The position numbers were made by a program, and so were the translations under genes. A DNA stretch of 64,000 nt. It comes from Viridothelium virens (taxonomy: Eukaryota; Ascomycota; Dothideomycetes; Trypetheliales; Trypetheliaceae). The notes beneath the pieces are model-generated. The model was not told the DNA's origin. It did not search any database and worked only from the letters and a program-made list of their open reading frames with translations. The stretch is from assembly GCA_010094025.1 (NCBI GenBank), contig ML991820.1, forward strand, positions 169,963-233,962, given 5' to 3'. Shown here piece by piece: positions 1 through 64,000 of this stretch; position 1 is the first letter of the stretch, and each line of letters opens with the position of its first letter.

Positions 1-2626
1 CACAAGCACCACCTCCATTCCACCCTTCCCGTCATGCTGCGCTCTCAATCTCCAATGCCCATTCTTCACAATCCAAGTCTTACTTCCTTCCCCTTCCATT
101 CCCACCATTCCCATTCCCCCCTCTTCCTCAACATCCACTTTCCTCCTCTTCCTCGCCCTGCCTCTCCCCTCCCTCCCCTCAAACTCAAAAATCGCCTCAA
201 ATTCCTCCACCTCCGCCTCCCCCTTCTCCGCCGCCGTTCGCTCCCCACCCCCACCCCCCCCCTCCCACACCCTCCCATCCACCCTCACATCCGCCACCCC
301 CTCCTCCAGCACCACCTTCACCCTCTCCTCACTCAGCCCACTCGTCCCGGGACTCACCGCCTGCGTCGCCAGGCCACCCACACCGCCACTCTGCAACATC
401 ATCAGCCCGAGCGGCTGGCCCGTCGCAGGGAGATTCATCTTGCTCGCCACGACGCCCAGCAGCGCGCTCACGCGATCGTGCGTCTTCCCTGCGAACGAGG
501 CGCGCGCCGGCGCGACGCTGAAGTCCACACGCGTCGCTTCGGATCCGATTTCGAGGACCAGCTGGTGCGGCGTCTCGTCGACGTAGGGGCGCGCGTAGTG
601 GATCCAGCCGGGGCCGGGGTTTATGGTTGTGGAGGGTCCGGCGGTGGCGGTCGTAGCGGCGGGGTTGGAGGCTGTGGAGGAGGGGGCGGGCGAGGGGCGA
701 GAGGCGGATGCGGACGCGGAGACGGAGGCGGATGAGGAGGAGCCGCCGCCTCCGGCTGGGGAGGCGCCAGCAGTGGGGCCGGCGGAGGTGGTGGTGGGCG
801 CGTCGGGGGAGAAGGAGATGCCGGATTGGCGGATGTCCTCGAGGCGGATGATGATTTCGGATTGGTTGAGGATGTTGTTGTAGGAGATGTGGTGAGGGAT
901 TAGTTTCTGTTCGAGACCCTTGAGGTGGAAGTAGCGAGCGTCGCGCAAGAGCGCCGCACGGTGCGCATCGTTGCGTATGTCGACGGGGTAACCTTGGAGG
1001 ATTTTGAGCAGCTCGGCGAAAACGTCGGAGCTGCGATTGAGGACGGCCGGAGGGACGATGGAGGGTGGGCGAAGAAGACCGCGGTGGTCGAGGCCCGGGA
1101 AGACTTCATTTGGGGTGGAGAAGAAGACTGCGAAACCGAGGGAAAAGTAGTTGGGGTTGTCACCAGGGGCGTTAAATATATCGCGAGGTACCTGAAAGTG
1201 ACGATCGCCTATTTGGATAAATATTGATGAAGTGAATAGTTGGTTTATTAGACGTGGTACTTCGTAGAATGTTAGCGCTGTTAATAATTGCATGTATGTG
1301 GGAATGCATACGACTGTAAAATTGAGCATCAGCAAAGAGCTTAACAAAATGTTCCCCATCTCGAGGCTGCACATGATAGCCTAGTGAGGATTAGCGGAGT
1401 CAGTGCAATCTTCCTGATGGAGATGGGAGCATACCTTGGAGATGCAATGATATGTCTTTGAATGTGATGGGATCTCTGTCGATATATAGGGTTTTAATAC
1501 TGACTCCACCATCCTCCGTTGATCTTAATTGCTCGCCAAAGAAATCCGAAAAATACGAGGGAGCTGTAAACACTTAGCATCATTCGTTAGTTTCGACGGC
1601 TTGAACAGTCTTACCATCAGAAGATATAGAAGCTCCAGATAGTCGAAATAGCTCGGAGCCAATTTGTATGGGAAACACTTTCCCAGCTGGTAGCGCCATC
1701 TTTCTCTCACGAGATTTGTCACGTCGACTATTGGGCTTCGAACGCTTAACCGGAGGTTCGTTCGATGCAGACTGTTTCGTCCGAGATCCTTCAGCTTGTA
1801 CGCCTTCAGGCTCAGGGCCTTCAGAACCTTGGGGAAGAGTGCCGCCGTCTTGATGTCGTTGTCCAGGGCGACCTGTGCTCGTTCTTTCGGATACGCTAAT
1901 AGCCTTTTCGGGAGATGAAAATGCTACACGCTTTACGGTAGAATCGCCTTGTGGCCCGCTTGGATCAGCCTCAGTAGTAGCAGTAGACTTCCTCTTTTCG
2001 CCACTGGTATAAGCTACCGGATTCCTGGAACCAGTACTGTGAGACTCTCGACGCGGTAGCGACTGTCCTGGAAGTTGGGGATGTTCAAAAGGGAGCGCGG
2101 TGAATTGGTCGGAGAAGTATCCTTGAATTTGAGGATTATCTGTGGTCACTTCACGGAAATTAAAGTCGTGCTCCAAGGACCGTTGGCCTTCAACCTCGTT
2201 TACTAATTCTCCTTGAGGCTCGTAATCTCGTGCAAGGTCTTGAAAATCTTCGGGACTGTCCCACTCCCAGGTCAGAGGACCACCAGGGAAGTAGTTGGCG
2301 GGCTCGGCCTCAAAAGTATTTCTTGGGTGACTGTCCAGGCCAGAGTCCTCGGAAATGGTTGGGTTCGATGGTAGCTCTTGATCAGGATGGTCAAGTGATT
2401 GAGTCGCTGGCGGATATTTATTCGAAGGAGAAGCAGATGCCTGGAGATTTGTAGTCTCGACTGCATCATGCACGAAATTGTCATTATCTCCATGATCACG
2501 AGTATTAGAGGCGTTAAGGATACTGTCTCCCTGTTGATTAGCACGAGTTCGGGAGCGGTTTGCCGTTTGTTTTGACGACTTTCGCATGAAGTCGCGAGCA
2601 GAGGTGCGAGTGGCAGTGTCAGGCAT
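1..2626 (-). CDS. BTB/POZ (KCTD/T1-type) domain protein, C-terminus off the left edge
   Basis: Four exons read on the minus strand: 1615-2626, 1435-1563, 1315-1380 and <1-1259. The three introns (51, 54 and 55 nt) have GT..AG ends and keep phase. The first ~310 residues are polar and look disordered. Then come two BTB-like units, the first opening with FPIQIGSELFRLSGASISSD and the second with SSIFIQIGDRHFQVPRDIF. Helical segments GYPVDIRN and DARYFHLKGLEQKLIPH follow, then a Gly/Ser/Ala spacer and a last conserved block around HYARPYVDETPHQLVLEIG. This order matches a fungal family of cytosolic or nuclear BTB proteins related to yeast YLR108C/YDR132C; that link is from memory. The family may act as a Cullin-3-type adaptor or oligomer, which I infer from BTB proteins in general. 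The start is the ATG at 2626; the frame stays open upstream without another ATG. The stop codon lies outside the window. Confidence 0.8.
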
Positions 2627-3680
2627 TGGGCTGGACGGGACCGCTTGACGCGAACAGTCAATCAAGACCTCGCTCGACAGCGTTCTAAACCCCCCAGCCC
2701 CTAGTCAACAATTGCAGAGCGAAAGCAAGTCGAATAGGCGTGCCGGTGGCAGAAGGTCGGGGAACGGATCTCGTGTGTCAGCGGCGCCGAACCTTAGTAA
2801 ACCGACAGTTAGCAATTACCCCCGCCTGCCCCGGTACCCCCGCGATGATGCACTCGTACATGGGTACACGAGTTGTCGGGCCCGTCCCTTTTCGCGAGAT
2901 TTGAACAATTTTCCTCCCTGGTCGGCAAAAATTCACCCTGTGTCTGTCCGAGGGCGGAAGTATCGGGGGCTCACGACAATTTAAAGAGCACACACTGGAC
3001 GCTTCCATCTGAGCAAGGCCTGTCGCGGTAGTTCCTGAAGGCAGTAGAAGCTTGGATGTCCCTCAATCGTTGGATTTGCATTCGCCATCTGGAGTCAATA
3101 CTTCAGCCGCAGAAGTGCGGGCTTAGGGACAACCCTGTTCTTAACATTAGAAATACGACGAGCATTTCCAGTTCCTGTCTCAATAATCCCAGCCGCACGT
3201 CCTATTCGCAGGTTCGTCTCTGATGACGCAACAGGTTATCTATAGGCGGTCTGGTAGTCAGCACGGCAAGCTCGGCTAGGGCTGGAATTTCGGAGCCGAC
3301 AGGTTTGGTCGCGAACAGCACACCAGCAATTGACCACTCATCTGCATGAGCTCATGCAGTCATCTTGTCGTCCTGTCTTGTACTTCATGTACCTGCCTCG
3401 AGATTCGGTTGCGTCGCATTCATCAACCGTTCCTGCATCGCAAAATTTTCAGCCCTGCTACTGAAGACTCAGAAAATCGCGCTTCCCATGCTCCATTGCT
3501 GATTAGGTAGTCTATTCATGTCGGCAAAGCCGGGAACGATTCATTGGTCGCCTGAATGATTCAGGTTGATGTGAGTCGAGAGTGACAAGTGCCTATCATG
3601 TATAAGGATACGGAAAATTAAGAAAATTTGCCATGATCGCTCGCATATTTTCTCTGATATGCAGAGCGCATCTGAAAATT
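2627..3680. other. Intergenic, about 1.05 kb
   Basis: This stretch lies upstream of the BTB gene and downstream of the GST gene. It must hold the BTB promoter. The reading frames in it are short and match no family. I see no RNA gene or repeat. Confidence 0.5.
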
Positions 3681-4562
3681 TCAACGTCTTGATGCAACTG
3701 GTTGATATTTCTCGTCCGAGACCTCTTCAATTTTCTCGATTGCCTTTTTGAAGGCTTCTCTTTCATGAATCTTTTTCACGTACGCCACAAGCTTGGGATA
3801 TTTCTCTTGTGTAATCAGCCCACTTCCACGAGCTGCCTCAAGAGGAAAGATCATTAAAATGTCTGCCCCAGTGAGCTCTTTGCCACAGAAGAACTCTCCT
3901 TCGTCGGGAGAGGTTTTCAATTGGTCTTCCAAAAAGTCAAAGTGCGTCTTGCGATTAGGATTCAGAAACAACGAATCCACTCGTCCTGAGATCATCCTTG
4001 TGATTGGTCTCACGAAGAAAGGCTGCGGTCCGTCCCTAATCACTAATCCTGCGTTAGAAAAACCAGAGATTCTCCGCGGTCAGACTTACTGCTAATGAAT
4101 AGGCCGATTAATATGAGAGGCATGATACTACCCTCCGCGTAATGCATGTAGTAACGATAACGAAGCCATTCTTCAGTTTCTCCCCCAATCTGACCTTCTT
4201 TACCATTGATATACCGCTTCGGGATCATCCATTGGCCCAGATGTTCAGTAAGATACTCAACTATATGGCCCGATTCCGCCAAGATCAGTGATTTTTCGGC
4301 TCCTGGGGCTTGAATACCAATGACTGGGGATTTGCCCAGCGGGTGAACATCTTTCAGCTCTTGGGGAGCCAGCATGTCCTTGTTTCTCTTGAACACCTTG
4401 ACTTCATAGTCGACTTTGAGTTCCTCAAGGAGCCATAAAATTCTCTGTGATCGTGACTGGTCGAGCCTTGCGAATCAGTCGTTAGTCCAATTCACTATAG
4501 TTGAAACGTACTACTCACCAATATACCGTAATTTTGGGCTTTTGCTCTGCATCGGAAGACAT
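3681..4562 (-). CDS. Glutathione S-transferase, Gtt1-like
   Basis: Three exons on the minus strand: 4519-4562, 4090-4466 and 3681 to about 4042. The introns are 4467-4518 (branch GGACTAACG) and about 4043-4089. For the second intron an acceptor six bases earlier is also possible. The protein is about 225 residues. The N-terminal thioredoxin-fold half shows ITVYWLDQSRSQRILWLLEE (residues ~11-30), then HPLGKSPVI and LAESGHIVEYL, which is the usual glutathione-binding Ser/Glu-Ser layout of GSTs. The all-helical C-terminal half contains GKELTGADILMIFPLEAA. Length and motifs fit the fungal Gtt1 type, which conjugates glutathione to electrophiles and reduces peroxides, often on ER or mitochondrial membranes (family knowledge). 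It is divergent from the complex I subunit gene. The start is the ATG giving MSSDAEQKPK. Confidence 0.9.
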
Positions 4563-5097
4563 AATCGAGGCAGGCGTGATACTGACGGATGTATAAATGA
4601 TGGCGATTACTGGCTGTAAGGAGTTGGCTTGGACGAGGGAGATGATACGGGGTCAGGACACTTCTAATTTGCGTAATACGTACGTATATACTCAGGATAC
4701 GAGACAGCGGAAGCTTAGATGAAAGCAATTGTCGGCTATCTTCAAAACTGTTGTTAATTAAAGGAAGATCTCAGCGTAAGCATCTCATTTCAAAGACTGA
4801 ACAGTCCAGGTCAGGGGCCTTATTGATGTATCTTTTCAATGGCAATTGAAACTAACATATGTTAGTACTAGGTAGACCGAGGAACATTCACATTCGGATC
4901 GAGCCGCTACCGATTGGTGGCTGGGAGTATTAGCTGACTGCAGGGCAGGGCTTACCTGGGACTGCTCAGGGACGGTTTGGTCACGTGAGTGGTCCGAAGA
5001 CGATGAGCAACATGAACCTCTGGACAACGTCAGATCGACTCTCAATCAACAACCCTCATTAAAGCAAATCACCAATTCCTTTGTGGTGGAGCTAATA
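4563..5097. promoter_or_regulatory. Shared divergent promoter region of the GST and complex I subunit genes
   Basis: 535 bases separate the two divergent start codons, so both promoters must lie here. A TATATA run at about 4684-4689 lies ~120 bases upstream of the GST start; whether it acts as a TATA box is not known. No other gene is seen. Confidence 0.5.
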
Positions 5098-5603
5098 ATG
5101 GCTCTCAATCACAACAGTATGTGACCTATCATGCCAATGGCTTGCAGATGAACCAAAACTGATGTCGCTTTCTGTAGTCCTCCATACCGATCCGGCTTTA
5201 TCGAAATACTCTAGTACGCTCCCCTCAGGATCCCAGTATGCGATTCTTCAAAGAAAATGCTAAACCATGCTGCTAGGCCTATGGGTTAACCGACATCAAT
5301 ACTTCCGCTGGACACCGAGAACGGCCTGGTTAACATTTGCATACGTGATTATGGTGCCGGGTATATTTGGTTACATGGGCTACGTTACAGATGTGAGTTG
5401 GTCCTACATCTATCCGGTCTTGTTGCTAGCCCTGTATCTCCCATTTTCGCTTCATCTGGCTCTGAGGAATTACCTGTCTTTGCAATTGAACACCTTATCT
5501 ACTTTACATCTTCTGGAGTTTGGACGGACTGACGAATTGCTTTGAACAGGGGAAATACGAGATGCGAGGCAAACGGCGGGGCGATATCATTTCTGAATGG
5601 TAG
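5098..5603 (+). CDS. NADH:ubiquinone oxidoreductase (complex I) B15/NDUFB4-type subunit
   Basis: Small four-exon gene: 5098-5116, 5178-5213, 5277-5392 and 5550-5603. The introns are 61, 63 and 157 nt with GTATGT, GTACGC and GTGAGT donors and TAG, TAG and CAG acceptors; all phases agree. The product is 74 residues. It reads [20 protein letters not shown], then [19 protein letters not shown] with one membrane helix, and ends [17 protein letters not shown]. The RWTP..A block, the single helix and the MRGKRRGD tail are typical of the fungal B15 subunit, an accessory subunit in the membrane arm of mitochondrial complex I. Exon 1 codes only six residues, so simple ORF finding would miss both ends of this gene. 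Confidence 0.9.
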
Positions 5604-6144
5604 AGTTCATCTCCATAGGGAGGAATAGTTGGGCTCTTTGTGACCTATCTTGGCAAAATCTAGTGTGGTCGAAAGTATTAAGGCTAGGGGCAATCGAGGA
5701 AAACTCGTTGAGAGTCAATTTGCTAGGCACAAATTACATTGGGGGATTTGCGACCATCTTTCACGTTGGTTCTGGGCATGCAAAGATGCAGATCGACTGT
5801 ATGTATCGATATGTAGAACAAGTATCTGCTGCACTGCTGAAGGCCGCGTCCCAGTGTCACAGAAGCTTATAGGTACCTTGTCTTCAATTCGTGGTTACTC
5901 TGCATGTTGATCTTTCCCATTGACTACCTAAGGTACGTAGGCAGGTAGGTACGATTGATAGTGCGTAGATTGTCGCGCGCTATTCGGAGTGGGTCAAGAC
6001 TATCCCGGTCTACCAAAAGAGGGAAAGAGCGGATGGCAGAATTCTGACCCCGCCACCTGGCGTACTGGATTACATATCCTGTGGTCATGCCAATGGATCT
6101 TCTCTTAACGCCATGGCTCCAAAAAACCATGGCACTGCTTTTCA
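5604..6144. other. Intergenic, 541 bases
   Basis: Downstream of the complex I subunit gene and upstream of the OSGIN-like gene. Two overlapping open frames of ~90 codons at 5597-5910 resemble nothing and are probably chance. A GTACGTAGGCAGGTAGGTAC stretch lies near 5933-5952. No RNA gene is seen. Confidence 0.45.
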
Positions 6145-7815
6145 ATGTCTTCCGGCCGCCTTGAGTATGTTGACACGGTCGTCATTGGTTAGTATCACGC
6201 CAGAACACCCATTGAGAATGCCTCATAAACTTATTATTTGAATTTAGGAAATGGACCTTCGGCCTTGATTCTATCCTATATCCTCCACGGATGGATACCT
6301 CACTACTCTGGTGGACATCACGACAGTGTCCTTGACAGCAAAGTCGCGCAAGTCCCAGATCTACTGTCCTTAACTCCAGATCTCTATGACCACTTCCAAT
6401 CGTCACTCAAGTATTCAACACAAGCTCTGCCGATCAATGTTCTTCTCGACACTCTTTTGAGACCGAATGCAGATACTCAAGTGAATCCCAGACCGTGTGT
6501 GGAATGGAAGTATACCCCGAAGAGGGCTATTTCCCACCTGGTTCTTGGCGAGACGGAAAACGCAGGAGGGCAGTGGGCCAAGGAAGATGCCTCTGCAATA
6601 TGGGATATACAGGCATTGAGTTATGCAGAAATGCTGGCACTGCCGGGTTACAGCTTTGCTGATCATCACCTGTCAACGACTGGAGAGCTGCTGCCAGATT
6701 TCGTTCGGCCGTCTAGAAGAGAGGTTGCTGCATATTTCGATGCCTATCCCAGAGCTGTTGGTATTCACGAATCCATCCACACATCTACAAAGGTCGGGAA
6801 CATCTCATCTTGTGAAAACGGCTTCTCCATCGGATCTCACAATATATTTTGCAAGCATTTGGTTCTCGCTTCTGGCACGTTCTCCATTAGCATTCCGCCC
6901 CGGCCACTTTTGCGTCCACTGAAAGCATTGGACAATCTCGATGAGCCTCTTTTGGTCGTTGGGTCTGGATTCACGGCTGCAGATGCCATCATCTCTGCAT
7001 CGCCTCATCGTAAAATCGTGCACATTTTCAAATGGGCACCAGACGAGTATCAGTCACCTTTGCGTGGATGTCATCATCAAGCATATCCAGAGTATGCGAC
7101 CGTCTACAGACAAATGAAAGCGGCTGCCGCGGCAAAATCGAACTTCAAAGCTCCCGGTAGTCCTTTGAGGAGAAGGCAGAAGCACAATCCCTTCTTCAGC
7201 CATCGCGACTGGCACTCTGTTTATGAAGGCTATCCAAATACTCAGATCGTTGAAGTACACACTTTCAATCAGTATGCCGAAGTCAAATTGAAGCTCGAGT
7301 CTGGTGAAACCATCGAGCGAAGAGTTGGCAGTCTCGAATGTGCCATTGGACGACGCGGATCACTGGATTATCTTTCACCAGCATTGTTCGACGGAGTAGT
7401 TGGTTCCAATAACCGTGCTGTGGACCATTTCGACGATAAAATCCTGATATCAGGGCGCACTCTGCGTTTCAGATGTGAAGTCGACCTCCAAGTTGCTCCG
7501 AATTTGTTTATCATCGGTAGCCTAACTGGAGACTCTCTCATCCGTTTCGCTTTCGGGAGTTGCGCATACGCTGCTGGAAAGATCATGGCTTCAAGGGAAG
7601 GCTGTAGAAAATCCTTACCATCGTCCTCCTTGAACTCGACGCCGCCTTCAATCGATGGTCAGGTACTCTCGCCTATGCAAGAGATTGATGGTAGCGCCCA
7701 CCAAGATCTCCATGTGGATAGACGAAAGCTTGCCCGGTCTCTAGAGCTTATGACTGCGGAGAATCAAATATGGAAGAAGTCTGGATGGTGGTCGGGAGGA
7801 TTTATGCTCTCCTGA
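6145..7815 (+). CDS. OSGIN/OKL38-like FAD-dependent monooxygenase family protein
   Basis: Two exons, 6145-6187 and 6248-7815. The 60-nt intron starts GTTAGT and ends TTTAG and interrupts the first glycine codon of the dinucleotide fold. The product is 536 residues. The N-terminus MSSGRLEYVDTVVIGNGPSA carries the FAD Rossmann motif GNGPSA (15-20). A second dinucleotide site, LLVVGSGFTAADAI, starts near residue 249 with GSG at 253-255. The late block APNLFIIGSLTGDSLIRF is the usual FAD-contact region. The layout matches the oxidative stress-induced growth inhibitor family, flavoprotein monooxygenases of unsettled substrate. The last ~70 residues are Ser-rich and poorly conserved in style. The upstream ATG at 6129 is out of frame. 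There is no signal peptide; the protein is probably cytosolic. Confidence 0.86.
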
Positions 7816-8470
7816 TTTTGGTGGTGAATATCAAGTAGAAAATTAGCTCACCAAAACGAAACGCAAATTCAAGGCCTGCCAACTTTGGAGACGAGTTCTG
7901 ATGATGTAGATCTCGCCTAGATGCTAAAGTAGATCACTGTGAAGTGAATTTAAAACGCCGCCTACTCTGGAAGAGAAGAGCGCCGCTAGGGGCCTTTTTT
8001 CAGGCACGCCAGGGTGGCCGGCACGGAGTACTGCGGCCTACCCTAGGCCAATGGCCTAGTCCTTCCTCCTACATCATTCGTTTCTAGTGCCGCGTCAGAC
8101 CAAGACGAATTCCCTAGCAAACCTGTAGACATGCAGGGAAAGGCGCTTTTCTGTCAGGCTCGATAGGTGCAAGGTCTCAAAGGCCATGTCGCTACCCGCG
8201 ACGCGAGTGGGTTTGCGTGTCGCAAGCTCGGTAGGATGGCACTGAACCGTGGGGCTCTCCTGCTGCTTTGTAACTGTCAGCGATGTGAGGAAGGTCAGAT
8301 ATTTACTACACCTCCGCAGATGCCGAGAACGTATATGCTGTGGAATCTCTCTCGCTCCTGACTGGGCCCATCTCTCATTCTCAGGCTTTCCGATTGTTTC
8401 CTGGCATTGACTCCTTCATCATCCGTCAACCTCTCCGCGGATTTTAATCTATTTTCTTGTCCACATCTCC
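7816..8470. other. Intergenic, 655 bases
   Basis: Between two same-strand genes. It holds the promoter of the GH16 gene. A palindromic stretch CTAGGCCAATGGCCTAG lies near 8043-8059 and contains a CCAAT box; a regulatory role is possible but unproven. A pyrimidine-rich tract precedes the GH16 start. No gene is seen. Confidence 0.45.
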
Positions 8471-9732
8471 ATGTCTTTCAACACTCTTGCAAACATGGCA
8501 CAGTCTGGGAGAGGCCAAGAGAAAGGCTACCCCATTGCCTCTCCTGCAATACCGACTTCGGATCCTCCTCCATACTACGGAGGAGCTCGAAACCAAGGCC
8601 CCCGTTGGAATCCGAGAAACTGGAGTCGACGAACTATTATTCTAGTCGCCATTGGGACGATCTTCCTACTGATAGCAATAATAGTTGGGGCTGTTGAGGG
8701 GGTAAAAGCCAACCGGTATCCAGACTACTCTCCAATCAATTACAAGTTGCAAGACGCATGTGAGCACCACTTCTGGCTTCCTAATGCACCATGCTGAGAA
8801 GATCGTGACTAGATTCTGGCACCGATTTCTTTTCCAACTTCGACTATTTCAACGGCTATGATCCGGCGCAAGGGTTTGTGCAGTATGTGATCCACTATCG
8901 CGATATTAGGAGCCTTACTGACAAAGAATCTAGCTACCTGCCCGAGGCCAGCGCCAACGCCCTCAATCTCACCTTTGCTTCGACAACTTCAGCAGTTCTA
9001 AAGGTCGACAGCGTTAACACCAACCAATTCACTGGCCGGAATTCGGTGCGCATCTCGTCCAAAACGCAATATAGTTCAGGACTTTTTGTCTTCGACGTTG
9101 TCCACTCTCCCTATGGTTGTGCGACGTGGCCTGCCCTTTGGCTCGTCGACGAAACGAATTGGCCTGCTATGGGCGAGATCGATGTCATGGAGGCTGTCAA
9201 TGGAGCGACAACGGGCAACCAAATGACTTTGCATACGACGGAGGGCTGCACCATGAATGTCAAACGCAAGGAGATTGGCAAGGTACTCGAAAAGAATTGC
9301 TGGAACGAGACGAACAGTAATGCGGGTTGCGGCGTGGAAGGCGCTCCGGCGACATACGGCCAGGAGTTCAATAACAACGGTGGAGGCATATACGCAATGG
9401 AGCTTCGTTCCCAAGGTATCCGCGTATGGTTCTTCCCACGCTCGTCTATCCCATCGGACATCACCAGCAATAGCAGCACCCCTGATCCATCGACTTGGGG
9501 CACAGCCCTCGCCGACTTTCCTCAGACCGATTGCAACATCAATCAGCATTTTGGCAATCTGTCCATCGTCGCCAATATTGACCTCTGTGGACAGTGGGCA
9601 GGTCAACCAAGTGTCTATAGTCAACAAGACGGCTGCCCCTCATCTTGTACCGAGTTCGTGACGAACAATAATACAGCGTTTGAGACGGCGTACTGGGAAT
9701 TCGCCAGCTTTAAAGTTTACTCGGCAACTTGA
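8471..9732 (+). CDS. GH16 endo-beta-1,3(4)-glucanase, type II membrane anchored
   Basis: Three exons: 8471-8759, 8813-8882 and 8934-9732, with introns of 53 and 51 nt (donors GTGAGC and GTATGT, acceptors TAG). The product is 385 residues. A ~54-residue cytosolic tail rich in Pro/Gly/Ser precedes one membrane helix at about 55-75 (IILVAIGTIFLLIAIIVGAV) with Arg-Arg just before it, so the catalytic part faces the wall. The GH16 domain starts around GTDFFSNFDYFNGYDP and has the clan-B active site GEIDVMEAVN: nucleophile Glu201, Asp203 and acid/base Glu206. Conserved blocks CATWPALWLV and QMTLHTTEGC agree. It should cleave beta-1,3 or mixed-link glucan in the wall. Several Cys pairs and N-glycosylation sequons fit an extracellular fold. 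The start could also be the Met at 8495. Confidence 0.92.
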
Positions 9733-10271
9733 CCTAAGTTTCTTAATGACAGTGACGACTCATGTATTATACAGATGATAAATAGCATAGTAATCTACAA
9801 TATGACACACGCAATCGAAGAAAGCTACCTTATGTATTCCAAAATGGGCTGATGGAGGGGAAAGTGAAGACTCGAGCACATGTTATATTGATATATCGAT
9901 ATGGCGTCACTGGCTGCAGCACCGTAACCCCAATCGGGTTAGCACAATGCGGAACGGAAGGGCTTGCTCAAGCCCCACATCCCGCTAGAAAGCCATCTGC
10001 GTAACACTTCTCAGCGAGCCTCTTGGGTTGTCCTCTTGCTCAAGGTCTTCGCTATTTGGTACTCCCCACTGTTGTTCTTCATTCCACTTGCTAGTCCTCA
10101 TCACTAGGTAAAGGTAAGCAGTTGAAATACTTCACTACGACGAGCTTTTCAGGAATCGATTCCGGGCACTCAATTGTTTTGTTTGCTCGATCGCGTCCAC
10201 ATACTCGACCAAAGAGTATCCCCCAAGCTCATGGAGCTTCTGGGATCCTCCAGATTTAGCTCATTGTCCAA
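9733..10271. other. Intergenic, 539 bases
   Basis: The 3' flank of the GH16 gene and the promoter of the F-box gene. The reading frames are short. No RNA gene, repeat or further gene is recognised. Confidence 0.45.
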
Positions 10272-13200
10272 ATGTCTTCTTCACCCACCCCGGTCTCGGT
10301 CGACATGGCCAGTGACGACGATTCGTGGTGGTTCGATTTTGGGGATGATGATCTCACAGTGAGTTAAGATCGTACAGCATCTTTTGCCTCACTTAACTTT
10401 TCCCTAGGAAGACGAAATCATGCCTTCGCGATACGTCGTAATGACAAACTCACTCAGCTCAAGGCAGACATCACCTTCTGATCCTCGTCGTCGTCACCTA
10501 AGTAATCGATCACGAAACGGCCGAGAGCTTACAGGCAGCCAGCAGCAGACAGGGAGATTCTGGCGTAGGCGCAGGCTTAGTCGGTCTCAGGCTTCATCGA
10601 AATCATCATCTTCGGAGAAACCGCCTCTCACCTTGGAACATCTACTCCCACGTCAACCAGCAAGAGAAGACCGCACACCCGATATTTCAACCACGGACGC
10701 GTCCCTGATCGTGACCAACGGTGGTGAGGTCAATGACGAGCAAAACCGAGAAAACAACTCGACATTGAATCCTGGACGGCTTGGTATTGGAAGCATACTC
10801 AGGAGAACGCAGCGACAACTTTTTGATGATCCAAATCTGCGCTCTACAAGGTACGGTAGAGAAAATTGGGTGTCAAATCCCGAATACTTTGCAACACCAA
10901 CTGGGCATCGGCAGCCTTCCGCCTTGATTCTGTACCAGCTTGGTCAAGGCCAAACCCGTTCGTCCGATAACCCATTACAAGCTGCAAAGGCTTCTTACCT
11001 TCCTCTGTGTTTAGTACCGAACAAACAGATGGATTCTTGTTCGCCACTTGTCAAACCTATCAAAGGAATCCAATACATGCGACAGCCAAACATGAGGAGC
11101 CAAGTACTTGACCAACTTTGCTCCATCCATTGGCCGCAAGGGCGCATACCTGTCGAACTCTTTGAGCAAATTACTGACTATCTTTCCCGTGATGATATCA
11201 AGAATATGCGGCTCGTGAACCGGGAATTTGAGTATGGTGTGTCAGCAGTCCTCTTCAAGACGGCTGTAGTGCCGTTTAACACAGAGATCTATGACATGAT
11301 TGAATCAGAAACGACTGTGAAGCCTAATTTGAAAGGTAAAGGGATCGCATACGATCTGGAGGCCATGTCATGTGATGAAGATCCACCAGGAACGCTACCC
11401 TGGAAGAATCGAAAAAAGGACGAGGAAAATAAAGTCTATAAAGGACACGGTCTGCGAGTTTTCAGCGGCTTCGGGCCTCGAATTAGAAAATATGGGATGA
11501 GTTTCGAGGTTGAAGAAGATGCTTTGGCAACGCCACCGCAGAAAAATCTATTAAAGCGGCAGGTCTCCTTCTGGGGAGGATACGAGTGGCCTCATGAACA
11601 ATACCGCCGCTTCGCTGATCGTGCGGGCCTTGAGCAAGCTGCTGATGAGACTTCGAAGATGAAACAAGCATTTTCGCATTTACACAGGGTACAAGAACTC
11701 GCGCTATCTGTCGACAGTGGTTTGGGTTGGCTTCGAGGTCCAGACGTCTCCATCCGCTCAACCATCTTCAAGCGACCACCACCTGTTTTTGGGAGTTCCA
11801 AACGATCTTTAGATAGGATTCATCAAGAGCAAGAGGACATTTGGCAGGCTTTGCAGACCTCTAACAGGGTTTCGCGTATGTCGAAACCGTCCTTCATGGC
11901 GGCTACGCTATACAGGCACGACATCGCAATGCCTTTGGAGCAGCTCCCGGATATCGGTGGTTCTTCGCACGCAGATACTAGTGTCTGGCCACTTATGGAA
12001 TCTCGTCTAGTGTCGGATGCAAGGACTGAGAAACGGTATCAGAAAGCGACTACTGACTATGCGATACCCCCGGGGTTTGGCGTTCTCTATGCCCATTCTG
12101 ACACCGATGACGACGAATGTGATGAGGTTATTTCATTTAAGAAACATCCACTCACTCCACGGGAATTGACCAAGGAGCAGAAGGAGTGGCTGCTCGAGAC
12201 GGAGTGGGCCCAGAGAGCTTTCATGATGTCCTACATGCTTGCCGTGGTCGACAACCCAACCATTTTCACACGTGTGCACACTCTCAATCTTTCCCGCATA
12301 TCTAGCAGATATGTTCTGCTCCTCGATAGGCCCGATTTCTGGGCAGCACTCCCTCAACTCCGCAATATCATCATCAGGGTCATTCCAGACTGGAGGAATT
12401 GCTCCAAAGACAATCTTGGGGCTGTGAGGAGTCCGGCAATTGATCCCAGCTCAGCACTCACCCCGTTCAACAAACTTCTCTACAATCAGATTCGGAAGAT
12501 CCAGTCAGTTGTATCTCTGACTTTGGGTTGGATCAGTGGTGGTGAGCACGGCGAAGGAATGTACGCACGAAATCAGCAGCTACTACCGGCGCCTGTAATG
12601 TTACCTCGTAACCCGGCGTCGGCTCAGAATCCAAAAGTTGTAAAATTCCCCTTTGTTAAACACCTCACTATTTCGAATTGCTGGATCACTCCTCCCGCGC
12701 TCGTTGCTTTTGTGAAACGGAGCCGAGATGACATGCTTGAGAAGCTTACCTGCGACTCCGTTTCTTTGACAGCACGCCCCAGCTATCCATCGGCACTTGA
12801 CGTTATGGCCAATATGCAAGTCGCAGGCCAGCAGAACGCCCAAGTCTTCATCCCAGGTCAGAACCCGGGACAGGGACAGCTTGTTGCTATTCCTAACCTA
12901 CAACACGCGCAAACAATTGCTGCCCACTTTCAGGCTCAATTCCAGCAAGGGAATCTTGGTGCTCTCCCACAATTCCAGAACCCAGCAAACGGTATACAAC
13001 TTTGGCAAGGGGGCCAGCCGGCAGTTGCTCCTTGGCCACAGGCTCAGAACCCAAATGTTCACCCCAATTTGCCGAATATAGTACAAACGATGCAACAGCA
13101 GCAACAAATGCTAGCTCAGCAGCAGATGGCACCCGCCTTCCAAGCCCCTGCGCTCCAACAACCATGGCAACCACCCCCGGCGCCCCATCACAACGCCCCA

Positions 13201-13716
13201 GGAAACGCGAGCAACGACTCGGCTTCCCGTCGCGAAGGCTCCTGGCCAGACGTCATCAACCGGATCTTCCCCGGCCGCAAGCTCCCCAAATCGGATTCCG
13301 GATCCAACGACGAAGAGGACGACGCGGCCAATATTGGCGCTTCATCAGCCACCAAGGCATCTGACAGCCCCCTCCGCGCGCTCGAGTTCATCTCGTGTGG
13401 CTACTGTCACCTCGCCAACCCACCCTGGAACCAAAACGAGCTGGAACCACCGGACGACAATGAAATCCGTCATCGGTGGGACCCGTGCTTCCAGAAGCGC
13501 TACGATGCACTCTCTCCATGCATGATGCTGACCCGGGATCGGTCACTGGGCACGATTGTGCAGTACATGCCGGAGTCGGAGCTGAACACGATGGCGGTGG
13601 CGTGGGGAATGAGGACTGGGTGGGAGGATGCGAAGAAGGCGGAGGAGGTGGAGTTTGATGGGTGGGCGAAGGGTGGGACGGGGAGGTTTAGTGGAGAGGT
13701 GAAACGTGAGGTTTAA
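10272..13716 (+). CDS. Large F-box protein
   Basis: Two exons, 10272-10358 and 10408-13716, separated by a 49-nt intron (GTGAGT..CCTAG, branch ACTTAAC). The product is about 1131 residues. Residues ~272-315 form an F-box: GRIPVELFEQITDYLSRDDI followed by KNMRLVNREFEYGVSAVLF. This would bind Skp1 and place the protein in an SCF ubiquitin ligase. The N-terminus (MSSSPTPVSV...WWFDFGDDDL) is acidic and likely disordered. After the F-box comes a long region with predicted helices. A Gln/Pro-rich stretch follows (~900-1000, with runs such as QQQQQ). A conserved-looking C-terminal part includes FISCGYCHLANPPWNQNELE, whose Cys/His content could bind metal. The substrate cannot be told from sequence. 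Exon 1 codes 29 residues that a simple ORF call would miss. Confidence 0.78.
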
Positions 13717-15182
13717 ACGATGGTGGACGGCTGAGTGTCGGATGCGCTTCACAGAAGTCTCACAAATGCTTGAGGAGAATCATTAGGATGTAGGGGCTTG
13801 GTGGAGGGGCTAGTTGATGATAGATGGTTTGATTGCATTTTCCGAGGGCGTTGAGGGAGAATGTTGCGGAAACTGAATACCCTTGGCTCGTATATGTCGA
13901 GCCTGGACTTACGGACGAATGAGGGTGCAAGTTATCGGCGTTCTATAGTGTGAAACGAGTACGGCAGTTTTTACTCCCATTTTGTGAAATTGAATGTGGA
14001 CCCCGTGACTGCTCTAACCTGCCTCACCGCGGCTGGGGGGTTCCTCAACTGGTAATTGATACGATGTTATTTCGAAATGACTGTTATGACTCTGGGCCCA
14101 TGTTAACGTCACCTTAACCTGGGTTAACATGGTCATAACAGTTAAACTGAGTTAACATTGTATAAATTACTAGTTGAGGAAACCCCCAGCCGCGGTAAGG
14201 TGCTCCATCATGGTAAGATATTCACACCAAGATGCAGTTCGACCGTGCTTCATGTTCTTTCCATACTCATAAATCCTCAGCTTCAATCTTCGCCAACTAT
14301 CTCTGAATTACGACCTATTTTACCTCAGGTCACTGACCAATACACTTCTGAATCAATTACCAGAGGCTTCAATTCTATGCAACGTTACAATTTTCCATGC
14401 AGTCCTCTGGGCTGACTCGGATTTATACAGCTAAACGCGAATCTGCACCGAGGGTGACGTTGAAGATTCGGGTCGCGAAGCACTCCTATCAAATCCTCAG
14501 GTCCGCACGAGCATTCAAAGCCAAAATACACAATCTCATAAAAACAAAATAAAAAAGAAGCCCCCTCGGCACTCGGTTTAGATCATCAAGTCAGATTCAG
14601 TCTGCTTCCCAGTCTCATTCTGTGAGCTCGTTGGAGTGTGCATTCTAGTCTTACACTGTGAGCTGTTTCTAGTTCACTGGAAAGAGAGAGCATTAAGCAC
14701 ACATTGTCGGTAGGCGGCCTTTCTTTCCCTAGCCACAGTATTTCAGGCTTCTGGTAGCTCTTCTGCCTCTCTCACTTGAATTCTTCTTGACTTCCACCTC
14801 ATTCTCTGATTGAACTGCTACTCGATCCGGCGATAGATGCGAGGTGGATCGGCGTCGACGATACACCTTGGAGGAGTCAGAATACGTCCACAAAAGGAAT
14901 ATTTACATTTCAAAATTATGATAAGGTATCAAAGGTAAGTAAATGGTGAATCTCCCGCCCAAGCTGACCCATCCTTAGACCCAAAACACTTCCAAACAGT
15001 TGCTCTCCGCTTGGCCGGTTCCCAAGAAAACATTTAATACACAGCCATCGGCGATACGCTTTCCGCACGAGCTCCCATACTCCAAGTCAAGGTACCCGCG
15101 AGCCCACCCAAACCACCTCTTCCTGTGCCGGGGCAAACCCACAAAAGAAAGCATACAACGAAGTCAAAATCCACAGATCATC
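13717..15182. other. Intergenic, about 1.47 kb, holding a foldback element
   Basis: Lies between the convergent 3' ends of the F-box gene (+) and the four-helix membrane protein gene (-). Besides the foldback element at 14022-14200, annotated separately, I see only short unrelated frames. Confidence 0.5.
14022..14200. mobile_element. Foldback (MITE-like) element of about 180 bp
   Basis: The left end CCTCACCGCGGCTGGGGG (from 14022) is matched in inverted orientation by the right end, whose reverse complement reads CCTTACCGCGGCTGGGGG. The similarity runs inward through TTCCTCAACT.GTAATT.ATAC.ATGTTA and on to ACTGTTATGAC, about 65-70 bases per arm with scattered mismatches. So almost the whole element can fold into one hairpin. 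Both flanks show TG next to the repeat; a longer target-site duplication is not evident. There is no coding capacity. It resembles non-autonomous DNA-transposon derivatives; the family is unknown. It is placed between two gene 3' ends. Confidence 0.65.
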
Positions 15183-16671
15183 TCATACCGGCGCTCCCTC
15201 CGGCCGCCTCACCCCCAACTCAATCTCCCGCCTCCTCGCCTCCCTCTCCTCCTTACTCTTCGCCCGATTCGGCCCCCCCATATTCCCCGGGCCCTGCCCT
15301 CCCAACCCCCGACTCCGCTCCTCATTTCTCCCTCTTAGTTCCCACGCACTCCCGCCACCACCTGCAACCCCCGGTACTCCTCCTCTACCCGGCTGGTATG
15401 GCACCTGCGCCTGCGCCTGATTCATCCTCTCCAAGAACCCCAACCCCGTCGGCGGCGGCTGCGGCGGCTGTGGCATCTGTGGTGGGGCATTCCCGCCCGC
15501 CATCCGCTGGGCAGCGATCTGCTGATGTAGCTGCTGGTTCTGCTGATACAGCTGGTGGGTGTAGCGCCTGGCCGCGAGCTCCGTCGCGTGGGGGTGCGCG
15601 AGCGGCTGCAGGGGCGTTTGGCCTGCGTTGTCGTCGTCGTCGGGGAGGTTGAGGTCGATGCGGAAGGTGCCGTTTTCGCGGGGGGTGGAGTGATCGCCAG
15701 CGGTGGAGGTGGCGGTGCCGTTGGTGCTGGACTCGGCGTCGGCTTTTAGGAGGAGCATGAGCATTTGTTGGCGCGTGAGCTCTTCTTCGGTCAGGAGAGG
15801 GGTGCCCCGTGGGTTTTGGGCGGTGGGGAACATGTTGGCGAGGTAGTTTTGGTAGCTGTGGGGGTGGAGAAGTGTTAGAGTGGTGGAGTTTGGGTTGGAA
15901 GGGGAGGGGTGGGTCTTACAATGAGGGGGATTGCCATGGTATCTGTGCACCGCTGAAGGGCGCTGATGGCGTGGAACTAGAGGACTCAGGCTGGTAGGGG
16001 GTGTTCGAGGCGAGGTTTTGGGTAGAAGGGGGTTCGCGGGCCCGTGCGGCGGCGATGCGGCGATGGGTCAGGAGAAGGAGGATGGAGTAGAGGAGAGTCG
16101 AGACTGCAGCGACAACAAGGGAGAGAATTGTAGCGGGCTTCCAATTGGGCTGCTTGTGAATAAAGAGGTCGTAGAGAACTGTGAGGAGGCCCAGTGAGGA
16201 GGATGCTAGAGCAGGACTATCGGGAAAAACGTTAGCATTGATTTAGGGGGGGATTGAGAGAAGATGGATGGAGCTCACAGCAAAATGCCTTCAGCCTGGA
16301 ATACCACGCTCCGGCATGCGAAATATAGGACGATGGTCCATATGTATCCAATGGCGAAGAGGCAGATGCCAACTACACTGACTGCGGTATTGCTTATTCG
16401 CAAGTTGCTATCTCCGAACGTGGGAGCGATGATCAGAAATCTGCAAAAACCGTCAGCATTTCCTCTGCAGATTTGGGAAATCCAGGTAAGCTAACCCTCC
16501 TAATATCATCCATGATGCCGCGAACGCTGTTACCCGCCAGTACCACTAAAATGCATCAGTCTCGTTGCCAAACCATCGGGATGGGAGGATGTGACGGCTT
16601 ACGGCTACCGCGTCGCGTTCCGAACCAGAGCCATGGAGATTGATGTACGTCTGCTGCTGTCGTCGCCGCAT
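15183..16671 (-). CDS. Four-helix integral membrane protein with Gln/Gly-rich tail, function unknown
   Basis: Five exons on the minus strand: 16603-16671, 16496-16545, 16279-16440, 15920-16216 and 15183-15855. All introns are GT..AG and phase consistent (57, 55, 62 and 64 nt). The product is 416 residues. Four hydrophobic segments are visible: YWRVTAFAASWMILGGFLII, SVVGICLFAIGYIWTIVLYF, LASSSLGLLTVLYDLF and ATILSLVVAAVSTLLYSILL. After helix 4 comes a basic loop LTHRRIAAARAR. The long cytosolic-looking tail has a conserved-style segment FPTAQNPRGTPLLTEEELTR, a Gln-rich coil, a Gly-rich linker and a final basic/acidic helix SKEEREARRREIELGVRRPE. I do not recognise the family by name. The tail suggests an adaptor or scaffold role, but that is inference. 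The first two exons are too short to appear as ORFs. Confidence 0.72.
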
Positions 16672-18612
16672 TGGCGCGTCCAGCTCTTCTGAGTCCCCCA
16701 AACCTATTTTGCCGATGTGATTTTCTCAATGTTGGAGACCGGTGGACTTGGAGCTGCTATGCCCGCAGCTTCCCAGAATTTCAAAAGTATAGGAAAAGAT
16801 GGAGAGGTTCGATGAACTCGAGCTTAAGAGATGAATTGGAATGGAAAATGTCGTAGGAGGGGTTTGAGAGAGTTTGGAGGGATTCGTTGTTGACTCGGGT
16901 GCGAGAGTCGTATTACTATGTCGTGTTGCGAGGCGGACTCTACTCGGTTGCCTAAGCTCCGGCTGAGGGCGGCGTTGTGGTCGTGGTCGCAGGCATACAT
17001 TTATCAAACCAGCGATATTGGCAAGAGGATGAGTGAAGACCAGATGAATCGGCGGGAAAGGGGGGCACTGGACAAGATCAAAGGCACAGAATTATGCTCG
17101 AAGCAGCGAACTGTCGGATAGAGAGAGAGAATGAATGGGTGACGATTAGGGTGCCTAGCGTATGAGGCTGACTGTGGACCTGATGTGGCAGTACTGCGCA
17201 GCGATCGCAGTCGCAAACCCCAGCACCCGTACGAGTGATGCAAGGCAACCCAACTGAGCCGCCTTCCGTCCTGTCTCACGCGTGGCGGGGGGCAGACGCT
17301 GACTGGGGAGGTGCCACCTTGACCGCAAGATGGTACTCTCTATGGAGGTAGGGGTGGTAAGGTATCAAAGTCGCGCCTTGACACCGCAAGAAGCCCGTCA
17401 CGAACTGGTCCTTTTGAGGGGGAAATTACGGATTGGGAGAGTTGGGAAAAAATTACTCGCGCATTGAACCCAGCCAGCAGGTTTCGTCTCACGGCCAAGC
17501 CGTCTGCGGTAACGAATAATCTTACGGATCCTTCGATAGTTTCGATCTGCCTCCTCTGCCTCGCTGTGAGCAGCCACGACAACGTGAGCTTCCCCTCCCA
17601 CCGCTCCGGACGAGCCGTAGTGCCACCGTTCTCCGTCATGCTGCTGCACTGCTGCTGCACCTACTCCTGCAACTCATGCTCATGTGGCGGCCCCGTGACC
17701 GCGCGCGTCTTCAAGCGTCCTCAAGCGTCCTCGACCGTCTTATTAGTGGTCTTCACGCACGACATCCCCTGAAATAGCAACTACGGGGCACGGACCTCTA
17801 GCATGACTGACCTCATAAGGCAGTTACCCCGTACTCCATACACGCCCACGCTCTGCACCGCCAGACAGGTTATTGAAATAATGCGCCATGCAAGCATCAC
17901 ACCGCAAGAACAATCATCCCACCTGCACTCACGCTTTCGAACTTGCAGAACAGGCAGATTGCCGGCCGAAGGATGATTAGACTTCCTTCCATACTTCTTC
18001 GAAAGATCTCATAGACGACCGGTCCTTCAGCCTGTCTGCATGCATCAATCTTCAAGCTCGCCTGCACCTTCATCGGCCGAACCGCTCGCATGATACGCTT
18101 CATTCCGCTCCCGTTTTTGTTTTCCCTGATCATGAAACAATCAAGGCCCATTGGCAAAGCAGCTTCCAATGCCGCATGTACGTCGCCTTTGCCTGGGCCT
18201 TGGGTGAGCAAATAATAGGTAAGTACCAAAGGTACCTTACCTACCTCATTAGTGCTCCAGAAGACCATGCAGACACACCAGCCTCGGCCGCTGCGACGCG
18301 GCCATGCCCTCCGTACCACCGCACGAAACACTTCAACCCCTACCAACAGTCAATTTCCGACACCCAGAGCGCAGACGACAACAAACGCTTTGGACCATTC
18401 GACCAAGTGATTCGCTAGTCAGGATCGGTTCAACCACTATGCAAAACATCGTCTCGCTTGAAACTCCTTTGCCACTCTGCTTCGGCTGTAGCAAATCCCA
18501 ATCCCGACACTCTGTCTCTTCAACCTCGCCTCGCTCAGTAACTTATACGATACGGCTCTCTTCTTCTCCTGATGCATGTCGCAGCTGCTGTGATTTCTGA
18601 CTCGCTGACCTA
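16672..18612. other. Intergenic, about 1.94 kb
   Basis: Upstream of the membrane protein gene and downstream of the histidine kinase gene, both on the minus strand. It holds an imperfect inverted repeat AGGTAAGTACC/GGTACCTTACCT at 18217-18242 and a small tandem CAAGCGTCCT near 17712-17731. Several open frames of 80-150 codons exist on both strands, but none shows a recognisable domain. I call no gene here. Confidence 0.45.
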
Positions 18613-21600
18613 TCATCTCCCCCGCCTCTTCTCCTCCCACTCATCCAAGATACGGCCCACCTCTTTCAAACTTACCGGTTTCGTCACATACATATCCACC
18701 CCTGCCGCAAACGCTGCACTCCGATCCCCCGCGCTCGCCAACCCCGTCAAAGCCACAACCAGGCTCGGCGACGCCGACGCCCTCCTCTGACCCCTCGCCT
18801 CCTCCCCATCCTCTCCATCCCCCCTCTCTTCTCCTCCCCAGTCCTCTCCCTCCGCCGCCACCGTTGCTACCCCGCCTCCCCTCACAGCTCCTCTACCTCC
18901 ACCTCCGCCTCTCATCAAGCTCCCTCCGTTCCATCCAGCACCGACACCCCACTCCCGCTCAAGCTCTCGAATCCTCCTTGTCGCCTCCAGCCCGTCCATC
19001 ACTGGCATGCTGACATCCATGAACACGATGTCCGGTGGCGTCATGCCGCGCAGAGCCCGCTCGAACTCTGCCACGGCCGCCCCGCCGTCTCGCGCGATGG
19101 ACACGATGGGGCTGTCGTGTCGGCGGGACAGCGAGGTTTGGAGGAGGCGGAGGTTGATGGCGTTGTCGTCGACGAGAAGGAGGCGCTGGGGACGAGGGAG
19201 TGGCGTTGGTGGGGTTGGGGAGGGGCCGGATGGTGTGTGTAGGTCAGAGGGGCGTGGGGTTCGGACGGAGGTAGGTGAGGTGGGAGAAGTGGGGCTCTCA
19301 CGTGAGTCTTCCGACATAGGTGCGTGTTTGAGCGATATCTTTCGATTGGGCGGGGGAAGCTGGGAAGTCGTGTCCCTGGAGGCTTCGTGGTGGAAATAGG
19401 TCTGTTGGTCGGAGAGCGAACGTCGGTGAAGTGACTCTTCATTGGTCGGCTCCTCGTGAGGTATCGCCTTCACAGTCACGGGAAAGGGGAATGCGTCTGT
19501 TTCTTGCGTTGGCTGATATGAGGTGTCTTTTTCAGCCGCCAAGAATTCCTTTGCCATCTCCACTACAGCGTTGTGCCCGGTTGCTACTATGGTATCACTC
19601 CTTCGGAACTTGAGATCTGCCCGTCTCGAGCTTATGGGAGATTCTGTGGAATCAGGTCCTTGCTCCTCTCTTGTCGTTGCCTCATCGGAACCATGGGGAA
19701 TCTCTGGACATGTCGAGTCTATTGGATCTCCTTTCAATGCTTCAGTCCGATCTAAGCAACGGCAAATACTTCTTGCCAGTTTGTTGGGTCCGATAGGCTT
19801 TGAAAGAAGCTCAATGTAATCTGATGGAGTATGGCATCTCAACCACAGTTGTCGTAAGGCACTGTTGCAAAGGACAAGCGTGAGAGGGAGGCATGGATTA
19901 TCAACTGAGAGTCCTCTTGCGTTTAGAAAAGCGTCGAAGTCACTTTCGTCAACGATTATCAAGCTGGCCTCGCATTGCGGTGTCCAGTTTAAAACTGCTG
20001 ATTCTCCGAAGTAGTCGCCAAGGTATCGTACGAGATTCTCCCTCATCGCCTGTCTTCCTTTTCTTGGCATTGCTTCATCTGTGGTGTCCTGCCAGAAATA
20101 TGCTATCTGATGACCGCGTGCTTTTTCTTGGACAGCTTCAAGATTTGTCTCATATGTATGCGCGTCTGGTTCGCCATTGGTCGAGGTCTGTCTCGTCGCG
20201 GAGGACTTCCGCATAGGTAACTGGACAGTGACTTGTGTACCTGCGTTCAGCTGAGATTTGACGTCGATCTCGCCATCCAGCATGGTGACAATGGACTGGA
20301 CCAAAGACAGTCCGAGTCCTGTCCCCGGGGCTAGGCTATTTTCTTGGGAGAATGGAGTGAATAGCTTGGTGCGTAGGTACTCTGGGGAAATGCCACATCC
20401 GCTGTCAGTCACTTTCAGAGTGATGAGACTGATGGGATTATCCTCGTCAGGAGTATGGCCCCTTTTTTCTTGCTGAGTGGTACTGAGCTGAACTTGGATG
20501 AAACCTTGTTTGGTATATTTGAGGGCATTGCCGACAAGGTTCATGACAATACGTCGGAAGCTACCTGGCTGAGTAACGTAAGTCCAGTCGATCATAGGAA
20601 TATCAACAATCATCTCGACCTCGGGTCTTCCAGTGTTGTTGAACCTGGCTTGCTCGGCGGAGTTACTTGAGTCGTTGCCAGCCTGGTGAGGAGTTCGGTG
20701 ATGGTCAGTATCGCCAATGATGGATCTGGAACTGTCGGCCATAGCAGAGCCCGTGACGCTTCCCTCAATGACTTCTTCGGTTATTTTCGCGATGTCGACA
20801 AGTGAATAGATGTTCATGGATGGATTCCCTTCACCAGCCGTGGTCTTGAGAGGCTTTCCGGCACCAGCCTTGCACACATTGCGCCAGTCCCGCTCGAACG
20901 TATTGATCTTACTATAGTCAAGGACCATATCGATCGTATCCATCAATGTTCTTGCGCAGCTGGAGGCAGTATCGATGATAGATCTCTGGAACGAGGAGCC
21001 CCCCATCTCTCCCATAAAGTCACACGAGGCTAGAATGCCATGCAGCGGAGATCGTAACTCGTGCGAGATGGAGCCTATGAACTTTGACTTATGAAGGCTA
21101 GACTCAAGGATCGACAATCGCCCCAGCTCAGTCGTTATGCAATGGCAAAATGCTAGGCTGTGGGGAAGCTCGAATGCAGACGAGAAATGTCGAAACTCGC
21201 TCATATTATAACAAAAGCACACTGACCACGCCGAGGATGCGAAATTTTGGACCGGTATAAAAATAATTTGGCGTGCAGTAGGAAAGTGGTCCCGCAGCAT
21301 ATTGAGTTCGGCCTCATGTTCCTCCTCAACATCCGACTTTCTGAGGTCGAAGTAATCTTGTCCCATGATTTCTTCGCTTGCCGTTTCGGGCAACTCATCC
21401 ATATTGAATAGCTTTCCTCGCGAATGTCTTCTGATAAGATCAGCTAAAGTAGCAGGCGAGGGAGCAATGAAAGCTTCAAGACATCGAGATGATTTGGCAT
21501 TCGTATCGCCTGGAGGTTCCATTGTAGCAAGGGGCTGGTGAAAGGAAGCAAGAATCTCCGCGTGTTCCTTGGCTTCTGGTCTCAATGGAAGGAACGTGTC

Positions 21601-22856
21601 GGAAGGCTTCTTCTGGTTTTGGGGTCTGGAACTGATTCTTGATCCATCTCTTACCCAGAAATCTTGGTCCTCGTGCTGAGTTGGTGCTTGGACAGAACGA
21701 TTCAATTGTGTTTGGTAGCTTCTAGTCTCATCTCCGATGGCCGCGAAAGTATCAAGAAACACAACACCTCCACCACTTTGGAGATCTAGAGCCTCTCCAA
21801 GCAGACCAGCTGCGCGTGAGAATGTCGCCAATTGCTTATCCCCCTCCCCTGCGTCGAAATCTTGAGAACGTCGTAATGTTTTGAAGTTTTCTGCGACGGC
21901 TGGTCGGACGTCATTGCCCTTGTCAGAACCTCCGACTTTATGATGTCGAGCTGGAGATTGTTCGTCTGTGTTTTTGAACCCACAAAGGTCCTGCTTCTCG
22001 GTCTTTGGGGGAAAGGGATGGGTATCATGGTCGATCTGGGCGTGTTCACCCTTCAGCCCCCGTTTTGTATATCCTGGTCGTTGCTCTAATCCCACAAAGG
22101 TAGCAAGGCACAAATTCATATTCCAAGCTCTTTGACGCAATCGCTTTTCTCTTTGCATCTCGAAATGCAGCATCACATTTTGTGCCATGACCTGAAGAAC
22201 TGTTCCAAATTAGACTGTATCGACGGGGAGCCTAAAGAGAGGCTCACAGTCCAGATTTGCTCGGCTCATAGGCGCCCTCGGTCTTGAGTCGCTGACCAGC
22301 AGTGTCCCTATGGCAATTCCTCTGTTCGTGTATACCGGTACTCCACAATAGTAGCGCATTCCTGGGATCGATCTGATGTCGCGTGCATTTCGATAGCGAG
22401 GATAGTGTCTCAAGTCGAGAACCTCGAAATGCGCAGGAGAACCATCAGAACCTAGCGTCGAGTCGATGGTGTTTGCACACAGTGAGCCTGACTTGGGAGT
22501 TAGAGCACGCTGTGGTTGATGAGTATTGTGAGTCAAGCGAGTAGGCGAAGGAACACACGCACGCGAAGCAAGCAGGATTCATTAGCATCATCGTGATTTG
22601 TATCGCCGATCGTAAGAGCCCTTGTTGCTTCTGCTACGTGGTATATGGTCGTACGGTCAATAAAGTTGATCATGGTCCGCTCGCAATTCACTCGCAAAGC
22701 CACAAGTTGGGCATGAGCAGTCAAGACTGGATCTTGGCTTTGTGACTCGCCGATTGAGGCTTTATGGGCACTCGGTTTAAAGTACTGATAAAGCTCCCGA
22801 GCCCGCAGGTTGCTTTGTCCGGCCTCGGAATTTTGGCGGATTTCAGGGGTATCCAT
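18613..22856 (-). CDS. GAF-domain hybrid sensor histidine kinase (HisKA-HATPase-REC)
   Basis: Three exons on the minus strand: 22563-22856, 22248-22509 and 18613-22199, with introns of 53 and 48 nt. The product is 1380 residues. The N-terminal ~180 residues form a GAF-like sensor (AQLVALRVNCERTMINFIDR; GMRYYCGVPVYTNRGIAIGT). A Ser-rich linker and a second sensor-like part with GGGVVFLDTF follow. The HisKA H-box SHELRSPLHGI has phospho-acceptor His565. The ATP-binding domain shows an N-box, DSGCGIS and GTGLGLSLVQSIV. The receiver reads LLLVDDNAINLRLLQ and DIVFMDVSMPVMDG with phospho-acceptor Asp1247, and ends VTKPVS. It would autophosphorylate and relay phosphate through an HPt protein to response regulators. 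No membrane helix is seen, so it is probably cytosolic. A Gly/Glu-rich insert of ~60 residues (about 1269-1328) splits the receiver. Its place among the fungal HHK classes is not assigned. Confidence 0.93.
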
Positions 22857-24742
22857 CGAGAGGAAGTCGCATTTGCTTTCTTCAAAGAATAAAAGAACTA
22901 CACCCGGAAGAAAGTAGGTAAAACTAGAGGAGAAGGCAAGGTACAAAGGTATAGTGGATGGATAGGAAAGATTGGAGAGCGGAATTTTTAATCAAGGGGA
23001 GACTGAGGACTTCATGAGATTGAGACAGAAGGATATGCGACCATCTCGTGAACTCGGAAAGACAGTGAACAAAATGGACTTGCAGAGCGCTTACTCTGTT
23101 GTATCAACAAGTGCAAATTACGGAAGATGTTCCTTTCGGACGGGCAAGAACGACCCAGGCAGTCTTGCTATTCCAACCAGACCAGTAGTCGATATTTGAT
23201 TGAAAAGAGAACGCTTGGTTCGAGCGTAGCATCTCGAAGAACGACTCGACTAAGCATCGACTGAGCATTGATAACGTATTGAGATTGGAGTCGAAAAAAG
23301 AGTAGAATCATTGTTTTTCCAGTTTTCCTCGCCAAGGAGGTAGTAATTCTACATCGTTACGAGGTACGGTAACCGCAGCTCGTGTCCGGGGCGACGGTTG
23401 TTAGAGCAGACATCCAGAGTAGCCTCGGCGATAAACAAACCCAGGCGTGCACACCTGTTCAGACCGCCTAATGCAGAAGGCCTGCTGTGCGTAAATCAAG
23501 GGATTACACTATCGGTTTCGCCTTATCGCGTTTTTAAAAATTATTTTTGGCCACCTTCTAAAGCACCTCCTGACTACGCGTATCTCGCTGCAAGTTTAGT
23601 CTACAGCAGGTACTCTATCTGTGCGAAAAAGATATCGTGAAACCTGCTGCACTCTTGCCTTTGAAACCACACAACCCCCTCAGACAGATAACGATACGAA
23701 GCGGACAGTGCAATTTTCGTATTGTGATTGTTCTTCTCGTCAAGCTATATTTGTCGGACCAACAGGAACGAACCTTTAAGTCCTTTTTGCTACGTCACAA
23801 TACCTGACAATATGGGATGAGCTTCTGCGCACAAGCAGGCAACCATCTACTTCATATCTCTGGAAATTCAGTTTCAAAACATTAAAGCATTGCTAGATCT
23901 ACGTACGTGCAGAGAATACTACCTAATCCCGGGCCTTGAGCCGGGGGAGCCTGCCTCTAGCTCGAACGCTAGCCGAGCTGAAAGCAAGCGGATTCAGCTT
24001 ATGCGGTCCCCGCCTGATTGTCGTTTATGACGAGACATTATATCCACTTCTTGGATCTCGTGAAAGCCTCTGAGCAAAAGCAGGGTGGCAAGCTTGGCCA
24101 ATAGAAATGCGAGGATAGGTACGATGGGTCTCTATCGTGCTTGAGTCTCGAACAAGATTCCAGTTGGCATATATTGGGTAAATATGGTTATCGGGCGGAC
24201 TGCGAAACGATAGAGCGACACATGTCATCAGGCACTGCTTGGAGTTGCTGCCCGCGTTTCAATTCTCTGCGCTTAGCTGTTGAGCCAAGTCCATGGTTGA
24301 CCCAAAGAAGGGCCACCGAGAGGGGATTTGCGAATGCCCAGAATCTCGGCCGCATTTCTCACAATTCATCTTGTTGATCTCCGCATATTCGGCACAACCT
24401 TAGGATGTCCTGGTCTCAAGCTGCCGGTTCACACGGAGAATCACGGATCGCTCCGTCGCTGTGCCTCATCTGAGATGCCCTCAAGCATCTCACGCAACTC
24501 CCATCCTCTCGCTTCCTGTGCCGCATTGGACGAACGTCATGCTGACGGGTCGCGAGAGCGATGTGTGTAATCAAAAGTCGACGTATTTCTTATAATAAAT
24601 GCTAACGACTTTGGCGCGATATGCATCATACTCATAAGATCTAGTCGAATTTCTCTAGACTCCTGACCACTTTGCTCCGCATCTTGACACGCGCTTCCTG
24701 GTTGTTTTTGCGGTTTCCGGCTGTCATTCATTTGCTCAAGAC
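22857..24742. other. Intergenic, about 1.89 kb
   Basis: This is the divergent region between the histidine kinase (-) and the FAD oxidoreductase (+), so both promoters lie here. A foldable GC-rich stretch (CGGGCCTTGAGCCGGGGG) sits near 23930-23947. Frames of 60-80 codons are present but match nothing. No tRNA or repeat is identified. Confidence 0.45.
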
Positions 24743-26450
24743 ATGATCTCGCTTTCGGCCGAGCTTCAAGGCGTCCTGGAAAGACTTCCAGATCATATCT
24801 CGCAATCCCTTGGCTCCGGTGGATATCGGCACATAATCCAGAGTCATGCGGAGTCTCTAGATACCATTGGTCGTGACGCTGAAAAGACTACAGCCAAGAC
24901 TCGCGCCCAACTTACGTGCAAAGCTAGTAGCATCCTCTTCAGTAAGCATCGAGTTGTCGTACCGGAAGAGCCTTCATATATAGATCACCAAAAAAACTAT
25001 TGGTCGGTTGGACTTGGTCGATACTATTCACGAGAACTGACTTTGAGAGTCAAGGTCGAAGACATGCTGGCTTCCAGCAGCCGGCTTCATCAAGCCTCTG
25101 AATAGTATCGAGGTAGCCCTCAGCCTGAAGATTATTACCTACACGCAATCTCGCTTCGCAATCCGGAGTGCTGGGCACAATGCTAATCCGGGTTTCAGCA
25201 GCACGGGAGAGGAGGGAGTTGTTTTAGACCTTGGTGCACTCAATACCGTCGAATTGTCATCTGAGCGGGAGATTGTCTCTCTCGGACCAGGTGCAACATG
25301 GGAGAAGGTCTACGAAGAGCTAGAAAAGTATGAACTCACAGTCGTGGGAGGGAGAGTGAGCGGCGTAGGCGTAGGGGGCCTCATTCTCGGTGGAGGCATG
25401 TCTCATTTCTCGAACCATTGGGGTCTTGTCTGCGACAATGTCAAGAATTTTGAAGTTGTTCTTGCAGATTCCTCAATCGCCCATGCGAACGCCATCGAAA
25501 ACCCTCAGCTTTTCCGCGCCCTAAAAGGAGGCGGCTCCAATTTCGGTGTAGTCACGAAATTTGACTTGTATACATACCCCGACTATCGTGTATGGTATAC
25601 CTTCAAGGTATATAATGCGAGTGATTCGGAACGTGTCATCAAAGCCTCGGAGAGGGTACAGAAAGCTATGGACGAAGACGATCGCATTGGATTTTTCCTG
25701 GTAACAAACAGCGCTTTCCTTGTGGCGGGAATGCTATATATGGGATGGCCGGAAGAAACTCCTGGTATATTCAGGGTATTTGAAGATATAAAGCCGATGA
25801 TGGATGCCGTACCTGAGACTAAAGGGACTCAACTGTCGGTAATCCAAGCTTTCGATATGAGTGAAGAGGGAAAGTAAGTACTTTGTCTCTCTACATTGTA
25901 GCCAATGGAGTCAGCTAATTGGGAATCTAGGCGGGAATCTGGAACAGCGACGACACGCCCAGATGCGGATCTCTATTTGGAACTGCACAAGGTACTCCAG
26001 GATATTGCCAAGTCTGCGGCAGTCACATTGCAGTTCACTTTCCAGCCAATAGGCAAAGCTGCCGTTAATAAAGGCAATGAATATGGAGGAAACTGTCTCA
26101 ATATTCCTCGCGAGAACCAGTCATGTATGTCAACGCCTTTGAGAATCTCCGAAGCCTGCTCATACACTTTCCTAGGGCTCGCAATGATGGTTCAATGGAA
26201 CGACGACGCAAACGACGGTGAAGCACGTTCGCAGATCAGCCAGCTGATTTCCTCTCTCAAGTCCACATGCAAGACACGCGGGCACCTCTTGGACTTTCAT
26301 TTCATGAATGACTGCTCTTACACGCAGTCTCCCTTTCAAGGCTATGGTAAGGAGAATCTGGCTTTCCTGAAAGCTACCGCGGCCGAATGGGACTTGCAAG
26401 GCGTCTTCCAAAAGCTCCAGAGCTCCGGGTTTCTGTTGTCCAAAATGTAG
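24743..26450 (+). CDS. FAD-linked oxidoreductase (FAD_binding_4 / berberine-bridge-enzyme-like)
   Basis: Four exons: 24743-25006, 25050-25873, 25931-26124 and 26176-26450. Intron 1 (43 nt, GTTGGA..GAGAG) is the least certain; introns 2 (57 nt) and 3 (51 nt) are standard. The product is about 518 residues, normal for the family. FAD-binding parts are visible: RFAIRSAGHNANPGFSS with the histidine expected to hold the flavin covalently (His131), then GRVSGVGVGGLILGGGMSHF, where the second flavin-linking Cys of BBE enzymes is replaced by Val. NPQLFRALKGGGSNFGVVTK is the usual third block. Such enzymes oxidise alcohols, sugars or secondary-metabolite intermediates with O2. There is no signal peptide at this start, although most relatives are secreted; an unseen upstream exon is possible. 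No biosynthetic cluster surrounds it. The substrate is unknown. Confidence 0.88.
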
Positions 26451-26865
26451 ATGTCCGAATTCTGTAGTATTCATAGAGCTGATGCATCAATGATCTGAGA
26501 GTTCTCAATACAGTGTGACTGCCAGGGTTTGGGTATATTGAAGTTATTATCGCGTTTTCGAGTTCTAAAGAAGAATGTCCGACAACGTGTTATGATGTGG
26601 CTTTTGCCACTGATGTAATTGACAAATGCAAGCGCAACAGGCGGATGGCGATTTAGGAGCTGATCCAATCAGAGGGCATTCTCAGTGATTTCGCTCTTAG
26701 AGCAGTTCTTGATATTGGTGCATCACCTATCATACTTTCGACAGGGTTACGCCCTAACTGATAGAAGCGGCCAAGGGCGATTTTGGAATATGTCGCCATT
26801 GATATCGTGATCTAATTACCTGCTCATTGCAGCCTCTTCGCGAAGAGATCGACTAATACGGATGG
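26451..26865. other. Intergenic, 415 bases
   Basis: This is the 3' flank of the FAD oxidoreductase gene. Nothing is recognised beyond short chance frames. Confidence 0.4.
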
Positions 26866-27315
26866 CTATCTCACAGGCAAGATGCCTACTCTAGGCCTCC
26901 AGATGATTTCGAACTCAGAGTCACTGCTACCACCACCATCATCTTCATCTCCGACCTCATATCTCACACTGTCAAGTTCGCTTACAACATCCCACCCTGC
27001 GCGCTCAGCCTCTCTCTCCCTTTTGCCTCGCCAATCGTCCACCGCCTTGTCAACGAGAGGGCCGAGATCATATCCCCCGCGCTCCTCATAGCATTCTCCG
27101 TTACTGCCTCCTTCCTCATCCAACCAGTCACGATCCATCGCCTTCAGAACATCAACTCAAATAACAGTCTCCACTGCCGCATCCTCAACTAACAGATCCA
27201 ATGCCACCGGAACTCCTCTGTTCCACCCACGAACCTCCCTTTTCCGCTCCTTCTCCTCCGCACATCGTCGGCTATAGCTCACCGTGTTCCCTCTGCTATC
27301 GCTGTACCTTCCCTT
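26866..27315 (-). CDS. Possible small hypothetical protein, two or more exons
   Basis: A tentative gene on the minus strand. Exon 2 (26866-27141) encodes an acidic protein that starts AMDRDWLDEEGG and ends SDSEFEIIWRPRVGILPVR. A good donor, CACG|GTGAGC at 27282, and an acceptor, TCTGAAG at 27142, would join it in phase to an exon read as KYYQETKWLWRPMKGKGRYSDSRGNT. The ATG used here is the internal Met at 27315. The open frame continues upstream to about 27372, so a further 5' exon is likely. No family is recognised. Support is the coherent codon use and charge pattern across the splice only. Confidence 0.33.
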
Positions 27316-28595
27316 TCCTTTCATCGGCCGCCACAGCCATTTCGTTTCTTGATAGTACTTTCGCGGACGACAGGCGCAGATGTCAAGTCATCAGGGCAGA
27401 GAGGAAACCATGGACATTTGTCGGATGCGTGTGCGTGATGAGGTTGTCCGACCTGGGCTGAATTGAAGTTACCAACCCCATTGTACGGGCATTGCGGGTA
27501 TTTGTGTTTCTGGGTACGGTCGCGGTGGTAAGGAACGGATGGGGCATGTAGGTCGGAAGAGGGGGTAACCTCCAATGTCGAGACGCGGCCTTGCACGACC
27601 TGATTGGTGTGTTATGGACAGTTGCAGGTTCCCCTCCTCCCTGGTTTTCTACTGGTCGTAACAGAAAGCATTCTCGATAAGTCCCTGTCAACTTTCCACA
27701 TTCAAGTGCTTTAACTCCGAAGTTTGGCATCTAGGTAGCTCAAGTCGGTTTTCATCTCCGAGCTGCTTTGTGACTGTGAGTCTTATAGTATGGCTTGATA
27801 ATGTTGAAGATCGACCCGAATCCATCCAAACTAGGCCTAGCGCACCTGTGAAACCACACATAAAACCTTTAGACCTAGATAGCTTCATAGAATCAAGACA
27901 TCAAAAGACTTCAATTTCAACAAATAATAAACATTAGGAATTCTGTTAATTTGGAGGGGAGTGGATTAAATACGCTGTCTTAACAAAAAACCTATTTGAT
28001 AGCGCCAAAATCGTCCCGGTTAATAGAGAAAGGGGTAAAGAGTATCATTATCGAATAGAATAGATGATTATGGCCTGTTGTGGGCTAGCACAGATTTTAC
28101 AATGTAATGGCACAGTCCCTCAAGCGTCGCCGCGACGCACGGGCCGTACGGTATGGAAAGGCTGCGTTCAGACTATCGTAGTGCCGGTTGCAGGGCGGAA
28201 AGTCACTAGAGTAGACTTATTCCCGGCAGAGCTAGATCTTTGTTGAGTTGTTTGTCAATTTTTATATATGTCTCAAACTCTCGACATATGAGAGACTCCA
28301 TCTTGTAACCCGCTAAGACATAGAATACCAGGTTTGTTATAGTCCGACCTTGTGGCTTGTGAGTATGTAGCCGCGCGTGTCTTGGCCTGCAAGTTCAGTT
28401 GGCCCTGTATGCCCGGATAAGAATAAGATAGGTATGCAGCACTATACAGAAATACTGCTTGGTCAAACCCGGGAAGATAAGGCTTTAGCCTTAGTACCAT
28501 TCCCATACAAGCGTTTGAGATTTTCTGACTCTTCGCGCTGACAGCTCTGTTCCTGTATACGAGAATTTTATATAGCTCTGAAAATTTCTAAATAC
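27316..28595. other. Intergenic, about 1.28 kb, A/T-rich in part, with one repeat copy
   Basis: The left border of the HET/NLR island. It contains the first copy of the dispersed repeat (about 27805-27945), annotated separately, followed by an A/T-rich stretch to about 28060. Frames on the minus strand at 27321-27730 with several Cys and His residues match nothing I know. Confidence 0.45.
27805..27945 (+). repeat. Dispersed direct repeat, copy 1
   Basis: Begins GAAGATCGACCCGAATCCAT and shares with 31328-31445 the blocks TAGCGCACCTG and the 26-base block running from GACCTAGATAGCTTCATAG into AATCAAG, plus TCAATTTCAACAA. The order and strand are the same, with small indels. I estimate four fifths identity by eye. 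No coding capacity. Probably a remnant of a transposable element. Confidence 0.7.
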
Positions 28596-31133
28596 TTACC
28601 TCAATCGTATCCATTTTCTTTGTACCGACCACTTGTCATTCATAATAGACACAGTACATAGTCCAACCCGAACAGCGTAATCCATGTGTTTCTCTATCAT
28701 CATCAAATAGTAACTTTCCCTATGCCTGTTATAAGCAAGCTCTATAAGCTCCAATTTTCCTAGCTGAAGAAGTTCATATAAGACCTTCGCCTGCCATGGA
28801 CCGCGAGAGATATAGCAAGTCATCTTGTATCCGTACAACCTGATATCGCCGGAACTGTGAAGAGAGATTTCGGCCGAATTTACACAGTCAACGTCCAGGA
28901 GCAAGACCTTCGGCAGGACAACGTGAGCGGGTAGGAGTTCTGATCCCACTAATTTAGCAGAATAAAGGTGCCGGAAGCTGACCCACGAATTCGGTTCTAA
29001 CTCCAAGCGTGCGTCGTGCAACCTGCCGTCCATCATAAGGCTTGCTTGGGGGAAATATATCTCGCCAGGCCATCCCATCCAAGACCAAGATGGAATTGAA
29101 GTTGGGCTTGGATGGCTTGAAGTCATGTCAATGGAAGAGCGTTCCCGAGCTCTAGTATTCCGGGGCCGGTCAAGAGGTCCTCGGCGTGCCCAGAGCAAAC
29201 TCGATGCGAAATGCTCCAGAACTTCGCCTGATGAACCAGAGAAGGAGACTCCCCAAAGCTGATGAACTTCTCTCTTCGCGAAATATCTCATGATACCTGC
29301 GAAAGCTTTCTGTCTGTCCTCTTCAAAAGTGAGAACTCTTTTAGAGTACTGAACCACTAGATTCTTATATAGTAGTTCTTTCGAATACGAATAATTGACT
29401 TTATTTCCGGTAAAACGACGCCCCGTATTCATGGACAGTATTCCTGATTGGAAAGAAGGATAGATCATGCCGTGAGGATTGTGAATCAGATTGATATCAG
29501 GAGCGATACTCTCGCTGCAGTGCATAGTATTACACTCGAAGTAGAATTGGTCGTCAGTGAAGACTACACGTCGCGTTGACAAGACAATTTCTTGCAGAGT
29601 CCAGCCTCTTTCTGCCCACTTTGATGAATGTATGCGGCGGTGCGGATGAAGTGTAGAAGTAAAGATGGTAATTCGTCCGATCTTTACAGTGCTTTGGGAT
29701 GTTCGAGACGTTGCATTAATGCCGGGAAGACCATAGTGACAATCTTGCCCACAGGCAGTTATAACTGTCAAGTCTGCGCCTCCGTATATTGAGTCCATTT
29801 GACTGATCTGATCATGCTTCTCCTCAGCGTTCTTTTGGTCGATACAGAGCCTGTCAACCCACAAATACTTGTAACCCAGAGCCTTGGCTACTACGAGGGT
29901 ATCCTGGATGGTTTTGGCAATCCTCGGGTCAAGACTCGGAGATCCATCGTCTTCTTTTGATGGTTCTCCATAGTGGCTAGTTGCCGTGCCCCATACATAG
30001 CTCAGTGCAACATAGGAAGCATTTTCTGGGGCAGACACTACCTCAAATGTCTGACAATTTATGAGTTTTAGGCCAGTGATCTGACTCTTATCATTCTGAC
30101 AAAGCGAGTGGCGAGAGGTACAGAAGTTTAACCAGTCCTTGGCCTGAGAGAGATCGGCGTTCTGCCCTAAGATTCGTGGGTTGAAGAGAAAAGTGTCATG
30201 TTGATCTTCCTCAAGGCAGAACAATCGTTCGGCATTTTCAGCTCGAAGTCGAAATGTCTCCCCATTCATACCAATCGGAACCACTCCGATGCAAGCGACG
30301 TCCTTTGCTCGATGCCAATCTCTACAAAGCCCAAACTTAATCGTTTTGCTTGTCTTGAGGTACGAGTATATCCGCAGCTGGTATTCCGAGGGAAGACTCT
30401 TGGACTGGATCCGAAGATGATAGAACAGATCGCACAAAGGACAGTATATACCCGTAGACAGATCGTTACAGTGGGTCCTGAGATCAGCAAGCAGAATTCC
30501 GTTGCTTTGATTCTGAAGAGAAGGAAAGTCGACGTCGAGAACCATCTGGAAATCGATTTGCTGACAATGTTCGCAGAGCGGGTGTTTTTCTGAGGCAGCA
30601 TCCCTACGCCTCTTTGGCGCTGGCAGTGCATGCTCGCAGGTGTCAAGTCGTCTTTTCCGCACACCACCTTCTACCTCAGTATCCTCGACTTCCGTATATG
30701 GCGCAACGGTGCTATCCTTCGTTGAGCCCGGTAATGACAAAGGCGTAAGAGGGTAGGATTCAGAAACCTCCGATGACGATGTCGAGATCGGTAGAAGAAC
30801 TGACGTAAATGTCTGAGTATATATCGAGCAATCAGACCAAGCGCTAGGGGCCTTCGTGTACCTGCGGTCGGAGACCTTTCTGAGAAAGATGACCGTTGCA
30901 TTCTGAGACTGCCAGTCGATCCATTGTTCAATGCCAGCTAGGACGAGTGGAGGTAAACGCACTCAGTCAGTTGAGGAAATCGCGCCTTGCAGCCGACGGA
31001 TTCTTGCTTTGTCGAATTCGTCACCTTGAAAATATGGTAGATGCTTAATTTGGAAAAATGAAACTGAAAGGACGGCTTGACAGAACTTTGCGGGCTGTTC
31101 GGCTTCGATCATGAAGCTGTTGTGGCGCAGCAT
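28596..31133 (-). CDS. HET-domain (heterokaryon incompatibility) protein
   Basis: Two exons on the minus strand, 31025-31133 and 28596-30937, with an 87-nt intron (CAAG|GTGACG..GTCCTAG). The first exon gives MLRHNSFMIEAEQPAKF and joins in phase to AGIEQWIDWQSQ, so a GTG-like start at 30962 is not needed. The product is 816 residues. Near residue 150 a Cys motif C..C (LCEHCQQ, CPLCDLFYH) precedes the HET core, as in many fungal HETs. The core reads YVALSYVWGTATSHYG, YLWVDRLCIDQKNAEEKHDQ and KWAERGWTLQEIVLSTRRVV, and PSWSWMGWPGEIYFP follows later. HET domains trigger programmed cell death on non-self recognition (family knowledge). Copies of a short direct repeat lie on either side. No effector or NTPase domain is fused. 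The frame appears intact. Confidence 0.88.
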
Positions 31134-31327
31134 CGTCAAGGCTTGCAGGCAGTGCTGTGGAACCTTCGGGCAATTTGGGTACGATGTGTCAGGCTTTTTA
31201 GTCTACTAAAGACAGTATACTGTAACCAGTTTGAACAGTTGTATTAAAAAGGCGGAGATACCGTTGGTAAAGAGGATTTTACCTCTTTATACAGCCTTGT
31301 AAAGGAATAAGCGCTTACTTCTGTTGG

Positions 31328-31445
31328 AAGATCAACCTGAATCCATCCTACTTAGGCTAGCGCACCTGAAACCCTACACAAACCCCTCCGACCTAGATAG
31401 CTTCATAGAATCAAGAGACATCAATTTCAACAACTTCTAGGAATA
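31328..31445 (+). repeat. Dispersed direct repeat, copy 2
   Basis: The counterpart of copy 1 at 27805-27945, in the same orientation. It starts GAAGATCAACCTGAATCCAT and carries TAGCGCACCTG, then GACCTAGATAGCTTCATAG and TCAATTTCAACAA. The two copies enclose the intact HET gene, about 3.4 kb apart. Confidence 0.7.
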
Positions 31446-31859
31446 TTAAGGCTGCATGAACACTAGTTAATTTTCATTTAAGCCAGAAAGAGTACTCTGG
31501 AACACCATAAAACAAGTCTCGCCAAGCGACCTTGCCTAAAAGCCTACAAGAGAGAAGTAGCTCTGTGACTGTAAGGTGAAGTAGTTTAAAAACTATTAGA
31601 TAACACCACCGATACTGGAGACTCTTACTTTGTCGCATAATCTGATCAAATAGGATACCCACCTGTTTACTGAGATGAACACACAGCGTCTAAAGAGACA
31701 TGTATAGAAGCTCGCGAATGCTGCTTGAATATGCTTTGTCGCTTAAATATACATTGCTGGACGCGTCTTCTTTCGGGATTAAAAATGGTTCTCGTCCAGA
31801 ACAAACAATAAAGCGAGAACTCGCCAATCGGCTAATTCGGTTTAATTAGAGAAGGTGAA

Positions 31860-32013
31860 TATGATAAGCTATAAGGATATTATGGAGGCGCGAGTGAAGC
31901 GCGCTGGGAAAGCTGAAGCCACCATGAGCAAGATAAACCGTAATTAGCAATACGTGTATCTTACACTAGATACGAATGCATCAAGGCTAATAGCGCCTAT
32001 CGTGCGGACGATC
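31860..32013 (+). pseudogene. Possible C-terminal remnant of a pogo/Fot1-type transposase
   Basis: The frame reads ISYKDIMEARVKRAGKAEA up to a stop, then continues in frame with SRLIAPIVRTI. The first part looks like the basic tail of fungal DDE_1 (pogo/Fot1) transposases, which often read (M)SYEDIEEAR.KRAAK. This is resemblance from memory over ~20 residues in A/T-rich, decayed sequence. The rest of the transposase is not recognisable upstream. Confidence 0.28.
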
Positions 32014-32780
32014 TAAATTTGGTACTCTTGTTACTTGAATTGATGTTATTAGGTAGATCCACACGAGTATCACACTCTTTATTATCGTATATCTTATTTA
32101 GAAATTGGCCTTTAACACACTTTCGGTATGATAAGATAGGAGCTGTAACTACCTTACCGAGGTTAAGAAGATAAAATAACTTTTAGATAGACGACATAAT
32201 ACCTATTGATATTGAGTATTCCAAGCTTCCAGCATCCATCACTTGTTTTAGATCTTGGTCATCCATCATCTCGTGAATACTTAATTCGCCTTTGTGTAAT
32301 GAACGACAATCGGTTCTATAAGCCAAATTATGAATAGTCGACTTTACTTTAAGCGCAGCTCTGAGTAAGATATCGATATTACAATTCTGAGAGATTGTGG
32401 TAGTAAACTGCGGTGACATAGAGTGCTCCTTGTATACCAAAAAAGGCAGCAGCGTATAAAAAGGGGCTTGAGTTGCGTACTCTGTAAGCACAAGGCTGAC
32501 GGTAGGAAAAAGTGCATGTTAATATCAAATTACACTTCGGCTCTTAAAACGCCAGAAATAGCGGCTGTGCCATCCACAGGCACAGAACTCTAGGCCACAC
32601 TCCTTCAGTGTACTGTCTACCAACAATCTGTCGTTATAATCCAGACGCATAGATCCAGCCAATTCGTGGCTGACATCGCAGGTATGAGGATGCGAAAGAC
32701 GCGAAGGACGTGCAATTGCTACTGGTGCGGCTGTCACCTGCTGTCGCTGGATGAGGCGGCGTGCGCGGCCTCTCCTGCGT

Positions 32781-32940
32781 TGACCAGCATGGCCAAGCTG
32801 GCATCGATGTATAGGAACCAAGGCCAATGGAAAGGGGTGAAGAAGCTGGAGGTACGAGTGACGGAGACAAGAAAGAGTGTACTGGGCGAGGAGCATCCAC
32901 ACACGTGGAGCAGCTCAAATAACCTCGCTTTTATGTAGAA
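32781..32940 (+). pseudogene. Relic of a kinesin-light-chain-type TPR repeat (NB-ARC/TPR NLR family)
   Basis: Reads LTSMAKLASMYRNQGQWKGV, then KKLEVRVTETRKSVLGEEHP and HTWSSSNNLAF before a stop. This is one full 42-residue TPR unit of the kind that makes up the C-terminal sensor of fungal NB-ARC-TPR or patatin-NB-ARC-TPR proteins, plus the start of another. No NB-ARC, kinase or patatin part is found on either side, so it is a fragment. It sits head-on to the HET pseudogene at 33.0-34.1 kb. Confidence 0.55.
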
Positions 32941-33035
32941 AGAGTAAAGTTGACAGATAGATCAAAGATGAAGAAAAAATTGAGCTCCCTAGACATCGAG
33001 TTTCAGAGTTTGAGAGCTCGAATATGGAAAATTTA

Positions 33036-34100
33036 CTATGCATTTTCGAGAATGCTTTCGCTTAGGGGTACCTTTCGTTTCGTAGGAGGGACGTTACTAT
33101 CTTGAGATACTCTGACCGGCGCTCTCCAATCTATCCGCAACAAGCTCAGAAATCTAGGCCGAGGGGCCGACCAGCGGCACGGTAGCCACAAAAGGTCCAG
33201 TGTGAAGTACGATATGGTCAGACCATAAAACGTTTCAAGACCACTTTCCGCTGCGTTAACAGCAATTCCTGCGAAAGCATTCAAAATGTCATTATCATTG
33301 GTAAAGTTTCGGTCAATGTAAGTCTGTAGGTAGTCTTGGTTGCGAGGATGGGTCCGATCGCTGAATCTGTGGTGGACGCCTAGAGAATCCCAATTCATTT
33401 GGTGGTCGCCTATATCAGCCTGATAGTACCCGAACTCCAGTGGAAATTGTTCCTGAGCGATGTTCTCGCGGCATCGTACGGTATTGCATCGATACTTATT
33501 TTGTCCTCCAAAGAAAATAAGTCGACGTTTCGCAAAGTACTCCTGATACCTAGAATGCAGTCAAAAGCACAGCTCAAATGTTGCGCATGGTACAGTACTT
33601 ACATCCATGCTCTCTTCGCCTAGGCTGAATCCTTGATACCTAGATAATGCAGAGGGAAGATAAGAGTCAATCCATTGGCAACTGAGATAACCTCTTGTTG
33701 CATTCGGCGAGGAGATGAAACAGCGGGAAGACCAGCATTCGCGTTTGAGCCAGTAGCTGCAGAGATAGTCAGGAATGCATGCTGATAGATGGTGTGCACA
33801 TGGCTCACCGTGCACTGCTTCATCATCCGAGATGATGCAGTAGAGTAAACATTGATCCACAGATAATGTTGCCCGCAAGATCTTGCAAGAGTCATCGCAT
33901 CAGGAATGGGTTTGAGCAAAATCCTATGAATTGGTCTTAAGGCCATCAGATAGGCAAGACTCTTGGAGATTCACAAGACTTCGAGAGAATTCAGCCTCTC
34001 CCCATACGCCGCCGTACCTTCATGCCGACTGTTGTGACGTTATGAACCTCGAGTTTCAGGAAAACCTTGGGATGCCTGATGAGAGACCATAACATGGTGT
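33036..34100 (-). pseudogene. HET-domain pseudogene
   Basis: Read on the minus strand. Recognisable blocks, in order, are LAYLMALRPIHRILLKPIPD, AMTLARSCGQHYLWINVY, then in another frame CIISDDEAVHGE, and back to IYQHAFLTISAATGSNANAG. After a 53-nt intron with intact GTAAGT and CTAG ends (33550-33602) come YQEYFAKRRLIFFGGQNKYR, DILNAFAGIAVN and SYFTLDLLWLP. Two frameshifts (near 33840 and 33800) and one in-frame TAG at 33620-33622, where a Trp codon is expected, break it. The usual RAWTYQE reads RAWMYQE, also a C-to-T type change. The N-terminal part beyond 33960 and the C-terminal part before 33200 are degenerate. The boundaries are approximate. Confidence 0.8.
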
Positions 34101-34230
34101 AGATTATGACTGAAGCCAACTCTTCGGGCCATACTTGCATGACACGCTGGATAACTCGAGGTTTGAGCGTGTGAGCTCTGACTTTGCCCTCACGCTAAGC
34201 CGTGTTCGACTCGCGACATCCTGTAGCTTC

Positions 34231-36993
34231 CTACATACTGGACGCATGATTGTGGTCACTAACATAACGTTCTATTACCGCTCCGTGCTGAAGAAGGATG
34301 CTTACGATTGTCTGGTGTCTTTGACTATTCGCTGCCTGGAGTGCACTACCAAACATGCCGCCTCGAGCATTAACGTCGGCTCCTTTCTCCAGGAGCATCT
34401 TCACTATCTCTTGCTGCCCCTTGTATAAAGCCGCCTGGAGTGCATTATAGCACGCGCCACCTTGAGCATTAACATCGGCTCCTTTCTCCATAAGTATCTT
34501 CACTATCTCTTGCTGCCCCGTATATGAAGCTGCCTGGAGTGCATTACCGTGGTAGCCGCCTTGGATATTGACGTTGGCTCCAGGTCCAGACAAAAGGCTC
34601 ATGGAAAGCCTTTGATATCTATTTGCACATAGTGTATAGAGCAGTGCCGGGTCCTTACTGACAAACAAGCCATGGTTTCTTAGATATAGGTCATCCACTG
34701 ATTGAATGAACTTCTTCCAAACTTCGAACCAGTTGCCGTTGCATTCTTGCAACCATTGCCAGACTTCAAATTTCTGGGCTGGAAAATGAGGTAGATCATG
34801 GAACCTAGTTCTGTCATCAGGGAGTGCCTTGTTTGCAAAGTTGAACACGGAAGCCATTGCATATTCCATAAACGGATATGTATCGCGCACTTCGGCAATC
34901 GGTTTTCTGCTTATCCACGTCATATCCATCAATCTGATGTACTCCCGACAACAAGACCACAGCCGTTGGTGACTGGCGCAGCCAGGGTCTGGCTTCAGCG
35001 TCGGATCAAGCTTCTGCAGGCGTTGGTTTCGCAGAAGAAAGTCATTGACCGATTGATGGATAAATTGCACCGTCGACCTAGCTCCTGGTCTGACCTCGAT
35101 AAGTCCTTTTGAGGAATCTGTGATACGTCTCTGAATGATTTTGTCCGTGGGCCTAGTATGATGCCTCTGCTGTATCAGCTGCGGAGCTGCTTTCGTCATC
35201 ACAGCCCAAAAAAGCTCTTTCGGGTTAAGCGGATTGGGACTGAACAATACCCACTGCAGCATGAGCACTGTCTCAGCTTTGTGTGTTTCATCTTTGGCCA
35301 GCATGGCGTCAAACACCTTTTCCAGATCGCAGGGTAGATCATCTAGCATCTTCTGTGTCTCTTCGACCCGACCAGCGCGAGTTGCCTTGTTGAGCATGGC
35401 AACGACAAGAACAGCCCACAGAAATACCCCGTCTGCTTTTCTCTCGATTACATGCCCAGCCTCCTCGTTCTCTATATCTAGCTTGTCAGAAACGTATTTG
35501 ACGATATCTTGCCGGTGCTTTTCGCTGCTTTCCACAATTAATTCAAGCTTCTTCTTTATGTCGATCAAAGGGTAGTGACGGCTTGAGAGACAGATTCTGA
35601 GAGTGGACTTCGATCGAGTAGCCTTGATGCTCAACATCTCAAGCATATCAACAACATCGCCCACATCTGCATTACCACACTCGTCGAGCGCGTCAACAAA
35701 TAGAAGAGTCGGCTTCGAATGCCGTTGCTTGATCTCAGAAATGATGAACTCGCACAAGTCTGATGTCCGCCATTCCAGCTCTCCAGCTTCGTACATTGTC
35801 TGCTTCTCGTGGAAGCGTAGGATGAAGCGATCACGAATGGCATTATCTCCCTGCATGAGCTGATATACGATAGACCGCAACAGTCCTAACGCAGTCTTCT
35901 CCAGTCGCTCACCCCGAGCATTAAAGAAATATGCCAACATCAGCTGGTCACCAAATTCCTCCTTACAATAGTTTAGAGCGTGCTTCATCAGCGTCGATTT
36001 CCCAGCTCCTGGCTTCCCCTTGAGCCAGAGTACTCCATTATGGTCTGCTAGGTCGGTCTGGTCTCGCCATTTGCGGAACTCTGTCGTCTCGAACAGCCAC
36101 TCGCATGTGTCGGGGTGGGCAGAGGCTATGTCGTTCTGCCGAGCATCGAGGGTCAGGAAGCCAAGAGAGCGAAGGCAAGCTGTATGATTCTCTTCGATGA
36201 TCCGCTCGTAGCCTTCATGTCTGACAAAGGGATTCTTTTGCGATTGCTCCGTTTGCGCTTCTATCTCTTTCATAAGGCGTTTACTTGCGTGGTGTTCTCC
36301 CTCGCCATATATTAGTGGCAAGGAGACGTCGAAGATTCCCAGCAAACAGTAAATCCTATCTTCCTCCACTGTTGTCATGCGCTTCGTAGCCCAGCTTATA
36401 CGATCATCAATACTGAACTCCTCGAGGCTGTATTTCGTTAGCGCTCTGATGGGGATTCTCGTAGCCTCGTAAATTCCTTGTTCCAGCGATATCTTATTGC
36501 CCAACTTCTTGCCATTTGCAGAGAAAAACTCGACAGTGGCCGGTGCAAGGAGCTCCTGCAATGTCCAGCCTCGAGAAAACCACCTACTCGTCCGAAAAGC
36601 GTGTCCCCAAGTGATCGGGAATGCTTGAGCATCAACAAGCTCATCTGGGACATGTACGTCTGCGAGATACACATAACATTTGGTTGCCTGCCGATACCAG
36701 CGAAACATGCTGTTGATAGCCGTATTGAGCTCGTTGACGTCATGCTTATTGATACAGCACGTATCTACCCAGAAGTATCGAAGCCCATCCGCAGCCGCCT
36801 GCTTCTGGCAAAAACGTATCTTATCATAGCCAGCCTTATTCTCGATAGTACCGCTTCCCAAATCTTGAAAGCTGACCTCCTGGCTGTTATCTGTGCGCCA
36901 TGTATGAGACAGTATTGCGTAGTCGGGGACATTACCGCGGTCGAAGGTGCGTAGGATGACTTTATGGTCGTCGTCTTCCGTTAAGAGGCGCAT
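34231..36993 (-). CDS. HET-NACHT-ankyrin NLR-type incompatibility protein
   Basis: A single uninterrupted frame of 920 residues from an ATG at 36993. The HET domain (about 1-240) shows DYAILSHTWR, YFWVDTCCINKHDVNELNTA, RGWTLQELLAP and EDRIYCLLGIFDVSLPLIYG. The NACHT NTPase has a P-loop GKPGAGKST at 326-334 and a Walker B LLFVDALDEC at 430-439, then SSRHYPL and the winged-helix-like GVFLWAVLVV and FIHQSVNDFLL segments. The C-terminus carries three 33-residue ankyrin units at 805-903, each of the type GADVNAQGG..NALQAA...GQQEIVK. This is the architecture of fungal NLR-like receptors related to Podospora HET-E/HET-D, with ankyrins in place of WD40 repeats. Such proteins sense non-self and signal cell death through the HET domain (family knowledge). 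Only three ankyrin units is few. The gene appears intact. Confidence 0.94.
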   Translation of the reverse strand: MRLLTEDDDHKVILRTFDRGNVPDYAILSHTWRTDNSQEVSFQDLGSGTIENKAGYDKIRFCQKQAAADGLRYFWVDTCCINKHDVNELNTAINSMFRWYRQATKCYVYLADVHVPDELVDAQAFPITWGHAFRTSRWFSRGWTLQELLAPATVEFFSANGKKLGNKISLEQGIYEATRIPIRALTKYSLEEFSIDDRISWATKRMTTVEEDRIYCLLGIFDVSLPLIYGEGEHHASKRLMKEIEAQTEQSQKNPFVRHEGYERIIEENHTACLRSLGFLTLDARQNDIASAHPDTCEWLFETTEFRKWRDQTDLADHNGVLWLKGKPGAGKSTLMKHALNYCKEEFGDQLMLAYFFNARGERLEKTALGLLRSIVYQLMQGDNAIRDRFILRFHEKQTMYEAGELEWRTSDLCEFIISEIKQRHSKPTLLFVDALDECGNADVGDVVDMLEMLSIKATRSKSTLRICLSSRHYPLIDIKKKLELIVESSEKHRQDIVKYVSDKLDIENEEAGHVIERKADGVFLWAVLVVAMLNKATRAGRVEETQKMLDDLPCDLEKVFDAMLAKDETHKAETVLMLQWVLFSPNPLNPKELFWAVMTKAAPQLIQQRHHTRPTDKIIQRRITDSSKGLIEVRPGARSTVQFIHQSVNDFLLRNQRLQKLDPTLKPDPGCASHQRLWSCCREYIRLMDMTWISRKPIAEVRDTYPFMEYAMASVFNFANKALPDDRTRFHDLPHFPAQKFEVWQWLQECNGNWFEVWKKFIQSVDDLYLRNHGLFVSKDPALLYTLCANRYQRLSMSLLSGPGANVNIQGGYHGNALQAASYTGQQEIVKILMEKGADVNAQGGACYNALQAALYKGQQEIVKMLLEKGADVNARGGMFGSALQAANSQRHQTIVSILLQHGAVIERYVSDHNHASSM
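34285..34581 (-). repeat. Three 99-bp tandem ankyrin-coding units
   Basis: Each unit codes 33 residues. Units 1 and 2 are very alike in DNA: both carry TTCACTATCTCTTGCTGCCCC and GCCTGGAGTGCATTA (shown on the plus strand) at the same offset. Unit 3 is more diverged. The DNA-level likeness suggests recent duplication or homogenisation. Confidence 0.8.
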
Positions 36994-38030
36994 TGCGGAG
37001 GATGCATGAGAGCAGGTTTAATAGATACAGGTGTCAGTGAGTCTGGTGAGCTGTCATACAGCTCTTAAACACACTTGACGGTGGCGTGCCCTGTAAAGGC
37101 CCATAGATCATATCTGCTTCTGACTGGTGATGCAGCCTTAGATAGGTATTGAGTACAGGGCACGTAGTCGGCACTCCGAGGCGCAGATGTGGGATTGCGA
37201 CCGCCACAGTGACGTACCGTACTCAACTAAGCAGTATCTGCACGCTGCTATGACCTTGTATTTACTTGTTATTTTACACTTATCAATACCGGAGACATTA
37301 GAATAGAGAATTGAAAGACTATTTTGCGATCGTGCTTATCACAGAAGCGCGCGTTCTCTATTCAGCGACTTGGTTGCAGGGCTGGAAGGATATGTTGTCC
37401 AGTAATGTCAATTCGACAACCACAACCTTTACCATGAATGACTCACGGTTTCTGCTGAACGGCATAGTATATAAGCACGCCCTAGCTCACGGTACAATGT
37501 TGCACTTTAGGAATCAACAGCCACCGCAGATGTTCTGGTTGAGTTTTAAGAAATAGGGGAAGGGGTAACAAGAATGGCCTGTTCGTTAGGTTTTAGCTCA
37601 GTCCATTGTCAGCCTAGTGCTTGTCCCGGAACGCAGAGCAGTTCTGTGTCAGCCAGGAGAAATTAGACTAGGCGTAGCTACGCCTCTGGCAGCCACAAGC
37701 TTGGCATAACATTATTCAAAATGAATTACACAGTAATGAATGGATTGGACGTGTGGGTGGCGTTCGGAGGTGATTAGAATCGTAACACATGGTTTAGACT
37801 ACCGATCAGCGTGGTGATATTGTATGAATGATCCTCATACGGCAACCACAGGGCTGATAAAAAGTTCTTTGCGTAATGCAGAGGCTCTCAGGCTCGAATA
37901 CTGCTAGTCTATAAGTTTGAGGAAGGATGACAGCTCGGGAAAGAGCGGGAAAGATCGGCTTCAAGGATCAAAAACTCAAAAGTCGGTAGCGGCCGTTGCC
38001 AAGCTACTAGTAACTGATGCCAGCAAGGGC
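36994..38030. other. Intergenic, about 1.04 kb
   Basis: The divergent region between the NLR gene (-) and the prolyl hydroxylase-like gene (+), holding both promoters. A frame of ~80 codons at 37311-37556 has no recognisable domain. No repeat is seen. Confidence 0.45.
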
Positions 38031-38897
38031 ATGATGGCACTTGACCGTTCTGCAATTGAATACGCTTTCTACGTTCTTGTCGCAGCCTCTATCTACCTTG
38101 CCGTCGGCGCACCAGGTCTGCCCCCAAACCTCCTTCAACTTCACTCCTCTAACCCCGACGGCATCCCAATATCACAAAGCCAAATCGAAGCACTAGTTCA
38201 TCCCGACCCAAGTCTCGACTGCTCCCCTCATTCCCATACCATTCACATCCTCTCATCCCATCCCCTGATCATCTACATCGAGAACTTCCTCTCCCCCTCC
38301 GAATCCGCACACCTCATCTCCCTCAGCGAACCCCGCTGGGAACCCTCCACCATCTTCAACGGCGACGCCGAAATCCACGACCCCACCATCCGCAACTCCT
38401 CCAAAGCCCTCCTCCCCCGCGACACCACCGTCCAATGCATCGAACAGCGCGCCCTCAGCCTCCAGGGCTGGCCCCGCCACACCTTTATCGAGCGTCTCTG
38501 GACGCAGGCGTACGGTGAAGGGGGCCACTACACGCACCACTTCGACTGGGGCATCGCGACCAAGCACGCGCGTCGTGTGAGCAGCTTCATGGTGTACCTG
38601 TCTGGCAACTGCGGCGGCGGTGGCACGAACTTCCCGCGGGTTGCGAGGCCGGCGGCGGGAGGGGAGTGGGACGGGTTTTTGGAAGAGGAAGGGGAGGGAG
38701 GGGCCGAGGGCACGACGTTCAAGGCTCTGGCGGGGAATGCGGTGTTCTGGGAGAACTTTGATGCGGAGGGGAGAGGCTATAAGGAGATGATTCATGCGGG
38801 GATGCCGGTGAAGAGGGGGAGGAAAGTTGGGTTGAACGTCTGGAGTTGGTATCAGGCTGGGTATAAGCCCGATACCAATGACAAGTATGAGCTATGA
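38031..38897 (+). CDS. Prolyl 4-hydroxylase-type 2-oxoglutarate/Fe(II) oxygenase
   Basis: A single exon of 288 residues from the ATG at 38031; the frame is open upstream but has no earlier ATG. An N-terminal hydrophobic anchor, AFYVLVAASIYLAVGAPG, suggests an ER-membrane type II protein. The catalytic jelly roll shows SHPLIIYIENFLSPSESAHL, then the iron ligands His170 and Asp172 in HHFDWG, the distal His255 in MIHAGMPV, and a basic residue (Lys265, KRGRKVGLNVWSWY) for 2-oxoglutarate. FMVYLSGNCGGGGTNFPRV is the typical strand-turn. Length and motif spacing fit the alpha-subunit-like P4Hc family of fungi. It would hydroxylate proline or a similar residue in an ER or secreted substrate, which is not identifiable. 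GC content rises in the 3' half, as in nearby conserved genes. Confidence 0.87.
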   Translation: MMALDRSAIEYAFYVLVAASIYLAVGAPGLPPNLLQLHSSNPDGIPISQSQIEALVHPDPSLDCSPHSHTIHILSSHPLIIYIENFLSPSESAHLISLSEPRWEPSTIFNGDAEIHDPTIRNSSKALLPRDTTVQCIEQRALSLQGWPRHTFIERLWTQAYGEGGHYTHHFDWGIATKHARRVSSFMVYLSGNCGGGGTNFPRVARPAAGGEWDGFLEEEGEGGAEGTTFKALAGNAVFWENFDAEGRGYKEMIHAGMPVKRGRKVGLNVWSWYQAGYKPDTNDKYEL

Positions 38898-41204
38898 AGA
38901 TATTCTCAATGAGCCAACCGAAACTCGCAAGGCACTCTGCACGAAAGCATCGGCAAATATTCTGCCGAGATTGCTGTCCACTTGTCTTATCCTCTCCGCC
39001 GTTCGACTTCGAAGCCTTGTGATCCGAGAGTTGTCCGGTATCAATTAGCCTAAAGAGAGACTATTGTGATAACAGGTCTGACCGACATGGGATAAAGGTT
39101 CAATAAGGCGATGGCGACTCATGATAGTAGAAATGCGTTCCGAGTCAAAGTGAGGGTGCTTGTCCTCAAAACCGTCGCGAAACTTCGCCAAAGGACACTT
39201 GAGCTCAACTACTGCATTCAATTTTCTGACTTATCTAGGATCAAGCGCAGTGAGCCTAGAGGCTTATAACCTGATATCTAGTTCAAGCATCATACGTTCA
39301 GAATCCTGTTGTGGTGATTCGGCCCATCGACTCGAAAAAGGCGCGAAGTCAAAGCTTGTTGCCTACCCAAGACCGTCAGATACTGGCCCCTCACATTCCC
39401 TAATGAGCTCAAATATCGCAGATACTCTCTCATCACTCATGCTCTCGAAGAGAATGTATACCAACTTGTTCTATCCCGGGACGGCACAGCTTTCTCAGGA
39501 GAGCTGCCGACTTGAACGTGTCCGCATTCCTGTCACTATTCTGACCTTACTCCCCTGAATCGCCTCACTTCTCTAAACTCAAGCTCTGCTTGCGAATGCA
39601 GATAGTGATCGTGTTGTAGTGAGTACCAACGTTGACGTTCATCAACTCTCCACGACATCCTTGTAGAGCTATCTGAAGCTATACGGTCCGCAGACTGAAC
39701 ATAGTCAATGCGAAACTAGCTCATATCACCGTAAAGAGGATTTCAAGGCCCCTAACCAGAGGTATTCGAAGTGAATCTTATTGGAAGGTTCCGAAGCCAC
39801 TTACAGTTGCTCTACCAGCGCGCTATCATTTTGCTCCAGGCAGCCTTCAACCTCGTGCATGATGACGCGACCGCTGCAGAAATGCGACAAACCCGAGCCA
39901 TGTTTAGCAAAGCCCACAAAGGCAGTCTTTCTTCACATCTTCTGGAGCTCCAATCAACTATTTCAAACAGGTACATCATAGTTCGCCCAGCACATCAATG
40001 ACAAGTAGACGATCACTACTCTTCGCCATCTTTGCCCTCCTCAGTAACATTACGATAGATCAGTTTTCGGCAGCTCTTGCACCGGGGCCCGAGTGCGGAC
40101 ATAATTACTCTACGTTCAACAATTATACTTCGCCGCTACAATGTGACTTAATCTAATTTCAAGAAGTACAGGGGAGTTCATTTAATCCCAGTGTCAAGGA
40201 AAAGACCATCTATGCTTGGGTCGAGATTTGCTTTAGGCCTCCTCTTGCGTGGGCGCCTGTCTGTTTTGTAAGTTTCGCTGCACTCAATAGCTGATGAACC
40301 CAATAAGTGTCTGTCCTCGGTGGAGTGACGGTTTACCAAATAGCATATTGCTTGCATGGCCGTGTCACTGACTTCTCTTGTGCAAATTCTACATACCCGT
40401 GATGGGATTGTAGCCATGTGGTGCAACATATACAGTGGTTCGCTTAAGTGGTGCGAATTGGCCCTAGCACACACCCTTACTCTACCATACTTGGGGCCCA
40501 GCGATCGGTCGCGCTGGACGAGGTCGGTCGCGCCGATACACGTCGCCTCGCGGCGTGAGGACATCCACGTGACGTCCAGTGCAGTATCCCAGTGCTTGCT
40601 ACTACAAAAAAGAAGGTAAGAGGTAGGTGATCTGTCGTAAAACTCCTAGAATATCTAGAGCAAGTGCTACCAGGCGGAAAGGCAGGCGGCGTATCGCTTC
40701 ATCGTGTCAGCCTTGCCACGTCACAAAAAGGCTGGATTTCTAAATTCTCAATAGAAAAGGAACCCTAATTAGAAGAGGAAATCCCGACTCTTCCATTTCG
40801 GATAAACCCCCACTTTACCTTGGAATTAACTCTGCCCGATTGAGCGGCTCCTGGATCGTTCCGCCACTTTTATGATACAGCTCAATATCAGAAATTCATA
40901 GGAGACTAGAGAAATCATCTTGTTCCAAGAATTTGCTAAGAGGCTCTCGAAGTGATTGCAAATGCAGTAAGTAGTCCAGCATTTCTTGATCATACCAGAA
41001 CAATCCCACAGTCTTGACTCCATCACAATTTGCTTCTATACTTCTAGAACTTCTGTCCTGGCATCCTGATACCACAATATGATTCTGAACTAATGTTGTA
41101 CGATGTCCCACAGATCGTGCGTTAGACGATTTGACATCCCGACGGACTCGAACGACCGCAATTCGTCACACATATAACCAAGCTCTCACCACTTGCTTGA
41201 CAAG
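38898..41204. other. Gene-poor stretch of about 2.3 kb
   Basis: Between the prolyl hydroxylase-like gene and the broken HET gene. Frames of 60-130 codons occur on both strands (for example 39160-39558 + and 40178-40564 -), but none shows a domain, signal peptide or consistent splice pattern. I see no recognisable repeat or RNA gene. It may hold decayed sequence. Confidence 0.4.
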
Positions 41205-43112
41205 ATGTGGCTCTTGAATATTAAGGATGTCGTACAGAAACAAAAGTTGACTCTTGAAGAATTTAATAGCGAGGATCAAGTACCCTATGCTATCTTATCT
41301 CACACATAGGGCCATAAGCAGGATGAGGTCTCTTTTGAAGACTGTCAAAATGAAGGGCAATTTCCGAACAAGGCCGGGATTGAGAAAGTCAGCAATGTCT
41401 GTAAAAAAGCGTCAGAGGAGAATTTTCAGTATATCTGGATTGATACATGTTGTATCAATAAGAACAGCAGGTAAGTTACTCTGGAGTAAACCTTCTTTCC
41501 TCCCAACTCAAGCCCATGAATTAACGTTTAAGTTACTTTGCTTATCTTTCCATAGCTCTGAACTTCAGGAGGCTCTCAACTCAATGTATAGGTGGTATCA
41601 GCACTCCACCAAATGCTATGCATTCCTTGCTGATATTAGAAAACCGGATGGTGAGCTGGGGAAAAGTAGATGGATGACGCGAGGATGGACACTTCAAGAA
41701 CTTATCTCACCAGCTTATATGGATTTCTATGATATGGATTGGTCATTTATTGCAAAAAGAGAGATATTAGCAGAGACAATTGCGGAGTATACTGGTATCC
41801 ATATTACCATCCTTCGCCATGAACGTGCTTTATCCGAATTCAGCATCGCTCAGCGCATGTCATGGGCTGCCAATCGTCATACAACACGTGTAGAAGATAG
41901 AGCTTATTCACTGTTTGGAATTTTTGACGTACATATGTCACTGCTCTACGGAGAAGGTTCCAACGCCTTTATCAGGTTACAAGAAGAACTGATCAAGAAG
42001 TCGACAGACCACTCAATTCTTGCATGGGATCGTGACATAGAGCTCAAGGAGTCTGATGGGCATCGTGGTTCTGACCTGCCTACTGACCGTCATGAATGGT
42101 CTGGTTATGATCTGTTCGCCTCGTCTCCAGATGACTTTCGCAACTGTGGGAATGTCGTTATCCGACACACGGAAGTGCCCAAAACGGTCGAACTTGGCAA
42201 TAAGGGCCTTCAGATCAGTGCACTAATTGTACGTGGGAGATCTAGAGAAGAGGTGAAGGAAGAGAGAAAACCAAAAGCTCCAAAAGAAGAATTCAGAGAC
42301 TTCGAGCCATTTTCGTACCCAGTGACGATGGTATTGAACTGCGGTATCGAAGATGACTTAATCAAAGTGCATTGCCTCCACCTGGATCAGCGCCTTCCAG
42401 GTGTCTATTTCGTGATAACCTCAACGGCAGCGCTCGTAAGCATAAGTGGATACTGAAGAATGCATAAATAATGCAATGAATACACATAAATATCACAACA
42501 TTAAATCCAAATCTAATCAATATATATACAATAAATCGATTTAGATGTCAAAGAATTCATATTTATTATATACACATTATTTATATTTAAGGTTGGTGTT
42601 GTGATATTTATTTTCCAAGTTTTTTATGAAAATTCATAAATTATGCTTACGAGCCCTGCTCAACGGGCGAACGCCGTTTACACACGCTCTATGGTATCGA
42701 AGCTAAGAAGTGGGGGAACGAAGAGACTGTGTATCTAGGACGCAAATATCCGATCCGAGACATGCCTCTAACCTCTACCTGGAGACAAGCGATAGTCATC
42801 GTTTCCGACAGCGAGGTATTCAAACCTCAAGTTGTAGAGCGATATCCGCCCGAATCATGGCATGCGACTGATTTACATTGGTCTCGTCAATCGTTGCTGA
42901 ACGGACCTCCAACCCTCGGAGGGCTTCGCTTTGGCTTCCAGGACGATGCCTGGCCTTCTTTCGTCTTGAATTTCTCATACGATGATCCATCTACATACCG
43001 GGGACACATAAACCTGGAGAAAACTGAACCTGGTATTGATCTGGCACAAAGTTGCACTCGTTCACTGCGTCTCCACTGCAATATGTACGAATGCTCTTTA
43101 TATATTGCGTAA
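41205..43112 (+). pseudogene. HET-domain gene broken by a nonsense codon and a hAT-type MITE
   Basis: Exons: 41205-41470, then after an 85-nt intron (GTAAGT..CATAG) 41556-42427, then 42667-43112. The last two are separated only by a MITE and its duplicated target. The HET domain reads VPYAILSHT, a TAG at 41307-41309 where the family has Trp, then YIWIDTCCINKNSS, SMYRWYQHSTKCYAFLADI, RGWTLQELISPAYMDFYD and VEDRAYSLFGIFDVHMSLLY. After HET comes a beta-rich C-terminal part, ending MYECSLYIA. Skipping the MITE plus one target copy keeps a single frame to the stop at 43112, about 527 codons in all. There is no NACHT domain; it belongs to the short HET class. With a stop at codon 35 and an insertion after residue ~379, it should be non-functional unless the readings at those points are wrong. 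Confidence 0.87.
42428..42658. mobile_element. Non-autonomous hAT-type MITE, 231 bp, with 8-bp target-site duplication
   Basis: The left end reads CAGCGCTCGTAAGCATAA. The reverse complement of the right end reads CAGGGCTCGTAAGCATAA. A second matched block, ATAAATATCACAACA, occurs ~60 bases inside each end. The element is A/T-rich inside and has no coding capacity. It is bounded by perfect 8-bp direct repeats CTCAACGG at 42420-42427 and 42659-42666. Ends starting CAG plus an 8-bp duplication are the signature of the hAT superfamily. The perfect duplication suggests a fairly recent insertion. Confidence 0.88.
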
Positions 43113-43988
43113 GACTTGGAAATAATTTCGACTCTCAAAGTCGAAGACTCTGTCGGTGGTTCTATCGCCGTACTTCGGATCAGATCAGATTCATTTAAAA
43201 AAAAGGCAAAGAAAAGAACGGAGGCGTATTCTATTCTGGAATTCTCTGATTTTTTTCATTCTAGGTTTTATCACTGTCTTTCCCATAAATAGTGGGTTTA
43301 TCTCAGGGTTTATGTTAGGGACATATAAATAATTACATGTTAGCTGATGTAAGGGCCCTAATAGAATAGATTCAACGCATACTAAATTATATAAGAAAAA
43401 TCCGTGCGCAACATCTCGTAACACCAGTGCAAGGGACAGGTGCGTAAAATACAACTCGAACAGCGATAGATCATTCTAGAACTTAGTTTGCACTATTATA
43501 TTTTGTATATATGTAATATACAAAAGACCACCATTTGCAGCATATTAGTGGACTCATGCCCAAAAATGTCCAAAGCCACACCTTCTTTCCCAAAATTTCC
43601 GATCCAAGTCTAAGGAGTGTCGTCCCGATCCCATTTGTTGAAACCCCCCCAAGATCGTCTAAATCCGAGATCGTGACATCAATAAAAATCAAACGCCCAG
43701 ACCTTTCGTCAGATAGAAATTCGCTCCTTTGCTTTGTCATGGGTCGATGATCGATTACTCCAACTAATAGCTGCTGTCGCAAATTTGCTCGCGCAAAGCT
43801 AAGTGTGGGTATGATAACGAAGACAAATGGAAAAAAAATTAGAAAATTCACAAAGAATTACCAATTAGAAGATTAAGAATAGGCGGGAACAAACATTACA
43901 TGCTTCCTTTCCTAGAGCAAGATAAAGGCAAATCACGAGATGAGAGATTAAACCCCCCAATCGCTCCATGCAATTTTGAATTCCCACT
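43113..43988. other. Intergenic, 876 bases, A/T-rich
   Basis: Lies between the convergent 3' ends of the broken HET gene and the GPI-protein gene. A minus-strand frame at 43483-43851 begins with a hydrophobic stretch but has no ATG there and looks like 3' flank. No other feature is seen. Confidence 0.45.
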
Positions 43989-46376
43989 TTACAAAAGGAA
44001 GACGAGCGCAAGCGCACCAGCGAAGAACGCCGCACCGCTAACCTTGAAGCTGGACGCCGCGTTCGGGTTCGCAGGGATAGGCGAGCTGGGCGCCGCAGTG
44101 CTGCTATTGCTTGCGCCAGTACCGTAGCTAGGGAGGACGCTAGGCTTGACCGAGGCGGAGTAGCCGGCGCTAGCAGAAGTGGGCACAGTGCCGTTACTGC
44201 CAGAGCCGCCAGTCGGGACGCCAGGGATGGTGCTGCCGGTAGGACCACCGGCCGCGGGGGCAGTGACGGTGATGTAGACGGTGCTGGCTTCGGAAGCGCA
44301 CGTGCAGGTGCCCTCGGTGGGGATGGGAGGTGGGATGGCGGGAGTAGAGACGCCCTGCGAGTAGCTTGGGGGGGGAGCGGAGCCCTCGGTGGAGACGGGA
44401 GTGGTGCCGGGGGCGGACACTGGAGGGGGGACGACAGTTGTGCCGGGAGTTGAGACGGGTGGCACGGCGGTGGTACCGGGTTGAGAGACTGGTGGCGGGA
44501 TAACAGTCGTGCCTGGCTGGGATTGTGGAGGAGGCACGTAAGTTCCGGGCGTGGACTGTGGTGGAGGAACGACGGTGGTGCCTGGCTGAGAGACCGGTGG
44601 AGGGACGACAGTGGTGCCTGGCTGGGAAACCGGTGGTGGGACGACAGTTGTACCTGGCTGAGAGACCGGTGGGGGAACCACGGTGGTGCCTGGCTGAGAG
44701 ACTGGAGGAGGAACCACGGTGGTGCCTGGTTGAGAGACTGGAGGAGGAACAACAGTGGTGCCAGGAGTAGAGACAGGGGGAGGAACAACAGTGGTGCCAG
44801 GGGTAGACACTGGAGGTGGAATAACGGTAGTGCCAGACGTCGGCGGGCCTGGAGGAGTCGGAACAACAGTTGCCGTGCTAACTGTGGTTGGCGCTGTGGG
44901 AGTCGGGATCGTGTGAGTAGCGGTCGAGACTGAAGTGATAGTTGAAACGGTCGAGTAGGTGCTCGTAAGCACGGTGGTTCCAGTGCTGTAGGTGCTCGTG
45001 GCAGGGCAAGTAGAGGTGTAAATTGTCGTGATCTCCGTCGTCGTGTATGGGACGGTGTTCGTATAGGTGCTGGTCAGAGTTGAAACCGTAGAGGTAGTGG
45101 ACGTGTACGTAGTGCTGCCAGAGCTATAGGTGCTAGTCACAGGGCAAGTCGTAGTGTAGACAGTGGTAATCTCAGTGGTCGTCACGGGAGCCGTGGTAGT
45201 ATGAGTGTACGTGCTCGTCAAAGTAGAGACTGTCGAGGTTGTACTCGTATAGGTGGTCGACCCAGAAGAGTAGGTGCTAGTGACAGGGCACGTCGTAATG
45301 TAGGTAGTCGTGATCTCGGTAGTAACCGTTGTGGAACCAGTGGTAGTTGGGGTTGTGTAACTAGTAGTGATTGGCGTGGTGGTTTGCTCTGTACCAGTAG
45401 TGGGGGTGGTTGTGACCGGATAGGTCGTTGGAGTAGTCACTGGAGTAGTAGACTTGGTGCAGCCACCCTTACAGCTTGTAATGGTCACAGTGCTGGTAGT
45501 CAGAGTAGTGTAGGTAGTGCCACTTGTGGTCGAGGTGATTGGGCAAGTCGTGACACTAGTGTAAGTAGTATAGGTCGCAGTGGTTGGAGTAGTGGAGTTG
45601 TAAGTTTGCACTGAAACACTCGTGGGGGAAGTCGTGCTATACGTAGTTGGCGTAGTATAGGTTGAATTCGCAGACGAATATGTTGTTGGCGTTGTGTAAG
45701 TGCTTGGAGTGCTAAGAGAATAAGTAGTCGGAGTAGAGTAAGTGCTTGGTGTACTAGACGAGTACGTGGTTGGAGTGGTGTAGGTAGAATTGGCTGACGA
45801 ATAGGTCGTTGGCGTGGTGTAGGTGGATGGCGTGGAATACGTCGATGGCGAAGAATAAGTGGATGGCGTGGAATACGTCGATGGGGAGGAGTAAGTAGAT
45901 GGTGAAGAGTAAGTCGACGGCGAAGAGTATGTAGATGGCGAAGAGTAAGTAGACGGCGAGGAATAGGTTGATGGGGAAGAGTAAGTTGATGGTTTGGTGT
46001 AGGTTGGCGGCGAGGAGTAGGTCGTTGGTGTCGAGTAACTCTCGCTATATGGAGTGGTACTCTTCTCGTCAGTGCAAGTCGTCGATTCAGAGCTCCAACC
46101 ATGGCTGTAGCTTGAAGGTCCCCATCCTTTGCTGCTGTAGCTCGGAGGGCTGCTATAACTGGGAGGGCTGCTGTAGCCGGAGGGAGAAGATCCCCATCCC
46201 TGAGACTCAGATGAGTAGCTCGGGGCAGAGCCTCCATTTCCACCTCCATAGGATCCACCACCAGGCTGACCTCCCCATCCATTACCACTTTCACCCTGAT
46301 CTCCCCATCCAGAGCCGGAGCCTCCAGCGATGGCAGTGGAAGCCAACGCCAGTAAGGCGAGGGAATTCTTGACCAT
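43989..46376 (-). CDS. Ser/Thr/Pro-rich GPI-anchored cell-wall protein with tandem repeats (adhesin-like)
   Basis: A single 795-residue frame from an ATG at 46376. The first residues, MVKNSLALLALASTAIAGG, form a signal peptide. A Gly/Ser/Trp-rich part (SGWGDQGESGNGWGGQPGGG) follows, then repeats of SSPSTY (about 46010-45840), then a Thr-rich zone with repeated TEITT.YTTTCPVTSTYSSG units that keep paired Cys. Next come nine or so copies of a 12-residue unit, QPGTTVVPPPVS (about 44840-44400). The C-terminus ends with a hydrophobic tail SGAAFFAGALALVFLL after small residues, the GPI-attachment pattern. It should be heavily O-mannosylated and linked to the wall, with a role in adhesion or wall structure; this is inferred from composition. 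The repeats make its length likely to vary among strains. It is not an enzyme: no catalytic domain is seen. Confidence 0.9.
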   Translation of the reverse strand: MVKNSLALLALASTAIAGGSGSGWGDQGESGNGWGGQPGGGSYGGGNGGSAPSYSSESQGWGSSPSGYSSPPSYSSPPSYSSKGWGPSSYSHGWSSESTTCTDEKSTTPYSESYSTPTTYSSPPTYTKPSTYSSPSTYSSPSTYSSPSTYSSPSTYSSPSTYSSPSTYSTPSTYSSPSTYSTPSTYTTPTTYSSANSTYTTPTTYSSSTPSTYSTPTTYSLSTPSTYTTPTTYSSANSTYTTPTTYSTTSPTSVSVQTYNSTTPTTATYTTYTSVTTCPITSTTSGTTYTTLTTSTVTITSCKGGCTKSTTPVTTPTTYPVTTTPTTGTEQTTTPITTSYTTPTTTGSTTVTTEITTTYITTCPVTSTYSSGSTTYTSTTSTVSTLTSTYTHTTTAPVTTTEITTVYTTTCPVTSTYSSGSTTYTSTTSTVSTLTSTYTNTVPYTTTEITTIYTSTCPATSTYSTGTTVLTSTYSTVSTITSVSTATHTIPTPTAPTTVSTATVVPTPPGPPTSGTTVIPPPVSTPGTTVVPPPVSTPGTTVVPPPVSQPGTTVVPPPVSQPGTTVVPPPVSQPGTTVVPPPVSQPGTTVVPPPVSQPGTTVVPPPQSTPGTYVPPPQSQPGTTVIPPPVSQPGTTAVPPVSTPGTTVVPPPVSAPGTTPVSTEGSAPPPSYSQGVSTPAIPPPIPTEGTCTCASEASTVYITVTAPAAGGPTGSTIPGVPTGGSGSNGTVPTSASAGYSASVKPSVLPSYGTGASNSSTAAPSSPIPANPNAASSFKVSGAAFFAGALALVFLL
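44400..44850 (-). repeat. 36-bp tandem repeats in the wall-protein gene
   Basis: Repeated units such as GTGCCTGGCTGAGAGAC and GGAACCACGGTG (plus-strand view) recur every 36 bases and code QPGTTVVPPPVS. Neighbouring copies differ by a few bases only. They sit inside the reading frame and do not break it. Confidence 0.85.
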
Positions 46377-49300
46377 GATGATGATTAACGACAGTAAAAG
46401 CTAATTGAAGATCGAAACAGAGATCCGCAGATTAGGACGTTTTGAATTGACGCAAGAAACGACAGACGCAGAAGGACTATAACGAAAGAGTCACTCCTAC
46501 TTTGACTTTGGGGGGCTGGCCAAAGGGGGGAGGTTGGTTTCAAGAGAAGACCGCACAGAAGAAGGAGAGGAGAAGCCCGGGGTGCTAGGCAGTCTATAAA
46601 CCTACCTGCATCACAGATGGGATGCAGCTCTAAGCATCGGGGGGTTACCATCGTTACTGTGCACGATTCCCCCCCAGGCGCGAAGCCAAGGCGGTCTTCC
46701 TGTTGCAACCTCAAGCCCATTGACGTCGTTAGGCTCGGCTGGAAATTGCGATTTTCGATGCTGACGGGGATTGTAGCGCGGCCGTCGCAGGCCGCTGCAT
46801 TGGCAATTGGGCGCGATGAGTATTGGCATGCTGTAGGGACTCAGGGGCTTGCAGGTTGGTAAACAAGACACGGTTGGATGAAGATGGACGGAAAGCGTAA
46901 GCGCGCCGCCGGGTAGCGCAGTGACTGGGGAGAAGCAGGAACCACACCAGCCCTCCACTAACACGACGTTTTCCGCCATGTTGACTGCATGGGCGCCATG
47001 CCGATCCAAACGCCAGCCACCAATCGGCGCCCGCTGCGTGTGGAAACGTCCGGGACCTCCTGGTCGGGCCTGTCTGCAAAACACCGAGTAGGCGGAGAGG
47101 TGGTTGGAGAGAGAGAGAGAGAGAGCGCAAGAGAGAGAATTCGGAGGCGGGAGTCGACGGACACATCTCGTTCGACGGTGAAAGCCGCCACCGCCTGTGG
47201 TCGTTGTGCGCTTACATGCATGCTGCACTCTGTCCTTCAATCCTATTCATTTCCGCCTGCGCGCGGCTTTTGCTCACCATCAGACCACGCAAAAGCAATG
47301 CGCCTCTGTACGGAGACCACCGCGACAGTTGCAAACATTGCCCTCGGTCGGATGGGTGTGGCCACTGGGCGGGTACGAGCCATCTCTCCAGCATCATGGC
47401 ACCATGGGATCGCATCGGATGGGCGCCAAGGATTGAAGAAGCGATTGAGTGGTGGGGAGGCCCAAAAATAGCGATACTGGCGGGGAAGAGAGCGCAAAAC
47501 TTGCAAAAGGTGCAAAAGGCGATCAATAGAGACTAGGCTAGGATCAGGGTGGGCAGAGTTGTGGAAATTGCACCTCCGATCTCCCGTGGAGATGAGTCGT
47601 GTCTCCACACAGAAACTTTGTCGCATGAAAGCTGCCTCACGCTCATTGGGACTAAGGCTGACGCAGGCAGATCAAGCTCGTTTTCGTGAGTTAGGTTGCG
47701 CGAATCCCGATAGCGCAATACTAGCCACTGCAACAATTCAGTGAGTTCGACCACTTGCCGCCATCTTTACGCTCGTTTCTCAGGGAGCGCCGTCTCTCGT
47801 GTAGACTTGCGATGGAAGGGAAACGCGCTTTGCTCGGGACCAAGTACATCATCGTGCGACAAGCTCACCAAGCCACCCGCCTCTCCTTAGTCAGCCAAAA
47901 TACCGACCATCAGGTTCGAAGAAAATTCAAAAGAAAATGGCGGGCAGCGCCGGCTGAGCTGAATGGGAACTGCCGGTGTCCCCAGATTCTGGAAGGAAGC
48001 CTGAATCTTCTGGGATATCCGGATGCCTTGGCTACTCTTTGCAGTCCTCTGAGAGTGGAGCGTTGAGTTGGCGCTCGCCCGCATTGCCTTCCATGATCTT
48101 GGAGCCGTTATGGGGGGCGGGAAACGTGCTCGGCAACCACACCAACCAGAAAAGCAGGCATGCTCTCTTGCTAGGATCCCAAAGCTGGGTCGATGAGGCG
48201 TTAGGGCAAGGATGCCAAGGATCAATAGCACTACTCAGTATAACCTTGTGAAAGAATTACGAAATCGCTATTGAAAGAATTGCCAGATTTATGCAGATTA
48301 AAAAAGTAAGCTGATTTGCTATAGCAGACCACGTTAAAGTTAGGATGCTTGCTGACAGCTTGGCGAATGCCGTCAATTGGTCGCAAATGGCGGATACATG
48401 CCGGAGAGGGCTGATCGCGACTTGCGCTTGGTCGATTGACGCTTATTCGTAGGGATTAAGCTTTAGAACAATAAAGGGATACGAAGAGAAAGGCGGAGAA
48501 GAGCTGCAAAGGGAAGTCTAGTGCCGCTGCCTTGCTGACCGAGTGGAACCGCTGTCTGCCGTCATAGGGTGATAATAGCATCTTTCACCGATCAACAGAT
48601 CTCTACTCCGTGCCGACAGCTGAACGGTGGAATTCAAGCGGTGCAAGACTCGTCCCGTCCTTGTGCAGTGTGATCTTGTGCTGCGAACAAGGAAGTATCC
48701 ATCAGCCGCAGGGGTGCGATTCGGAGAATTTTCAACGTTGTGTCCAAAGTCTGCAGCCAAGACGTCACTGGCATGGATGGAGCGGCCTTACGGCCTAGGC
48801 GAGCAGATGGCACCACTTCTACAGTGATAATCAGTCCTACCAAGTCGCACTTGTTAGTAAAATCTTGCATTCACAACCCAGCGTTCCAAAGGTACAGCTT
48901 GATGTACTCGAGGTCAGTACTGCATCTGAAGGATGCTGCAGTGTACTTCAATTTGGGCATTGTTTCGAGCTGTGTTGGTGGATTCCTTTGATGAGGAATT
49001 TATTCTCTCGCTGACGAACCCACCCATACTGAGTAACCAGTCGTTGGTTGCAACCAGCACTAGAGGATGGCCAGTGAGCTTGCGCACTTAATAATGTCCG
49101 CCGATATCCTTACCAATGGACATGTCGCCGGTGTCGCCTCTCATAACTCCGCGGGATGGGCAATTGCGCCAGTCTGTGTAGTAGTCTCTGGACCTTGAAG
49201 GCAAAATAATGACAGTTATTTACGGCTTTCAGAGGCCTTGATCTGCTATGTTTTCTGTGAACCCATTCTGAGGGATTGTTGATCTAAACATGTGCTACTA

Positions 49301-51142
49301 GATCCAATCAAGAGATAAAATCACTGCGGTCTAAAAGACTTCAGTTTCTTTCAGCTATTCGTGTCCTGCGTCTCTGCCAATGGTAGTGCTGCATTTCCCA
49401 ATTCCGCACCAAAGTTTCTCAATGTTCACGTCCCTCGATACATCAGTCGTTCGTCATTCTGGCACATTTCCTGCTTTCAGTGATGTGCCGCGGGCGGGGT
49501 CTCCAAACCGCCTTAGTGACGGTGTTACTACCTCACGGTGACGTTCCTCCGGCGTACTCGTAAGCGGCTTCATCTCGGAGTATATGACTGTCTCTGGCAT
49601 ATCGTCATGAAGCTGCTCACTGAGTTTCGGTTCGATTGGTCGATTACGGTATTTGCCATGCCATGATTGTTAACCTGAGCGGTGCTGAGTTTTGCCGGAT
49701 CAACATCATCAGCTCTATGCCGATTAAAGCTAGTCAGGGGGGGAGAGGAGGTTCGGCCCGCTTGATAATTATGGGGCTTCCAGGGGCACGGAATTCCAGG
49801 AACCTCTCAGCTCAGGCGCTCTAGACGCCTCGGTAACCAAGATACACTGAGCGCCTCGTCTGTTCCCTCGTGATGCTCGAAGAAGTTCTGGAACAGCCCG
49901 GTCATACGAGAGACTATTATTGAACAAGATTCAGATTAATCAAACATGTCTCACCGTGGGAACGGATAGATCGTAAAGCACGTCAAGGTCGCGATATGCC
50001 TTGAACAGTTCCTCTTGGCATTTCCATTGCAGGAAGTATGTCCTACGGCTGTCCTGCAAAAAGTATATTTCACCATAGTTGGGTTCTTGAGCGCTTGGTA
50101 CGCTATGTGCTTGAATTAATTGAAAAATCTTTACTATTTTTCCGTCTACGGTCTTCGTACCTATTCAAGGAAATGTCACTCCGTAAACGAGCCAAAAATT
50201 GGGCTTGCCAGGCTTAAGGTAGTATCGCCGAGTACGAAGTCGCCTACCAGCCTTTTACTCATGATATGCTCGTTCTGGATCATGTGAAGGGCAGGTTAAG
50301 CAAGCCGTCGGCAAAGGTGAATTGCGAAACTCTTGGCTTCCAGGCCCAGCAGCGACGGCAAACCGATAATCGGACCTCAAATGGTGCGGAAAATTTGACC
50401 ACAACACAGCAAAGTGAGTAAATTGAGCTTGAGAGATTGCGGAATTCTGACGCCAATTCGCATCACCCTGTCGACACACCCAAGGCCATGAAAACATACG
50501 AGGGAAGCTCTTTCCATCTCCCAGCCAGTCGTAATAATTGTACATGGCAAAAGCATAAGCGAAAAGAACATCTACTACTGTGGTCATGTTGCTACATGAA
50601 GCATCAGAACGCAGTAGGATCGCTTCGGGCAAAGGCGGGCTCGACAAGAGGGCTTCGGTTGGCATTTCGATCCATAGAAGTCCCTCTGGAAGAACGAATT
50701 TGTCTATTCACGCAAAAGGTAACATTACACTTAGGAGATCTACTGACGTATAGTTTCTTCGTAGATTGTAAATAAGGTATCGAAGCCCTTTTCCGCGGCT
50801 CATGGAGAAAGACAACTCGTGTCAACCCTCCACGAGTCTCGCTAGCTATCATCATATGTCCGGGTACTGATAAGTCTAGATCTAAGTCATATCGCCGTCA
50901 AGATGCCAGATCCACGTCGTATAACTCTCTGAATGACACTTCGAAGCCTGAGTAATAAGGACACAGAGGAGGCAGCATCGTACCAAGGCTCCTAGCTCTC
51001 CCACTATGCACGAAGATCCCTCGATATTTTCAATGCTTTTCCGGCCACTTGGTGAGTCGCCGTCGTATGGCTCTAGCTCGGATTGTGCACGAGTCGAGCG
51101 GAACAAGTCGGCGAGTGCGCGAGGGGCGGTCCAGATCTATCG
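46377..51142. other. Gene-free stretch of about 4.8 kb
   Basis: The first ~1 kb must hold the promoter of the wall-protein gene and contains a (GA)n microsatellite at about 47106-47125. Beyond that I see frames of 60-130 codons on both strands (for example 47755-48066 +, 50255-50665 -), none with a domain or a convincing splice structure. No tRNA, rRNA or clear repeat is identified. Confidence 0.45.
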
Positions 51143-53347
51143 CTAATCCCAATCCTCTTCGTCATCATCTTCCGCGTCTTCTTCGACAGCGCACTTTCCA
51201 TTTCGAGCACTGCTGGAATCGGCCTTCGCTCGTCCTGCTTCCTCCTGCTTCCTAGCTGAGTCCCTTCGAAGTAGGCCAAAGTCATACATCAGATCTCGGA
51301 CTCCCTCAGCTTCCCTCATCAATTCTTCGGCCTTCTCCAAGTGCATCCCCTTCACCTTCGGGTCGGAGGCCATAGCCATAGATTGAGCGACCAGCACTTT
51401 GTGACGAGACAAGACTTGTGCACCTAGCGACACTGAGCGGTAAAGAGCAGCACGCGCTCCAGCAAGGTCGAGCTTCTTCTCTTGAAGTTCTGTGAGTTCA
51501 CCTTCGCTAACATTGCTCATGCTTGCTCCTTGGCCATTTTTTCTTCGTATCTTGCCTTCTGCTTCATACTGTTTGTTAATGGCTTTAAGGTCACGACGCT
51601 CCTTTTCGAGTTCAGCTTTCTCTGACTCCAGAATCTTGATCTTCTCAGCAAGTACGTTGGTTCCTCCGGACTGATCCATGTCCAACTGAATCCTATTGTT
51701 CTCCTCCATGAGTTCATATTTATCGGTGAGTAGCCGGGCGATCCTAGATTCAGCTTTTAGGAGACGATTCCACGCAGCTTTTTCGTTTTCGGATTGCCGG
51801 CTTATGCTCTCAAGGTCCGCGGAGGACGCAGCACATTTCTTCGCCTCTGTCTCACGTTCCTTCTTGGCATCTTGTAGCTCAGTCTCAATCCTCGAACAGC
51901 GTTGCTTGTCCTCCGTAGACTTGCTCTCTAGACTCGTGATAGCCACGACTGCTTTGCGCTCGCGCTCTTCAAGATGCTCAATCTCCTTATCTTTGGCCTC
52001 TAGTATAGTTTCAAGTTCAGATATCTTGAGCTGCTGCTGTTTTGTGGTCTCCGTGCTATCCCTCGCATTCTCTCTGAGCTCGACTATCTCATTCTCAGAT
52101 GCTCCTACAGCTATCCTGGCTTCGTTGAGCAAATCGGAAAGCTGTTCCTTACTAGTGACCAATCTCGAAATTCTGTCAGGGACACTCCAAGTCCTACAGT
52201 ACTCCTCGTGGTCTAACTCTCGCAGGGCCTGTTCAAGCTCTGCAGTCTTTGCCTCAGACTCAAGGCTGAGTACACCCTGAGCCTGCTGAAGCTCCTTCAA
52301 TTTGGCCGTGCTACTATGCAAGTCTTGCTCGGATGCATTCTTTTCTTCAACAGTACGTGCTAGTTCCTCGGACATTGCTCGATAGTTTTGTGCAAGTTTG
52401 GCGTTCGCATCTGAAAGCTCTTCCATCTTGGCGCATTGACCGGCCACCTTGACGTTCATATCGTTCAACTGTGTCTGGCATTTGCCGGATTCCAGCTTGG
52501 TTTGGTGGTGAAGTGAAACAAGGTCTGACAATCGAGTTTGTATAGCGGAGTGAGTATTTTCAGACAGAGTAAAATTCCTCTGGGCAAGGTTCTGCAACTG
52601 GGTATTCAACAGATTGAATTGTGCAATGCTTTTGGCACCTGTCAACGTGTTAATTGGATTATAGCAAGCGAGCGGTATCAACATACCAGATCGCTCTTTT
52701 CCGCCTCGCCTGTCACCTGGTGAGCTCAAGATGCCAACAGTGACTCCTCCAGCAGAAGATGACTTTGATGACCCAGAGCATAGGCCCGCAGTCTGAATCG
52801 CCAGTTCACCTCCTCCTGACGGCTTCATTCTCTTGGGCTGGGAGTTCTCTTTTGAGATGATCCTCTTCCTGCCTTGCTTGGCACCCGCTCCAGTCTGTAT
52901 ATGGTAGACGAACCTACTATCTGCGGGGTGCGACACCAAGTCTTGAAAGACGTACAAGAGTACTGCGAAACGACCGTGATAGAATTGAGGCCTGAGCGCT
53001 GCTCGGCGTGGTATGACGATGATTGAAAGGCCACGAACACACCTTGCCCATTCCGCTTCAATTGACGAGCTTTCGCTAACATCTCTCTTCTGACACAGTT
53101 CAACGACTCTATTAGCGAACTCCTCGATGCTGCCATCCTTGAGCATGCCCAGGACATGGCGCTTGGAAATAGAGTTATCGATCGTTGATCGCTTCCACAA
53201 GGATAGCTGTCCTTGTGACTGCGGCTCCGCAAACAGGTCTTCTAGCGTCTGGTCATTCTTCGCAAGGCACTCGACAATATAGTTAAACTCCACGAGGTAC
53301 TTTCCTTCCAGCTTGACGATTGGTGATCGACTATTAATCGGAGCCAT
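51143..53347 (-). CDS. Long coiled-coil protein, function unknown
   Basis: Two exons on the minus strand, 52687-53347 and 51143-52638. The 48-nt intron (GTATGT..TGACAG) is a multiple of three without stops, so the frame also reads through it. The spliced product is 718 residues. The N-terminal ~150 residues look globular: SPIVKLEGKYLVEFNYIVEC, LWKRSTIDNSISKRHVLGML and ARCVRGLSIIVIPRRAALRP. A basic Ser/Gly linker follows (GRKRIISKENSQPKRMKP, possibly a nuclear localisation signal). Then about 400 residues are almost pure Glu/Leu/Lys heptads (ISELETILEAKDKEIEHLEE and the like). The tail is acidic, ending EEDAEDDDEEDWD. This shape suggests a chromatin-, spindle- or cytoskeleton-associated scaffold, but I cannot name it. 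The start is the ATG giving MAPINSRSPI; the frame is open upstream without an earlier ATG. Confidence 0.78.
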   Translation of the reverse strand: MAPINSRSPIVKLEGKYLVEFNYIVECLAKNDQTLEDLFAEPQSQGQLSLWKRSTIDNSISKRHVLGMLKDGSIEEFANRVVELCQKRDVSESSSIEAEWARCVRGLSIIVIPRRAALRPQFYHGRFAVLLYVFQDLVSHPADSRFVYHIQTGAGAKQGRKRIISKENSQPKRMKPSGGGELAIQTAGLCSGSSKSSSAGGVTVGILSSPGDRRGGKERSGMLIPLACYNPINTLTGAKSIAQFNLLNTQLQNLAQRNFTLSENTHSAIQTRLSDLVSLHHQTKLESGKCQTQLNDMNVKVAGQCAKMEELSDANAKLAQNYRAMSEELARTVEEKNASEQDLHSSTAKLKELQQAQGVLSLESEAKTAELEQALRELDHEEYCRTWSVPDRISRLVTSKEQLSDLLNEARIAVGASENEIVELRENARDSTETTKQQQLKISELETILEAKDKEIEHLEERERKAVVAITSLESKSTEDKQRCSRIETELQDAKKERETEAKKCAASSADLESISRQSENEKAAWNRLLKAESRIARLLTDKYELMEENNRIQLDMDQSGGTNVLAEKIKILESEKAELEKERRDLKAINKQYEAEGKIRRKNGQGASMSNVSEGELTELQEKKLDLAGARAALYRSVSLGAQVLSRHKVLVAQSMAMASDPKVKGMHLEKAEELMREAEGVRDLMYDFGLLRRDSARKQEEAGRAKADSSSARNGKCAVEEDAEDDDEEDWD

Positions 53348-54606
53348 CTTCAACAGGCACCGTAAAAGAGAGGTCACAAGGTATGAGAGACAAGAATCAA
53401 TGGCTCATAAGTAAAGGGCAATGAAAACGAAGAGTGAGGTGCGGAGAGACCAAAAGTGAAGAAGCAGGAAGTGTGGGCCAGAGGGTTGGGAGGACAGAGC
53501 TTCAACACATCTGTTACATGGTCCAGAGGGATTCACTTCCCATCAGCGAAAAAGTGAAAAGACCCTTGCCGTCGTCAATACATGCGAGTGGAACATCTCC
53601 AACTTCCACAACATGTCCTATCTCACTCAGAAGACGAAGGTTTCAGTGCACGCTTTGGAAACCTGGTCATAGACGTCTGTAGATCATTACACATGGAGCA
53701 CCGCAAGCTTAGATTCGGTCATGAGTCTAGAACGGAGGGAGTTTGAGTTCCAGATAGTGCCAGGGAGATATATGACGTCCTCCGGCCAATTTGTACAGAA
53801 ATCATCAGATCATGGGAGAGGGCGAGAGCGCGCTGGGACAGATCTCACACCAAAAACTTAGGGGAACCCCTCATCCTCATCTTGCACAACGTGGGTGATA
53901 TCACAGTCTCCAAGAAGCATGTTCCTCAATCCACCATTCACTGGAATGATAAACGGAAGCTGCGTAGCCGCGGAGCATGCACGTTCCTCGAGTAATGGGG
54001 TAAGAAGGATGATATAACACATCGAAGGCGATCACCGAAGTAAGCGGCGCTTCCTGTGCTGAACGGCGTCGCCATTGCATCGAAAATGCATTGTAGTTCT
54101 CGGCATTTTTATATCAGAGTTTTCGAGTCAGGGTCAAGAAGCCTGAGGTTGGTGGAGGAGATAATAGGCAACTCCCGTGGAACGAACACGAGGGCATTAT
54201 CACGATGCGTAGGCGAGTCATAACGGCGTGTCCGGCGGTGTCGTTATCTTGACATGTCGCTGCCAGTAAACAGGAACCGACGTGGGATATATTGCACTTC
54301 CCGAGCGGAAGAAACCTACGAGAACCCTACGACAGGGCTGAGGTGGTCGTTTACTCATCTAGGCCCGAGCACCCGGGTTCAGAGGCTCGCTTATATCCAA
54401 TCCTCAAACCCGCTATCTTGGACGGCATTAAATGCCTACTTTTCTACCTTTGTAGATGCTGGCCGACCGAATCGACAGGCAATATGTATATCACGTACAA
54501 TTCCCGCACGCTCCCCAGATACTGTGGGCTGAGCAATGGAAATCTTCCACCAGAATTTTTCTTGTGCCTCATATTCTCGAGTTCTTGACTAATCTACTTG
54601 TCTACT
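53348..54606. other. Intergenic, about 1.26 kb
   Basis: The divergent region between the coiled-coil gene (-) and the Cys-rich membrane protein gene (+), holding both promoters. Three overlapping frames of ~90-120 codons at 54254-54827 are chance reads in the 5' region of the next gene. No repeat is found. Confidence 0.42.
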
Positions 54607-55669
54607 ATGAGGAATTCCGCCTCATGCTTGGTTTTGGTCGCCCATTTCCTCGCTACCGACGTCCAGGCAAATTGCTACTGGCCAAATGGAACAGACCGGA
54701 ATGCAGGCTTACCCAGCCCAGATTACTTTCCATGCAATTCTGGAGAAGTGAGCATGTGCTGTGCCCAATGGGACCTTTGTCGCAACGATGGCCTCTGTCA
54801 GGCGACGAACTCTGTCGTCTGGCGTGAGAGTTGCAGTATGTAATCGACTCATTCGGCTCAGTGATTGCGGCTGACGTGGTCGTGATCAGCCGATGCAACA
54901 TGGGGAAGCCCGTACTGCCTACAGCTATGCACACAAGGCACAGGTAAACAGCTCTTTTCGCGTCCCTGTGGAAGCGCTTCCAAAATGTTGACTGGTGACA
55001 ACTCAAACTGTAGATGATCAAGACCAGTCGATGAGTGCCAATGATGAGATGCTCACTCAATGTCCCGATGGTAGCTGGTGTTGCGGACAGAATTCAGGAG
55101 CTCAGGACTGTTGCAACCAAGGGCAAGGGCTTTGGATCGAGAGCGGAGTAGTTACAGATGCCAGGCCATCAATTACGAGCCCGACTCCGAAGTCTCCGTC
55201 GAATTCTCCAATGCGCTCAACGTCAACCTCAGCCTTAAGCCAACCGCTATCCATAAGCTCTGTAGAGGGCTCAAGCTCAACGCCATCGCCTATCATGAGC
55301 ACTCCAGTCGCTTCAGTTGTCTCCAATGTAGCGCCTCGTTCCCATGACACTTCTGTAATCATAGCAATAGTGATGGGCGTGTTGATTGGTACAATTCTGA
55401 TTGTGGGGGGGCTAGTTGGCTTCTTCTGGATGTGGCGCAAGCGCTTGAGACAACAAAAAGAGATATCAATCGAAGAACAAAATCCGGCCCTCCTGCCAGA
55501 GTTAGATGCGTCCAGGCGGAGGGGGGAACTCAGTGAAATGTCTGAAAACCCTAAGTTCGATAGGCTACAGCTATGTACCTCTGGCAGCACTGAACGCTCA
55601 GTTACGATTCTTGAATTGGATGGGAGAGCAAAAAGCCCACCTGTGGAGATTGGGGGACCTGGAAAATGA
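54607..55669 (+). CDS. Secreted-ectodomain Cys-rich single-pass membrane protein
   Basis: Three exons, 54607-54835, 54890-54943 and 55014-55669, with introns of 54 and 70 nt. The product is 312 residues. A signal peptide of about 21 residues, MRNSASCLVLVAHFLATDVQA, is followed by NCYWPNGTDR, FPCNSGEVSMCCAQWDLCRN, WGSPYCLQLC and CPDGSWCCGQNSGAQDCCNQ. This spacing of Cys pairs is a common fungal ectodomain of unknown role. A Ser/Thr/Pro stalk leads to one membrane helix (about 207-232, IIAIVMGVLIGTILIVGGLV) and a basic, then acidic cytosolic tail (WRKRLRQQKEISIEEQNPAL). The layout recalls wall-sensor proteins, but no WSC domain is present, so a sensor role is only an analogy. Exon 2 is 54 nt. 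Confidence 0.78.
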
Positions 55670-56377
55670 GAAGCGAATTTGGATGCCTGGTACGCTCCCG
55701 ACGTTTTACAATGTGTCTGTGCGACGACGTTGATAGACCCTTTGCCTACGGCCCATACAAGACAGCAGTCTTCAGCGTCTTTCGTATCCTAGGCTATGAT
55801 TTCCTGAGGTGGAGTCGCGGAAATGATTGAGTTCATTTGAGATGCTTGTTTCAGCCACAGCTCCGTATCTGAGAGAGGAGTGTGGAGATAATTCGTCTGG
55901 CTCATGGCTCTAACTACTTCAAAACCTGCTCAATTAGCGTCTCCTACCTGTGTACATAGATTGGAAAAAAGCATATCCGTGGCGATGTGGTTGAGTCGCT
56001 TCACAAAAGCTTGTCTAATAGGGAATGAGTGGGTTCATCCGTATGGTCGAGTAAAGAAAGGGAGGCGTGGGATGGTTTCAACCTTCTCTGGCTGAACAAC
56101 ACGGAGCTGTTGGCTTCCGCCGTGCCCATGAGAGCCGTCGAACCCCCCACGACCGCCCCCAAAGGCAGACAATTCACGATAAATTCTTCTGCCCTCGTCT
56201 CACGATGTCCGCCCATTCTCTTGACCGATTCTCAGACTGTTCTACCAATCGTCGTCTGGGCATGCCGGGATGGTGACGTGATTTCCTCTCCTATCGCGTG
56301 TCCGCTAGAGTCCGATGACGCTCCGCAATCATGGGGACAGCAAACCTGCTCTGCGGTTCTCTATTCCTCTCGCCACT
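55670..56377. other. Intergenic, about 0.7 kb
   Basis: Holds the promoter and leader of the OPT transporter gene. An ATG at 56315 is in frame with the transporter and would add 21 residues. No other feature is seen. Confidence 0.45.
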
Positions 56378-58822
56378 ATGGCGCCCGACAGAGGAAACGA
56401 TGCTGCTCAAGCGTACTCTTCCGGAATGAGCTTCGAGGACGAAAGGAACAATGAAGAGCAGGATGCATACACTGATCTGCCGGGAGGGAACCAAGGAGGC
56501 ACAAAGCGCGACTCGGAAGAGCACCATACTCGACAAGATGCGGAGGCATATCTATCTGAACGTGCAAATGAGCCGCAGAACTTCACCATTCGAGGTATCG
56601 CTGTGGGCCTGGCCATTGGCCTTGTCATCTGCTTCTCAAATATGTATTTTGGTCTGCAGACCGGATGGGTTAGTGGTATGGCAATGCCCGCCGCCTTGAT
56701 TGGATTTGCCTTCTTCAAATCAGTCTCTCGCGTTATTGCCTATCCTTTCACACCCGTAGAAAATGTGCTCGTCCAAACCGTTGCTGGGTCTGTGGGCACG
56801 ATGCCACTTGGCTGTGGCTTCGTTGGCGTAGTTCCAGCGCTCAACTTCCTGCTCAAGCCTGAGGAAAATGGACCTTTGAACATCGGACTTGGGAAGCTTA
56901 TAATATGGGCTGTGGGGATATGCTTCTTCGGTGTGGTCTTTGCGGTCCCATTGCGGCGCGAAGTCATCATCCGGGAGAAACTCAAATTCCCAAGTGGTAC
57001 GGCAACTGCTCTGATGATCGGAGTCTTGCATGGTGACCAAGAGAAGATCGGCCTTCTGAAGCAGGAAGAAAGCTCCGATGATATACGTCGAAGATCTGAA
57101 GAGCAACAGAGACTTGTTACAACGCACCCTGCGGCTGGTTCATCCCAGGTCGAACCTCCAGTTCAAACTTCCAATGAAACAGAGGCAGGAGACGACCTTG
57201 GATATGATCTAGAGAGACATAGTGACTGGAGAGCAAATATACGATTACTAGTGATATCATTCGTGATATCGTCTTTCTATGTAGGCAGCATTTCACCTTG
57301 AATTTCCAAGGGATCAGAATTGATTTATTTCTTTACAGACACTATGTACCTATTTCGTCCCATACGTTCGAAACATCCCAATTTTAGGTCTAGAACTTGG
57401 TCGCACCTGGCTATGGACCCTCAATCCATCTCCCGCTTACGTCGGCCAGGGCATCATTATGGGCCCTGCTACAACGTTTCATATGCTGCTGGGTGCGGTA
57501 GTAGGTTGGGGAATTCTTTCCCCTTTAGCAAAAGCCAAGGGCTGGGCTCCTGGACCCGTGAAAGACTGGACAACCGGTAGTAAAGGCTGGATCGTCTGGA
57601 TAAGTCTGGCCATCATGCTTGCGGATTCCCTAATCAGTCTCGGCTGGCTGGTTGCTCGCCCTCTGATTCAGTATGGACCAGGCTTCATCCGCCGAGCCAA
57701 CGAAGATATCCGCAAGGGTACACTACGCGACCATATCGCATCGCTCTGGCACTCCACCAGCGGCTACACTCCCCTCCACACCTCACAGCCTGTCCACCAA
57801 ACCGGAGAATCATCGCGATCCTCCTCTACCGACGCCATCGACCACCTCAAATCCCACGACCCATGCTCCTCCTCCGCCCCCGAGCCCGACGCCCCCCCAC
57901 ACCATCTCATCTCCACCAAAACGGCGCTCCTCGCTTTCGCCCTCTCCATCTTCCTCTCCATCGCCGGCATCCACCTCACCTTCGGCAACCTCATGCCCTT
58001 CGCCCTAACGCTGCTCGCGCTGCTGCTCGCGCTCCTCCTCTCCATCATGGGCGTGCGCGCACTGGGCGAAACCGACCTGAACCCCGTCTCCGGCATCTCG
58101 AAGCTCACGCAGCTCGCCTTCGCCCTCTTCACCCCCGCCTCGAACCCCAACGCCGTCATCATCAATCTGGTCGCGGGCGCGGTGTCCGAGTCGGGGGCGC
58201 TGCAGGCGGGAGACCTGCTGCAGGATCTGAAGACGGGGCATTTGCTGGGGGCGGCGCCCAAGGCGCAGTTTTGGGGGCAGATGATTGGGAGTGCGGTTGG
58301 GGCTGTGGTTAGCGCGATGGTGTATAAGCTGTATACGCATGTGTATCAGGTGCCGGGGGATATGTTCCAAGTGCCGACGGGATATGTGTGGATTTTTACG
58401 GCGAGGTTGGTGACGGGCCAGGGGTTACCGCCAATGGTGGGGTGGTGGGCGCTGGGGGCGGGGTTGCTTTTTGTGGTTTTGACGGCGGTGAGGATTGCGG
58501 CGAAGGAGAGAGGTGGATTATTGAAAATGATCGGGCCGTATATACCGGGTGGCATTGCGGTGGCTGTTGGTATGTTTCTGATGAACGATGGTCTACCCAT
58601 CTTCTCCTTGCGAATGCTGACTTTGTGACAGGCATGTACAACGTTCCATCCTTCACCCTTGCTCGAACAATCGGTGGCTTACTCAATTGGTACTGGTGCT
58701 CCTATCGGAAAGAGTCTGAGACGCCAATCATCATATTGGCTAGTGGACTTATCTTGGGCGAAGGACTATTCAGCATTGTCAACCTGGTCCTGGCGAGTCT
58801 GCATGTGCCACATCTGAAATGA
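56378..58822 (+). CDS. OPT-family oligopeptide transporter
   Basis: Three exons, 56378-57280, 57339-58569 and 58632-58822, with introns of 58 and 62 nt. The product is 774 residues from MAPDRGNDAAQ; an in-frame ATG at 56315 is an alternative start. An acidic cytosolic N-terminus is followed by about 14-16 membrane helices. Family signatures include FTIRGIAVGLAIGLVICFSN, MYFGLQTGWVSGMAMPAALI, PFTPVENVLVQTVAGSVGTM, KLKFPSGTATALMIGVLHG, YVGQGIIMGPATTFHMLLGA, NLVAGAVSESGALQAGDLLQ and FTLARTIGGLLNWYW. OPT proteins are proton-coupled plasma-membrane or vacuolar carriers of small peptides, glutathione or metal chelates. The PVENVLVQ and NxVAGAVSESGA types are nearer the peptide-transport/YSL-like branch; the substrate is not determinable. 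A hydrophilic loop of ~70 residues (around 430-500) is Ser/His-rich. Exon 3 is separated only by a short intron and would be missed as a 3' frame. Confidence 0.93.
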
Positions 58823-60413
58823 CACGTGCCGGTAAAGACGGGATTGGTTTCTCATCTTCAAGTCATGAAATCATACTTCCATCTCTTCACCTCCAAAATC
58901 AGACTTGGGATATCATTCTTCATAGGATGGCCTGAGCAGCGTGGTCTCAAACAGACGGCAATACCATGACGAGCCATTGAGAAAGCTCAAAGATCTATAT
59001 GCATCTTACGTGCCTTTCTGTTCTGTTTCAAGAAGACGGCTGAAGCGAAACGTAACGGAGCATGACCACAGACTAGATGCTCATAGAAGGAGAGGGAGAT
59101 TTTGATACCTTTATAGCGAATTACGAACCCTACAAAAAGCAGAAATCCTCCTAGAGTCAAAATTTTGTAGGCATGATTGAAACACCACAGGCGGCTAAGC
59201 GCTAGCTCACAAACGCGGTCGTCACTACAGCCTACGTTACTGGTAGTAAGGTGGGATTTTTGGGCCAGTTTGACGAGAGATCAAGTCTTTCGAAAAGGAG
59301 TCAATGAGAGCCATCATCTCTGGAAGGGATCGATGATGTCGGTAGGACTGCTTGGGATCGCGGCGGCATCATGATATCCATCGTGTCCTAATGATTTGGG
59401 GGCCTTAAGGAATCACTGGAATGATAGGGGTCACCGAGGCGGTCTTCGGCTCTACGTCACGTCACTACGTCAATGTTGATCAAGCTCCAAAACCGAGGAA
59501 CCCAGAGAGGTGGCACAGTTTCGATCTCCCTCACAGGGGCGCCAACCCTGTAGTGTTGAGCCAGCAAGAACCTCGATGGAAAACAGGGTAGAAGTAGAAC
59601 TGAATATCTATATTAGATCAAGCGTGGCTGTAATCGAGACAAGCAGATTAAGGGTTTAGAAATTTGCTGTCGCGCGATAATTCAAGCAATCCGGAGCGCT
59701 TAGAGTTGGGTGACGTGATGACAGGTTGGAGCTTTGTTGTCTTCTTTCATAGCCGAAGTAGACAACGATAGCATGACTTCATATCACAGGGAACATGAGA
59801 TGAATAATTTCGCAGATTTGGCCGGCCAGACTGAAATCAAAGAAAGATAGTTCTCAATGGACTAGAATGGTGTTTGCGACGGAGTACACAATTCTCGAGT
59901 TGGTTTTGTTTTAAGTCGTAGGGAGTAGCAGGTCAAGATATTCCCCTATACTTGGTGGCGGGACCAGGGCCCCTGTTCATCCCTCGAAGACCCCAGGACC
60001 CCGTTTGGCGACCCTCCAACACTCGACTCCCTTACTCTCCCTATCACCAGCATTGTGGGATCGCCGCTCTTTTGCATTTCTACTGGAACAAGTGTTAGAG
60101 CTGTATCAGCTTGCTGTCATTCTTTCCGTCGCCTAGATCTGAGGTACTGATCCTCCACACTCTTTTGAAACGCGAGAAGACTCGCCTCGACGATCCCTCT
60201 TACAAACATCTCCTCGACTACTCGACCCCTCCTTGAACAACTTGTTCTCCGAACAATCTGGTTGAGGCTTGCAGGTCAAACCTCTGTTCACTCCTTAAGA
60301 AATAATCGATATCAGTCAAATGGACCGAGTTTAGTCATTCATGACTCTGAAATACCCCAATAAGAGATAACGACCTTGGGATCGTTACAGTGATTCCGAG
60401 GAAACTAAATACT
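58823..60413. other. Intergenic, about 1.6 kb
   Basis: Between the OPT and TBC genes, both on the plus strand. The last ~400 bases are pyrimidine-rich, as in fungal promoters and leaders. Short frames only. No RNA gene or repeat is seen. Confidence 0.45.
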
Positions 60414-63400
60414 ATGGCTACAATGGCCACTGCTACGGCTGTTGAAGCACCTTCGATTGACGAAAAAGATTTTGTCGAAATACCCGAAGAACGACCTGCT
60501 AGAACCCATGTCGATAGCACTCCACTTCCTACCGATTCTATGGTCTCTGTGAGCCTGTCCTCTGACACCAGCGCTGAAGATCTGATAGAAGAAGAGAAGC
60601 CAGTTCCTGATACCACCCAAAATCGGAAAACCGTGGTAGTTGAGGAAACAGCGCTGCAGCTCAAGAATGAAGAGCACTCAGAAGCTAGATCGGAAAATCC
60701 CGAGGAAGAGCACGAGATAGGGCAGGATGACTCGGAATCGGATACGGATGTTATCGAAGAGGTGGAGGGAGATGCGGAAGAAGATGCCGAGGAAGCAACC
60801 CAAGAAGAAATCCAACAAGGTGGAGAAGACCACTCGCAGCAGGAGACTGCAGTGAAAGTCGTCGACCAACACCAAGCAAAGAGGCCCAGAAGCGTCAGCG
60901 AGGCATCTGCTTTGAGTATGCGAGTTGATTGGCCGGAGCTTGAGAAAACAGAACAAGCAGAGCCAAGGGACGAAGCATCAGACGAGTCGACCGCATTTCT
61001 ATTAGCTCAGCTTGATCAGGCGAACGACGCGCTTGCCACAGATCCGAAGTCGGGTCTCAAAACGAATCGATCCCGAACACAATCTCGACCACCTTCGGTC
61101 CAACAGCTGAGAAGGATGGTCGAAGACCCAACTTCTCCAAACCCGCGATTTTCCATCCTTCCTTCACCACCTGCTATGACCGAGCTCGAATTCTGGACTG
61201 CGCTTGTTCAGGATTATCCGCAAACAGCACAAAGGCTTCCAACTCTTACGTCAAACAAGATAAGGGCTGGTGTGCCGCCACCTCTACGGGGCGTTGTGTG
61301 GGTCAGTATGGCAGGAGCACGGGACATTCGATTGGAAAATAAATTTGATTTGCTATGCAACGAGACAAGTCCTCACGAAGGAGCAATCAGTAAAGACATC
61401 GGCAGAAGTTTCCCAGGTGTAGAAATGTTTCGCGATGCGGACGGCGAAGGCCAAAGGATGCTTGCTCGCGTCCTAACATCTTTCAGTCTCTATGACCCGA
61501 AGATCGGATACTGCCAAGGTCTGGGCTTTCTGGTGGGGCCTCTCTTGATGCAGATGGGGGAGCGGGAAGCTTTCTGCGTCCTTGTCAGGTACGTATACTA
61601 GAAGTACTTCTTGCCATTGCCGTGCTAACGTCTGACACTAGGTTGATGGAGCGTTATGACTTGAGAGGCTGCTTTCTGCCCGACCTTTCAGGTCTTCATC
61701 TCCGAATCTACCAATTCCAACAGATGCTGGCCAAGCATATGCCACAGCTGGCAGCCCATCTCGACTCTCTGCAAGTCGAGGCAGCTTATCTATCACAGTG
61801 GTTCCTTTCTTTATTTGCCGTAACATGCCCTTTACCAATGCTCTTCCGGATTTACGACGTCATCCTTGCGGAGGGAGCATCAGAAACATTAATGCGTGTT
61901 GCCATGTCGTTGATGCGTCGGAATGAAAAGAGAATCATGGAGTCGACTGAATTCGAGGAAGTCATGCAGCTTCTACTGTCTCGGTCACTTTGGGAGCCCT
62001 ATGGACTCAATGCAGACGAACTCGTCAACGATTTTGTGGGCTTTACCGGCATGGTCACACATGACGGCCTTCAGACTTTGGAGAGCAAGTTCAAAGCTTT
62101 CCACAAGGATACAGTACCTACGGAAGGACTATCTCCAAATGCGCAGGCTACGGCATCGAGCTTCTTGGGGAGATTATGGCTAGGAAGCCCGTCTGTCAGA
62201 AATACTGGGAGTCTCAGTCCAAAGACGCCTGGGTCAGCTTCAGGCACCTTCTTGCGCAGGTCGCCTTCAAAGCAGAGCATGGCATCAACGCTCAATTCTA
62301 TTGAAGATGTTTCTTCAAGTAATCCAAGTTCTGCGAGTACGAACAGTAGCGCAACCATGTCAGAGGTCACTGAGATCACAAGAAATTCCTCTGCGGATGC
62401 CATGTCACTAAAGTCGGGAATCTATACCACCAATCCACGCGCGACTATGTCTAATAAGGATAGAGATCTCCATGGCCAGATCGAGGACTTGCTCATGGCA
62501 CTTAGCGAAATGCAAAGAGACCATGCTGTGCTTGCTATGCAGCTACAGCAAGAAAGAGAAGAGCGGGAGGAAGACAGCCGCATCGTCAGATCTCTCGTGG
62601 ATCGTATCAAAGCAGAGAAACATAATGCTGCGGGCAAAGAGATAAAGCGTAAATCGTCACCGTGGTTTGCACCAAGACAAACAACATTAGCACCACCGTC
62701 AAAAGGGCACGCAAGATCAATGTCAGCACAAGGGCCAAAAAGTGCTGGTTCCCAGAGCACTTTCACAATTGCTGATATCAAGCTTCCAGACGAAATTGTC
62801 GAACTTGTTAATGCTGTAGATCTGCGATTCTCTGCGGAAGTCGGCGAGCGCAAACAGTCAACACAGACCAAACAGCAGTTACGAGACTCACTTGCGCGTG
62901 CAAAGGAGCAGCTGCAAATCGAATCCTCTCATTTCCAGGATTTGACGCGGCAGGTCGATGAGCAAGACAAAGAAGGAGCCTACGTACGGCAGAAACTGGA
63001 AGACGTCTGCAGCGAGCTCAAGCAAAGTCAAGAAGAACGCCAGAAGCTCGAACAAGAAGTGGAAGAGCTTCGACTCGAAAAGACTCCCGTGCCCTGTTCA
63101 TGTAACAGCAGCACCCCGAAAGCATCCAACCACAAACGCACCACTTCAGCCTCCTCCACTTCCTCTAGCTCCTCATCGAACTCCTCCACCTCCCGCGCTC
63201 TCCACCCCTTCCGACTCCGCCGCCCACCCTCGCAACCCATGCCACCTCCGCTCCAAACGCAATCCCTCTCCTCGCCACTCCAACACCCTGCCCCTCAGCC
63301 CGCAGACTCCGACGCCTCCTCCTCCTCCCAAGCCGCCTTCCCCAAACGTATCAGCAGCCTCGCCCCACCGATCGCGTCCCACGACGACACCGAGCAGTCC

Positions 63401-63922
63401 GAGCGCGACGCGCTGCTGCAGGAACTCGTGAACGCGAAGACAGGGGAAGCGGTGGCGCGGCAGGAGCTCGAGGAGCTGAAGGCGCGCATGGAGACGCTGC
63501 GGCGGGTGTTGGGGTCCGGGAGTGCGGCGAGTTCGCCTGATACGCCGAGTAGTCAGCATGGAGGGGTGGGCATGGGTGTGAGTGTCTTGGGGGGGAATGG
63601 CAAGCAGCAGGGGTCGGTGGCGAGGACGGAGACGGCGCCGGTAGCAGGGCGGGAGAGGGAGGAGGGTGGGGGGGAGAAGAAGGAGGCGGGAGATAGAGGG
63701 AAGGAGGGTGGGAAGGAGAAGGAGAAGGAGAAGGAGAAGGAGAAGGAGAAGGAGAAGGAGAAGGAGAAGGAGAAGGAGAAGGCGACTGGGAAGGGGAAGG
63801 ACTTGACGCCGCCGAATCACCAAGCGGCGAATAGCGTTGGCGGTGGAGGAGGAGGAGGAGGGTTCTGGAGTTGGGGAAAGCGAAGCTTTTCGAGCTCGAA
63901 TATCACACCGCCGTCGAAGTGA
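60414..63922 (+). CDS. GYP5: TBC-domain Rab GTPase-activating protein, Gyp5-like
   Basis: Two exons, 60414-61588 and 61642-63922, with a 53-nt intron (GTACGT..ACTAG, branch GCTAAC). The product is 1151 residues. An acidic disordered N-terminus (~1-260) precedes the TBC domain (about 290-510). The domain shows RAGVPPPLRGVVWVSMAGA, the arginine finger Arg331 in ISKDIGRSFP, the glutamine finger Gln368 in GYCQGLGFLVGPLL, then YLSQWFLSLFAVTCPLPMLF and RIYDVILAEGASETLMRVAM. A Ser-rich linker and coiled coils follow (for example QVDEQDKEGAYVRQKLEDVC). The tail holds a KE-repeat run and ends FWSWGKRSFSSSNITPPSK. The architecture matches Gyp5/Gyl1, which inactivates Ypt1/Sec4-type Rabs in ER-Golgi and polarised exocytosis (family knowledge). 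Assignment to Gyp5 rather than another TBC with coiled coil is likely but not proven. Confidence 0.92.
63712..63782 (+). repeat. GAGAAG microsatellite coding a Lys-Glu run
   Basis: About a dozen copies of GGAGAA in a row keep frame and code alternating Lys and Glu near the C-terminus of the TBC protein. Confidence 0.9.
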
Positions 63923-64000
63923 GTGGCGCGGTGGCTTGGACAGGCAATAGCTTGGAAAAGGGCGGACATCAGAAGAATCTACGCGATGGTGTCCATTCTG

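What the first reader, a model, noticed from the sequence alone, without database searches (positions are those of the whole stretch)
27700..43112. A HET/NLR incompatibility island mixing intact, decayed and transposon-hit members
Within ~15 kb there are two intact-looking HET genes (28.6-31.1 kb and the HET-NACHT-ankyrin gene at 34.2-37.0 kb), two broken HET genes (33.0-34.1 and 41.2-43.1 kb) and a TPR fragment of NB-ARC/TPR type. The surroundings are A/T-rich and carry repeat copies and a hAT MITE. Seen in sequence: the domains and breaks. Inference: this is a fast-evolving non-self recognition cluster with birth-and-death turnover, and the NLR may pair with the solo HET as partners.
Basis: partly seen in the sequence, partly recalled or inferred. 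Interest (0 to 1): 0.75.

Follow-up and report, generated by a model that had tools for sequence, protein, structure and literature searches.

The report
Fungal self-recognition gene cluster with casualties
A fungal chromosome stretch holds four cell-death recognition genes side by side, two apparently intact and two broken, and a dead copy of one of them elsewhere in the genome has kept its sensor repeats while the rest of the gene was mutated away.

Summary
Four HET loci lie within 12 kb: a solo HET (28.6-31.0 kb), a HET-NPHP3_N/NACHT-ankyrin receptor (34.2-37.0), a decayed HET (33.0-34.1), and a HET with an in-frame stop and a hAT-type MITE inside it (41.2-43.1). A TPR fragment lies among them. 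This is the largest HET group in the genome (1 of 2000 random placements matched it; window size chosen afterwards). The MITE has three identical copies, each with its own 8-bp target duplication, so it moved recently.

Turnover is supported: the receptor's closest paralogue, on contig C164, was destroyed by RIP (47 stops, all TAA/TAG). NLR-solo HET pairing is not: solo HETs lie no nearer to NPHP3_N-type NLRs than chance.

The least ordinary result is outside the window. In C164 the ankyrin array largely escaped the RIP that ruined the gene body. Three more contigs (C175, C122, C173) show a similar but less secure break at ankyrin or TPR arrays. This is published for WD40 arrays of two Podospora pseudogenes; here it reaches other repeat classes, and for C164 no donor for the published exchange explanation was found. 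Function, polymorphism and incompatibility remain untested.

The parts
28596..30962 (-). HET1: solo HET-domain ORF, 788 codons (HET domain at window 29589-30014); 5' end unresolved (possible upstream exon to about 31.15 kb)
   Evidence: PF06985 117.5 bits; genome search; weak intron candidate 30938-31024
32594..32935 (+). TPR fragment, probably a remnant of an NLR-type TPR gene (TPR match 32780-32902)
   Evidence: PF13374 31.7 bits; best genomic relative is a TPR array on C149, 55% over 51 aa
33036..34120 (-). HET3: decayed HET gene; pieces in different frames (by eye), stop inside the HET match (33605-33910)
   Evidence: PF06985 41.6 bits in one piece, 41.4 bits with one TAG; no RIP signature
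34231..36993 (-). HET-NPHP3_N/NACHT-ankyrin NLR, 920 aa, single intact ORF (HET 36652-36921, NPHP3_N 35578-36111)
34273..34569 (-). ankyrin array of the NLR: three 33-aa units, the first two 81% identical in DNA
41205..43112 (+). HET4: broken HET gene of the same HET subfamily as the NLR (49% over 146 aa); in-frame TAG at 41307-41309 and interrupted by the MITE
42428..42658 (.). hAT-type MITE, 231 bp, imperfect terminal inverted repeats (CAGCGCTCGTAAGCATAA / CAGGGCTCGTAAGCATAA, by eye), inside HET4
   Evidence: three identical copies in the genome, each flanked by its own 8-bp duplication
42420..42427 (.). left copy of the 8-bp target-site duplication CTCAACGG
42659..42666 (.). right copy of the 8-bp target-site duplication
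27802..27904 (+). copy of a dispersed ~100-bp repeat family, 0.7 kb downstream of HET1
   Evidence: 15 matches in the genome, a lower bound; alignment of 12 copies
31322..31433 (+). second copy of the same repeat family, on the other side of HET1

Best explanation
The stretch is a turnover hotspot for fungal immune-type (HET/NLR) genes. Its one complete receptor, the 920-aa HET-NPHP3_N/NACHT-ankyrin protein, most likely works as a STAND switch: the C-terminal ankyrin array binds a self or non-self protein, the NACHT-type ATPase oligomerises, and the N-terminal HET (TIR-related) domains are brought together and trigger death of that hyphal compartment. The solo HET (HET1) is a second, separate candidate effector. 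New members arise by duplication and by change of the repeat array. Old members die by stop codons, frameshifts and MITE insertion inside the cluster, and by RIP for the duplicate on another contig. Shown here: domains, breaks, clustering, MITE mobility, RIP of the paralogue. Inferred from family knowledge: ATPase switching, HET-driven death, ligand recognition by the ankyrin surface.
For: Domain architecture and intact ORF. Largest HET group of the genome; 9 neighbouring HET pairs within 12.5 kb against 3.6 expected. MITE with three identical copies and three different 8-bp duplications. Paralogue on C164 with 47 stops (28 TAA, 19 TAG, 0 TGA) and 597 C>T/G>A against 113 reverse changes. Repeat number 3 against 6 between the two copies; 17 of 33 unit positions vary over seven units compared, most at 6, 28, 1 and 7, while 16 are invariant (some of the copy's variants may be RIP changes). 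With transitions discounted, non-terminal units are more alike within a copy (0.939 and mean 0.935) than between copies (mean 0.859). A HET match stands directly upstream of NPHP3_N on the same strand at 5 loci in this genome, this one included.
Against: No strain or sister-species data were available, so polymorphism, selection and expression are untested. The window array has only three units, and its internal identity (81% DNA for units 1-2) is below the 85% used to pick conserved repeats in PMC4986451 (passage). The terminal units do not follow the within-copy pattern: window unit 3 is closer to the copy's unit 6 (0.859) than to window units 1-2 (0.747, 0.788). Two low-confidence HET models gave no significant structural match, so the TIR link was not confirmed here. 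The cluster window of 12.5 kb was chosen after seeing the locus; at 5 kb the largest group is 2 (expected by chance), and groups of three within 12.5 kb occurred in 119 of 2000 simulated runs.
Confidence: 0.75

Rival explanations
1. A defence island with working pairs: the NLR and the adjacent solo HET are co-selected partners (sensor and helper), like nwd2 and het-S in Podospora.
For: HET1 and the NLR are the two intact members, same strand, about 3.3 kb apart. An adjacent NLR-effector pair is known in Podospora (PMC3321046 title in the listing; PMC4344463 start of abstract in the listing).
Against: HET loci not fused to NPHP3_N are not enriched near NPHP3_N loci at 5, 10 or 20 kb. The NLR already carries its own HET effector. 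HET1 belongs to a different HET group: a genome search with it finds 55 other places at 22-40% identity, and the window NLR is not among them.
Confidence: 0.1
2. A passive graveyard: a low-constraint, repeat-tolerant stretch that collects HET genes by neutral drift, with no recognition function for any member today.
For: Two of four HET loci are dead, a TPR remnant lies beside them, and MITE-type repeats are inside or near them. HET loci are enriched near contig ends in general: 34 of 97 within 20 kb against 19.4% expected.
Against: The 920-codon NLR and the 788-codon HET1 ORFs are open although their neighbours are dead. The NLR shows no RIP although its paralogue was destroyed.
Confidence: 0.12
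3. The HET/NLR genes are xenorecognition (immune) genes aimed at parasites or mycoviruses rather than vegetative incompatibility genes.
For: The reviews say that only a small fraction of HET and NLR genes act in allorecognition, e.g. 5 of 125 HET loci in Podospora (PMC10197012, PMC12881547; passages).
Against: No data here separate the two roles. This is a finer reading of the best explanation rather than its opposite.
Confidence: 0.5

Closest known systems
HNWD/NWD family of Podospora anserina (het-d, het-e; HET-NACHT-WD40), with the RIP-inactivated NWDp1 and NWDp2 (PMC1805685)
   Same: HET effector, NACHT-type switch, C-terminal repeat array; family members killed by RIP while their repeat arrays keep normal composition (section 6 read)
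   Different: Ankyrin instead of WD40. The dead C164 array has 10 stops in six units (Podospora: none in NWDp2, one in NWDp1), and its only DNA match besides itself in this assembly is the window NLR at 70%.
Fungal NLRs with HET, NACHT and ankyrin parts as surveyed in PMC4986451 and PMC9815663
   Same: HET is a frequent N-terminal domain of fungal NLRs and ankyrin the more abundant repeat in ascomycetes (passages)
   Different: Only three ankyrin units, internal identity below the 85% used there. The exact combination HET-NACHT-ANK was not in the passages I saw (known to me from recall only).
Clustered, partly subtelomeric HET genes of Neurospora (PMC10684091)
   Same: Non-random clustering of HET genes, more of them towards sequence ends (passages)
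   Different: Here contig ends, not telomeres; no doubled TTAGGG/CCCTAA in the window
hAT-type MITEs
   Same: Short element, terminal inverted repeats beginning CAG, 8-bp target duplications, identical dispersed copies
   Different: Few copies (3 identical plus one at 76%), and no intact hAT transposase found (one degraded dimerisation domain)

Membership tests
Fungal HET-NLR (STAND) receptor: window 34231-36993 | N-terminal HET domain above curated cut-off | tested here: met
   PF06985 47.1 bits, cut-off 22.5
Fungal HET-NLR (STAND) receptor: window 34231-36993 | central NACHT-type NTPase | tested here: met
   NPHP3_N 121.1 bits over cut-off 24.8; NACHT 25.6, just under 26.7; GKPGAGKST and LLFVDALDE read in the ORF as Walker A and B (motif names recalled)
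Fungal HET-NLR (STAND) receptor: window 34231-36993 | C-terminal superstructure-forming repeats | tested here: met
   Ank_2 65.5 bits, Ank 54.5 bits; 33-aa units
Fungal HET-NLR (STAND) receptor: window 34231-36993 | repeats with high internal conservation (over 85%) | tested here: not met
   units 1-2: 81% DNA, 76% protein; unit 3 against them 58-59% DNA. A property of a subset of the family, not of membership
Heterokaryon incompatibility (het) gene | allelic or non-allelic incompatibility between strains | not testable with these tools
   no strains, no crosses
Heterokaryon incompatibility (het) gene | intraspecific polymorphism or balancing selection | not testable with these tools
   one genome held; the tool offers no relatives for it
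Adjacent NLR-effector gene pair | effector genes found next to NLRs more often than chance | tested here: not met
   3 of 92 within 5 kb against 3.2; 6 against 6.1 at 10 kb; 14 against 11.3 at 20 kb; NPHP3_N-type NLRs only
HET domain as TIR relative | TIR-like fold | tested here: inconclusive
   models with mean pLDDT 53.8 and 58.9; no PDB match at E 0.001 or better; a profile of 11 HET domains finds no PDB sequence up to E 10
hAT MITE: window 42428-42658 | terminal inverted repeats, 8-bp target duplication, several copies | tested here: met
   three identical copies at three unrelated sites, duplications CTCAACGG, GGACAAGT, CGGGTGCC
RIP-inactivated NLR (C164 paralogue) | directional C>T/G>A changes, TAA/TAG stops, depleted CA and TG | tested here: met
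   597 against 113; 28 TAA, 19 TAG, 0 TGA; CA/TA 0.17-0.23 in the gene body against 1.18-2.00 in the window copy. The CpA preference is modest: 0.59 CA, 0.57 CG, 0.37 CT, 0.27 CC

The most novel reading that the evidence does not exclude
In this fungus, RIP that destroys NLR genes stops at, or is erased from, the superstructure-forming repeat array, whatever the repeat class. In C164 the body (residues 1-800) has 570 of 1163 aligned C/G sites turned to T/A, the ankyrin part (801-880) 25 of 125. C175 (ankyrin), C122 (TPR) and C173 (ankyrin) show a composition break of the same kind. Dead NLR copies would then be kept as reservoirs of sensor cassettes. The C164 array carries stop codons (one position shared by 5 of 6 units) and no closer donor was found in the assembly, so the sparing there would come from within the array (its own homogenisation, or early divergence below the RIP threshold) and not from import of repeats from active genes, the explanation proposed for the Podospora WD40 case. 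Probability lowered from 0.35 to 0.30 on rechecking: stop density in the C164 array (10 of 198 codons) equals that of the matched stretch as a whole (47 of 894), CA/TA in the C122 array is only 0.43, and the other three contigs end inside their arrays.
Probability: 0.3. Interest if true: 0.72.

Novelty: new member of a known kind. Interest (0 to 1): 0.46.

Why it matters
Fungi carry about a hundred HET and NLR genes with few known ligands, and whether such genes form 'defence islands' is left for broader analysis in PMC10197012 (passage). Here one genome gives a partial answer: HET genes do cluster, but those not fused to an NLR do not sit beside NPHP3_N-type NLRs more than chance. The array spared in a RIP-killed copy offers a clean test of how NLR sensor repeats diversify.

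Tried and rejected
HET-TIR link by structure: two AlphaFold jobs with shallow alignments (5 and 9 rows) gave mean pLDDT 53.8 and 58.9, and Foldseek against PDB gave no match at E 0.001 or better. A few TIR-type and deoxyribosyltransferase chains appear far below significance; I do not count them.

Relatives elsewhere: viral contigs gave no relative (0 of 5 pattern matches); genome contigs gave 4 of 7, all in one bacterial MAG (CPC1) whose contigs look fungal and whose HET matches have stops in frame. Of no use for synteny.

RIP as killer of the in-window pseudogenes: rejected. HET3 and HET4 have TA/AT 0.65 and 0.71 and CA/TA 1.39 and 1.05, like the rest of the window.

Tandem duplication as source of HET1 and HET3: rejected. 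They are only 27% identical over 82-108 aa; the direct repeats flanking HET1 belong to a dispersed family.

Repeat import from active loci as source of the C164 array: not supported; DNA search with the array found only itself and the window NLR at 70%. A DNA search of limited reach, so not excluded.

My first alignment of C164 used the wrong strand and aligned 4 residues; redone. Counts merged 98 HET matches to 97 and 128 NPHP3_N matches to 111 (same-strand pieces under 600 bp apart); lengths of 146 of 175 contigs were interpolated. 'Fused' meant HET upstream of NPHP3_N on one strand within 1.5 kb, so some HETs counted as solo may belong to NLRs of other build.
Full report
What is there. Gene content and genome size point to a filamentous ascomycete (my inference; no name was available). 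Pfam finds HET in a 788-codon ORF at 28596-30962(-) (117.5 bits) and, in the 920-codon ORF 34231-36993(-), HET (47.1), NPHP3_N (121.1), NACHT (25.6, just below its 26.7 cut-off) and ankyrin repeats (Ank_2 65.5). A piece of the 33.0-34.1 kb stretch on the same strand scores 41.6 bits for HET; the genome search scores the same place with a TAG inside. By eye its parts lie in several frames. The fourth HET, on the other strand, has an ATG at 41205, an in-frame TAG at 41307-41309 and a 231-bp insertion at 42428-42658. A TPR fragment (TPR_10, 31.7 bits) sits in an open stretch at 32594-32935(+). A 2OG-Fe(II) oxygenase gene (37917-38897) lies inside the cluster. Of ten ORFs sampled from the flanks, six have ordinary domains (histidine kinase, FAD-binding enzyme, OPT transporter in two pieces, RabGAP in two pieces) and four have none.

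Is it more than chance? Six-frame search finds 98 HET matches in the genome (97 after merging); the four on contig C50 all lie in this island. With 97 loci placed at random 2000 times, a group of four within 12.5 kb occurred once, and within 25 kb in 15 runs; at 5 kb the largest observed group is only two, as expected by chance. Neighbouring pairs are in excess: 5 against 1.6 at 5 kb, 9 against 3.6 at 12.5 kb, 13 against 6.9 at 25 kb. HET loci are also over-represented within 20 kb of contig ends (34 of 97 against 19.4%, P 2e-4), NPHP3_N loci not (26 of 111, P 0.17). Caveats: contig lengths were partly interpolated, contig ends are not telomeres, uniform placement ignores gene density, and 12.5 kb was chosen to fit the locus.

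Do NLRs and solo HETs pair? Of 92 HET loci not fused to an NPHP3_N domain, 3 lie within 5 kb of one (3.2 expected), 6 within 10 kb (6.1) and 14 within 20 kb (11.3). There is no such enrichment. NB-ARC-type NLRs were not counted.

The MITE. The inserted element has imperfect terminal inverted repeats starting CAG and an 8-bp duplication, CTCAACGG. Two further copies are identical over the 230 bases searched and lie at unrelated sites (C76, C44), each with its own 8-bp duplication (GGACAAGT, CGGGTGCC); a fourth match is 76% identical. This is recent hAT-type movement. The only hAT dimerisation domain found in the assembly is degraded, so the mobilising transposase was not seen.

How the receptor's family turns over. 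The NLR's best paralogue is on the small, A/T-rich contig C164: 424 of 881 aligned residues identical, 47 stops of which 28 are TAA, 19 TAG and none TGA. Of the 43 stops that fall in aligned positions, 26 stand where the NLR has Gln or Trp. Changes from NLR to copy are 597 C>T/G>A against 113 in reverse. CA/TA is 0.17-0.23 in the copy's HET, NPHP3_N and following parts, against 1.18-2.00 in the window gene. This is the signature of RIP as described in PMC1805685 (section 6). The CpA bias is modest (0.59 CA, 0.57 CG, 0.37 CT, 0.27 CC), so heavy or repeated RIP has to be assumed. The window copy shows no such signature, and neither do the two dead HET genes of the island: inside the island genes died by stop, frameshift and MITE; outside, by RIP.

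The sensor array. The window gene has three 33-aa ankyrin units, the dead copy six. Across units 1-2 of the window gene and 1-5 of the copy (stops set aside), 17 of 33 positions vary: 1-2, 6-9, 15-17, 19-20, 22, 25 and 27-30; the highest entropies are at 6, 28, 1 and 7. From general knowledge of ankyrin folds, 6-8 is the beta-turn tip and 15-17 the adjoining helix face, the usual binding surface. RIP may have made some of the copy's variants. With transitions discounted, units are 0.939 alike within the window copy (units 1-2) and 0.935 on average within the dead copy (10 pairs of units 1-5), but 0.859 between copies (10 pairs), which suggests that each array evolves as a unit. I left the terminal units out of these means; they pair across copies (0.859) better than with their own array in the window gene (0.747, 0.788).

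The array is spared from most of the RIP. In the dead C164 copy, 570 of 1163 aligned C/G sites in residues 1-800 are T/A, but only 25 of 125 in residues 801-880 (Fisher P 2e-10). Unit by unit over the whole array the figure is 63 of 310, against 43 of 284 in the reverse direction, with the rate lower than in the body in each of the four dinucleotide contexts. GC is 0.46 in the array against 0.24-0.30 in the body and 0.31-0.39 in the flanks; CA/TA is 1.24. The window gene shows no such contrast (array 0.50, body 0.47-0.51), so the effect is not inherent to ankyrin codons. The array is not pristine: 10 stops in 198 codons, the same density as the matched stretch as a whole (47 in 894), with one stop position shared by 5 of 6 units.

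Other places. C134 turned out not to be RIP-mutated. C175 has an NPHP3_N stretch at GC 0.19-0.23 and an ankyrin array whose first 250 bases are 0.44-0.56 (CA/TA 1.07), falling to 0.36-0.38 at 251-400. C122 has a HET with 13 TAA and 3 TAG at GC 0.20-0.28 and a TPR array (TPR_12, 56.2 bits) at about 0.44, but CA/TA there is still only 0.43; what lies between was not identified. C173 has a 399-codon open ankyrin array at 0.48-0.52 (CA/TA 0.62-1.20) beside a flank of 0.26-0.40; the rest of its gene is not on the contig, so that it is an NLR is a guess. In these three the contig ends inside the array, so an assembly join cannot be excluded; in C164 the array is internal. The case for sparing therefore rests mainly on C164.

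What is known. PMC1805685 reported the same for WD40 arrays of two Podospora pseudogenes and explained it by exchange with active loci (section 6 read in full; other passages). My searches listed no paper extending it to ankyrin or TPR arrays (open-licence library only, listings only, so not proof of absence). HET-NLRs, the proposed TIR relation of HET, ankyrin sensors and clustered HET genes are all known (PMC4986451, PMC9815663, PMC10197012, PMC12881547, PMC10684091, PMC12222747; passages). The island is therefore a new member of a known kind; the spared array is the least ordinary part.

Mechanism and limits. I commit to the STAND-switch model: ankyrin sensing, NTPase oligomerisation, HET-driven compartment death. 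No step of it was tested here. My attempt to confirm the TIR-like fold failed, with low-confidence models from shallow alignments, and a profile of this HET subfamily finds no sequence in the PDB.

Noticed in passing
G000 contig C149 (18,444 bp): HET-NPHP3_N-ankyrin at 1542-5746(+), TPR at 14296-14958(-), HET at 16746-17474(-): A second compact NLR neighbourhood: a HET-NPHP3_N-ankyrin receptor and, about 8.5 kb away, a TPR array and HET in tandem that may be one HET-TPR receptor.
   Followed up: partly
window 27802-27904 and 31322-31433; L008-L019: A ~100-bp dispersed repeat family (15 matches listed, a lower bound; the 14 besides the query are 75-89% identical). By eye most aligned copies start near TGTTGAAG and end TTTCAACA, with 5-bp flanking duplications in some, so probably another MITE family.
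   Followed up: partly
G000 C76:60836-61065 and HET at C76:62873-63574: One of the two other identical MITE copies lies about 1.8 kb from another HET gene of the same subfamily as HET4.
   Followed up: no
L056-L059 (NYXK01000244, NYXK01000005, NYXK01000080): A MAG labelled Deltaproteobacteria (CPC1) holds fungal-looking HET genes, probably eukaryotic contamination.
   Followed up: partly
window 43989-46376 (-): A long Ser/Thr/Pro-rich repeat protein (795 aa) with strong GC skew borders the island, looking like a cell-wall or GPI-anchored protein.
   Followed up: no
G000 C173:9500-10699: About eleven very similar ankyrin units in one open frame, cut by the contig end, beside RIP-mutated flank.
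   Followed up: partly
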